From Arenicola marina (lineage: Eukaryota > Annelida > Polychaeta > Arenicolidae), in contig OZ025255.1 of NCBI GenBank assembly GCA_964019135.1, positions 6,324,001 to 6,388,000 of the forward strand: DNA of 64,000 nucleotides, given 5' to 3'. The notes under the pieces are model-generated. The model was not told the origin of the DNA. It saw only the letters and a list, made by a program, of their open reading frames with translations, and searched no databases. Positions 1 through 64,000 of this stretch are shown here, piece after piece. How positions within the stretch are numbered: the first letter of the stretch is position 1; every line of letters starts with the position of its first letter. The position numbers and the translations under genes were made by a program.

Positions 1-3000
1 CTGTCCGATCCATCCCACACCCGCCAATAGCTTGACCCCCCGCCCCACCCACACACACGCCTATAGCCTGACTGTCCGATCCATCCCACACCCGCCAATA
101 GCTTGACTCCCCGCCCCACCCACACACACGCCTACAGCCTGACTGTCCGATCCATCCCACACCCGCCAATAGCTTGACCCCCCGCCCCACCCACACACAC
201 GCCTACCTCCTGACTGTCCGATCCATCCCACACCCGCCAATAGCTTGTCCCCCGCCCCACCCACACACACGCCTACAGCCTGACTGTCCAATCCATCCCA
301 CACCCGCCAATAGCTTGACCCCCCGACCCACCCACACACACGCCTACAGCCTGACTGTCCGATCCATCCCACACCCGCCAATAGCTTGACCCCCCGACCC
401 ACCCACACACACGCCTACAGCCTGACTGTCCGATCCATCCCACACCCGCCAATAGCTTGACCCCCCGACCCACCCACACACACGCCTATAGCCTGACTGT
501 CCGATCCATCCCACACCCGCCAATAGCTTGACCACCCGACCCACCCACACACACGCCTACAGCCTGACTGTCCGATCCATCCCACACCCGCCAATAGCTT
601 GACCCCCCGACCCACCCACACACACGCCTACAGCCTGACTGTCCGATCCATCCCACACCCGCCAATAGCTTGACCCCCCGACCCACCCACACACACGCCT
701 ACAGCCTGACTGTCCGATCCATCCCACACCCGCCAATAGCTTGACCCCCCGCCCCACCCACACACACGCTTATAGCCTGACTGTCCGATCCATCCCACAC
801 CCGTCAATAGCTTGACCCCCCGCCCCACCCACACACACGCCTATAGCCTGACTGTCCGATCCATCCCACAATCGCCAATAGCTTGACCCCCCGCCCCACC
901 CACACACACGCCTACAGCCTGACTATCCGATCCATCCCACGCCCGCCAATAGCTTGACCCCCCGCCCCACCCACGCACACGCCTATAGCCTGACTGTCCG
1001 ATCCATCCCACGCCCGCCAATAGCTTGACCCCCCGCCCCACCCACACACACGCCTATAGCCGGACTGTCCGATCCATCGCACACCCGCCAATAGCTTGAA
1101 CCCCCGCCCCACCCACACACACGCCTATAGCCTGACTGTCCGATCCATCCCACACCCGTCAATAGCTTGACCCCCCGCCCCACCCACACACACGCCTATA
1201 GCCTGACTGTCCGATCCATCCCACACCCGCCAATAGCTTGACCACCCGACCCACCCACACACACGCCTACAGCCTGACTGTCCGATCCATCCCACACCCG
1301 CCAATAGCTTGACCCCCCGACCCACCCACACACACGCCTACAGCCTGACTGTCCGATCCATCCCACACCCGCCAATAGCTTGACCCCCCGACCCACCCAC
1401 ACACACGCCTACAGCCTGACTGTCCGATCCATCCCACACCCGCCAATAGCTTGACCCCCCGCCCCACCCACACACACGCTTATAGCCTGACTGTCCGATC
1501 CATCCCACACCCGTCAATAGCTTGACCCCCCGCCCCACCCACACACACGCCTATAGCCTGACTGTCCGATCCATCCCACAATCGCCAATAGCTTGACCCC
1601 CCGCCCCACCCACACACACGCCTACAGCCTGACTATCCGATCCATCCCACGCCCGCCAATAGCTTGACCCCCCGCCCCACCCACGCACACGCCTATAGCC
1701 TGACTGTCCGATCCATCCCACGCCCGCCAATAGCTTGACCCCCCGCCCCACCCACACACACGCCTATAGCCGGACTGTCCGATCCATCGCACACCCGCCA
1801 ATAGCTTGAACCCCCGCCCCACCCACACACACGCCTATAGCCTGACTGTCCGATCCATCCCACACCCGTCAATAGCTTGACCCCCCGCCCCACCCACACA
1901 CACGCCTATAGCCTGACTGTCCGATCCATCCCACAATCGCCAATAGCTTGACCCCCCGCCCCACCCACACACACGCCTACAGCCTGACTATCCGATCCAT
2001 CCCACGCCCGCCAATAGCTTGACCCCCCGCCCCACCCACGCACACGCCTATAGCCTGACTGTCCGATCCATCCCACGCCCGCCAATAGCTTGACCCCCCG
2101 CCCCACCCACACACACGCCTATAGCCGGACTGTCCGATCCATCGCACACCCGCCAATAGCTTGAACCCCCGCCCCACCCACACACACGCCTATAGCCTGA
2201 CTGTCCGATCCATCCCACACCCGCCAATAGCTTGACCCCCCGACCCACCCACACACACGCCTACAGCCTGACTGTCCGATCCATCCCACACCCGCCAATA
2301 GATGACCCCCCGCCCCACCCACACACACGCTGATAGCCTGACTGTCCGATCCATCCCACACCCGTCAATAGCTTGTCCCCCCGCCCCACCCACACACACG
2401 CCTATAGCCTGACTGTCCGATCCATCCCACACCCGCCAATAGCTTGACCCCCCGCCCCACCCACACACACGCCTATAGCCTGACTGTCCGATCCATCCCA
2501 CACCCGCCAATAGCTTGACTCCCCGCCCCACCCACACACACGCCTACAGCCTGACTGTCCGATCCATCCCACACCCGCCAATAGCTTGACCCCCCGCCCC
2601 ACCCACACACACGCTGATAGCCTGACTGTCCGATCCATCCCACACCCGTCAATAGCTTGTCCCCCCGCCCCACCCACACACACGCCTATAGCCTGACTGT
2701 CCGATCCATCCCACACCCGCCAATAGCTTGACTCCCCGCCCCACCCACACACACGCCTACAGCCTGACTGTCCGATCCATCCCACACCCGCCAATAGCTT
2801 GACCCCCCGCCCCACCCACACACACGCCTACCTCCTGACTGTCCGATCCATCCCACACCCGCCAATAGCTTGACCCCCCGCCCCACCCACACACACGCCT
2901 ACAGCCTGACTGTCCAATCCATCCCACACCCGCCAATAGCTTGACCCCCCGACCCACCCACACACACGCCTACAGCCTGACTGTCCGATCCATCCCACAC

Positions 3001-6000
3001 CCGCCAATAGCTTGAACCCCCGCCCCACCCACACACACGCCTATAGCCTGACTGTCCGATCCATCCCACACCCGCCAATAGCTTGACCCCCCGACCCACC
3101 CACACACACGCCTACAGCCTGACTGTCCGATCCATCCCACACCCGCCAATAGATGACCCCCCGCCCCACCCACACACACGCTGATAGCCTGACTGTCCGA
3201 TCCATCCCACACCCGTCAATAGCTTGTCCCCCCGCCCCACCCACACACACGCCTATAGCCTGACTGTCCGATCCATCCCACACCCGCCAATAGCTTGACC
3301 CCCCGCCCCACCCACGCACACGCCTATAGCCTGACTGTCCGATCCATCCCACACCCGCCAATAGCTTGACTCCCCGCCCCACCCACACACACGCCTACAG
3401 CCTGACTGTCCGATCCATCCCACACCCGCCAATAGCTTGACCCCCCGCCCCACCCACACACACGCTGATAGCCTGACTGTCCGATCCATCCCACACCCGT
3501 CAATAGCTTGTCCCCCCGCCCCACCCACACACACGCCTATAGCCTGACTGTCCGATCCATCCCACACCCGCCAATAGCTTGACCCCCCGCCCCACCCACA
3601 CACACGCCTATAGCCTGACTGTCCGATCCATCCCACACCCGCCAATAGCTTGACTCCCCGCCCCACCCACACACACGCCTACAGCCTGACTGTCCGATCC
3701 ATCCCACACCCGCCAATAGCTTGACCCCCCGCCCCACCCACACACACGCCTACCTCCTGACTGTCCGATCCATCCCACACCCGCCAATAGCTTGTCCCCC
3801 GCCCCACCCACACACACGCCTACAGCCTGACTGTCCAATCCATCCCACACCCGCCAATAGCTTGACCCCCCGACCCACCCACACACACGCCTACAGCCTG
3901 ACTGTCCGATCCATCCCACACCCGCCAATAGCTTGACCCCCCGACCCACCCACACACACGCCTACAGCCTGACTGTCCGATCCATCCCACACCCGCCAAT
4001 AGCTTGACCCCCCGACCCACCCACACACACGCCTATAGCCTGACTGTCCGATCCATCCCACACCCGCCAATAGCTTGATCCACCGCCCCGCCCACACACA
4101 CGCCTACAGCCTGACTGTCCGATCCATCCCACACCCGCCAATAGCTTGACCCCCCGCCCCACCCACACACCCGCCTACAGCCTGACTGTCCGATCCATCC
4201 CACACCCGCCAATAGCTTGACCCCCGCCCCACCCACACACACGCCTATAGCCTGACTGTCCGATCCATCCCACACCCGCCAATAGCTTGACCCCCCGCCC
4301 CACCCACACACACGCCTACAGCCTGACTGTCCGATCCATCCCACACGCCCCAATAGCTTGACCCCCCGCCCCACCCACACACACGCCTACAGCCTGACTG
4401 TCCGATCCATCCCACACCCGCCAATAGCTTGGCCCCCCGACCCACCCACACACACGCCTGTAGCCTGACTGTCCGATCCATCCCACACCCGCCAATAGCT
4501 TGACCCCCCGCCCCACCCACACACACGCCTATAGCCTGACTGTCCGATCCATCCCACACCCGCCAATAGCTTGACCCCCGCCCCACCCACACACACGCCT
4601 ACAGCCTGACTGTCCGATCCATCCCACACCCGCCAATAGCTTGACCCCCCGCCCCACTCACACACACGCCTATAGCCTGACTGTCCGATCCATCGCCCAC
4701 CCGCCAATAGCTTGACCCCGCGCCCCACCCACACACACGCCTATAGCCTGACTATCCGATCCATTCCACACACGCCAATAGCTTGACCCGCCGCCCCACC
4801 CACACACACGCCTATAGCCTGACTGTCTGATCCATCCCACACCCGCCAATAGCTTGACCCCCCGACCCACCCACACACACGCCTACAGCCTGACTGTCCG
4901 ATCCACCCCACACCCGCCAATAGCTTGACCCCCCCGACCCACCCACACACACGCCTATTGCCTGACTGTCCGATCCATCCCACACCCGCCAATAGCTTGA
5001 CCCCCCGCCCCACCCACACAAACGCCTACAGCCTGACTGTCCGATCCATCCCACACCCGCCAATAGCTTGACCCCCCGACCCACCCACACACACGCTGAT
5101 AGCCTGACTGTCCGATCCATCCCACACCCGCCAATAGCTTGACCCCCCGCCCCACCCACACAAACGCCTACAGCCTGACTGTCCGATCCATCCCACACCC
5201 GCCAATAGCTTGACCCCCCGCCCCACCCACACACACACCTGTAGCCTGACTGTCCGATCCATCCCACACCCGCCAATAGCTTGAGCGCCCGTCCCACCCA
5301 CACACACGCCTATAGCCTGATTGTCCGATCCAATCCCACACCCGCCAATAGCTTGACCCCCCGACCCACCCACACACACGCCTACAGCCTGAGTGTCCGA
5401 TCCACCCCACACCCGCCAATAGCTTGACCCCCCCGCCCCACCCACACACACGCCTATAGCCTGACTGTCCGATCCATCCCACACCCGCCAATAGCTTGAC
5501 CCCCCGCCCCACCCACACACACGCCTATAGCCTGACTGTCCGATCCATCCCACACCCGCCAATAGCTTGACCCCCCGCCCCACCCACACACACACCTATA
5601 GCCTGACTGTTCGATCCATCCCACACCCGCCAATAGCTTGAGCGCCCGCCCCACCCACACACACGCCTATAGCCTGATTGTCCGATCCATCCCACACCCG
5701 CCAATAGCTTGACCCCCCGCCCCACCCACACAAACGCCTACAGACTGACTGTCCGATCCATCCCGCACCCGCCAATAGCTTGACCCCCCGACCCACCCAC
5801 ACACACGCCTACAGCCTGACTGTCCGATCCATCCCACACCCGCCAATAGCTTGACCCCCCGCCCCACCCACACACACGCCTATAGCCTGACTGTCCGATC
5901 CATCCCACACCCGCCAATAGCTTGAGCGCCCGCCCCACCCACACACACGCCTATAGCCCGATTGTCCGATCCATCCCACACCCGCCAATAGCTTGACCCC

Positions 6001-9000
6001 CCGCCCCACCCACACAAACGCCTACAGCCTGACTGTCCGATCCATCCCACACCCGCCAATAGCTTGACCCCCCGACCCACAGACACACACGCCTATAGCC
6101 TGATTGTCCGATCCATCCCACACCCGCCAATAGCTTGACCCCCCGCCCCACCCACACAAACGCCTACAGCCTGACTGTCCGATCCATCCCACACCCGCCA
6201 ATAGCTTGACCCCCCGCCCCACCCACACACACGCCTATAGCCTGACTGTCCGATCCATCCCACACCCGCCAATAGCTTGACCCCCGCCCCACCCACACAC
6301 ACGCCTACAGCCTGACTGTCCGATCCATCCCACACCCGCCAATAGCTTGACCCCCCGCCCCACCCACACACACGCCTACAGCCTGACTGTCCGATCCATC
6401 CCACACACCCCAATAGCTTGACCCCCCGCCCCACCCACACACACGCCTACAGACTGACTGTCCGATTTATCCCACACCCGCCAATAGCTTGGCCCCCCGC
6501 CCCACCCACACACACGCCTATAGCCTGACAGTCCGATCCATCCCACACCCGCCAATAGCTTGACCCCTCGCCCCACCCACACACACGCCTATAGCCTGAC
6601 TGTCCGATCCATCCCACACCCGCCAATAGCTTGAACCCCCGCCCCACCCACACACACGCCTACAGCCTGACTGTCCGATCCATCCCACACCCGCCAATAG
6701 CTTGACCCCCGCCCCACCCACACACACGCCTACAGCCTGACTGTCCGATCCATCCCACACCCGCCAATAGCTTGACACCCCGACCCACCCACACACACGC
6801 CTACAGCCTGACTGTCCGATCCATCCCACACACCCCAATAGCTTGGCCCCCCGCCCCACCCACACACACGCCTATAGCCTGACTGTCCGATCCATCCCAC
6901 ACCCGTCAATAGCTTGACCCCCCGCCCCACCCACACACACGCCTATAGCCTGACTGTCCGATCCATCCCACACCCGCCAATAGCTTGAACCCCGCCCCAC
7001 CCACACACACGCCTATAGCCTGACTGTCCGATCCATCCCACACCCGCCAATAGCTTGACCCCCCGCCCCACCCACACACACGCCTATAGCCTGACTGTCC
7101 GATCCATTCAACACCCGCCAATAGCTTGACCCCCCGCCCCACCCACACACACGCCTACAGCCTGACTGTCCGATCCATCCCACGCCCGCCAATAGCTTGA
7201 CCTCTGGCCCCACCCACACACACGCCTATAGCCTGACTGTCCGATCCATCCCGCACCCCCCAATAGCTTGACCCCCCGCCCCACCCACACACCCGCCTAC
7301 AGCCTGACTGTCCGATCCATCCCACACCCGCCAATAGCTTGACCCCCCGCCTCACCCACACACACGCCTATAGCCTGACTGTCCGATCCATCCCACACCC
7401 GCCAATAGCTTGACCCCCGCCCCACCCACACACACGCCTACAGCCTGACTGTCCGATCCATCCCACACCCGCCTATAGCTTGACCCCCCGCCCCACCCAC
7501 ACACACGCCTACAGCCTGACTGTCCGATCCATCCCACACGCCCCAATAGCTTGACTTCCCGCCCCACCCACACACACGCCTACAGCCTGACTGTCCGATT
7601 TATCCCACACCCGCCAATAGCTTGGCCCCCCGCCCCACCCACACACACGCCTGTAGCCTGACTGTCCGATCCATCCCACACCCGCCAATAGCTTGACCCC
7701 CCGCCCCACCCACACACACGCCTATAGCCTGACTGTCCGATCCATCCCACACCCGCCAATAGCTTGACCCCCGCCCCACCCACACACACGCCTACAGCCT
7801 GACTATCCGATCCATCCCACACCCGCCAATAGCTTGACCCCCCGCCCCACCCACACACACGCCTATAGCCTGACTGTCCGATCCATCGCCCACCCGCCAA
7901 TAGCTTGACCCCGCGCCCCACCCACACACACGCCTATAGCCTGACTATCCGATCCATTCCACACACGCCAATAGCTTGACCCGCCGCACCACCCACACAC
8001 ACGCCTATAGCCTGACTGTCCGATCCATTCCACACCCTCAAATAGCTTGACCCCCCGCCCCACCCACACACACGCCTATAGCCTGACTGTCTGATCCATC
8101 CCACACCCGCCAATAGCTTGACCCCCCGACCCTCCCACACACACGCCTACAGCCTGACTGTCCGATCCACCCCACACCCGCCAATAGCTTGACCCCCCCG
8201 ACCCACCCACACACACGCCTATAGACTGACTGTCCGATCCATCCCACACCCGCCAATAGCTTGACCCCCCGCCCCACCCACACAAACGCCTATAGCCTGA
8301 CTGTCCGATCCATCCCACACCCGCCAATAGCTTGACCCCCCGACCCACCCACACACACGCCTACAGCCTGACTGTCCGATCCATCCCACACCCGCCAATA
8401 GTTTGACCCCCCGCCCCACCCACACACACGCGTATAGCCTGATTGTCCGATCCATCCCACACCCGCCAATAGCTTGACCCCCCGCCCCACCCACACACAC
8501 ACCTATAGCCTGACTGTCCGATCCACCCCACACCCGCCAATAGCTTGAGCGCCCGCCCCACCCACACACACGCCTATAGCGTGATTGTCCGATCCATCCC
8601 ACACCCGCCAATAGCTTGACCCCCCGCCCCACCCACACAAACGCCTACAGACTGACTGTCCGATCCATCCCGCACCCGCCAATAGCTTGACCCCCCGACC
8701 CACCCACACACACGCCTACAGCCTGACTGTCCGATCCATCCCACACCCGCCAATAGCTTGACCCCCCGCCCCACCCACACACACGCCTATAGCCTGACTG
8801 TCCGATCCATCCCACACCCGCCAATAGCTTGACCCCCCGCCCCACCCACACACACGCCTACAGCCTGACTGTCCGATCCATCCCACGCCCGCCAATAGCT
8901 TGACCTCCCGCCCCACCCACACACACGCCTATAGCCTGACTGTCCGATCCATCCCACACCCGCCAATAGCTTGACCCCCCGCCTCACCCACACACACGCC

Positions 9001-12000
9001 TATAGCCTGACTGTCCGATCCATCCCACACCCGCCAATAGCTTGACCCCCGCCCCACCCACACACACGCCTACAGCCTGACTGTCCGATCCATCCCACAC
9101 CCGCCTATAGCTTGACCCCCCGCCCCACCCACACACACGCCTACAGCCTGACTGTCCGATCCATCCCACACGCCCCAATAGCTTGACTTCCCGCCCCACC
9201 CACACACACGCCTACAGCCTGACTGTCCGATCCATCCCACACCCGCCAATAGCTTGACCCCCCGCCCCACCCACACACACGCCTATAGCCTGACTGTCCG
9301 ATCCATCCCACACACGCCAATAGCTTGACCCCCGCCCCACCCACACACACGCCTACAGCCTGACTATCCGATCCATCCCACACCCGCCAATAGCTTGACC
9401 CCCCGACCCACCCACACACACGCCTATAGCCTGACTGTCCGATCCATCGCCCACCCGCCAATAGCTTGACCCCGCGCCCCACCCACACACACGCCTATAG
9501 CCTGACTATCCGATCCATTCCACACACGCCAATAGCTTGACCCGCCGCCCCACCCACACACACGCCTATAGCCTGACTGTCCGATCCATTCCACACCCTC
9601 AAATAGCTTGACCCCCCGCCCCACCCACACACACGCCTATAGCCTGACTGTCTGATCCATCCCACACCCGCCAATAGCTTGACCCCCCGACCCACCCACA
9701 CACACGCCTACAGCCTGACTGTCCGATCCACCCCACACCCGCCAATAGCTTGACCCCCCCGACCCACCCACACACACGCCTATAGCCTGACTGTCCGATC
9801 CATCCCACACCCGCCAATAGCTTGACCCCCCGCCCCACCCACACAAACGCCTACAGCCTGACTGTCCGATCCATCCCACACCCGCCAATAGCTTGACCCC
9901 CCGACCCACCCACACACACGCCTACAGCCTGACTGTCCGATCCATCCCACACCCGCCAATAGCTTGACCCCCCGCCCCACCCACACACACGCGCATAGCC
10001 TGATTGTCCGATCCATCCCACACCCGCCAATAGCTTGACCCCCCGCCCCACCCACACACACACCTATAGCCTGACTGTCCGATCCACCCCACACCCGCCA
10101 ATAGCTTGAGCGCCCGCCCCACCCACACACACGCCAATAGCGTGATTGTCCGATCCATCCCACACCCGCCAATAGCTTGACCCCCCGCCCCACCCACACA
10201 AACGCCTACAGACTGACTGTCCGATCCATCCCGCACCCGCCAATAGCTTGACCCCCCGACCCACCCACACACACGCCTACAGCCTGACTGTCCGATTTAT
10301 CCCACACCCGCCAATAGCTTGGCCCCCCGCCCCACCCACACACACGCCTATAGCCTGACAGTCCGATCCATCCCACACCCGCCAATAGCTTGACCCCTCG
10401 CCCCACCCACACACACGCCTATAGCCTGACTGTCCGATCCATCCCACACCCGCCAATAGCTTGAACCCCCGCCCCACCCACACACACGCCTACAGCCTGA
10501 CTGTCCGATCCATCCCACACCCGCCAATAGCTTGACCCCCGCCCCACCCACACACACGCCTACAGCCTGACTGTCCGATCCATCCCACACCCGCCAATAG
10601 CTTGACACCCCGACCCACCCACACACACGCCTACAGCCTGACTGTCCGATCCATCCCACACACCCCAATAGCTTGGCCCCCCGCCCCACCCACACACACG
10701 CCTATAGCCTGACTGTCCGATCCATCCCACACCCGTCAATAGCTTGACCTCCCGCCCCACCCACACACACGCCTATAGCCTGACTGTCCGATCCATTCAA
10801 CACCCGCCAATAGCTTGACCCCCCGCCCCACCCACACACACGCCTACAGCCTGACTGTCCGATCCATCCCACGCCCGCCAATAGCTTGACCTCCCGCCCC
10901 ACCCACACACACGCCTATAGCCTGACTGTCCGATCCATCCCGCACCCCCCAATAGCTTGACCCCCCGCCCCACCCACACACCCGCCTACAGCCTGACTGT
11001 CCGATCCATCCCACACCCGCCAATAGCTTGACCCCCCGCCTCACCCACACACACGCCTATAGCCTGACTGTCCGATCCATCCCACACCCGCCAATAGCTT
11101 GACCCCCGCCCCACCCACACACACGCCTACAGCCTGACTGTCCGATCCATCCCACACCCGCCTATAGCTTGACCCCCCGCCCCACCCACACACACGCCTA
11201 CAGCCTGACTGTCCGATCCATCCCACACGCCCCAATAGCTTGACTTCCCGCCCCACCCACACACACGCCTACAGCCTGACTGTCCGATTTATCCCACACC
11301 CGCCAATAGCTTGGCCCCCCGCCCCACCCACACACACGCCTGTAGCCTGACTGTCCGATCCATCCCACACCCGCCAATAGCTTGACCCCCCGCCCCACCC
11401 ACACACACGCCTATAGCCTGACTGTCCGATCCATCCCACACCCGCCAATAGCTTGACCCCCGCCCCACCCACACACACGCCTACAGCCTGACTATCCGAT
11501 CCATCCCACACCCGCCAATAGCTTGACCCCCCGCCCCACCCACACACACGCCTATAGCCTGACTGTCCGATCCATCGCCCACCCGCCAATAGCTTGACCC
11601 CGCGCCCCACCCACACACACGCCTATAGCCTGACTATCCGATCCATTCCACACACGCCAATAGCTTGACCCGCCGCCCCAACCACACACACGCCTATAGC
11701 CTGACTGTCCGATCCATTCCACACCCTCAAATAGCTTGACCCCCCGCCCCACCCACACACACGCCTATAGCCTGACTGTCTGATCCATCCCACACCCGCC
11801 AATAGCTTGACCCCCCGACCCTCCCACACACACGCCTACAGCCTGACTGTCCGATCCACCCCACACCCGCCAATAGCTTGACCCCCCCGACCCACCCACA
11901 CACACGCCTATAGACTGACTGTCCGATCCATCCCACACCCGCCAATAGCTTGACCCCCCGCCCCACCCACACAAACGCCTACAGCCTGACTGTCCGATCC

Positions 12001-15000
12001 ATCCCACACCCGCCAATAGCTTGACCCCCCGACCCACCCACACACACGCCTACAGCCTGACTGTCCGATCCATCCCACACCCGCCAATAGTTTGACCCCC
12101 CGCCCCACCCACACACACGCGTATAGCCTGATTGTCCGATCCATCCCACACCCGCCAATAGCTTGACCCCCCGCCCCACCCACACACACACCTATAGCCT
12201 GACTGTCCGATCCACCCCACACCCGCCAATAGCTTGAGCGCCCGCCCCACCCACACACACGCCTATAGCGTGATTGTCCGATCCATCCCACACCCGCCAA
12301 TAGCTTGACCCCCCGCCCCACCCACACAAACGCCTACAGACTGACTGTCCGATCCATCCCGCACCCGCCAATAGCTTGACCCCCCGACCCACCCACACAC
12401 ACGCCTACAGCCTGACTGTCCGATCCATCCCACACCCGCCAATAGCTTGACCCCCCGCCCCACCCACACACACGCCTATAGCCTGACTGTCCGATCCATC
12501 CCACACCCGCCAATAGCTTGACCCCCCGCCCCACCCACACACACGCCTACAGCCTGACTGTCCGATCCATCCCACGCCCGCCAATAGCTTGACCTCCCGC
12601 CCCACCCACACACACGCCTATAGCCTGACTGTCCGATCCATCCCACACCCCCCAACAGCTTGACCCCCCGCCCCACCCACACACCCGCCTACAGCCTGAC
12701 TGTCCGATCCATCCCACACCCGCCAATAGCTTGACCCCCCGCCTCACCCACACACACGCCTATAGCCTGACTGTCCGATCCATCCCACACCCGCCAATAG
12801 CTTGACCCCCGCCCCACCCACACACACGCCTACAGCCTGACTGTCCGATCCATCCCACACCCGCCTATAGCTTGACCCCCCGCCCCACCCACACACACGC
12901 CTACAGCCTGACTGTCCGATACATCCCACACGCCCCAATAGCTTGACTTCCCGCCCCACCCACACACACGCCTACAGCCTGACTGTCCGATCCATCCCAC
13001 ACCCGCCAATAGCTTGACCCCCCGCCCCACCCACACACACGCCTATAGCCTGACTGTCCGATCCATCCCACACCCGCCAATAGCTTGACCCCCGCCCCAC
13101 CCACACACACGCCTACAGCCTGACTATCCGATCCATCCCACACCCGCCAATAGCTTGACCCCCCGACCCACCCACACACACGCCTATAGCCTGACTGTCC
13201 GATCCATCGCCCACCCGCCAATAGCTTGACCCCGCGCCCCACCCACACACACGCCTATAGCCTGACTATCCGATCCATTCCACACACGCCAATAGCTTGA
13301 CCCGCCGCCCCACCCACACACACGCCTATAGCCTGACTGTCCGATCCATTCCACACCCTCAAATAGCTTGACCCCCCGCCCCACCCACACACACGCCTAT
13401 AGCCTGACTGTCTGATCCATCCCACACCCGCCAATAGCTTGACCCCCCGACCCACCCACACACACGCCTACAGCCTGACTGTCCGATCCACCCCACACCC
13501 GCCAATAGCTTGACCCCCCCGACCCACCCACACACACGCCTATAGCCTGACTGTCCGATCCACCCCACACCCGCCAATAGCTTGACCCCCCCGACCCACC
13601 CACACACACGCCTATAGCCTGACTGTCCGATCCATCCCACACCCGCCAATAGCTTGACCCCCCGCCCCACCCACACAAACGCCTACAGCCTGACTGTCCG
13701 ATCCATCCCACACCCGCCAATAGCTTGACCCCCCGACCCACCCACACACACGCCTACAGCCTGACTGTCCGATCCATCCCACACCCGCCAATAGCTTGAC
13801 CCCCCGCCCCACCCACACACACGCGTATAGCCTGATTGTCCGATCCATCCCACACCCGCCAATAGCTTGACCCCCCGCCCCACCCACACACACACCTATA
13901 GCCTGACTGTCCGATCCACCCCACACCCGCCAATAGCTTGAGCGCCCGCCCCACCCACACACACGCCTATAGCGTGATTGTCCGATCCATCCCACACCCG
14001 CCAATAGCTTGACCCCCCGCCCCACCCACACAAACGCCTACAGACTGACTGTCCGATCCATCCCGCACCCGCCAATAGCTTGACCCCCCGACCCACCCAC
14101 ACACACGCCTACAGCCTGACTATCCGATCCATTCCACACACGCCAATAGCTTGACCCGCCGCCCCACCCACACACACGCCTATAGCCTGACTGTCCGATC
14201 CATTCCACACCCTCAAATAGCTTGACCCCCCGCCCCACCCACACACACGCCTATAGCCTGACTGTCTGATCCATCCCACACCCGCCAATAGCTTGACCCC
14301 CCGACCCACCCACACACACGCCTACAGCCTGACTGTCCGATCCACCCCACACCCGCCAATAGCTTGACCCCCCCGACCCACCCACACACACGCCTATAGC
14401 CTGACTGTCCGATCCATCCCACACCCGCCAATAGCTTGACCCCCCGCCCCACCCACACAAACGCCTACAGCCTGACTGTCCGATCCATCCCACACCCGCC
14501 AATAGCTTGACCCCCCGACCCACCCACACACACGCCTACAGCCTGACTGTCCGATCCATCCCACACCCGCCAATAGCTTGACCCCCCGCCCCACCCACAC
14601 ACACGCGTATAGCCTGATTGTCCGATCCATCCCACACCCGCCAATAGCTTGACCCCCCGCCCCACCCACACACACACCTATAGCCTGACTGTCCGATCCA
14701 CCCCACACCCGCCAATAGCTTGAGCGCCCGCCCCACCCACACACACGCCTATAGCGTGATTGTTCGATCCATCCCACACCCGCCAATAGCTTGACCCCCT
14801 GCCCCACCCACACAAACGCCTACAGACTGACTGTCCGATCCATCCCGCACCCGCCAATAGCTTGACCCCCCGACCCACCCACACACACGCCTACAGCCTG
14901 ACTGTCCGATCCATCCCACACCCGCCAATAGCTTGACCCCCCGCCCCACCCACACACACGCCTATAGCCTGACTGTCCGATCCATCCCACACCCGCCAAT

Positions 15001-18000
15001 AGCTTGACCCCCCGCCCCACCCACACACACGCCTATAGCCTGACTGTCCGATCCATCCCACACCCGCCAATAGCTTGAGCGCCCGCCCCACCCACACACA
15101 CGCCTATAGCCTGATTGTCCGATCCATCCCACACCCGCCAATAGCTTGACCCCCCGCCCCACCCACACAAACGCCTACAACCTGACTGTCCGATCCATCC
15201 CACACCCACCAATAGCTTGAACCCCCGACCCACCCACACACACGCCTACAGCCTGACTGTCCGATCCATCCCACACCCGCCAATAGCTTGACCCCCCGCC
15301 CCACCCACACACACGCCTATGGCCTGACTGTCCGATCCATCCCACACCCGCCAATAGCTTGACCCCCGCCCCACCCACACACACGCCTACAGCCTGACTG
15401 TCCGATCCATCCCACACCCGCCTATAGCTTGACCCCCCGCCCCACCCACACACACGCCTACAGCCTGACTGTCCGATACATCCCACACGCCCCAATAGCT
15501 TGACTTCCCGCCCCACCCACACACACGCCTACAGCCTGACTGTCCGATCCATCCCACACCCGCCAATAGCTTGACCCCCCGCCCCACCCACACACACGCC
15601 TATAGCCTGACTGTCCGATCCATCGCCCACCCGCCAATAGCTTGACCCCGCGCCCCACCCACACACACGCCTATAGCCTGACTATCCGATCCATTCCACA
15701 CACGCCAATAGCTTGACCCGCCGCCCCACCCACACACACGCCTATAGCCTGACTGTCCGATCCATTCCACACCCTCAAATAGCTTGACCCCCCGCCCCAC
15801 CCACACACACGCCTATAGCCTGACTGTCTGATCCATCCCACACCCGCCAATAGCTTGACCCCCCGACCCACCCACACACACGCCTACAGCCTGACTGTCC
15901 GATCCACCCCACACCCGCCAATAGCTTGACCCCCCCGACCCACCCACACACACGCCTATAGCCTGACTGTCCGATCCATCCCACACCCGCCAATAGCTTG
16001 ACCCCCCGCCCCACCCACACAAACGCCTACAGCCTGACTGTCCGATCCATCCCACACCCGCCAATAGCTTGACCCCCCGACCCACCCACACACACGCCTA
16101 CAGCCTGACTGTCCGATCCATCCCACACCCGCCAATAGCTTGACCCCCCGCCCCACCCACACACACGCGTATAGCCTGATTGTCCGATCCATCCCACACC
16201 CGCCAATAGCTTGACCCCCCGCCCCACCCACACACACACCTATAGCCTGACTGTCCGATCCACCCCACACCCGCCAATAGCTTGAGCGCCCGCCCCACCC
16301 ACACACACGCCTATAGCGTGATTGTCCGATCCATCCCACACCCGCCAATAGCTTGACCCCCCGCCCCACCCACACAAACGCCTACAGACTGACTGTCCGA
16401 TCCATCCCGCACCCGCCAATAGCTTGACCCCCCGACCCACCCACACACACGCCTACAGCCTGACTATCCGATCCATTCCACACACGCCAATAGCTTGACC
16501 CGCCGCCCCACCCACACACACGCCTATAGCCTGACTGTCCGATCCATTCCACACCCTCAAATAGCTTGACCCCCCGCCCCACCCACACACACGCCTATAG
16601 CCTGACTGTCTGATCCATCCCACACCCGCCAATAGCTTGACCCCCCGACCCACCCACACACACGCCTACAGCCTGACTGTCCGATCCACCCCACACCCGC
16701 CAATAGCTTGACCCCCCCGACCCACCCACACACACGCCTATAGCCTGACTGTCCGATCCATCCCACACCCGCCAATAGCTTGACCCCCCGCCCCACCCAC
16801 ACAAACGCCTACAGCCTGACTGTCCGATCCATCCCACACCCGCCAATAGCTTGACCCCCCGACCCACCCACACACACGCCTACAGCCTGACTGTCCGATC
16901 CATCCCACACCCGCCAATAGCTTGACCCCCCGCCCCACCCACACACACGCGTATAGCCTGATTGTCCGATCCATCCCACACCCGCCAATAGCTTGACCCC
17001 CCGCCCCACCCACACACACACCTATAGCCTGACTGTCCGATCCACCCCACACCCGCCAATAGCTTGAGCGCCCGCCCCACCCACACACACGCCTATAGCG
17101 TGATTGTCCGATCCATCCCACACCCGCCAATAGCTTGACCCCCCGCCCCACCCACACAAACGCCTACAGACTGACTGTCCGATCCATCCCGCACCCGCCA
17201 ATAGCTTGACCCCCCGACCCACCCACACACACGCCTACAGCCTGACTGTCCGATCCATCCCACACCCGCCAATAGCTTGACCCCCCGCCCCACCCACACA
17301 CACGCCTATAGCCTGACTGTCCGATCCATCCCACACCCGCCAATAGCTTGACCCCCCGCCCCACCCACACACACGCCTATAGCCTGACTGTCCGATCCAT
17401 CCCACACCCGCCAATAGCTTGAGCGCCCGCCCCACCCACACACACGCCTATAGCCTGATTGTCCGATCCATCCCACACCCGCCAATAGCTTGACCCCCCG
17501 CCCCACCCACACAAACGCCTACAACCTGACTGTCCGATCCATCCCACACCCACCAATAGCTTGACCCCCCGACCCACCCACACACACGCCTACAGCCTGA
17601 CTGTCCGATCCATCCCACACCCGCCAATAGCTTGACCCCCCGCCCCACCCACACACACGCCTATGGCCTGACTGTCCGATCCATCCCACACCCGCCAATA
17701 GCTTGAACGCCCGCCCCACCCACACACACGCCTATAGCCTGATTGTCCGATCCATCCCACACCCGCCAATAGCTTGACCCCCCGCCCCACCCACACACAC
17801 GCCTATGGCCTGACTGTCCGATCCATCCCACACCCGCCAATAGCTTGAACGCCCGCCCCACCCACACACACGCCTATAGCCTGACTGTCCGATCCATCCC
17901 ACACCCGCCAATAGCTTGACCCACCGCCCCACCCACACACACGCCTACAGCCTGACTGTCCGATCCATCCCACACCCGCCAATAGCTTGACCCCCCGACG

Positions 18001-21000
18001 CACCCACACACACGCCTACAGCCTGACTGTCCGATCCATCCCACACCCGCCAATAGCTTGACCCCCCGCCCCACCCACACACACGCCTATGGCCTGACTG
18101 TCCGATCCATCCCACACCCGCCAATAGCTTGAACGCCCGCCCCACCCACACACACGCCTATAGCCTGACTGTCCGATCCATCCCACACCCGCCAATAGCT
18201 TGACCCACCGCCCCACCCACACACACGCCTACAGCCTGACTGTCCGATCCATCCCACACCCGCCAATAGCTTGACCCCACGACGCACCCACACACACGCC
18301 TACAGCCTGACTGTCCGATCCATCCCACACCCGCCAATAGCTTGACCCCCCGCTCCACCCACACACACGCCTATGGCCTGACTGTCCGATCCATCCCACA
18401 CCCGCCAATAGCTTGAACGCCCGCCCCACCCACACACACGCCTATAGCCTGATTGTCCGATCCATCCCACACCCCCCAATAGCCTAACCCCCCGCCCCTC
18501 CCACACACACGCCTATAGCCTGACTGTCCGATCCATCCCACACCCGCCAATAGCTTGACCCACCGCCCCACCCACACACACGCCTACAGCCTGACTGTCC
18601 GATCCATCCCACACCCGCCAATAGCTTGACCCCCCGACCCACCCACACACACGCCTACAGCCTGACTGTCCGATCCATCCCACACCCGCCAATAGCTTGA
18701 CCCCCCGACCCACCCACACACACGCCTACAGCCTGACTGTCCGATCCATCCCACACACGCCAATAGCTTGACCCCCCGCCCCACCCACACACACGCTGAT
18801 AGCCTGACTGTCCGATCCATCCCACACCCGTCAATAGCTTGTCCCCCCGCCCCACCCACACACACGCCTATAGCCTGACTGTCCGATCCATCCCACAACC
18901 GCCAATAGCTTGACCCCCCGCCCCACCCACACACACGCCTATAGCCTGACTGTCCCATCCATCCCACACCCGCCAATAGCTTGAGCGCCCGCCCCACCCA
19001 CACACACGCCTATAGCCTGATTGTCCGATCCATCCCACACCCGCCAATAGCTTGACCCCCCGCCCCACCCACACAAACGCCTACAGCCTGACTGTCCGAT
19101 CCATCCCACACCCGCCAATAGCTTGACCCCCCGACCCAACCACACACACGCCTACAGCCTGACTGTCCGATCCATCCCACTCCCGCCAATAGCTTGACCC
19201 CCCGCCCCACCCACACACACGCCTATAGCCTGACTGTCCGATCCATCACACACCCGCCAATAGCTTGAACGCCCGCCCCACCCACACACACGCCTATAGC
19301 CTGATTGTCCGATCCATCCCACACCCCCCAATAGCCTAACCCCCCGCCCCTCCCACACACACGCCTATAGCCTGACTGTCCGATCCATCCCACACCCGCC
19401 AATAGCTTGACCCACCGCCCCACCCACACACACGCCTACAGCCTGACTGTCCGATCCATCCCACACCCGCCAATAGCTTGACCCCCCGACCCACCCACAC
19501 ACACGCCTACAGCCTGACTGTCCGATCCATCCCACACCCGCCAATAGCTTGACCCCCCGACCCACCCACACACACGCCTACAGCCTGACTGTCCGATCCA
19601 TCCCACACCCGCCAATAGCTTGACCCCCCGCCCCACCCACACACACGCTGATAGCCTGACTGTCCGATCCATCCCACACCCGTCAATAGCTTGTCCCCCG
19701 GCCCCACCCACACACACGCCTATAGCCTGACTGTCCGATCCATCCCACACCCGCCAATAGCTTGACCCCCCGCCCCACCCACACACACGCCTATAACCTG
19801 ACTGTCCGATCCATCCCACACCCGCCAATAGCTTGACTCCCCGCCCCACCCACACACACGCCTACAGCCTGACTGTCCGATCCATCCCACACTCGCCAAT
19901 AGCTTGACCCCCCGCCCCACCCACACACACGCCTACAGCCTGACTGTCCGATCCATCCCACACCCGCCAATAGCTTGACCCCCCGCCCCACCCACACACA
20001 CGCCTACAGCCTGACTGTCCGATCCATCCCACACCCGCCAATAGCTTGACCCCCTGACCCACCCACACACACGCCTACAGCCTGACTGTCCGATCCATCC
20101 CACACCCGCCAATAGCTTGACCCCCCGACCCACCCACACACACGCCTACAGCCTGACTGTCCGATCCATCCCACACCCGCCAATAGCTTGACCCCCCGAC
20201 CCACCCACACACACGCCTACAGCCTGACTGTCCGATCCATCCCACACCCGCCAATAGCTTGACCCCCCGCCCCTCCCACACACACGCCTACAGCCTGACT
20301 GTCCGATCCATCCCACACCCGCCAATAGCTTGACCCCCCGCCCCACCCACACACACGCCTATAGCCTGACTGTCCGATCCATCCCACACCCGCCAATAGC
20401 TTGACCCCCCGCCCCACCCACACACACGCCTACAGCCTGACTATCCGATCCATCCCACGCCCGCCAATAGCTTGACCCCCCGCCCCACCCACACACACGC
20501 CTATAGCCTGACTGTCCGATCCATCCCACGCCCGCCAATAGCTTGACCCCCCGCCCCACCCACACACACGCCAATAGCCGGACTGTCCGATCCATCCCAC
20601 ACCCGCCAATAGCTTGAACTCCCGCCCCACCCACACACACGCCTATAGCCTGACTGTCCGATCCATCCCACACCCGCCAATAGCTTGACCCCCCGACCCA
20701 CCCACACACACGCCTACAGCCTGACTGTCCGATCCATCCCACACCCGCCAATAGCTTGACCCCCCGCCCCACCCACACACACGCTGATAGCCTGACTGTC
20801 CGATCCATCCCACACCCGCCAATAGCTTGACCCCCCGACCCACCCACACACACGCCTACAGCCTGACTGTCCGATCCATCCCACACCCGCCAATAGCTTG
20901 ACCCCCCGCCCCACCCACACACACGCGTATAGCCTGACTGTCCGATCCATCCCACACCCGCCAAATGCTTGACCCCCCGCCCCACCCACACACACACCTA

Positions 21001-22257
21001 TAGCCTGACTGTCCGATCCATCCCACACCCGCCAATAGCATGAGCGCTAGGCCCCACCCACACACACGCCTATAGCCTGATTGTCCGATCCATCCCGCAC
21101 CCGCCAATAGCTTGACCCCCCGACCCACCCACACACACGCCTACAGCCTGACTGTCCGATCCATCCCACACCCGCCAATAGCTTGACCCCCCGCCCCACC
21201 CACACACACGCCTATAGCCTGACTGTCCGATCCATCCCACACCCGCCAATAGCTTGACCCCCCGCCCCACCCACACAAGCGCCTATAGCCTGACTGTCCG
21301 ATCCATCCCACACCCGCCAATAGCTTGACCCCCCGCCCCACCCACACACACGCCTACAGCCTAACTGTCCGATCCATCCCACACACCCCAATAGCTTTAC
21401 CCCCCGCCCCACCCACACACACGCCTACAGCCTGACTGTCCGATCCATCCCACACCCGCCAATAGCTTGACCCCCCGCCCCACCCACACACACGCTTATA
21501 GCCTGACTGTCCGATCCATCCCACACCCGCCAATAGCTTGACCCCCCGCCCCATCCACACATACGCCTATAGCCTGACTGTCCGATCCATCCCTCACCCG
21601 CCAATAGCTTGACTCCCCGCCCCACCCACACATACGCCTACAGCCTGACTGTCCGATCCATCCCACACCCGCCAATAGCTTGACCCCCCGCCCCACCCAC
21701 GCACACGCCTATAGCCTGACTGTCCGATCCATCCCACACCCGCCAATAGCTTGACCCCCCGCCCCACCCACACAAGCGCCTATAGCCTGACTGTCCGATC
21801 CATCCCACACCCGCCAATAGCTTGACCCCCCGCCCCACCCACACACACGCCTACAGCCTAACTGTCCGATCCATCCCACACACCCCAATAGCTTTACCCC
21901 CCGCCCCACCCACACACACGCCTACAGCCTGACTGTCCGATCCATCCCACACCCGCCAATAGCTTGACCCCCCGCCCCACCCACACACACGCTTATAGCC
22001 TGACTGTCCGATCCATCCCACACCCGCCAATAGCTTGACCCCCCGCCCCATCCACACATACGCCTATAGCCTGACTGTCCGATCCATCCCTCACCCGCCA
22101 ATAGCTTGACTCCCCGCCCCACCCACACATACGCCTACAGCCTGACTGTCCGATCCATCCCACACCCGCCAATAGCTTGACCCCCCGCCCCACCCACGCA
22201 CACGCCTATAGCCTGACTGTCCGATCCATCCCACACCCGCCAATAGCTTGAGCGCCC
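1..22257. repeat. 71-bp satellite array (~313 units), dimer of two ~35-bp monomers
   Basis: A continuous head-to-tail array of 71-bp units that starts outside the window. Each unit has two diverged halves. Half A (35 bp) begins CTGTCCGATCCATCCC and ends GCCAATAGCTTGA. Half B (36 bp) is C-rich with a CACACACA stretch and ends GCCTATAGCCTGA. The halves share the core GCC[A/T]ATAGC[T/C]TGA, so the 71-mer is a dimer of an older monomer. Units differ by scattered substitutions and 1-3 bp indels, and the variants recur in blocks of 5, 7, 10, 11, 12, 22, 50 and more units. Strong C-over-G strand bias. The 68-189-residue minus-strand frames (for example MWVGRGVKLLAGVGW...) arise because 3 x 71 bp returns to frame, and are not genes. 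Confidence 0.98.
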
Positions 22258-22375
22258 GCGCAAGCGCGCAAATAGCCTGACTCACACCACATATTAGCCT
22301 GACCGCCCGCCTCACTCACGCAATGCAATAGTCTGACACCCGCCCGCCCCACTCTACGCGCTAATAGCCACATTA
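22258..22375. repeat. Degenerate single-monomer edge of the satellite
   Basis: The 71-bp dimer stops after 22257. It is followed by irregular, diverged half-size units that keep only the AATAGCCTGA-like core: near 22271-22280, 22293-22302, 22327-22336 and 22363-22370, spaced about 22-35 bp. They read as monomers left at the array margin, outside the zone that homogenises the dimers. Confidence 0.75.
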
Positions 22376-23395
22376 AATAGGTACGGGCTTTTCTTTTAAG
22401 CTAATCTAGGTCTTTCTAAGTTAATATGTAATTTGTAGTGACACCTCATAAAAATCAGGAAAAAAACAATATCTGCAATGTATATGTTGGTACATTATTT
22501 CTGCGGAACGGGGCGCACGCATGAACGCATGTATTCAGAACATTATTAGCCTGTTATAATTGTTGCATAAGCGCTATCAGCGTAAACACAACATAAGCGC
22601 CATTTTAAATTAAAGACCCCAACAACGATTAGCTTCCGTGTTTATACAACAAAATGTTATGCGCGGCCAGGCGTGGATCGGTGGCTTTATGGGCCTTCTC
22701 TTATGGTTGATGAGAGCGCAGGAGGAGTAAAAATAAGAGTGTTTAAAACGTTATGCACCCCGCATAACGTGCCGTTCCCTCTGCTTTGCATAGAAAGCGG
22801 TTTTTGACCAAGCACACCGGTAGCGAGCAGCAACGAGCAAAGCGGTTTTGACCAAGCGCACCACCACCAAGCAGGGCGTTAATTGCCCCGCCGGTTTCCC
22901 ACACACAACGGTTCTTTTTCCCTTAAATAAAAATGGTAGAGTTAGACATAAAAACTGCAGCGTGCTGCAGATGACTTAGTCTGTATCAATGAATATGTAA
23001 TATACAATTGTTATTTTGTCGGTGATTATTCAAGTCAGTCTAAAAATAGATTTACCAGGTCATGCGAGTGTATACGTAAAATCATTGTAAAATCAGTGGC
23101 AAGGAGGCAGAGTAAAATAAATAGTAATTATATACAATATATACATGTACAGCTGAATGGTGGGGGGTCCGGGTCAAGTTCCTGGAGCGAGGCTGATTGG
23201 CCTTCCATCTTCTGTCATTTGGGGGGCGTGGTCGTCCGGACAGCAGGGTGGATGGTGGCTGAAGTATTGATGGGTTAATGCAACATATTATTTCCAAGCT
23301 GTTCCCCAAGGGATACAGCCGGATTTCTCCGAAAAGTCGCGCTTTGCCATCCATCCGACCGGGTCCCCAGCTCAGTAGTTAGTTGGACCAGGAGG
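22376..23395. other. Non-coding spacer between satellite and LINE
   Basis: No gene recognised. It contains a short local duplication near 22797-22866 (GCGGTTTT[T]GACCAAGC followed by CACC) and an AT-rich stretch around 23110-23150. The right part (about 23080-23395) may already be LINE 3' untranslated sequence, since no poly(T) block or target duplication marks the LINE end. Confidence 0.5.
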
Positions 23396-23749
23396 GGGGA
23401 GTGGACTAGGAGGGAGGGTGGGAGAGGGATAGCGGTTTTAGGTTGAGGTCGGGGCGGGCCGAGGGTTTTTTGTCGATTGGGCCGTTTAGCCTATAGATAT
23501 TTTTGTTTAGACTGGCTCAGGCGCCACGTAGGGTGGGGGGGGTCTTTTAAGGCGATGGGAATTTCCTTATGCCTGTCACTGCCGACCAGACCCTGCTGTA
23601 ATCGGTAGTGGGAGGCGGGGTGGTTGGGGAGGGGGGTGGGCGCATAGCTTCCGACTGGCCTCAGCTGACGTCGGTAGCGGAGTGGGGGGGGGGGGTTAGC
23701 TTTTGACCAGCCTCAACTGACTTCGATAGTTTAGCGGGGGGGGCATTTC

Positions 23750-25437
23750 TTAGTTAAAATGGATGTGCTCTTGCACTAAGTGTTGCATTAGTTCGCTTTG
23801 ACCGAAGCGAATGAGTGCCTTTGCTTTTAGCTCTGCTAGTCTCTCTTTTATGGGGGTGATACCTGCAAGCTCATATAGGGTGCTAGGTCTGGTGATCAGG
23901 GGCTTTCGCAAGGCTACTCTGAGGGCTTTGTTTTCCAGGATCTGGAGTTCATTTAGCCTGGAGGGGGGAAGGTCGGCAGTTAGTACGCTGCTGTATTCCA
24001 TAACCGGGCGAATGAAGGTCTTATAGAGCATAACTAGGGTTTTTGGGTTGGCCCCCCAGTTAGTGCCTCTGATTCTCCTCATGAGGCCGATCCTTGCTCT
24101 TGATATTTTTGATGTGACCGGCCATGGTAAGCTTCCAATCCATGGTAACTCCCAGAAGCGTGACTTCCTTTACCCCCTCGAGTTTAGTGCGATAGAGGTA
24201 CAGTGGGGTAAGGTCACGTGTTTTTTTGTTAGTAAATAAGATAAACTGGGTTTTACGGGCATTTAGCTTTACTCGCCAGAGAGCGCACCAGTCCTCTAGC
24301 TCGTCCAGCTCTCTCTGGAGGGCGGGCATGATAAATCGTGGGTTTATATTAATTGACCATAGACCCAAATCGTCAGCAAACTGAGACTTGGAGGAGCGGT
24401 TAGTGGGGTTGTTAGGGATGTCGTTGACATAGATCAGAAATAAGAGGGGGCTCAGAACAGAACCTTGGGGGGTACCGGCGTTTAGGACTACTTCGTCTGA
24501 TAGGGCATCACCTACTCTAACTTTTATGGTTCTGGCGTTTAGGAAAGAAGATAGAATTCGTGTTAGCTTTGTGGGCAGACCCAGTTTTAGTAGTTTATAT
24601 TTTATGCCGTCGTGCCACACGGAGTCGAACGCTTTTTCCACATCTAGCAGGATGGCCCCGGCTGACCATTTGTTTGTTAGACACTTTTTAACGGTACTGC
24701 CGAGTCTGTAGATGTGTTCGGTGGCTTCCATGCCTTTGCGATAAGCTCTCTGCCATTTGTTGAAGAAGTTTCTCTCGTTTAGATGAGAGGTTAGTCTGGC
24801 AGAGAGGATCTTCTCAAAGAGTTTGCCTAGGCACTTTATTAGAATGATGGGGCCGAAGTTTATTGGGACTGAGTGGTCCTTTTTGGGTTTGGGGATCATG
24901 GTGCCGATCGCTGATTTCCACGTTTTAGGGTAGTAACCTATGGTTAGGCAGGCGTTATATATGTTTTTTACGGACTGGACGGTGTCATCTGGGAGTTTTT
25001 TAATGAGGAGATAGGAAATCCTGTCTTCTCCGGGGGCAGACTTCAGTTTTAGGGTTTTTGCTATGTCAGCAATCTCCTTGGTAGAGATCGGAGCCACAGC
25101 TGGGTCGTTATCACCGTTCTCTTCTGAGGGGTCAGTTTTTAGGTTTAGCGAATCGGCTTCGTTACGAACGAATTCTTCGACTTCCTCTTTAAAGTCGTCG
25201 TCGAAGTTTGGACCTTCGTGGGTGTTATGGATGTGGGAAAGAGAAGTGGCGAAGGTATCGGCGGCCTCTTCGTTGCTGCTAGTGCAACTGCCGTCTGGAA
25301 GTTTGAGGGTGGGAGTCTTGTGGGATTTCTTTTTATTGCCAGTGAGGCGGTTGAAAGTCGCCCAGAACTTTTTCCCAGAGGTAGAGTTGAGAGAGGAGGT
25401 GGCAGCTTGCCATTGGTTCTGACGAAAGCGTTTTATT
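23750..25437 (-). pseudogene. LINE ORF2, 3' part: reverse transcriptase and C-terminal domain
   Basis: Translates from the insertion edge at 25437 down to the TAA at 23750-23752. RT motifs in order: SAPGEDRIS (fingers), MIPKPKKD, LLDVEKAFDSVWHD (motif A aspartate), AGTPQGSVLSPLLF (motif B), QFADDLGLW (motif C, FADD at 24369-24380), then LLGVTMDWKLTMAGHI (motif E/thumb). The C-terminal part, RPSTLYELAGITPIKERL, is a Jockey-type post-RT domain. A one-base frameshift near 24095 moves the last ~110 residues into the next frame. One RT position is unusual: INFGPIILIK stands where YRPISLL is expected. No RNase H domain follows. The non-coding stretch 23396-23749, rich in G runs on the plus strand, is probably the 3' UTR. 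Confidence 0.9.
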
Positions 25438-25529
25438 ACTGACAGAAGTTGAAAACTTCTGTCAGTATAGTACTATGTTCGGTTTGTAAATTTATTTGTT
25501 ACTGACAGAAGTTGAAAACTTCTGTCAGT
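25438..25529 (+). other. Duplicated 5' terminal hairpin of unit 1
   Basis: Two copies, 63 bp apart, of a perfect 29-nt palindrome (25438-25466 and 25501-25529): 13-nt arms ACTGACAGAAGTT / AACTTCTGTCAGT with loop GAA. The first 11 nt are the inverse of the internal repeat at each 3' end (for example 31033-31043). Unit 2 has one copy (31068-31096); unit 3 has none. Confidence 0.9.
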
Positions 25530-25685
25530 ATAGTACTATGTTCGGTTTGTAAATTTGTAAATTAGTTTGTTTGTTTGTTTGTTTGTCATCGCATTGTAGG
25601 GCGCATCGTTACATGTAGGATTGCTATATTGCACCTAGAGATAGATATGAAAAATTGTGAGGCTAAGTTCGTTAACGGTGTATGT

Positions 25686-25704
25686 AGGTCAAAGGTCAAG
25701 GTCA
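25686..25704 (+). promoter_or_regulatory. Triple AGGTCA direct repeat, unit 1
   Basis: Three nuclear-receptor half-sites in direct orientation, AGGTCA-A-AGGTCA-AGGTCA (a DR1 overlapping a DR0). The motif is kept exactly in all three units. In animals a DR1 can bind RXR, HNF4 or COUP-TF-type receptors; activity here is not shown. Confidence 0.55.
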
Positions 25705-26020
25705 CAGCGATTTTTTGAAAAAATAACGTAAAACGCTCATATCTCCGTTAATATTAGAGCTAGAGACGTCGGATCAGTTTCATAACGTGCTACTAGATAC
25801 GGCGCAACTTTCATACATTGTTCACTTTTTGACGCGTCATACTCATTTTCGAGGAAAACGTCGTTTTATGTTTTTCGAAAAACGCAAAATATGACCTTGA
25901 ACGGCTTTTCTATAGTTTGACCCATTTCGGTTAAAGATATCACTCTATGCCTCTAACACGTCATAGAAATATGGATGACAATAAGTTTTGTGAAATCTGA
26001 GATTTCGCGGATACGTGCTA

Positions 26021-27078
26021 TGACGTCACGGTGACGTCACTTCCGGTACATTAAAAAAATCGCCAAAAATCGGAAAAAAATCACAAAAAACTGCGAGTGG
26101 ACTCATCTTGCGTCAAATGTGGTCCTATGTTTGCTTGTAACATAAAAACGGTATGTTCCTATCTTACTTCCCATTCTAGAGCTGGCGCAAAATTCTCTAT
26201 GGGAATCTCCATGTTAAAAACCTCAATCCTTTATCATTACAGTCACACTTTGTCGCATAATTCAGAAGTGCCTTTTTCAAACAGTACACAAAAAAATTAC
26301 GTACTGTAAGACGGTACCCAGCAGAGGTTATCCATTGCCTGTGTGATTCGACCCGGAAATGACGTCACAGGAAATTGTCAAATATTTCCCCATTGTGAAA
26401 GATAGGGATTTTTGGCGCTTGCAGGGGATCCCACGGGCGTCCTATTGAAGCCATCGCTCTATGCTTTCAGTTGTAGATGGACACTAGTGGGATGAGCCAT
26501 TACCTATAAACACGGCGATATAGCCCTGTAACTTTTCGGTATATAGTCGAACGCGTTTAACATGGGACCCTATGGAGATAATCAAACTTACTTCAATATG
26601 ACGTACTTCCGGTTGAGCGATTTCACTTCGCTTTACCACAGTGCTAGATGTGGATGAGTATAAGAGACTCAGGGTAGGCTGACGGCAAACGTTAGTCTCA
26701 GTTTCGTTTCCATGGCAACCGAAGATTTTCCCAATGATAAAGTATACAAATTCCCTCTAATTTGGAAAATTCGTCAAAAATCGAAAAAACTAGCTACACC
26801 TTCGATCTTTCCGTATAATGGTAGGGAAGATATGTCTCCAGATTACTATTGGCAGTAAAGCATTATTATCTTTTACATCTTATCTGCAGAGTCTTTTCTT
26901 CGTCTGCTCGTTTTTCACTTATCCGTAATGGTGAAGAATAGCAATTTTCGGTAATTAGGTGAAGCTATATCTGAAGAACTAACAGACCTACCGCCGTTCT
27001 AATCAACGTTTTGGATTGAGGGCATAAATGTTTGTGTTTAGATATTTGGACGTTGCCGTGCGTCATGCCATGACGTCA
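26021..27078 (+). promoter_or_regulatory. CRE-like TGACGTCA palindromes in unit 1 leader
   Basis: Exact TGACGTCA octamers at 26021, 26032, 26360 and 27071. The second is followed by CTTCCGG, an ETS-type core. Such octamers are CREB/ATF sites in animals. The same positions are occupied in the other units. Confidence 0.5.
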
Positions 27079-27269
27079 CCATAACGTGATCGCTCTTGAG
27101 AAGGAAATTTCATGTTCACTTAAACTCTAATATAGCATTAAATTGGCGAGCGGAAGATGCCTTACACGACGCGATCCTCACGTCACCGGCACAAACAACG
27201 GTTTTACGTGTAATTCCGTTAATATCTGTTAATGCTCATTGCACATTGCTCAAAATAGAGCCTGCGGTG

Positions 27270-27562
27270 CGCACGTTGTCGGATGAATGCGCGATTTGGC
27301 TCAAATGTCCCGTTATACGCTCTGTTTAGTCCGAATTGTCCCCCGTATAGGCGCTGTTTATCCAAAATTGCCCCCTATATGCGCTGTTCAGCTCAAATGG
27401 CCGGGTATATTCGCTATTTAGCCCAAATTGCCCGTTATACGCGCTGTTTAACCCAAATTGCCCGTTAGATGCCCAGTGTACCTCAAATTCCCGGTTATAC
27501 CTGCTATTTAGCCCAAATTGCCCGTTATGTCCGATATTTAGCTCAAATTGCCCGCCGAAAGC
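27270..27562 (+). repeat. ~30-bp minisatellite, unit 1
   Basis: About nine degenerate copies of a 28-32 bp unit of the form GCTATTTAGCCCAAATTG followed by CCCGTTATACGC. The same family appears in unit 2 (shortened) and unit 3, and a diverged form recurs in each unit's tail (here 30690-30930). Confidence 0.85.
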
Positions 27563-27574
27563 TCTAATTTTTGA

Positions 27575-28197
27575 ACTAAAAGCTTCATTTTGCCAACAGA
27601 AAGCTCCATTTTGCCAACAGAAAGCGCTATTTTGTCAACAGAAAGCTCCATTTTGCCAACAGGAAGCTCCATTTTGCCCACAGAAAGCGCTACTTTATCA
27701 ACAGAAAGCTCCATTTTGCCAACAGAAAGCTCCATTTTGCCACCAAAAAGCGCTATTTTGCCAACAGAAAGCTCCATTTTGCCCGCAGAAAGCACTATTT
27801 TATCAACAGAAAGCTCCATTTCGCCACCAGAAAGCGCTATTCTGTCAAAAGAAAGCTCCATTTTGCCCACAGAAGGCGCTATTTTATCAACAGAAAGCTC
27901 CATTTTGCCAACAGAAAGCTCCATTTTGCCACCAGAAAGCGCTATTTTATCAACAGGAAGCTCCATTTTGCCTACAGAAAGCGCTATTTTGTCAACAAAA
28001 AGCTCCATTTTGCCAACAGAAAGCACTATTTTATCAACAGAAAGCTCCATTTTGCCACCAGAAAGCGCTATTTTATCAACAGGAAGCTCCATTTTGCCTA
28101 CAGAAAGCGCTATTTTGTCAACAGAAAGCTCCATTTTGTCAACAGAAAGCTCTGTTTTGTCAACAGAAAGCTGTTTTGTCAACAGAAAGCTCTATTG
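27575..28197 (+). repeat. 21-bp minisatellite, unit 1
   Basis: About 29 copies of a 21-bp unit such as AAAGCTCCATTTTGCCAACA followed by G, with a second variant containing AGCGCTATTTTGTC. The two variants alternate irregularly. Because 21 is a multiple of 3, long frames stay open on both strands (over 200 residues of SILPTES on plus and ELSVDKIALSVGKM on minus). That is expected of the repeat and not evidence for a protein. Confidence 0.95.
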
Positions 28198-28404
28198 GGC
28201 ATAAGTTGCTCTTCCAGGCTGCCAGCTATGCTGAATTGCCCTCTGAAGGCCATATTTGGCCCGCCGAAAGCTCTATTTACCTCAAATTATGCCTTAAAAG
28301 CTCTATTTGGGCCAAATTGTATGTGTAATGGCCTACTTAGCCAAATTTACTGACTAAAACTCTACTTTGCCCGCTGAAACCTTTATTTGACCCAACTTGT
28401 CAAC

Positions 28405-29360
28405 TGAATGCACTAATTGACCCCTGATATCCCAATTTGACCTCTAATATCCAGATTTGACCTCTCGGATCCAGATTGACCTCTCAGATCCAGATTTGAT
28501 CCCTCAGATCCAGATTTCACCCTTCAGATCCAGATTTGATCCCTCAGATCCAGATCTGACCTCTAATATCCAGATTTGACCCCTCAGATCCAGATTTGAC
28601 CCTTCAGATCCAGATTTGATCCCTCAGATCCAGATTTGACCTCTCAGATCCAGATTGACCCCTCAGATCCAGATTTGACCCTCAGATCCAGATTTGACCC
28701 TTCAGATCCAGATTTGATCCCTCAGATCCAGATTTGACCCTCGGATCCAGATTTGACCCTTCAGATCCAGATTTGATCCCTCAGATCCAGATTTGACCTC
28801 TCAGATCCAGATTGACCCCTCAGATCCAGATTTGACCCTCAGATCCAGATTTGATCCATCAGATCCAGATTTGACCTCTTAGATCCATATTGACCCCTCA
28901 GATCCAGATTTGACCCTCAGATCCAGATTTGATCCATCAGATCCAGATTTGACCTCTTAGATCCATATTGACCCCTCAGATCCAGATTTGACCCTCAGAT
29001 CCAGATTTGGTCCTTCAGATCCAGATTGGACCTCTCAGATCCAGATTTGACCTCTCAGATCCATATTGACCCCTCAGGTCCAGATTTGACCCTCAGATCC
29101 AGATTTGATCCATCAGATCCAGATTTGACCTCTTAGATCCATATTGACCCCTCAGATCCAGATTTGACCCTCAGATCCAGATTTGATCCTTCAGATCCAG
29201 ATTGGACCTCTCAGATCCAGATTTGACCTCTCAGACCCATATTGACCCCTCAGATCCAGATTTGACCCTCAGATCCAGATTTGATCCTTCAGATCCACAT
29301 TGGACCTCTCAGATCCAGAATTGACCTCTCAGATCCAGATTGATCCCTCAGATCCAGATA
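28405..29360 (+). repeat. ~19-bp GATCCAG minisatellite, unit 1
   Basis: About 49 copies of an 18-20 bp unit, GATCCAGATTTGACCCTCA with variants (TTGATCC, TTGACCTCT, CCATATTGACC). Variants recur in the same order, showing higher-order blocks. It fades into irregular single copies between about 29360 and 29850. Confidence 0.95.
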
Positions 29361-31031
29361 TCATTCACAGACGCCTATTTTGCCTCTCAGATCCAGATTG
29401 ACCTCTCAGCTCCCTATTCGACCTGGACATCCACATTTGCCCTCTCAGATCCCGAGTAGTCATCTGGCATCCCCACTAGACCCGTGAGACCCAGATTTAA
29501 TCTGTCGGATCCAGATTGGACTCATATGATTCTTATTGACTCCCTCATAACCTGATGGAAGCCGCCAGATAGAGATTTGACAACTAGGATGCAGATTGAC
29601 CCGTCGCATCCCTATTTGACCTTCAAATCCCGATTGGACCTTGGTGATCCTGATTGAACATTGCTAATCCAGATTGAACCCAACGAAACCAGCTTTGACC
29701 CGTCGTATACCAATGTGTCCCACGGATCCCGTTTCGAACCGTCGAATTCGATCCTGCACATCTCGATTTGTCCCACACAACCCTGATCGACCCATCAGAT
29801 CCCTATTGGTCCCGCGAATCCTGATTAGAGCTCCCGCATCCCTATTCGAACACCCTGCGGACCCTCACTTGCGGAAGACAACCCAAGGCATCCTCGATAC
29901 ACGCCTGATCACGTCAGAGGGGTGATTTGTTTAGTCCTCAAAAGAATGACCAGGGGCCACGGTACTGTCATTCCAACACATACCCCCAGGAAATCCGGAA
30001 ACAAAATTTGGGGAAAATTTCACCAAAATGTCATGCAGCGGCAACGTAAGAGACGACCTTGGGCAACAATACACACCATTTGGCCTACTAACTTTAAAAT
30101 TTTTTTTTTTTTTTTTTGTTTTTTTTTTTTTAAGTCCACACTAGGTCGGCACGAGCATTTGTAATACCATTCACTGAAGCCGCTCACCTAATTCCGAGGC
30201 CCCGTCTTGACCTCAAAACCACGCTATCATATTCAATGTAAAGTTCAAGCCAGGGGACCGAGCATATGTACTCAATGTACCGGAATCTAGAAATGGCCCT
30301 CATTCCCTTAATAATCATCGTGGAGGGTCGCGGTTTGGATCACCATGTTCAGAAAGACACGCTCTTTGACCCAAAGTCCATTTTCGTCAGTATCGTTTGC
30401 TTAATAGCGACGCTAGAGAGTCGGGACTGGTTTCAAAGGACGTGCAAACGTCGACTTTGGTGAGGAATCCGCATTCGCTTCTAGTCTAGCACGCTTAGTT
30501 TTGACGCTGGAGGGCTCCGTAATTTAGCAATGATGAGTCCGAGAACAGGCATAAGGGCGGGACCAAGGACACGTAGAAAGTCGGGATTTGGCCGAATTCA
30601 CTCAAAATGGCGCCCTCTATCTGGGAAAACAGCCCGCGTTGAACAGCAGCCGTTAGATTGTGCTATTCCAGCATCCGCATCGTAGAGGTCCAATTTGGGC
30701 CAAATTGCGCTTTCAGCGAGCACAATACGGCTTTCAGTGGGCAATGTGGGCTAGAAGGCCTTCGGATATCAGCATTATTGAGCCCAAATTGGCCATTGAA
30801 GGCCATGTTTAGCCCCAAATTGGCCACTGAGGGCCGTAATTATTCCAATTTGCCCGTTTATAGCGCTATTTAGCCCACGTTGTTCGTTCAAGGAGCTGTT
30901 GAACCCAATATGCCCACTGAAGGCATCATGTAGCCAGGATGAGGCAAAATCAGCTTATAGTATATGTGTTTCTGCATGTCATCGCCTGTACCATATTTTC
31001 GGCGCATAAACGGTGATCTGAAAATGAAGTC

Positions 31032-31067
31032 ACTTCTGTCAGTACCTCAGCCTACGGCTGTCTTGTT
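31032..31067 (+). other. 3' terminus of unit 1 and junction with unit 2
   Basis: Internal inverted repeat ACTTCTGTCAGT (31032-31043), hairpin CAGCC-TAC-GGCTG (31048-31060), then TCTTG, two Ts and directly the 5' palindrome of unit 2 at 31068. No filler DNA lies between units. Confidence 0.85.
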
Positions 31068-31252
31068 ACTGACAGAAGTTGAAAACTTCTGTCAGTATAG
31101 TACTATGTTCGGTTTGTAAATTAGTTTGTCTGTTTGTTTGTTTGTTTGTTTGTCATCGCATTGTAGGGCGCATCGTTACATGTAGGAATGTTATATTGAA
31201 CCTAGAGATAGATATGAAAAATTGTGAGGCTAAGTTCGTTAACGGTGTATGT

Positions 31253-31271
31253 AGGTCAAAGGTCAAGGTCA
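31253..31271 (+). promoter_or_regulatory. Triple AGGTCA direct repeat, unit 2
   Basis: Same arrangement as in unit 1, at the equivalent distance from the 5' hairpin. Confidence 0.55.
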
Positions 31272-31587
31272 CAGCGATTTTTTGAAAAAATAACGTAAAA
31301 CGCTCATATCTCCGTTAATATTAGAGCTAGAGACGTCGGATCAGTTTCATAACGTGCTACTAGATACGGCGCAACTTTCGTACATTGTCCACTTTTTGAC
31401 GCGTCATACTCATTTTCGAGGAAAACGTCGTTTTATGTTTTTCGAAAAACGCAAAATATGACCTTGAACGGCTTTTCTATAGTTTGACTCATTTCAGTTG
31501 AAGATATCGCTCTATGTCTGTAACATGTCATAGAAATATGGATGACGATGAGTTTTGTGAAATCTGAAATTTCGCGGATACGTACTA

Positions 31588-32808
31588 TGACGTCACGGTG
31601 ACGTCACTTCCGGTACATTAAAAAAATCGCCAAAAATCAGAAAAAAATTCCAGAAAATTGCGAGTAGACTCAACTTACGTCAAATGTGGTCCTATGTTTG
31701 CTTGTAACATAAAAACGGTATGTTCCTATCTTACTTCCGATTCTAGAGCTGGCGCAAAATTCTCTATGGGAATCTCCATGTTAAAAACCTCAATCCTTTA
31801 TCATTACAGTCACATTTTGTCGCATAATTCACAAGTACCTTTTTCAAACGGTACACAAAAAATTTACGTACTGTAAGACGGTACCCAGCAGAGGTTGTCC
31901 ATTGCCTGTGTGATTCGACCCGGAAATGACGTCACAGGAAATTGTCAAAATTTTCCCCATTGTGAAAGATAGGGATTTTTGGTGCTTGCAGGGGCTCCCA
32001 AGGGCGTCCTATTGAAGCCATCGCTCTATGCTTTCAGTTGTAGATGGATAGTAGTAGGATGAGCCATTAACTATAAACAAGGCGATATAGCCCTGTAACT
32101 TTTCGGTCTATAGTCGAACGCGTTTAACATGGGACCCTATGGAGATAATCAAACTTCCTTCAATTTGACGTACTTCCGGTTATGCAATCTCACTTTGCTT
32201 TACCTCGGTGCGAGATCTGGACGTGTACAAGAGACTCATGGTAAGCTGACGGCAAACGTTAGTCTCAGTTTCGTTTCCATGGCAACCGAAGATTTTCCCA
32301 ATGATAAAGTATACAAATTCCCTCTAACTTAGAAAATTCGTCAAAAATCGGAAAAACTAGCTAGACCTTCGATCTTTGCGTATAATGGTAGGGAAGATAT
32401 GTCTCCAGATTACTATTGGCAGTAAAGCATTATTATCTTTTACATCTTATCTGCAGAGTCTTTTCTTCGTCTGCTCGTTTTTCACTTATCCGTAATGGTG
32501 AAGAATAGCAATTTTCGGTAATTAGGTGAAGCTATATCTGAAGAACTAACAGACCTACCGCGGTTCCAATCAACGTTTTGGATTGAGGGCATAAATATCT
32601 GTGTTTAGGTATTTGAACGTTGCCGTGCGTCATGCCATGACGTCACCATGACGTCATGACGTCATAATTTGATAACCTTTATTACTCAACTATTATACCT
32701 TATAGCGACTACCGGTTGATTTGACGCTGTACCTTATATCAAGGCACAAGTGCTGCAATGCGTAACTTTTTTTGCAGTACCGAAACGTGTGCGTCAAAAA
32801 TGACGTCA
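31588..32808 (+). promoter_or_regulatory. CRE-like TGACGTCA cluster in unit 2 leader
   Basis: Exact octamers at 31588, 31599, 31927, 32638, 32649, 32657 and 32801. Those at 32649 and 32657 abut directly. The dense group at 32638-32664 falls where unit 1 has lost sequence. Confidence 0.5.
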
Positions 32809-33224
32809 TAGCTAACGTGCTCCTAAAAAAATGTTGGGTTTGCTTCATTTTCAGCCACTTTGGCAATAGCTGTCATAACCCGAGTTGATAAGTAGGTATA
32901 TTAAAGAAATAGAAGCCATCTTGAGCATTTTCGCGAACGTCGAATGACGTATTATTAGATAAAAAGAAAAATTCGTAGCGCCATTCATAACGAGTCGAGC
33001 AATCGCTCTTGAGAACGAAATTTCATGTTCACTTAAACTCTAATATAGCATTAAATTGGCGAGCGGAAGATGCGTTACACGACGCGATCCTCACGTCACC
33101 GGCACAAACAACGGTTTTACACGTAATTCCGTTAATATCGGTTAATATATGTAATTCTGTAATATTGAGCAATGTGCTCATTGCACATTGCTCAAAATAG
33201 AGCCTGCGGTGCGCACGTTGTCGG

Positions 33225-33415
33225 ATGAATGCGCTATTTGGCTCAAATTTCCCGTGATGCGCGCTGTTTAGCCCGAATTGTCCCCGTATAGGCGCTGTTT
33301 ATCCAACATTGCCCCCATATATGCGCTGTTCAGCTCAAATGACCGGATATATTCGCTATTTAGCCCAAATTGCCCGTTATGTCCGATATTTAGCTCAAAT
33401 TGCCCGCCGAAAGCT
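33225..33415 (+). repeat. ~30-bp minisatellite, unit 2 (short)
   Basis: About six degenerate copies of the TTTAGCCCAAATTGCCCG family, fewer than in units 1 and 3. Confidence 0.8.
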
Positions 33416-33424
33416 CTAATTTTT

Positions 33425-34175
33425 GAACTAAAAGCTCCATTTTGCCCACAGAAAGCGCTATTTTGTCAACAGGAAGCTCCATTTTGCCCACAGAAAGCGC
33501 TATTTTATCAACAGAAAGCTCCATTTTGCCAACAGAAAGCGCTATTTTGTCCACAGAAAGCTCCATTTTGCCCACAGAAAGCGCTATTTTATCAACAGAA
33601 AGCTCCATTTTGCCAACAGAAAGCGCTATTTTGTCCACAGAAAGCGCTATTTTGTCAACAGGAAGCTCCATTTTGCCACCAGAAAGCCCTATTTTGCCAC
33701 CAGAAAGCGCTATTTTGCCACCAGAAGCTCCATTTTGCCAGCAGAAAGCGCTATTTTGCCATCAGAAAGCTCCATTTTGCCACAAGAAAGCGCTATTTTG
33801 TCAACAGGAAGCCCCATTTTGCCCACAGAAAGCGCTATTTTGTCCACAGAAAGCTCCATTTTGCCCACAGAAAGCGCTATTTTGTCAACAGGAAGCTCCA
33901 TTTTGCCACCAGAAAGCCCTATTTTGCCTCCAGAAAGCTCCATTTCGCAAGCAGAAAGCGCTATTTTGCCACCAGAAAGCTCCATTTTGCCACAAGAAAG
34001 CGCTATTTGTCCAACAGAAAGCTCCATTTTGCCCACAGAAAGCGCTATTTTGTCAACAGGAAGCTCCATTTTGCCCACAGAAAGCGCTATTTTTATCAAC
34101 AGAAAGCTCCATTTTGCAAACAGAAAGCTCCATTTTGTCAACAGAAAGCTGTTTTGTCAACAGAAAGCTCTATTG
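33425..34175 (+). repeat. 21-bp minisatellite, unit 2
   Basis: About 35 copies of the 21-bp CAGAAAGC...ATTTTG unit, same two variants as in unit 1. Occasional 1-bp indels shift the open frames, as expected of non-coding repeats. Confidence 0.95.
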
Positions 34176-34474
34176 GGCATAAGTTGCTCTTCCAGGGTGC
34201 CAGCTATGCTGAATTGCCCTCTGAAGGCTATATTTGGCCCGCCGAAAGCTCTATTTACCTCAAATTATGCCTTAAAAGCTCTATTTAGGCCAAATTGTAT
34301 GTGTAATGGCCTACTTAGCCAAATTTACTCACTAAAACTCCATTTTGCCCGCTCAAACCTTTATTTTACCCAAATTGTCAACTGAATGCACTAATTGACC
34401 CCTGATACCCCAATTTGACCCTTACATCCAGATTTGACCCCTCAAATCCAGATTTGTCCTTTGAGATCCACTAG

Positions 34475-36625
34475 TGTCCATACGGTGAGATGGCTACAAT
34501 ATCCATCAAATGCTTACCATGAAAGCAATGAAGGTTACAATGTTACATATTTATTATCATAAACAAATATTATACATACATAAGGCCTACCATAGCTTCA
34601 TAATACAACTTATGGTGATCGATACATGAATTAATCATTCCTAGCAGCGAAATGAATCATTAAACAGAGAAATATACCGAAATCAGGCCAATCGCTAATA
34701 CATTGATGACCGATAAGTCCTTCGATAACTTGATCATCCAACGTATGGTGACCGATATATGAATTCATCATTCCTAGCAGCGAAATTAATCATTAAGCAG
34801 AGAAATATACTTAAATGAGGCCAATCGCTAATACATTGATGACCGATAAGTCCTTCGATAACTTGATCATCTAACATATGGTGACCGATACATGAATTCA
34901 TCATTTATAGCAGCGAAATTAATCATTAAGCAGAGAAATATACTTAAATGAGGCCAATCGCTAATACATTGATGACCGATAAGTCCTTCGATAACTTGAT
35001 CATCTAACATATGGTGACCGATACATGAATTCATCATTTATAGCAGCAAAATTAATCATTAAGCAGAGAAATATACTTAAATGAGGCCAATCGCTAATAC
35101 ATTGATGACCGATAAGTCCTTCAATAACTTGATCATCCAACGTATGGCGACCGATACATGAATTCATCATTTATAGCAGCGAAATTAATCATTAAACAGA
35201 TAAATATACTTAAATCACACCCATCGCTAATACATTTATATCCGCTAACTTTTTAATACAACGTATCATAATCGTGGCATGAATTAATCCTTATCGCATG
35301 ATATTCCACGTAATTCAAAACAATGGCGATAAATAATTGTGCAGTGCTGTATCTATCATTGCCTCGTCTCGTATTGGAGAAGCATGCATTCCTTCGGGGC
35401 GGCCCCCAGAATTGCCACCACTGCATATCCTGTAAATATATGTCTTAGTTGGAGTAACATGTATATCTCAGTCAGTTGATCAAGCCAATTGGCAATTCTA
35501 TTAGTAAAATAGACAGTTGAAGGCCAATTTGATTTAAAGAAAAACAAGTGGATTTGTTTAAGATTGGTACTTGGTACATGAAATATAACACACTATGCCT
35601 ATCCAGTGAGGCGGCGCGTTTTGGCTGAACTAGTTTCAAAAAAGTCATGTGACACTCGACATGTCATAAAATATAGCAGCACACCAGCCTTATTAAGCTG
35701 GGCGGCTCATATTGTCGCTCATTCAGGCATACCAAATTTACTAGTATTCCAGTACACACGTCGTTCTGCCCTCATCGAAGCAATTAGATACGCCAACCTT
35801 AGGTCAGACACTTTCAATACAATCGCACTAGACACTTACCTGCTTCACCTTTTAGCGAATTCAAATCCATTTTCGTTTTGGTTCGCCGCCCGGCCGCCCG
35901 CCAATCGTTGTTTAGGTTACACACCAATAGAAACCATCCCCATGTTAAGTAATGCAAAAACCCAAATTTGCAACCCCATGCTAGAAAAAAATCGGTAACC
36001 ATGTTTGACTATATGGACCATAGGAAATTATAGAGCAAGTATCCAACTTTATTTTAAAAACAAACAGAATATAGGTTCACGTGCGATATTTTTAGCTACA
36101 GCTACAGTATGACACCCCCCCCTAGCGTGACCCGCCGAAAATGAAACAACCAGCGAATCAGCATGTGATGAGGTCGACCGAACCACGCACCCGTAACGTC
36201 CGCAAGCATGATGAAATACGCCACAAATTAATGCAACAGGCAGTAATCCGGCCAATCATTTTGTAAAAGAAACAATATATACAAAGAAAGATATAACCAG
36301 TAACCATATAACCCTGGTATACCATCATATTTATACGCACTACTTGACGGTATATACTTTTTCTACATACGCACCACCTATACTATTGGTGTGTAACCTT
36401 TACGCTCACAACGAACGCCTGCCCAAGGCTCACTTTCTCTTCATGCATGTATCGGGGGTTTCAGGGCCGACGGCATTTCTCTATGGGAAAATCGCGATAG
36501 AATTGCTCTAGGACGCTTAGTTTGGCCGCTAGAGCGCTCGCAAGAGGTGCACCCCCCTTTGCCGAAGCTCCCATTATGAGTCAACGGCGATATCGACCGG
36601 CAATGCCTCTGCTTTGCAATGGCCG
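34475..36625 (+). other. Foreign middle segment of unit 2
   Basis: About 2.15 kb with no counterpart in units 1 or 3. The left third is a 133-bp tandem array; the rest (35286-36625) is unique. Near 36510-36540 it contains GACGCTTAGTTTGGCCGC, resembling the tail sequence GCACGCTTAGTTTTGACGC at 36721-36739, so the right part may be a diverged copy of the same tail. No convincing gene: the longest frame (35606-35998) opens at GTG. It could be an inserted element or a tail from another subfamily joined by recombination. Confidence 0.6.
34607..35285. repeat. 133-bp tandem repeat, five copies
   Basis: Repeat starts (AACNTATGGTGACCG) lie at 34607, 34740, 34873, 35006 and 35139, exactly 133 bp apart. 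A diverged, shorter copy follows at 35260. The units are AT-rich and nearly identical in the centre. Confidence 0.95.
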
Positions 36626-37263
36626 CCGTTTGCTTAATAGCGACGCTAGAGAGTCGGGACTGGTTTCAAAGGACGGGCAAACGTCGACTTTGGTGAGCAA
36701 TCCGCATTCGCTTCTAGCCTAGCACGCTTAGTTTTGACGCTGGAGGGCTCCGTAATTTAGCAATGATGAGTCCGAGAACAGGCATTAGGGCGGGACCAAG
36801 GACACGTAGAAAGTCGGGATTTGGCCGAATTCACTCAAAATGGCGCCCTCTATATGGGAAAACAGCCGGCGTTGAACAGCAGCCGTTAGATTGTGCTCAT
36901 CCAGCATCCGCATCGTAGAGGTCCAATTTGGGCCAAAATGCCCTTTCAGCGAGCCCAATACGGCTATCAGTGGGCAGTGTGGGCTAGAACGCCTTCGGAT
37001 ATCGGCATTATTGAGCCCAAATTGGCCATTGAAGGCCATGTTTAGCCCAAATTGGCCGCTGAAGGCCGTAATTATTCCAATTTGCCCGTTTATAGCGCTA
37101 TTTAGCCCACGTTGTTTGTTCAAGGAGCTGTTTAACCCAATATGCCCACTGAAGGCATCATGTAGCCAGCATGAGGCAAAATCAGCTTATAGTATATGTG
37201 TTTCTGCATGTCATCGCCTGTGCCATAGTTTCGGCGCATAAATGGTGAAATGAAGATGAAGTC

Positions 37264-37297
37264 ACTTCTGTCAGTACCTCAGCCTACGGCTGTCTTG
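37264..37297 (+). other. 3' terminus of unit 2 and junction with unit 3
   Basis: Inverted repeat (37264-37275) and CAGCC/GGCTG hairpin (37280-37292), then TCTTG. Unit 3 follows at once with a GTTT-like run but without the 29-nt 5' palindrome. Confidence 0.85.
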
Positions 37298-37417
37298 TTT
37301 GTTTTTTTGTCTGTTTGTCATTAGGATATAGGGCGCATGGTAACAGTTACGGTTGTCAGACTTAGCGTAGTGATAGATATTTGAAATAGCTCGGCTAAGT
37401 TCGTTATTGGCATATGT

Positions 37418-37436
37418 AGGTCAAAGGTCAAGGTCA
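37418..37436 (+). promoter_or_regulatory. Triple AGGTCA direct repeat, unit 3
   Basis: Identical AGGTCA triplet kept within the diverged leader of unit 3, where the surrounding sequence differs at many positions from units 1 and 2. Confidence 0.55.
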
Positions 37437-37752
37437 CAGCGATTTTTTGAAAAAAAAATTAAGAATGCGATTATCTTCGTTAATATTAGACCTAGAGAAA
37501 TGCGGTTAATTTCAGAATGTGCTACCGTTTAGACCGCATCTTTAAGCCATTGACCACTTTTTGATGCGTCGTACTCATTTTCGAGCTACATGACGTTTTA
37601 TGTTTTCTGAAAAACGCAAAAGATGACCTTGAATCGTTTTTCTTCGGTTTGACCTATTTAGGTTGAAGGTATCGCTTTGGTGTTCCGGGCCCTCATAGAA
37701 ATATGAATGGCAATAATCTCAGCGAAATCTGAGATTTTTCAGATCCGTCATA

Positions 37753-39116
37753 TGACGTCACGATGACGTCACTTTTGGTACATGGAAAAAATCGTCAAAA
37801 ATCGGAAAAAAATCAAACAAAATCAAAAGCGGCGTCATTTTATAGAAAATGGGGTCCGATGTTCGTCTGCATTATAAAAATAGTATGTTTCTATCTTACT
37901 TCCGGTTCTAGGGGTAACGGCATTTCCCTATGGGACCTCCAATGTTAAAGCCTTCAATCTCTCAGGCTGTGGAAAATTGTTTGCCCCGTATTTCATCGAT
38001 GCCTGCATGAAACAGTTTGGGGAATTTTTCTGCTGTTAAACGTGGTACCAAGTAGCCATGGTTCTTACGAGATGAAATTCGGACGAGAAATGACGTCACA
38101 GAATTTTTTTAAAATTTGCTCCATTGTGTAAGATGGGGATTTTTGGCGCTTGCACGGGCTCCCACGGGCGTTCTATTGAAGCCATCGCTCTATGCTTGCA
38201 GTTGTAGATGGATAGTAATAGGATGAACCATTAACTATAAACAAGGCGATATAGCCCTGTAACTTTTCGGTCTATAGTCGAACGCGTTTAACATGGGACC
38301 GTATGGAGATAATCAAACTTCCTTCAATTTGACGTACTTCCGGTTATGCAATCTCACTTTGCTTTACCTCGGTGCGAGATCTGGACGTGTACAAGAGACT
38401 CATGGTAAGCTGACGGCAAACGTTAGTCTCAGTTTCGTTTCCATGGCAACCGAAGATTTTCCCAATGATAAAGTATACAAATTCCCTCTAACTTAGAAAA
38501 TTCGTCAAAAATCGGAAAAACTAGCTAGACCTTCGATCTTTGCGTATAATGGTAGGGAAGATATGTCTCCAGATTACTATTGGCAGTAAAGCATTATTAT
38601 CTTTTACATCTTATCTGCAGAGTCTTTTTCTTCGTCTGCTCGTTTTTCACTTATCCGTAATGGTGAAGAATAGCAATTTTCGGTCATTAGGTGAAGCTAT
38701 ATCTGAAGAACTAACAGATCTACCGCCGTTCTAATCAACGTTTTGGATTGAGGGCATAAATGTTTGTGTTTAGATATTTGGACGTTGCCGTGCGTCATGC
38801 CATGACGTCACCATAACGTGATGACGTCATAATTTTATAACCTTTATTACTCAACTATTATACCTCGTAGCGACTACCGGTTGATTTGACACTGTACCTT
38901 ATATCAAGAGACAACTGCTGCGATGCGTAACTTTTTTTGCGGTACCAAAACGTGTGCGTCAAAAATGACGTCATAGCTAACGTGCACCTAAGAAATGTTG
39001 GGTTTGCTTTATTTTCAGCCTCTTTGGCAATAGCTGTCATAACCCGAGTTGATAAGTAGGTATATTAAAGAAATAGAAGCCATCTTGAGCATTTTTGCGA
39101 ACGTCAAATGACGTCA
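37753..39116 (+). promoter_or_regulatory. CRE-like TGACGTCA cluster in unit 3 leader
   Basis: Exact octamers at 37753, 37764, 38091, 38803, 38822, 38966 and 39109. Several sit in the diverged part and are still exact. Confidence 0.5.
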
Positions 39117-39349
39117 CGATGACGTATTATTAGATAAAAAGTAAAATTCATAATGAGTCGAGCAATCGCTCTTGAGAAGGAAATTTCATGTTCACTTAAA
39201 CTCTAATATAGCATTAAATTGGCGAGCGGAATATGCCTTACACGACGCGATCCTCACGTCACCGGCACAAACAACGGTTTTACGTGTAATTCCGTTAATA
39301 TCTGTTAATTGCTCATTGCACATTGCTCAAAATAGAGCCTGCGGTGCGC

Positions 39350-39645
39350 ACGTTGTCGGATGAATGCGCGATTTGGCTCAAATGTCCCGTTATACGCTCT
39401 GTTTAGCCCGAATTGTCCCCCGTATAGGCGCTGTTTATCCAAAATTGCCCCCTATATGCGCTGTTCAGCTCAAATGGCCGGGTATATTCGCTATTTAGCC
39501 CAAATTGCCCGTTATAGGCGCTGTTTAACCCAAATTGCCCGTTAGATGCCCAGTGTACCTCAAATTCCCGGTTATACTTGCTATTTAGCCCAAATTGCCC
39601 GTTATGTCCGATATTTAGCTCAAATTGCCCGCCGAAAGCTCTAAT
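39350..39645 (+). repeat. ~30-bp minisatellite, unit 3
   Basis: About nine degenerate units collinear with and nearly identical to those in unit 1 (27270-27562). Confidence 0.85.
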
Positions 39646-39654
39646 TTTCGAACT

Positions 39655-40490
39655 AAAAGCTTCATTTTGCCAACAGAAAGCTCCATTTTGCCAACAGGAA
39701 ACTCCATTTTGACCAACAGAAAGCGCTATTTTATCAACAGAAAGCTCCATTTTGCCAACAGAAAGCGCTATTTTGTCAACAGAACGCTCCATTTTATCAA
39801 CAAAAAGCTCCATTTTGCCAACAGAAAGCGCTATTTTATCAACAGGAAGCTCCATTTTTCCAACAAAAAGCGCTATTTTGGCAACAGAAAGCTGCATTTT
39901 GTCGACAGAAAGCTCCATTTTGTCAACAGAAAGCTCCATTGTGCCCACAGAAAGCGCTATTTTATCAACAGAAAGCTCGAGTTTGCCATTAGAAAGCGCT
40001 ATTTTGTCAACAGAAAGCTCCATTTTGCCCACAGAAGGCGCTAATTTGTCAACAGAAAGCTCCATTTTGCCCACAGAAAGCTCCATTTTGTCGACAGAAA
40101 GCTCCGTTGCCGCCAGAAAGCTCCATTTTGTCAACAGAAAGCCCCATTGTGCCCACAGAAAGCGCTATTTTATCAACAGAAAGCTCGAGTTTGCCACCAG
40201 AAAGCGCTATTTTGCCAACAGAAAGCTCCATTTTGCCCACAGAAGGCACTATTTTATCAACATAAAGCTCCATTTTGCCGACAGAAAGCGCTATTTTATC
40301 TAAAGAAAGCTCCATTTTGCCACCAGAAAGCTCCATCTTGCCTACAGAAAACGCTATTTTGTCAACAGAAAGCTCCATTTTGCCAACATAAAGCGCTATT
40401 TTGCCAACAGAAATCTCCATTTTGCCAACGGAAAGCTCCATTTTACCAACATAAATCTCTATTCTATTTTGTCAACAGAAAGCTCTATTG
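39655..40490 (+). repeat. 21-bp minisatellite, unit 3
   Basis: About 39 copies of the 21-bp unit, more diverged than in units 1 and 2. Open frames on both strands (up to about 240 residues) follow from the period. Confidence 0.95.
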
Positions 40491-40734
40491 GACATCAGTT
40501 GCTCTCCAAAGCCGCCAACTATGCTGAATTGCCCTCTGAAGGCTATATTTGGCCCGCCGAAAGCTCTATATATTGACCTCAAATTATGCCTTAAAAGCTC
40601 TATTTGGGCCAAATTGTATGTGTAATGGCCTACTTAGCCAAATTTACTCACTAAAACTCTATTTTGCCCGCTGAAACCTTTATTTGACCCAAATTGTCAA
40701 CTGAATGCACTAATTGACCCCTGATATCCCAATT

Positions 40735-43700
40735 TGACCCTCAGATCCAGATTTGACCCTTCAGATCCAGATTTGATCCCTCAGATCCAGATTTGACCTC
40801 TTGGATCCAGATTTGACCTCTCAGATCCAGATTGACCCCTCAGATCCAGATTTGACCCTCAGATCCAGATTTGACCCTTCAGATCCAGATTTGATCCCTC
40901 AGATCCAGATTTGACCTCTCAGATCCAGATTGACCCCTCAGATCCAGATTTGACCCTCAGATCCAGATTTGACCCTCAGATCCAGATTTGATCCCTCAGA
41001 TCCAGATTTGACCCTCGGATCCAGATTTGACCCTTCAGATCCAGATTTGATCCCTCAGATCCAGATTTGACCTCTCAGATCCAGATTGACCCCTCAGATC
41101 CAGATTTGACCCTCAGATCCAGATTTGATCCATCAGATCCAGATTTGACCTCTTGGAGCCATATTGACCCCTCAGATCCAGATTTGACCCTCAGATCCAG
41201 ATTTGATCCTTCAGATCCAGATTGGACCTCTCAGATCTAGATTTGACCTCTCAGATCCATATTGACCCCTCAGATCCAGATTTGACCCTCAGATCCAGAT
41301 TTGATCCTTCAGATCCACATTGGACTTCTCAGATCCAGAATTGACCTCTCATATCCAGATTGATCCCTCAGATCCAGATTTGATCCATCAGATCCAGATT
41401 TGACCTCTTAGATCCATATTGACCCCTCAGATCCAGATTGGACCTCTCAGATCCAGATTGACCCCTCAGATCCAGATTTGACCCTCAGATCCAGATTTGA
41501 TCCCTCAGATCCAGATTGGACCTCTCAGATCCATATTGACCCCTCAGATCCAGATTTGACCCTCAGATCCAGATTTGATCCCTCAGATCCAGATTTGACC
41601 TCTCAGATCCAGATTGACCCCTCAGATCCAGATTTGACCCTCAGATCCAGATTTGATCCATCAGATCCAGATTTGACCTCTTCGATCCAGATTTTACCTC
41701 TCAGATCCAGATTGACCCCTCAGATCCAGATTTGACCCTCAGATCCAGATTTGACCCTTCAGATCCAGATTTGATCCCTCAGATCCAGATTTGACCTCTC
41801 AGATCCAGATTGACTCCTCATATCCAGATTTGACCCTCAGATCCAGATTTGATCCTTCAGATCCAGATTGGACCTCTCAGATCCAGATTTGACCTCTCAG
41901 ATCCATATTGACCCCTCAGATCCAGATTTGACCCTCAGATTCAGATTTGATCCTTCAGATCCACATTGGACTTCTCAGATCCAGAATTGACCTCTCATAT
42001 CCAGATTGATCCCTCAGATCCAGATTTGATCCATCAGATCCAGATTTGACCTCTTAGATCCATATTGACCCCTCAGATCCAGATTTGACCTCTCAGATCC
42101 ATATTGACCCCTCAGATCCAGATTTGACCCTCAGATCCAGATTTGATCCCTCAGATCAAGATTTGACCTCTCAGATCCAGATTGACCCCTCAGATCCAGA
42201 TTTGACCCTCAGATCCAGATTTGACCCTTCAGATCCGGATTTGATCCCTCAGATCCAGATTTGACCTCTCAGATCCAGATTGACCCCTCAGATCCAGATT
42301 TGACCCTCAGATCCAGATTTGACCCTCAGATCCAGATTTGATCCCTCAGATCCAGATTTGACCCTCGGATCCAGATTTGACCCTTCAGATCCAGATTTGA
42401 TCCCTCAGATCCAGATTTGACCTCTCAGATCCAGATTGACCCCTCAGATCCAGATTTGACCCTCAGATCCAGATTGGATCCATCAGATCCAGATTTGACC
42501 TCTTAGAGCCATATTGACCCCTCAGATCCAGATTTGACCCTCAGATCCCGATTTGATCCTTCAGATCCAGATTGGACCTCTCAGATCCAGATTTGACCTC
42601 TCAGATCCATATTGACCCCTCAGATCCAGATTTGACCCTCAGATCCAGATTTGATCCTTCAGATCCACATTGGACTTCTCAGATCCAGAATTGACCTCTC
42701 ATATCCAGATTGATCCCTCAGATCCAGATTTGATCGATCAGATCCAGATTTGACCTCTTAGATCCATATTGACCCCTCAGATCCAGATTGGACCTCTCAG
42801 ATCCAGATTGACCCCTCAGATCCAGATTTGACCCTCAGATCCAGATTTGATCCCTCAGATCCAGATTGGACCTCTCAGATCCATATTGACCCATCAGATC
42901 CAGATTTGACCCTCAGATCCAGATTTGATCCCTCAGATCCAGATTTGACCTCTCAGATCCAGATTGACCCCTCAGATCCAGATTCGACCCTCAGATCCAG
43001 ATTTGATCCATCAGATCCAGATTTGACCTCTTAGATCCACGTTTTTACCTCTCAGATCCAGATTGACCCCTCAGATCCAGATTTGACCCTCGGATCCAGA
43101 TTTGACCCTTCAGATCCAGATTTGATCCCTCAGATCCAGATTTGACCTCTCAGATCCAGATTGACTCCTCAGATCCAGATTTGACCCTCAGATCCAGATT
43201 TGACCCTTCAGATCCAGATTTGATCCCTCAGATCCAGATTTGACCCTCGGATCCACATTTGACCCTTCAGATCCAGATTTAATCCCTCAGATCCAGATTT
43301 GACCTCTCAGAGCCAGATTTACCCCTCAGATCCAGATTTGACCCTCAGATCCAGATTTGATCCATCAGATCCAGATTTGACCTCTTAGAGCCATATTGAC
43401 CCCTTAGATCCAGATTTGACCCTCAGATCCAGATTTGATCCTTCAGATCCAGATTGGACCTCTCAGATCCAGATTTGACCTCTCAGATCCATATTGACCC
43501 CTCAGATCCAGATTTGACCCTCAGATCCAGATTTGATCCTTCAGATCCAGATTGGACCTCTCAGATCCAGATTTGACCTCTCAGATCCATATTGACCCCT
43601 CAGATCCAGATTTGACCCTCAGATCCAGATTTGATCCTTCAGATCCACATTGGACTTCTCAGATCCAGAATTGACCTCTCATATCCAGATTGATCCCTCA

Positions 43701-44370
43701 GATCCAGATTTGATCCATCAGATCCAGATTTGACCTCTTAGATCCATATTGACCCCTCAGATCCAGATTTGACCTCTCAGATCCATATTGACCCCTCAGA
43801 TCCAGATTTGACCCTCAGATCCAGATTTGATCCCTCAGATCCAGATTTGACCTCTCAGATCCAGATTGACCCCTCAGATCCAGATTTGACCCTCAGATCC
43901 AGATTTGACCCTTCAGATCCAGATTTGATCCCTCAGATCCAGATTTGACCCTCGGATCCAGATTGACCCCTCAGATCCAGATTTGATCCCTCAGATCCAG
44001 ATTTGACCTCTCAGATCCAGATTGACCCCTCAGATCCAGATTTGACCCTCAGATCCAGATTTGATCCATCAGATCCAGATTTGACCTCTTAGATCCATAT
44101 TGACCCCTCAGATCCAGATTTGACCCTCAGATCCAGATTTGATCCTTCAGATCCAGATTGGACCTCTCAGATCCAGATTTGACCTCTCAGATCCATATTG
44201 ACCCCTCAGATCCAGATTTGACCCTCAGATCCAGATTTGATCCTTCAGATCCATATTGACCCCTCAGATCCAGATTTGACCCTCAGATCCAGATTTGATC
44301 CTTCAGATCCACATTGGACCTCTCAGATCCAGAATTGACCTCTCAGATCCAGATTGATGTCTGATACAGA
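40735..44370 (+). repeat. ~19-bp GATCCAG minisatellite, unit 3 (3.6 kb)
   Basis: About 185 copies of the 18-20 bp unit, roughly four times unit 1. A block recurs with a ~1350-bp offset (for example 41478 and 42828 begin matching stretches). The expansion explains most of the length difference between units. Confidence 0.95.
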
Positions 44371-45924
44371 TATCATTCACAGACGCCTATTTTGCCTCTC
44401 AGATCCAGATTGACCTCTCAGCTCCCCATTCGACCTGGACATCCACATTTGCCCTCTCAGATCCCGAGTAGTCATCTGGCATCCCCACTAGACCCGTCAG
44501 ACCCAGATTTAATCTGTCGGATCCAGATTGGACTCATATGATTCTTATTAACTCCCTCATAACCTGATGGAAGCCGCCAGATAGAGATTTGACAACTAGG
44601 ATGCAGATTGACCCGTCGCATCCCTATTTGACCTTCAAATCCCGATTGGACCTTGGTGATCCTGATTGAACATTGCTAATCCAGATTGAACCCAACGAAA
44701 CCAGCTTTGACCCGTCGTATACCAATGTGTCCCACGGATCCCGTTTCGAACCGTCGAATTCGATCCTGCACATCTCGATTTGTCCCACACAACCCTGATC
44801 GACCCATCAGATCCCTATTGGTCCCACGAATCCTGATTAGAGCTCCCGCATCCCTATTCGAACACCCTGCGGACCCTCACTTGCGGAAGACAACCCAAGG
44901 CATCCTCGATACACGCCTCATCACTTCAGAGGGGTGATTTGTTTAGTCCGCTAATGAATGACCAGTGGCCATGGTGCTGGCTTCCCAACGCACACCCCCA
45001 GGAAATCCGGGAAATCCGGAAAAAAAGTCCACACTAGGTCGGCACGAGCATTTGTAATACCATTCACTCAAGCCGCTCACCTAATTCCGAGGCCCCGTCT
45101 TGACCTCAAAACCACGCTATCATATTCAATGTAAAGTTCAAGCCAGGGGACCGAGCATATATACTCAATGTACCGGAATCTAGAAATGGCCCTCATTCCC
45201 TTAATAATCATCGTGGAGGGTCGCGGTTTGGATCACCATGTTCAGAAAGACACGCTCTTTGACCCAAGGTCGATTTTCGTCATTATCGTTTGCTTAATAG
45301 CGACGCTAGAGAGTCGGGACTGGTTTGAAAGGACGGGCAAACGTCGACTTTGGTGAGGAATCCGCATTCGCTTCTAGCCTAGCACGCTTAGTTTTGACGC
45401 TGGAGGGTTCCGTAATTAAGCAACGATGAGTCCGAGAACATGCATTAGGGCGGGACCAAGCACACGTAGAAAGTCGAGATTTGGCCGAATTCACTCAAAA
45501 TGGCGCCCTCTATCTGGGAAAACAGCCCGCGTTGAACAGCAGCCGTTAGATTGTGCTATTCCAGCATCCGCATCGTAGAGGTCCAATTTGGGCCAAATTG
45601 CGCTTTCAGCGAGCCCAATACGGCTTTCAGTGGGCAGTGTGGGCTAGAACGCCTTCGGATATCGGCGTTATTGAGCCCAAATTGGCCATTGAAGGCCCTG
45701 TTTAGCCCAAATTGGCCGCTGAAGGTCGTAATTATTCCAATTCGCCCGTTTATGGCGCTATTGAGCCCACGTTGTTCGTCCAAGGAGCTGTTTAACCCAA
45801 TATGCCCACCCGAAGGCATCATGTAGCCAGCATGAGGCAAAATCAGCTTATAGTATATGTGTTTCTGCATGTCATCGCCTGTACCATAGTTTCGGCGCAT
45901 AAACGGTGAAATGAAGATGAAGTC

Positions 45925-45958
45925 ACTTCTGTCAGTACCTCAGCCTACGGCTGTCTTG
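45925..45958 (+). other. 3' terminus of unit 3 and right edge of the insertion
   Basis: ACTTCTGTCAGT (45925-45936), hairpin CAGCC-TAC-GGCTG (45941-45953), TCTTG, then LINE sequence beginning TTTTCC. The left edge of the array is preceded by GCGTTTTATT. Joining these flanks keeps the LINE frame, so the insertion lies between Ts of a T-rich stretch; the exact base is ambiguous. Confidence 0.8.
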
Positions 45959-46959
45959 TTTTCCTCTTTTACTTTGTCCGCCAGAAAGTTGTATAGGGTT
46001 TTAAGGGTGTCCTGGCTACGCAGTTTCATGCAGAGCCTACGGAGGGTGCGTTTTCGTTTAATGAGATGTATCATCTCTTTGGGCAGGGTGGTTACTGCGT
46101 CAATGACTTTAGTTAGGGGACAGGATTTATGGTAGGCGTCGGTTATGACTACTTCTAGAGCAGAAATAGCCTCATCTATGGAGAGGGGGTCGTTAAGGTG
46201 ATCTGTCTGGACTACTTTACTACGCAGGAGGTCTTGGTATTTATCCCATTTGGTTTTGCTGGGAAACCTAGTCTGTTTAGCGGGTAAGGATTTTATGCAG
46301 GCACGACTTGTTAGGTGCAAGTGGACGGGTAGGTGGTCGCTGCCGACCCCTTCACCCACGAGGCATTCAGAGACAAGAGGGAGGAGATTTTCAGTAACAA
46401 TGACAAAGTCAAGGAGTTCTTTATATCCAGTGGAGACGTTATGATAGGTGGGTTGGTTAGGGTCATTTAGAAGAGTGAGGTCATTGTCTTCTATAACGTT
46501 AAATAGAATGTCACCGTTAGTAGAGGAGGCATTGCAGCCGAAGAATTGGTGTTTGGCATTTAGGTCGCTCATAAAGATACAGCGGTTATAGCGGTTAATA
46601 AAGTGGAGGAAGGCGTTGGGGTTAAGGTTATGGTTGTCTGGACAGTAGTAAGTAACTATAGCCACGGTTTTACCCAGGATGTCAATTTATATGGCAGAGA
46701 GTTCGCCAACAGAGTCGAGAGTGTATGAGATAGGGTTAGAAGGGATGTCGTTTTTAGTAAGGATAGCGGTACCTCCGCCTTGGCTGGTGCGGTCGTCCCT
46801 GCAGACAGTAGTGTACCCTTGGATTTTAAGAGGGAGGTCGGGGGAGACTTTAGTCTCGTTTATGAGGAGAATATCGGGGGAGTGCTCATGCACGTAGTGG
46901 TGGAGCTCTATCTTTTTACTCCTAAAGCTGTTTATGTTTATCTGCATGATACTAGCCAT
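45959..46959 (-). pseudogene. LINE ORF2, 5' part: APE-type endonuclease
   Basis: Starts at ATG 46957-46959 (MASIMQININSFRSKK). Endonuclease motifs: N at residue 8-10, LLINETK (catalytic Glu ~35), GGGTAILTKNDIP, VTYYCPDN, SDLNA (Asp ~132, Asn ~134), LDFVIV (~184) and SDHLPVHL (Asp/His ~208-209). One in-frame nonsense codon, TAA at 46687-46689 (codon 91), interrupts an otherwise collinear domain. Reading then continues through a basic linker (HLIKRKRTLRRLCMKL) to DKVKEEN at about 45960, where the inserted array begins. The start codon lies 8 nt upstream of the end of ORF1 (shared ATGGCTAG), suggesting coupled translation. Confidence 0.88.
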
Positions 46960-48350
46960 GATGGTTTTGATGGGTGGGGTTTATTTTAGGGGTAGCCACG
47001 GCTAGCTGGTGGAGTTGATCGTGGGAGATTCGGGTTTTATAGACCTCGGACATGGTATTAGCCACGAGGCAGATAGATTGGGTGGTGATTGGGGTGGGGG
47101 GGGGGGGGGAGTCTACGAGGAGCGCATTCATTACCTTTACAATAACAATTGCGATACGGAGGGTGTCGTCTACATTCGGGGGTTTGGCTACCTGCAGCTT
47201 TGTCTGGATAGCTGCGGCCTGCGCATATGACATTTGCTCCTTGTAGGCTGAGCAGCCTTTAAAGGTGGAAGGGTGGGACCCACCACAGTTCCCACATTTG
47301 GGGTTGTCTGACTTACAGTCTTTATAACTGTGGGCCTCACTATATTTTTTGCAGACCTGCTGTTTTTGACATCTGCTGGCTGGGTGGCCAAATTCCTGAC
47401 AGTTAAAGCACTGCAGGGCTAGACTTTTTTGTGGCATAGTCTACCACCTTGTATTTCCGGAAGGCTACCCGAATGCCTTCCTTCAATACGATAGCCTTAG
47501 TGGGCTGGTCTGGCAGTTTGACCTTTACCTTCCAGGTCGCTTTGCCAGTCGCATGGCTTATGAGCCGCTGGCAGGGGAAGCCAAGCTCTGTGGCCAGGTC
47601 GTCGGCTGAGATGGCCGGATCGACCCCCTCCATAACACCGAGCAGTGTTTCGGCAGAGTCCCTCGCGGCTCTGGTCTCTCTAAACGAGGCCGAGGGGATA
47701 GGGTTCCCTTCAAGAAGGGCTGTCTTGGCCTCCTGACTGGCAGGGAAGACTAGGAACTTTCCACCTTTAGTGGTCATGGTCTTATTAATGTTAATGGCGC
47801 CTAAGGCCCTTTTAAGTGCTATCGGGTTGTTTTTTAAAGCAGTTGGTAGATCATCTACCACCAGGGGTTTGGGGAGAAGGCTTTTGGGTCGGGGAGGGGG
47901 GGTAGGGGTCGAGCGTTGTTGCTTGGGGTTGCCCTTGTCAGATTTTTCCGACGGTCTTTTTCTTTTTTTATTGCCGACGGGTAGCCAGTCATCCGTACCG
48001 GCTTCCGTGCCAACTGTACTGTTGGCACTGTCACTGGCACCTGTACTGGTGCTCTCCATATCGACTGGGTCCACAGCTGTACAGCTGCGGACGGCGGGTT
48101 GGCCAGCCTGCTCTGGAAACCCTATGGATGGGGCAATTGGCTCAGCAGCTGTACTGCTGCTGAGTGCAGGTAGGGCAGCCTGCTCCTGTCTTACGGCCGG
48201 GGTGGTATCGGTGTTAACAGCTGTACTGCTGTTAATTTGTTGGCTCAAGCCATTAATAATGTACCGTTTTACTTCTGACGGCATTTGGTTACAGTGCTCG
48301 AGCAGCTGTGCAGCTAGTGTATTTCCTTCTGGGCCATTAGGCCGTGACAT
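46952..48350 (-). pseudogene. LINE ORF1: gag-like RNA-binding protein
   Basis: Starts at ATG 48348-48350 (MSRPNGPEGNTLAAQLLEHC). The open frame extends farther upstream but without ATG. A Ser/Thr/Pro-rich N-terminal part and a basic patch (KKRKRPSEK) come first. Next is an RRM-like region (GGKFLVFPAS to IRVAFRKYKV), as in Jockey-clade ORF1. Three zinc knuckles follow: CFNCQEFGHPASRC is intact, CKKYSEAHSYKDC has Tyr for the second Cys, and CGNCGGSHPSTFKGC is complete. A one-base shift in an A6 run near 47430 separates the RRM-like part from the knuckles; a five-A run would restore the frame. The TAG stop is at 46952-46954. A G14 run on plus (47096-47110) codes for prolines. Confidence 0.85.
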
Positions 48351-48953
48351 CTTGCAATTGCGACCATGTAGATATATTATAATGAAAGGAAGCAGAAATA
48401 CTTGCCTATCTCTGTAGCTGTGGTGTGGGGCTCCTTGAGTCTTGGAGGCTGCTGCTCTGAGTCCTATCCGATGCCAGGCAGTGTCTCGCAGTGGTGGCGT
48501 GCAGGCAGCACTGAAAAGAGGCAGATAAGCAGAGTAATATCCAATCAATCAGTGATAATGCCTTGCAAATATCCTTCAAATATCAATCTGTATCCTTTAC
48601 TGGTAGCAGAAACAGCAACAAGTGTTGTGTAAGAACCGGTTCAAAACCGGTTTAAATGAATGCTGCTGTTCCCCGAGCCTCGTCCCCTGCTTTTATTCAC
48701 TGCCCGCGAGGCAGTCCACCGCTCGCTGGCATCGGCGCTCATTGCCCGAGAGCGCGCGGACCTTTTGGTGAGCCCCCGGCCGTGCTGAATGGCGAGCACC
48801 CCCGGCGGCGCCCTCACTGGAGTGCGCGGATCCGGGACGGGATCCGAGGCGTACTATACACCATGCAATGCTGTCGCGACACTGCTAATTATAACAAAGC
48901 ATTCAATTCAACTTCTGTTTAAAAAATGCGTCAAGCAATTTAACCGAATCTGA
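48351..48953. other. LINE 5' UTR and adjoining GC-rich, CpG-dense stretch
   Basis: 48351 to about 48640 is probably LINE 5' untranslated sequence (minus sense). At 48634-48652 two AACCGGTT palindromes are separated by 3 nt. From 48660 to 48850 the DNA is GC-rich with many CpGs and GCGC motifs, quite unlike its AT-rich surroundings. It could be the LINE's internal promoter region or an unrelated CpG island. No gene recognised. Confidence 0.4.
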
Positions 48954-48976
48954 GACACCAGTTGTAAACTGGTGTC
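48954..48976. other. Perfect hairpin, 10-bp stem
   Basis: GACACCAGTT (48954-48963), loop GTA, AACTGGTGTC (48967-48976). Not next to a T run, so not a standard terminator; it may mark the edge of an element. Confidence 0.5.
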
Positions 48977-48979
48977 AGG

Positions 48980-51490
48980 GCGAATGAACGAGAGAGGGAG
49001 ACCGTAGGTTCAGGGTCAATCAATGCGTGTCTCTAAACGGTGACCCAATGTGTTAATAAGAAGTGTGAAGTGTGATTATAGTTTTTAGTTTCGTACCAAA
49101 TAAAACTTGTATGATTCCATGATATAAGTGTTGCAAAAGTATGCTCGGCCGAAACCTCCACCCTCGGAAAAATACCTGGCCGAAACAAAATCGGATGATA
49201 GGGTCAACCCCCTAAAGCACACCCACCTCGCTTGGATCCGCCAATGGCCGTTCGTCATATTAGATTGATTTTATAGTGAACCAATGGCAACTCGTTTGCA
49301 CTTCACAAAGTTCACTATTGTGAAAGCAATGGTCAAGTATAAGTAGCATATTTCCCCGTGATTTCACGAGGCGCCACAAAATAATAAATACCGCTGAACC
49401 ATTACCTTAACATCTGAGATTGCTATGACAAATGGACTCCATACAAAAATGCCAAATTGTATCTCATGACTTAGTCTGGTAATCATTCATTTGATGAATG
49501 AATTCAGAAAATACACTGAAAACTATACCGAAATATCCTCAATTTTACTGATACATTCATTTGCGCGTTACAACAATAACACGAGCAATCGAAGGCCCCA
49601 CCGACGCTTTTATGTTAGATGATAACTTGGGAAAGCCCGATTTACTGTTTCAAAGGCTTCCCCTGAATAGCCTCTATCAGTATTAGGCGTCTGCCGACTT
49701 CACAACCCGCTAACCTCATATAGTATGTTCAGCACATGCATGCGGCTCCGGAGTGGCCGAGCAAACAAACCAGTAGACGATAAGATTGATTAATGCGAAA
49801 ATGCGAGCATTGTAACCTTATCTGTTACAATAAGGAACAGACAAGTACTTTTTTTTTATCAATTTCGACCTTATCAACGCTCGATGGCCCAGTGCAAGCA
49901 GGGCCGTTGGACGCGTCTTATTTCAACGGGGCTGGGGGGATGGGGGTGGCTGAAAATGTATTGGGGCCTTGGCAAGTTAATTCCACCCAAGGACTGTTGG
50001 TCCCTGATTCTCTGGCTGGTGGACAGCTATTGGTTTGCTAGCTGCGACTCAGAGAAGTAACGGCCAATGAGATAAGAGGAAGTCACGGAGTATAGGGTGC
50101 TTGTACAGTCTGCAACGTGTGTAAGCGAAGTTCAGTGTTTTTTCTTTGGATTTGCTTAGACCTACGAAATTTGTGTTTTGTAGTTATAGTTTTATTGTAG
50201 TTACGCCAACGTCTTACCTGTGCTTACGTGTTGGCCGCCGAGTTGTCGCGGCGGACGACGAAAAAAAATATATACAATACTTCTATTTTTTAATATTTCT
50301 CAGACACGTACTTGAGTAAGCGCACTTCAAGGAAGGAGCGTGTTTAATTCGACCACTGGTTCCATATCTTCACACTAGATGCGCCAGAATTATATAACGC
50401 CTGATTAACAGATGTGAATGCACCCAACTACTCGCACCCAAAGATGAAAGGTATATATATGTGGTGTTTTGAAGCGACAATTGCTCGTCACGTCTACTGT
50501 GTCTCAATATGTCAGTGCTGATCTGTAACTGTTTGTTCTCATGGCCACACATCTGCAAAAAAACTTATTATGTCTCAAAAAGAATGTATTTTTTCTTCCT
50601 TTTTTTTCAATATGCTGCATTTGGACATGTTGGATTGCTGGCGTTATCATCCAAACACTGACAATTCACGAAGAAGTGCTTATCTCAGAAAATAATTTCA
50701 ATGAAAATACAGTTAAGTCCTTGTAGTGCATAACATATTCGAACTACGGATATTAATGGACATGTTGTTACAAACGTAAATACAATATTGGCCGTGGCTA
50801 TTCGCGCTTGTCTGACGTCTGATCACGGGATTGCTACTCCACTCCCATTATCTGAGGCCCCCTAACACGTTGGCCAACCAGGGCCCAGTCATTTGGCGGT
50901 TCACGCCCTCATTGACCGCGGGATGTTTTGAGCACGGGACATATTGACAGCCAGAGGGGGGTGGGTGGAAGGGGCCGGGGTGTGGAGGGGGGAGAGGTCT
51001 GCGTTGGTGCCGGGGGTTTGGTGGTCAGCGTTTGAACGGGGTGGGGGCATGCTCCGGTGGCGGCGGGATTACGATAAACGACGGGTAGGTGTTATTCACT
51101 GAGCCGAGGCGGCGTATCTTGCGGGGTTGTGCTGGTTGTTATATGTTAATCGACTTAAAAAAAGCATCGCGGACACCAGTTTAAAACATTATTATGAGAA
51201 ATTATCGTTTATTATTTGGGTTTGACATCGCAAGGCACCCTAATACATAATACAGACGTAATACATAAATATGAACAGGCCATATAAAGGCACCAAAACA
51301 TGCATATTGATGACATGCAATTTGCAAAACCTGTTTTTTTCCTGATGAAAAACATATTCTATGGAGCGTCAGTGCAGATTAATTTTCGGCGAGTCGCTCC
51401 CGTGAACAACAACAACTATTTTTTCAGTACCACGTTTCGGTTGTCATGGTACCACGTCACTAGCAACAACGTAACCGGTCTTCGTATGAC
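48980..51490. other. Intergenic, no gene seen
   Basis: About 2.5 kb of mixed, mostly AT-rich sequence. Frames are short and lack family motifs. G-rich stretches at 50955-51060 could form quadruplexes. 50100-50270 ends in a C/G-rich block and an A run but shows no clear exon. Confidence 0.5.
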
Positions 51491-51492
51491 GA

Positions 51493-51870
51493 CGAGTGCA
51501 TGAGGCGGGAGTGCAATAAATGGAACAGCCTGCAATGTAATTTGCATACAAGAAGGATGAAATCACATAAATGTATTTTTGTATCGGAAAAGATCGCTAG
51601 CAACATGTCTGAAATCACAATGTCATGGCTTGTGTGAGGGTATTTACTGCTTTATACCTTACTAAATAGACACGTTCACTACATGTCGGCCGATACGAGT
51701 GCATGAGGCGGGAGTGCAATAAATAGAACAGCCAGCACTGTAATTTGCATACACGAAGTAAGACGTCACATAAATGCGTTTTTGTGTCGGGAATGATCGC
51801 GAGCAACATGTCTGAAATCACAGTGTCATGGCTTGTGTGAGGGTATTTACTGCTTTATATCTTACTAAAT
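51493..51870. repeat. ~203-bp direct tandem duplication
   Basis: CGAGTGCATGAGGCGGGAGT begins at 51493 and again at 51696. The following ~170 bp match through ATGTCTGAAATCACA and GGCTTGTGTGAGGGTATTTA, with scattered substitutions (for example ATGTATTTTTGTATCGG against ATGCGTTTTTGTGTCGG). Confidence 0.9.
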
Positions 51871-52067
51871 AAATGTAAATTTACGTTGGGGCAATCCTTA
51901 TTTTACAAGTTCACTCACTCTTCCTTCACATTGACATAGGGCCGTTGTAACGACCGAGTGGGCTGCGACCGCTTAAATTTGATGGGGCTGCATGATAAAA
52001 ATATCGCAGAACTTTACTGATGTCCAATTTCGCTTTCAATTTACGCTGAAACGAAAGCTAAGATACC

Positions 52068-52125
52068 ATTATTGCACTCCCGCCTCATGCACTGGTATCG
52101 GCCAACATGTAGTGAACGTGTTTGC
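52068..52125 (-). repeat. Inverted copy of the 51669-51724 segment
   Basis: On the minus strand this reads CACGTTCACTACATGTTGGC and then, two bases after CGATAC, AGTGCATGAGGCGGGAGTGC, matching 51669-51724 with a few changes. The pair encloses about 340 bp and may be the remains of terminal inverted repeats of a small DNA element. Confidence 0.75.
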
Positions 52126-52680
52126 AGGGAAAGATACGGCATCAGAATAAGTAGCGCTCATACAGCCGTAGTTCCTTCACCCTGGCTATCTTGTTTTTAT
52201 GTCACCTTAGTCGCCTCAGCCGTAAATAACGTTATCATAATATTTAGCATTGGGCCGGCTGTCCGTTTTGCTGTATGTACTGTTCTCGCTTGGTCGTCGT
52301 TTTCGTTTTGTCGTCATTTTCCGATCCCAGCCCCTCAAAAAAAAAACAGATTTGCGCATACACGGTGTGCGTATCGGGTGTCCAGCCAATTGGCCTGAAA
52401 CAACACAATAACCGTTTGATTAATTCATACATCGGTTCGCCCTTCAGCCTCCGCTCAATTCCTAGGCCTAATCCCCTCCTCCTAATCCCCCCCATTCCCC
52501 CGGGGGGGCCCGCTCTCACGCTCTCCTTACCTTCTCTACCCCGACCGCGGTCAAAATGTCCCGCAGCCGAAACATCCCGCGGTCAACTTGGGCATACACC
52601 CATTTGTTTCCCCTTATCCCCGTTGCCCCTGTTGATTGACCCGATTTAGATTAATTCCTAACGTAGGAATAACACAACAG
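52126..52680. other. Intergenic, C-rich in part
   Basis: No gene. 52440-52620 is C-rich low-complexity sequence, giving a proline-rich frame on plus that lacks any family motif. Confidence 0.5.
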
Positions 52681-52689
52681 ACTCTTCAA

Positions 52690-52990
52690 GCGTTTTATAT
52701 ATATAAATATATATATATGAATGATTCGATTCCTCGTGTACCAGCAACACGGCAAACCATTCATACGACGCTCAGCTCTATATAGATAAGAGATGAATAA
52801 TTATTCACGTGGACCAATCAGTAGGCAAGCTATTCATGCGGCACTCGGCTCCAATTCCTCACTACGCAAGGCAGACGTACTATTCTTACGGCACTCAGCT
52901 CCGCAATAATCTGTACGGCATGTGACCATACCCCGTACGAATAGTCACATGGTTTATTCATACGGACCCGTACAAATAGCCACTATGTAT
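52690..52990. repeat. AT microsatellite and degenerate ~50-60 bp repeat
   Basis: A TATATA run (52697-52718) is followed by four or five diverged copies containing ATTCATACGGCACTCAGCTC-like sequence (about 52758, 52822, 52872, then weaker at 52958), with variable spacing. Confidence 0.6.
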
Positions 52991-54090
52991 AATATTAGCC
53001 AGATTAGGACACTTCATATGGAAGAGTATAGCTTCCTTACGAACTCTGACATTAACATTAAAGCCTTATTGTAGATTGACTTTACCATAGACATCATATA
53101 AAACATATATCTTTTATTGACAGCCGCAAATTTCATTTAAAATAATTGGATTTATTTATAGACTTGATTTGAAATGTATTTTATCAACCTATTTAGTTAA
53201 GGTCATATATAATTTATCTATGTACCTATCAATTTATATTTACCTGGAGTGGTTTGATTTTTCGGTCACCGCTGACACATTTACTCCTTTGCTCTGAATT
53301 ACTAGACATAAGCTGTACAGACACCGGACACATCTAAGACAGTTGTCATTAAAGCTAAGTCTATTGTTTTTGTCTGACCGCTTCTTTTATAATATCTCTA
53401 CCAACCCCCTCAATCAGCCATACCACGTCTTAGGAGGCTGCCGTAAGCTCACAATCCACTCCCCCCCCCCCCCCCACCCCGCCCTTTTCCCCCCTTGACC
53501 CCCGCCTCCTTTCCCATTGGCTGGTTTGGAAGCCACGGCCACACCAGGCTGCCGCCACATCAGGTGCATGGCATCTATCCATCTGGCCTGATGCCCCCTT
53601 CCCTCCTTGGTCGCCCTCCAGAAAGACTAGATCTCGCTTCGGTTGATGGGGCGCCATAGCAAAGGAACATCCGTGTTGGTCCAATCCTCGCCGCATAGAA
53701 GCAGTCACAAACGTCGTCACAACAGCCATATAGTTTATGATAGTTTTGTAATGCGTTAAATATTTAGAAATTGATTAGTGTTATAACAATAGCGCGAGCT
53801 GGCGGGGCGTTAAGCAATTGTATCGGACCAGTGGATAAGGTTGGAATTAGAGTTGGAATGCATCTGGGGATGCGGTTTAGCATCGACAGGCGTCGTGAGC
53901 GCCCATTTGTTGACTTTGTTTTAAAGCACTGTCCAATGCCTATTAGAAATCAATCCTGACTCCATTCCACTTTCAGGGCTTTTGGCATCGAAAACATTGA
54001 TATGGCCGCGTTTTTCTTAAAGAAGAAGACCCGAATCGAATATATGTTCTCTAAATGTATTGTCTTCTGGTTCGTATCTTTCTCAAAAGC
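52991..54090. other. Upstream region of the zinc-finger gene, no other gene seen
   Basis: Mostly AT-rich to 53400, then a C16 run at 53461-53476 and C-rich sequence to 53620. No TATA box or other promoter element could be assigned with confidence. The 5' UTR of the downstream gene probably lies in the last 200-300 bp. Confidence 0.4.
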
Positions 54091-55060
54091 ATGGCCTCAG
54101 ACACGAACCCCAGTAGCGGGTTCCACAAGCCGCTGACACTGGCGTCTCTCCTCGGTCTGGGTGAGGGTGATGAGGACGAGGCCGCGGACAGCACGGACAC
54201 GGACCAAGTGTTGATGCCCGCCGTCAAGAAACCCAGAACAAGGTTGCTTTAATTCCGTAGCGCAGAAAGAAATTTAATTTTTGTCATCTTATAAAAGTAC
54301 GTACAGTCATCCACTGCCATCTGTTACAAGTTAAACGAACATAAGCGACTACTTACTGTTACCAGTATACCCTTCAAATTATATTATTGTGGCGTTTGCC
54401 TAATCGATTAAGAGAATCTACTAGAAAGGCGTTGTTTTATAACTTACGTTCCGTGTGAAATCCCTTTATTCAATATGTGTCTTCTGTAATGTTCGTTATT
54501 CGGCTCACAGGTTGAAAAAGATGGATGCGGATAGATACCCAAAGACGGGAATTAAGATAAAGAATTATGCCGAACTGGATGTACCGACCGAAGACATGTT
54601 CTACCATTGCAAGGACTGTGACGCCCAATACGTACGGGAGTGTCCCGAACATACCAAGACTCACATGGAGGGGAAGGTCTACAGACGTACCGTTGGGGGT
54701 AAGGTGTTCAGTGATTCAGGATACCTGACCTCACACACCAGGACTCACACGGGGGAGAAGCCCTACAAATGTACCGTGTGTGGTAAGGCGTTCAGTCAGT
54801 CAAGTCACCTGACCAGACACACCAGGATTCACACCGGGGAAAAACCCTACACTTGTACCGTGTGTGGTAAGGCGTTTAGTGTTTTAGGTAACCTGACCAA
54901 ACACACCAGGACTCACAAGGAGCAGAAACCCTACAAATGTACCGCGTGTGGTAAGGAGTTCAGTGTTTCAAGTAACCTCACCAGACATACCAGGGCTCGT
55001 AAGTTCGAAGCCGCGGGGGGCAAATATTTCGCCCCGCTCTATACTAATGTCCTATTCTAG
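54091..55060 (+). CDS. C2H2 zinc-finger protein, two exons, partly degenerate fingers
   Basis: Exon 1 is 54091-54242 and exon 2 is 54511-55060, joined in phase 2 (AG|GTTGCT ... CACAG|GTTG) to give about 233 residues. ATG 54091 has A at -3 and G at +4. Residues 1-50 are acidic (GEGDEDEAADSTDTD), ending in a basic KKPR, a possible nuclear signal. Finger 1 (HCKDCDAQYVRECPEHTKTH) has short spacing. Finger 2 (YRRTVGGKVF...HTRTH) has lost both cysteines. Fingers 3 and 4 (KPYKCTVCGKAFSQSSHLTRH; CTVCGKAFSVLGNLTKH) are canonical with TGEKPY linkers. Finger 5 lacks the last His (HTRAR). The stop at 55058 lies in a small foldback insertion. Family role: nuclear sequence-specific DNA binding, target unknown. 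It may be a decaying paralogue of a larger finger gene. Confidence 0.68.
54243..54510 (+). other. Intron of the zinc-finger gene (268 bp)
   Basis: GT at 54243 and AG at 54510. Both sides share AG|GTTG, and the joined codon (AG+G, Arg) keeps frame with the basic KKPRT upstream and LKKMDAD downstream. The donor GTTGCT is weak at +3 to +6. Confidence 0.65.
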
Positions 55061-55084
55061 AGCGAAATATTTTGCCCCTGGCGT
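55015..55084. repeat. Small foldback insertion ending the zinc-finger frame
   Basis: GGGGCAAATATTTCG (55017-55031) and CGAAATATTTTGCCCC (55063-55078) are inverted repeats around a ~30-nt centre, with further GCTCT/AGAGC pairing inside. It sits just after finger 5, where a TGEKPY linker would be expected, and supplies the stop codon. Confidence 0.7.
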
Positions 55085-55276
55085 TTCAACCTTACGGACC
55101 CAGGACTCACACCGGGGAAAGCCCTACACATGTACCCTGTGTGGTAAGGCATTCGGCCAGTCAGGTGACCTGAAGACACACACCAGGACTCACACAGGGG
55201 GGGTGGGGGGGACCCGGGGTGGGGGGGGGACCCTACAGATGTATCGTGAGTGTTAGGCGTTCAGCCTGTCCCGAAT
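55085..55276 (+). pseudogene. Remnant fingers 6-7 of the zinc-finger gene
   Basis: After the foldback a further finger, CTLCGKAFGQSGDLKTHTRTH, is readable (about 55125-55190), but its linker has lost one base (GGGGAAAGCCC), so it is out of frame with the preceding fingers. The next finger is swamped by GGGGGTGGGG expansions (55195-55240), and only a PYRCIV-like scrap remains before a stop. Confidence 0.75.
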
Positions 55277-55390
55277 TTAGTACCAGTGTACGCCAGTAGA
55301 GATTTTATGTAATCCTAGTATAACTAACAATCTGTATAGATAGAACTTTGCATAATTTGTTTGTATCAGGGTCGTATTATTGTTTATAGC

Positions 55391-55396
55391 AATAAA
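55391..55396 (+). terminator. AATAAA polyadenylation signal
   Basis: AATAAA follows the zinc-finger remnant by about 115 bp in an AT-rich context, with no competing signal between. It is likely the gene's original 3' end signal. Confidence 0.5.
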
Positions 55397-55458
55397 AAGC
55401 CATTACTTTATTAAAGACTCGTGTTGTACGCTTTGATCGGGATATACGACAAACCAAA

Positions 55459-55990
55459 AGTGCCCGACCCCTCACACACCAATAGCCTGACAGCCCGCCC
55501 CGGCCAAAACACGCCAATAGCCTGACTGCCCGCCCCGGCCAAAACACGCCAATAGCCTGACAGCCCGCCCCGGCCAAAACACGCCAATAGCCTGACTGCC
55601 CGCCCCGGCCAAAACACGCCAATAGCCTGACAGCCCGCCCCGGCCAAAACACGCCAATAGCCTGACTGCCCGCCCCGGCCAAAACACGCCAATAGCCTGA
55701 CAGCCCGGCCCGGCCAAAACACGCCAATAGCCTGACTGCCCGCCCCGGCCAAAACACGCCAATAGCCTGACAGCCCGCCCCGGCCAAAACACGCCAATAG
55801 CCTGACAGCCCGCCCCGGCCAAAACACGCCAATAGCCTGACTGCCCGCCCCGGCCAAAACACGCCAATAGCCTGACAGCCCGCCCCGGCCAAAACACGCC
55901 AATAGCCTGACTGCCCGCCCCGGCCAAAACACGCCAATAGCCTGACAGCCCGCCCCGGCCAAAACACGCCAATAGCCTGACTGCCCGGCC
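55459..55990. repeat. 35-bp satellite, ~15 units, related to the 71-bp array
   Basis: Units contain CGCCCCGGCCAAAACACGCC then AATAGCCTGA. CTG and CAG at the unit start alternate almost perfectly, so the array is in fact a 70-bp dimer. The core ACACGCCAATAGCCTGA and the C-rich left half match the monomers of the 1-22257 array. Edge units are degenerate. Three minus-strand frames (GRAVRLLACFGRGG...) are repeat artefacts. Confidence 0.95.
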
Positions 55991-56057
55991 CAACATTCGG
56001 GATTAATATAATATATGAACCAGAATACGGTCGTCTCATGAAATACTGTCAGTGTTA

Positions 56058-57792
56058 GGCGATCGGTCGGTACGGCGGTCGGTACGGCGGTCGGTATGGC
56101 GGTCGGTATGGCGGTCGGTATGGCGGTCGGTATGTCGGTCGGTATGCCGGTCGGTGTGACGGTCGGTGTGACGGTCGGTATGGCGGTCGGTATGTCGGTC
56201 GGTATGGCGGTCGGTACGCCGGTCGGTATGGCGGTCGGTATGCCGGTCGGTATGCCGGTCGGTATGGCGGTCGGTATGGCGGTCGGTATGCCGGTCGGTA
56301 TGCCGGTCGGTACGGCGGTCGGTATGGCGGTCGGTATGGCGGTCGGTATGCCGGTCGGTATGCCGGTCGGTCGGTATGGCGGTCGGTATGGCGGTCGGTA
56401 TGCCGGTCGGTGTGACGGTCGGTGTGACGGTCGGTATGGCGGTCGGTATGTCGGTCGGTATGGCGGTCGGTATGTCGGTCGGTATGGCGGTCGGTACGCC
56501 GGTCGGTATGGCGGTCGGTATGGCGGTCGGTATGCCGGTCGGTATGCCGGTCGGTATGGCGGTCGGTATGCCGGTCGGTATGCCGGTCGGTATGGCGGTC
56601 GGTACGGCGGTCGGTATGCCGGTCGGTATGGCGGTCGGTACGGCGGTCGGTATGCCGGTCGGTATGGCGGTCGGTACGCCGGTCGGTATGGCGGTCGGTA
56701 TGGCGGTCGGTATGCCGGTCGGTATGCCGGTCGGTATGCCGGTCGGTATGCCGGTCGGTATGGCGGTCGGTCGGTATGCCGGTCGGTATGATGGTCGGTA
56801 TGCCGGTCGGTAAGTCGGTCGGTATGGCGGTCGGTACGCCGGTCGGTATGCCGGTCGGTGTGACGGTCGGTATGGCGGTCGGTATGTCGGTCGGTATGGC
56901 GGTCGGTACGCCGGTCGGTATGGCGGTCGGTATGGCGGTCGGTATGGCGGTCGGTATGCCGGTCGGTATGGCGGTCGGTACGGCGGTCGGTGTGCCGGTC
57001 GGTATGGCGGTCGGTCGGTATGCCGGTCGGTATGATGGTCGGTATGCCGGTCGGTATGCCGGTCAGTCAGTATGGCGGTCGGTCGGTATGGCGGTCGGTA
57101 TGGCGGTCGGTATGGCGGTCGGTTTGCCGGTCGGTCGGTATGGTGGTCGGTATGCCGGTCGGTATGCCGGTCGGTCGGTATGCCGGTCGGTCGGTATGCC
57201 GGTCGGTATGGCGGTCGGTATGGCGGTCGGTTTGCCGGTCGGTATGTCGGTCGGTATGCCGGTCGGTCGGTATGCCGGTCGGTATGATGGTCGGTATGCC
57301 GGTCGGTAAGTCGGTCGGTATGGCGGTCGGTACGCCGGTCGGTATGCCGGTCGGTGTGACGGTCGGTATGGCGGTCGGTACGCCGGTCGGTATGGCGGTC
57401 GGTATGGCGGTCGGTATGGCGGTCGGTATGCCGGTCGGTATGGCGGTCGGTACGGCGGTCGGTGTGCCGGTCGGTATGGCGGTCGGTCGGTATGCCGGTC
57501 GGTATGATGGTCGGTATGCCGGTCGGTATGCCGGTCAGTCAGTATGGCGGTCGGTCGGTATGGCGGTCGGTATGGCGGTCGGTATGGCGGTCGGTTTGCC
57601 GGTCGGTCGGTATGGTGGTCGGTATGCCGGTCGGTATGCCGGTCGGTCGGTATGCCGGTCGGTCGGTATGCCGGTCGGTATGGCGGTCGGTATGGCGGTC
57701 GGTTTGCCGGTCGGTATGTCGGTCGGTATGCCGGTCGGTCGGTATGCCGGTCGGTATGCCGGTCGGTCGGTATGCCGGTCGGTATGCCGGAA
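56058..57792. repeat. 12-bp CGGT-based minisatellite (1.7 kb)
   Basis: Units are CGGTCGGTATGG or CGGTCGGTATGC, with substitutions (TACGCC, TGTGAC, TTTGCC) and occasional extra CGGT tetramers. A block of 472 bp is duplicated (matching points at 56990 and 57462). Open frames on both strands (MAVGMPVG..., GRYAGRYGG...) follow from the 12-bp period. It ends abruptly at ATGCCGGAACATAAG. Confidence 0.97.
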
Positions 57793-59100
57793 CATAAGTT
57801 CCGATAACATTATCAGTCAATCAAAAGTTGACTTAATCGAGACTTGAACCAAATCAACGAGGCGTTCGACGAGAACCCGTCCAATGTTTACTTTTGTTGA
57901 AATAATAACAATGAAACGTGAGACGTGGGACAAAATTAGTCGGATGGATTGGGACTCGGAAATGAAACAGAGAGCAAAACACGACCACAGCGCTAAACTG
58001 GGAGCCGCGTGGACACATGTTAAGGTAGATTCTTACTTGCGCGTTCCTGATTGAAACATGGTCTTTTCCCTCAGATTCCCGATCAGAAGAAGCCGTCGTG
58101 CACACGCTTGGCTTGTGTCCAATCACTGCTTCACCACGAGCCACTGCAGGCGCACGTGGCGTCCACACGCCTGAAAGTGTTCTGAACATTGGCTATACGC
58201 AAAGCCTACAGCATACAAGCCAACCATGGGGCAATAGGTGAAGTGAAGCTAGAGACTCACTCCTGGTGTCAAAATATGTCAATCCATGGTTTCGCTGATC
58301 ATAACATTGTTTCATACAGGGTATCGGCCAAAACGTCCTCTTACTTACTTACCTCTTACTTACTCCTTTACTTATATTGTGGCAATGTTTTGGTTTTTGA
58401 TCATTAATATCTTTCTTTTCTCGGACGACACAATGTTCTACTCACAATGTTCTACTTTGCGTTAAGGAGATTTGAGCAGCGCTAAGTGTGGTTTATGGAT
58501 CCCATCTGAGGTCTGAGAGCTGACACCCTCTCCCTGGGGATGTCTGTTGTCCGGCCGCCCCTTGCGGCGGTCTGTACCAGGGAGGCCCCAACTCCCCACC
58601 CCCCCCCCCCACCCTTACCCACGCGCCCTCATCCCCCTCTATCCCCAGGGACCCACCCTCCCATTACCCCCAACCAACCCTACCCCCTCGCTAGACTGGA
58701 ATATTACGACGGAAGAGGAGAATAAAGCCGTCATTATTTCTGGCAATTAGCGCTAATTTTACTGTCTTGTTAAAAGTGGCGATGCTTACATCAAAGGATG
58801 ACCTGATGCCAAACGACACATAGTAACCGATTCATGCATCAAGGAAAACAAAGGGCTTCCTAGATGAAGAAGGAACAATGGACGCCACGTGTGTCGACGC
58901 TAAGTGCTTCCCCTGAACAGGCTACTCTGTGGGGTCGGCCACCCTGGCAATTTGTCATGACAGAGGCAGCGAGTCAAAGGCTGGTCGTAAGTCATATTGT
59001 CCGGGTTGTGGTTACTGAGTTGCACAAAGACTTGATGTGTTTTACGGCGGCAAGGACACAACCAGTCGGTACATTACGCAATGCAAAAATTTAAAAAGTT
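57793..59100. other. Intergenic, no gene seen
   Basis: Unique sequence without recognisable coding features. 58590-58690 is C-rich low-complexity DNA. No RNA gene identified. Confidence 0.5.
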
Positions 59101-59125
59101 ATAATGAAAAAAGACCCTTCCTCCC

Positions 59126-59169
59126 CATATATATTATATTATATATATGATATATACATATATTATATT
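59126..59169. repeat. AT microsatellite
   Basis: TATATA/TATTATA-type simple sequence, imperfect. Confidence 0.8.
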
Positions 59170-59190
59170 GGGTTCAGCACATCGATCAAC

Positions 59191-59319
59191 GTGGCGGATC
59201 GACGGATTTGTGAAAGGATTTTTCCTACAAAATGCGACTTTGACAGTGCTTGCCGTGTTCCTGAAGGGGGTGGGGAGGTGCCCGCCCCCGGCGCTCACTC
59301 CTGGATCCGCCACTGGACC
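59191..59319. mobile_element. Possible ~130-bp MITE with GTGGCGGATC termini
   Basis: The left end reads GTGGCGGATCGACGG and the right end, on the minus strand, CAGTGGCGGATCCAGGAG: inverted ~10-bp termini of a type common in hAT-like elements. No 8-bp target duplication could be seen, so this is tentative. Confidence 0.35.
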
Positions 59320-59340
59320 ATACACACCGCTGGCTGAGCC

Positions 59341-59578
59341 AAGGTTGGTTGGTTATTCAGGACGCTTTAACCATTTTTGGTCATATCGCGTCGATGGGAG
59401 AAGGAAGGAAGAGTGGAGCCATGTCCCCGGGGGTAACCCCCTACTCTTTACGTAGAAAGACGTGGGATCTTTATCCTGCGAAGACACAGACATGGCCACA
59501 GCAGGGCTCGAACCACCGACCCACGTGCCGTTAGGCTCTCAGGTGACCATAACACTCAGTGCGAGCGGCTGAGCCAAA
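59341..59578 (-). mobile_element. tRNA-derived SINE
   Basis: On the minus strand: pol III A box TGGCTCAGCCGC (59576-59565), B box GGTTCGAGCCC (59514-59504), a ~150-bp body, then a tail region CGATATGACC...GTTAAAGCGT and a short AACC tandem tail (GGTTGGTTGGTT on plus at 59344-59353). The box spacing (~62 nt) and AT-rich tail fit a tRNA-derived SINE of the kind common in marine invertebrates, not a functional tRNA. It is non-coding. Confidence 0.65.
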
Positions 59579-61254
59579 AGTGACAAGACTGGCCGGCGAC
59601 ACAGTCGGCCTCAATGCCGGTGGCGACATCTGGCGATTGACGAGTTACTGAGGAGTAAGTGCTGAACCCTTCACGTGTGCTGTATGACGACTGGACGACT
59701 TCACTTCAGCTCGTGGTTTCGGTAATATTCGCACCTGTTGACCTGTGACGAAGTGAGTCGGTGTAAAAGCAAATCGCGCAAGCATGGAAATTAACACCCC
59801 CCCCCCCCCCCCTCCGACGGGTGACTGATCTCCTAGGAAATAAGGGATGCAGCCTGGAGATCATATTGGAAGAAGGTGATGTTGCCAGTGAGCCAGGCAA
59901 CCAAAGTTGAGTAGATCGACACGAAGCGATCAGGCAATATCTACAGTCAAACCGACACTGTTCTGGCTTTTCAAAACTACAACCGTATGCATGAAGCTGG
60001 GATAGGCTGGGGATAGCTAACACCGGGGTAACGATCGCACTTTTGATACGAGGGTGTCCCTGCGCATGCCTGTTGCGATTTCTCTCTGGAATTCAATCCC
60101 TTGTTTACCCCTAGATCATTACCACGGGGGCTACGTCCCGTAGTGTTCGAACGGCTGATCCAGAGGCATTTATCTTCCCAGCAAAACCACGTTTAATAAA
60201 TTTATGTGTCACAGCGAGAAAGTTCCTAGCGACCAGCAGGCGGCACATTTGATGAGGGGGGGGGGGGGGGGATTCACGTTCCTCGTGATTTGGTGTTACG
60301 TGATTTTCAATCCGCAGTGGAATATTTTCCTCGTGATTCGGGAATAAGCATGTTCTCTGCCTTCGTAATTAACAAATGTATGTATTACTTTTTTTACTCG
60401 ATTTACTTCGAAGTTACTTAAACCAGCCAGTCATGCCAGTTGTAAAGTTGAGGTCGATATCACCCCCTCCCCCCCCCCGCATCAACCACCTTCCTGCCTG
60501 CCCCTCCCCCCCCCTCGATACGTTCCTCCCCCTCTTGCCCCCTATGAACACTGCATGTTTGCACTTATAACGGTCCAATCAAAAGTATCGGTAGCGGTGA
60601 TCCTGCTAGTACAGTCGATGCGCTCACCCGTCTTTGAAGTCTGATAATATGGAAATGAATTACGAATACATGACCGACGCCCGTCCAAGCCTGCAGCCCG
60701 GTGCTTGTCTTGGAGCTTCTATTGCGTCATAATCTGTTCATTAGTCCTTTACACGTTTGCACATCGTACACTCCTCAAAGAACCCCTCAGTGCAGCCCCT
60801 GCCCAATCGCCTTGCCACATACAATCTCTCACAACTATCACAAATATCCCCAACCCCATCAATGCCCACACCGCCTCCGCCATCCAAGCTGCCACTGGCG
60901 TGGAAGCGAAGTCAGTAGTGTGCGCTGTGCCTGGCGAAGCACGGCCAGCGTTCCCCGCGGTTGATCATTTCCATGTCGTTGGGGACCATTTTCGTGAGAG
61001 CAATGCTATCATCGCGTCGGAATCGAAACTAATCGAACATCTACGTACCGTCAGACATTTCAAATGAATAATTTCTGTATCTAAATATATGATATCGTCG
61101 TATTTTCGATAAAGCGTGAGGATGATGGCCGCCATGTTGTTTTGCTATACCTGAGTCAGATTGGGGATAACTTTAGCCCCGGATTGCGACCGGGGATAGC
61201 AAAAACACTCCTCCATGCATGCCACTTTTGGCGCCCTATCCGCTCATGCATACG
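59579..61254. other. Intergenic, no convincing gene
   Basis: Contains a C run at 59800-59812, a G15 run near 60257-60271, and C-rich tracts at 60461-60515. A 120-residue frame at 60705-61067 opens at TTG with a hydrophobic start and no family match; I do not call it a gene. Confidence 0.5.
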
Positions 61255-61557
61255 GCCCCCGAAGAAGACCATTCGCAAACACAGCAAAATTTGTTTGTTA
61301 AAAATGAAGTTCCAACTGTACTCCTCGTTGCCGCCCCCGCCTCCCACCCCCGTGCCCCACCCGCCTCCTCCCACCCTCTGTCCAGCCCGCCTCCTCCCCG
61401 CCTCCTCCCACCCCTGTCCCACCGCCTCTTCCGTCCCCCTACCCCGCCTGCCTCTTCTTACCCCCCTGCCCGCCTCCTCCCATCCCATGTCCCGCCCGCC
61501 CGCCTTCTCCCACCTCCTGCACTGAACGCTGTCCTCTCACGCCCATGCGACAACTAG

Positions 61558-61677
61558 CCAATCAGGACAAAGCGCAGGAACCCGACGCCCAGTCATTGGC
61601 TCCTCCCGGCCCCCGTGTGTGACGTCACCTTACCGTCTTAGCCAATGGGATATTGCGCGCTCAGCTGTGGTATATAG
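61558..61677. promoter_or_regulatory. CCAAT/CRE/TATA-like cluster in the left arm
   Basis: CCAAT at 61558, ATTGG at 61595, TGACGTCA at 61620-61627, GCCAATGG at 61641-61648 and TATATAG at 61671-61677, all within 120 bp. This is the composition of a pol II promoter of the CCAAT/CRE class. Confidence 0.4.
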
Positions 61678-61734
61678 CGGTATCAGCTGAAGTAATTGAT
61701 ATGCGTAATTAAAGCTGCTCATACACTGATAGCG

Positions 61735-62480
61735 ATGATTACACGCCATGCTGCACTGCAAGGGATGGTCCCTCAAGACTGCCCTCTATATCCACGTCAA
61801 TCACCGCTGCTGCGGTAGAGGTGATAGCGATGATTACACGCCATGCCGCGCTGCAAGGGATGGTCCCTCAAGACTGCCCTCTGTATCCACGTCCATCACC
61901 GCTGCTGCGGTAGAGGTGATAGCGATGATTACACGCCATGCCGCACTGCAAGGGATGGTCCCTCAAGACTGCCCTCTATGTCCACGTCTATCACCGCTGC
62001 TGAGGTAGAGGTGATAGCGATGATTACACGCCATGCCACACTGCAAGGGATGGTCCCTCAAGACTGCCCTCTGTATCCACGTCTATCACCGCTGCTTGGG
62101 TAGAGGTGATAGCGATGATTACACGCCATGCCACACTGCAAGGGATGGTCCCTCAAGACTGCCCTCTGTATCCACGTCCATCACCGCTGCTTGGGTAGAG
62201 GTGATAGCGATGATTACACGCCATGCCACACTGCAAGGGATGGTCCCTCAAGACTGCCCTCTGTATCCACGTCCATCACCGCTGCTTGGGTAGAGGTGAT
62301 AGCGATGATTACACGCCATGCCACACTGCAAGGGATGGTCCCTCAAGACTGCCCTCTGTATCCACGTCCATCACCGCTGCTGGGGTAGAGGTGATAGCGA
62401 TGATTACACGCCATGCCGCACTGCACGGGATGGTCCCTCAAGACTGCCCTCTATGTCCACGTCTATCACCGCTGCTGCTT
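61735..62480. repeat. 95-bp tandem repeat, about 8 copies
   Basis: Each unit contains GATAGCGATGATTACACGCC, CTGCAAGGGATGGTCCCTCA (holding the palindrome AGGGATGGTCCCT) and TCCACGTC[C/T]ATCACCGCTG. The middle copies with CTTGGGTAGAGG are nearly identical, consistent with recent expansion. The 86-residue frames recurring every 95 bp are artefacts (3 x 95 bp). Confidence 0.97.
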
Positions 62481-62754
62481 CAAAAGTGTTGACCACCTGA
62501 GACCGTCCAGCATCATGGTCCGATCCCTACACCACCGATCTGCATCGACAAAATAATGCAATTATGCCAAGTCGTTATTAATCAGGTACATCGATTACAT
62601 GTTCACAAGATTACTTTGCAGTTGACATTTGTTTTTACAAGCAATGTAAACATAAATGCATCATTTCCTTATGAGCTAAGATATTTCTCTGCGGCAAAAA
62701 TGGCCGTGCGAGCAGCCTTAATTAAGCAAATCAATTATTTCAGCCGATACAGCT

Positions 62755-62870
62755 ATACCACAGCTGAGCTCGCCTTCTCCCATTGGCTAAGACGGTAAGG
62801 TGACGTCACACACGCGGCCCGGGATGAGCCAATGCATGAGCGTCGGGTTCCCGCGCTTTGTCCTGATTGG
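62755..62870. promoter_or_regulatory. CCAAT/CRE/TATA-like cluster in the right arm
   Basis: The mirror image of the left-arm cluster: GGTATAG on the minus strand near 62755, ATTGG at 62782, TGACGTCA at 62801-62808, CCAAT at 62829 and ATTGG at 62866. The element therefore carries two inward-facing copies. Confidence 0.4.
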
Positions 62871-63075
62871 CTGGTTGTCGCGCGGGCGTGAGAGGACAGC
62901 GTTCAGGGCAGGGGGTGGGAGGAGGCGGGCGGGTGGGGGCTTGGGAGGAGGCGTGCGGGCAGGGGGGTGGGAGGACGCGGGGTGGGAGGCAGGGGGCGGC
63001 AACGCGGATTAAGTTGGAACATTGGAATAAACAATTTTTACTGTGTTTACGAATGGTGTTCTTTTGCACTTGTGT

Positions 63076-63339
63076 CATCTTGTCACAATAAATGAATCAA
63101 TTCAACACAAAAAAAGCCGAGCCATGCTGGGTGACAACCAAGCAGCCGTGATTTGTTGAAGGCAGTGATTACAATATACTTGTGAAATGACAGTCACACG
63201 AAGCTTTCCCTTCATCACAGCGATCTAACGCTATGTTGTCACTTCTGAAAAGCCACAATATAATTGTGGGTCTTTTAACAATTACCATGTCCTAGTGAAG
63301 CAGTAACGAAACAACTTGGAAAGACGGTCAAATCCAGAA
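63076..63339. other. Short unique spacer
   Basis: No gene or RNA feature recognised. Confidence 0.4.
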
Positions 63340-63612
63340 AGGGAGGTGTGTTGAGCCCTCAAATGTAACAATTTCCCACTAATGTAATAACCCGCAAATG
63401 TAACAACTTTTTTCCCTCTAATGTAACAAAACCCACAAATGTAGTAACTTTTTTCCCGCAAATGTAACATCGCCTTCAAATGTAACAACAAATTTCCCTC
63501 AAATGTAATAAAACCTCAACTGCAAATGTAAAACTTTTTTTCCCTCTAATGTAGTAAACTTTGTCAACCACAATTGTAACAACCATTTTTCCCTCTAATG
63601 TAACAATTTCCA
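63340..63612. repeat. Degenerate AATGTAACAA minisatellite
   Basis: About 12 copies of a 16-25 bp unit built on [AC]AATGTAACAA and TTTTTTCCCTCTAATGTAAC, alternating in the middle as ~35-bp pairs. Edges are degenerate. Confidence 0.85.
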
Positions 63613-64000
63613 AATCCGATTTAAAAGTGCTCCGGAAACAAACACTTAACAGATGTACAGTAAAGCTTCTCTATTCTAAGCCTAGACTTACACAAAATCG
63701 ATCGGCTTTGAGAAGTGGTCGGGCAGACAGATGTCACTGTATTCATTTATATCTACGCGCATGCGCTAAAACGTGTCCGAATGGCTGGACTGCTCCAAAT
63801 GATGATTTTGTTCATTGATTGTGTTTTTCGATACTCGGTTATCGGCCGCACATGGCTCTGTATCGCACGACGAAGTGTCGCTAAAATGCGGTCGACGTTG
63901 AATGGTGGACCAGCCTTTCACGATGTTTTGAACCTGTAATTGGCCCAAAATTTCCAAAAGAAGCACTTTTCTGGTATTGTTTTTAGTTTGATGGTGTCCT
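63613..64000. other. Unique right end of the window
   Basis: No recognisable gene; frames up to 85 residues lack motifs. Confidence 0.4.

Follow-up and report, generated by a model that had tools for sequence, protein, structure and literature searches.

The head-to-tail array analysed here, which interrupts a LINE in the window (the whole 64,000-nucleotide stretch of Arenicola marina DNA), is to judge from its sequence nested and not a single rolling-circle concatemer. We put at about 85% the probability that its units belong to a non-autonomous Helentron family, probably mobilised in trans, and that the array grew by successive insertions at TTRTT sites, the older copy first. The window and the genome contain an interrupted older copy, empty sites, separate sublineages of units 1 and 2, a target motif and Rep loci that carry the family 3' end.

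Organisation of the array and its host site

Three direct units close with CTTCTGTCAGT plus a CAGCC/GGCTG hairpin (starts of the 3' ends in Table 1), and ACTGACAGAAG occurs in the window at 25438, 25501 and 31068. The first-pass annotation had already described three direct units; their common 3' end and hairpin stand, but the first complete one begins at 25501 and not at 25438. It had also described the junctions as free of filler, which holds for junction 1, where GGCTGTCTTGTT abuts ACTGACAG, whereas at junction 2 only one of the ends is complete: the first 61 nt of unit 3 are absent there and form the stub. The stub comprises a 5' hairpin, ACTGACAGAAG-TTGAAAA-CTTCTGTCAGT, and the beginning of a TTTR tract, and is broken at TTTG|TT.

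Table 1. Features of the array and its LINE flanks, as read from the sequence
Feature	Position	Strand	Remarks
LINE, reverse-transcriptase side of interrupted host element	24060..25436	-	RVT_1 in ORF 24060-25472
Stub, read as detached left end of unit 3	25438..25498	+	61 nt
Unit 1, putative complete HINE copy	25501..31065	+	5565 bp; both ends located
Unit 1 central minisatellites	27290..29452	+	periods 30, 21 and 20 bp
3' end of unit 1	31033..31065	+	inner inverted repeat CTTCTGTCAGT, hairpin CAGCCTACGGCTG, CTTG
Unit 2, putative complete HINE copy	31068..37297	+	6230 bp; sublineage differs from unit 1
Unit 2 minisatellite counterparts	33261-34456		plus 133-bp array 34580-35236
3' end of unit 2	37265..37297	+	
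Unit 3 minus first 61 nt	37298..45958	+	body and 3' end of the older copy taken to have received units 1 and 2
Unit 3 minisatellite counterparts	39367-44355		
3' end of unit 3	45926..45958	+	3' end of the entire composite
LINE, endonuclease side of interrupted host element	45960..46686	-	Exo_endo_phos_2 in ORF 45940-46686

When the two LINE flanks are rejoined, the frame is open throughout the 400 codons tested, and the joined sequence matches 23 places, 20 of which cross the join uninterrupted (best 99%); two of the remaining three are the window's own flanks. The earlier claim that the flanks rejoin the LINE frame is thus confirmed, with uninterrupted empty sites present elsewhere. There is no target duplication beyond T's at the LINE insertion, where a T|T insertion is indistinguishable from a 2-bp TT duplication.

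An older copy interrupted by two of different sublineages

Rejoined to the sequence from 37298 onwards, the stub matches an intact locus, L004, at 123 of 124 positions. The uninterrupted site occurs within two mismatches at 19 places including L004 (17 with one mismatch, two with two; control 0). Because of this near-identity and these matching sites, unit 3 and the stub read as one older, interrupted copy: 25438-25498 is on this evidence its cut-off left end, and units 1 and 2 occupy the break. The empty-site comparison proposed in the first-pass annotation thus yielded sites for both the LINE and the subfamily of the older copy.

Units 1 and 2 are 91.4% identical across the 5' 1.7 kb and 70.4% identical across the last 1450 bp. 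Over the 5' 1.7 kb, unit 2 ranks only 20th of 31 among the relatives of unit 1, and unit 1 27th of 31 among those of unit 2, in a set of copies picked for similarity to the 5' end of unit 2. The nearest relatives compared are, for unit 1, L016 (96.0%) and L013 (95.9%) in the 5' part and L012 (97.1%) in the 3' part and, for unit 2, L027 and L011 (96.9%) and L037 (97.0%), respectively, the 3' set comprising 14 sequences only. By these comparisons, units 1 and 2 are not sisters and come from differing sublineages.

Ends, size and target of the family

A search for other copies, suggested in the first-pass annotation, recovered the 28-base 3' end at 362 places in the genome with at most one mismatch and the 5' end at 351, with no match for either reversed-pattern control; 362 copies against none show that the 3' end is not a chance pattern. 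Places were listed for 100 of the 362 3' ends and 100 of the 351 5' ends, all exact matches, and pairing and size were counted from these 100 3' ends and from the 63 exact 5' ends listed for C1-C6. Among the matches listed, 53 of these 63 5' ends are followed by a 3' end within 20 kb, with spans of 1.8-7.5 kb in 52 cases and 13.9 kb in one. The units had been called very large; among the matches listed, 5.6 and 6.2 kb are typical of the family and only unit 3 (8.7 kb) is long, much of its extra length being explained by a 20-bp minisatellite at 40714-44355.

TTRTT precedes 20 of 23 5' ends, six of 29 having first been excluded because their flank carried a family-end motif. All 53 3'-5' junctions found with exact patterns, which tolerate no mismatch and miss diverged junctions, have a spacer of 0, 4, 8, 12 or 16 nt by our own count. 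A set of 19 3' flanks, hand-picked from the 100 listed with close pairs omitted, is uninformative on the frequency of arrays.

Identity of the element and its candidate partner

The 3' hairpin, CAGCC-TAC-GGCTG, has a 5-bp stem (RNA parameters), and the inverted repeats are asymmetric, ACTGACAGAAG lying at the 5' terminus and its inverse CTTCTGTCAGT stopping 22 nt short of the 3' terminus. Because of these asymmetric ends, the hairpin, the TTRT|T insertion and Rep/helicase/endonuclease loci with a common 3' end, the family is best read as HINE, that is, as a non-autonomous Helentron; this sequence-based assignment, already made in the first-pass annotation, is supported, although the 5' end of the Rep loci was not found. 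A canonical Helitron (Helitron1, with 5' TC and A/T insertion) is ruled out by a 5' end of ACTG after TTRTT. Nor do the ends fit a DDE transposon with symmetric terminal inverted repeats and a fixed target duplication, features that the first-pass annotation had named as refuting, since the repeat is terminal at the 5' end and internal at the 3' end and only T's are found at the target. A 1-kb piece of unit 1 had no match in a phage collection.

Rep loci encode OTU, Helitron_like_N, PIF1 and Exo_endo_phos domains. The family 3' end lies ~9 kb downstream of the Rep locus on C6 and ~9 kb downstream of that on C12, where gene and end were read as separate stretches, and a relative on C18 has part of it, as a weaker match. 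Over its last 70 bp, counted to the first T's that follow CTTG, unit 2 is 100% identical to the 3' end on the downstream side of the C6 Rep-helicase. A search for the family 5' end gave no match ahead of the C6 Rep frame (C6:13425001-13431320) or in the 3.5 kb preceding the C12 locus (C12:14899166-14902700), so that the case for a partnership comes from the 3' end. The interval ~C6:13426171-13428447 is occupied by a repeat of another kind, which has inverted ends. Two further Rep loci, C8:19654800 and C19:11792046, were rejected as partners, having no family 3' end in the fetched stretches; Helitron_like_N matches number 53, with 3' sides viewed for a minority. The autonomous relative anticipated in the first-pass annotation is thus matched at one end: the 3' end is common to C6 and C12 and partly to C18, but the 5' end was not found. 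We consider that the family is probably moved in trans by these Rep/helicase/endonuclease Helentrons. Its units do not seem to have arisen from the C6 Rep element by simple deletion, because only the last 70 bp are common in the stretch compared.

Other arrays in the genome

An array at C8:1.95 Mb has three neighbouring 3'-part pairs that are 68.5-74.6% identical, the median of all pairs being 73.7%. In 12 directed 5' comparisons (six neighbour pairs, two from the window), the neighbour was never the nearest relative. Three of four 5' neighbour pairs at C8 are 95.7-96.9% identical (percentiles 74-87 of 496 pairs), a likeness that taken alone would not argue against local origin.

More regular arrays also occur. 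At C6:34.65-34.71 Mb, 14 junctions are spaced exactly 4856 bp, the 928 bp compared show 100% identity, and the repeat ends ~700 bp from a junction at the single edge examined. The array was rejected as a rolling-circle product, since at that edge the repeat stops away from element ends; tandem duplication fits better. In a second regular array the spacing is mostly 3480 bp. Independent insertions alone hardly account for either.

TTRTT has a density of ~7 per kb in the fetched loci, which gives ~6 million sites in the genome; assuming ~2,000 self sites, far fewer than one self-insertion is expected by chance. A rough count among the 63 listed exact C1-C6 5' ends gives five fused to a 3' end and seven close 5'-end pairs, numbers that inherited composite ends and later duplication may inflate. 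We tentatively suggest, while thinking it rather less probable than its negation, that the termini are docking sites for the element's own machinery, the 5' TTTR tract (in 4-nt steps) and CTTGT|T drawing copies far beyond the TTRTT motif rate, and that ordered same-strand arrays of mixed lineage grow there.

How the array probably formed

In the favoured scheme, the older copy (unit 3 and stub) would have entered a TTTTATT site of the LINE. Unit 1 or unit 2 would then have entered TTTG|TT, 61 nt within the left end of this copy, detaching the stub, and the other would have entered at a boundary (CTTGT|T or T|ACTG) and so left no gap at the junction. Each unit was presumably copied by rolling circle, and Rep-locus proteins probably acted in trans. 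Self-insertion is possible because the element's own ends contain TTRTT sites, and the units share an orientation because this target is on one strand.

The first-pass annotation had offered either such successive self-targeted insertions or one rolling-circle event. The former agree with the stub match, the 19 uninterrupted sites and the divergence of the units. The latter, in which a circular or bypassed intermediate is copied repeatedly and inserted as a head-to-tail multimer, would account for gapless junctions and common orientation, as well as for the same-strand arrangement of 12 of 13 close pairs among the listed 3' ends; we nevertheless regard it as highly improbable, since units 1 and 2 are of unlike sublineages and unit 3, instead of starting at its end, is interrupted. 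Somewhat less improbable, if still unlikely, is that a mixed dimer of units 1 and 2, already formed in another array, entered the left end of unit 3 as one piece. The C8:1.95 Mb array holds both unit 1-like and unit 2-like elements, and a model in which a 3' terminus is bypassed has been published (PMC5148889). However, by end positions the order there is opposite to that in the window: the unit 2-like element (L011 5', L037 3') is the upstream one, followed after one other element by the unit 1-like one (L013 5', L012 3'). Several other elements, moreover, are at least as close to unit 2 as the one that comes after the unit 1-like element (L012, 96.7%). Least probable of all, to the point of being nearly negligible, is segmental tandem duplication or unequal crossing-over, which suits the periodic array on C6 but not joins that lie at element ends and a TTRTT site between strongly divergent units.

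Relation to known elements

The array offers a decidable case for the origin of head-to-tail Helentrons, with empty site and divergence favouring successive self-insertion over a concatemer. One genome moreover combines a HINE family represented by hundreds of ends, a likely partner, mixed arrays and satellite-like regular arrays on the same junctions, and the passage from transposon to satellite is thus open to study. Self-insertion itself has already been described for related transposons, and the window array is essentially a clear but ordinary case.

Mite HINEs, as described in PMC4067079, lack coding capacity and insert at T-rich sites; their palindromic inverted repeats lie 2-4 nt inside the 5' terminus and 38-60 bp inside the 3' terminus, they also have a 3' palindrome and, in some copies, tandem repeats, and their partners encode Rep/helicase/endonuclease. 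The window family resembles these and DINE-1-like elements in its inverted repeats, 3' palindrome, tandem repeats, T-rich target and non-coding nature, but it is mostly 1.8-7.5 kb long among the matches listed, carries long multi-period minisatellites, and its inner 3' repeat ends 22 nt before the 3' terminus. FoHeli, of Helitron2 type, in Fusarium and other fungi, is reported to show self-insertion, duplicated 5' termini (<200 bp) and a nested copy (PMC5148889), and resembles our family in self-insertion, short 5' duplicates and tandem copies as well as in its hairpin-bearing, asymmetric terminal inverted repeats; FoHeli1 and FoHeli2, however, insert after TNAT, and the window family at TTRT|T. 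For three tandem copies in Metarhizium acridum, the authors left insertion or rolling circle undecided (PMC5148889), whereas in the window insertion is the better reading, given the empty site and the divergence of the units. Cg_HINE of Crassostrea gigas comprises non-autonomous Helentrons with satellite-like central repeats to which, in the account of PMC7492417, no autonomous partner could be related. Central repeats, a T-rich target and modular combinations of flanks and repeats recur in the window family, which, in contrast to Cg_HINE, is tied by a common 3' end to Rep-helicase-endonuclease loci.

Family ends and the host LINE

A sequence check of the window bore out the positions that the first-pass annotation proposed for the 3′ ends and the ACTGACAGAAG motifs, three of each. 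The same ends recur across the 867-Mb genome (762 contigs, the window lying on contig C8): allowing up to one mismatch, the 28-base 3′ end has 362 matches, and allowing up to two, the 33-base 5′ end has 351, the reversed controls giving 0 in each case. The centres of the units carry minisatellites of 30, 21 and 20 bp, and the long open frames within units lie mostly inside these. Among 19 hand-picked 3′ ends, CTAG (four) or CTAT (one) replaces CTTG before the T's at L084, L086, L090, L094 and L097.

The composite, comprising an isolated left end (the stub) and units 1–3, lies inside a LINE, whose reverse-transcriptase and endonuclease domains fall on opposite sides of it. The claim that the flanks rejoin the LINE frame held, in that the rejoined frame is open across 400 of 400 codons tested and, in the empty-site comparison, of 23 genome places matching the flanks once joined, 20 run across the join. 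On manual reading, the element brought with it two additional T's at one of the sites and roughly three at the second, and T|T insertion is thus indistinguishable from TT duplication.

Nesting and kinship of the units

Unit 3 is without a left end, and the isolated 61-nt left end precedes unit 1. When stub and unit 3 are rejoined, they are identical to an uninterrupted copy, L004, at 123 of 124 positions, and a 41-base sequence spanning the break is found uninterrupted at 19 genome places. Of these, 17 carry one mismatch and two carry two, and the control gave 0. We thus place units 1 and 2 within the left end of unit 3. An exact-pattern search located nine places, window junction 2 included, where a 3′ end runs into a headless copy, and eight of these joins are bridged by the tract of the family itself, the ninth (C725) being less clear.

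Judged from their sequences, units 1 and 2 are not sister copies. Identity between them across roughly 1.7 kb of the 5′ part is 91.4%; in a set of comparison copies selected for similarity to the 5′ end of unit 2, unit 1 is closest to L016 (96.0%), with unit 2 ranking 20th of 31 others, and unit 2 is closest to L027 (96.9%), with unit 1 ranking 27th of 31. Their 3′ parts are of different types in a comparison of 14 sequences, the last 1450 bp being 70.4% identical overall, with likeness limited to the last several hundred base pairs. Unit 3 is unlike unit 1 in its 5′ part (79.6%) while alike in its 3′ part (95.9%), so that the family is mosaic. Of the two routes first proposed for the array, successive self-targeted insertion is the one borne out, by the interrupted unit 3 and the non-sister units 1 and 2, and we read the array as a HINE (non-autonomous Helentron) array made in this way.

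Target motif and junction register

TTRTT stands ahead of the 5′ end in 20 of 23 loci, at least two of the 23 (L025, L027) still being preceded by family-like sequence; these remained from 29 loci with a 5′ end after six with a family-end motif within 60 bases upstream were set aside. By manual count, the spacers at 53 exact 3′-to-5′ junctions (14 from the C6 array and eight from C212, leaving 31) measure 0 nt in 23, 4 nt in 12, 8 nt in 16, and 12 and 16 nt in one each, and are composed of TATT and TGTT. Exact doubled 5′ ends are spaced, among the matches listed, by 51, 59, 63, 71 or 83 nt, all a multiple of 4, plus 3. At C8:6399654-6399773, spacings of about 42 and 72, suggested by alignment ends, would fall outside the 4-nt register.

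Locus L025 has five consecutive left ends followed by one body, two of them a variant with another hairpin loop. Their raw spacings, read manually, are 60, 64, 87 and 71; since the hairpins are one nucleotide longer in the first two and four longer in the third, the tract register seems to be kept. At L033, a family copy and a related family's 3′ end (hairpin CAGCCTCCGGCTG, same CTTGTT ending) are fused, so the other family's end too has been used as a target.

Within the first 100 of the 3′ ends listed, 13 neighbouring pairs are separated by less than 15 kb, with 0.44 expected under random placement, and 12 of the 13 are on the same strand.

Other arrays

A bigger array of the same family at C8:1.95 Mb mixes sublineages and repeats left ends. 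Three successive 3′-part pairs are 69.2, 74.6 and 68.5% identical (all-pairs median 73.7%). The evidence from the neighbours' 5′ parts is less clear than that from the 3′ parts: these are 87.1, 96.9, 95.7 and 96.3% identical (percentiles 17, 87, 74 and 79 of 496 pairs), and no 5′ neighbour is the nearest relative. Repeats of the C6 array share 100% identity across the 928 bp compared; the array is a satellite-like amplification, 3′-5′ junction included.

Features of the window and related loci
Feature	Location	Description
Satellite, 71-bp units	window 1-22259	22 kb, about 314 copies, 94% matches; left third of window
C2H2 zinc-finger open frame	window 54443-55060	several fingers; domain match
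Adjoining 35-bp and 12-bp tandem arrays	window 55474-57790	CGGTCGGTATGG consensus; long open frames on both strands
L025	G000:C5:13435693-13436249	
L033	G000:C18:15016462	
C8:1.95 Mb array	G000:C8:1904329-1973718, minus strand	at least nine 3′ ends in 70 kb
C6 array (partly L075)	G000:C6:34650303-34713461	14 HINE junctions, spacing exactly 4856 bp
C212 array	G000:C212:770-30286	HINE junctions numbering eight, spacing mostly 3480 bp; Rep-helicase match at 48790 of same contig
L077	G000:C6:13426171-13428447	upstream of C6 Helentron frame; high-copy repeat, inverted ends of about 64 bp

Rep/helicase loci

Helitron_like_N has 53 genome matches. The locus at C6:13433834 encodes DUF6570, OTU, Helitron_like_N and PIF1 helicase domains, with an endonuclease domain in an adjoining frame, and its Rep frame is interrupted by one stop and a frame change. 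In PMC4067079, Helentrons take their name from the fusion of an endonuclease to Rep/helicase. The family 3′ end lies at a distance of 9.4 kb downstream of the C6 locus, and the final 70 bp of this end are identical to unit 2. On C12, a copy that shares 98% identity with it across the Rep region carries, 8.9 kb downstream, a sequence matching the 929-bp 3′ region at 97%, end included. In a C18 relative, the greater part of this region matches at 84%, and 42 bases of the end match at 95%. These loci are candidates for the autonomous relative with the family's termini: the 3′ end is shared, but no family 5′ end was seen in the upstream sequence read at the C6 and C12 Rep loci.

Comparison with known systems

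Oyster HINEs also have satellite-like centres, with no partner assigned in PMC7492417. The array itself is, from its sequence, of a known kind, self-insertion and tandem copies being already published in PMC5148889; what deserves follow-up is the numerical excess of self-insertions, together with the 4-nt register. That paper describes self-insertion, duplicated 5′ termini of less than 200 bp and, in Metarhizium, three copies in tandem, as are the three units here, the authors leaving insertion versus rolling circle undecided for their tandem copies.
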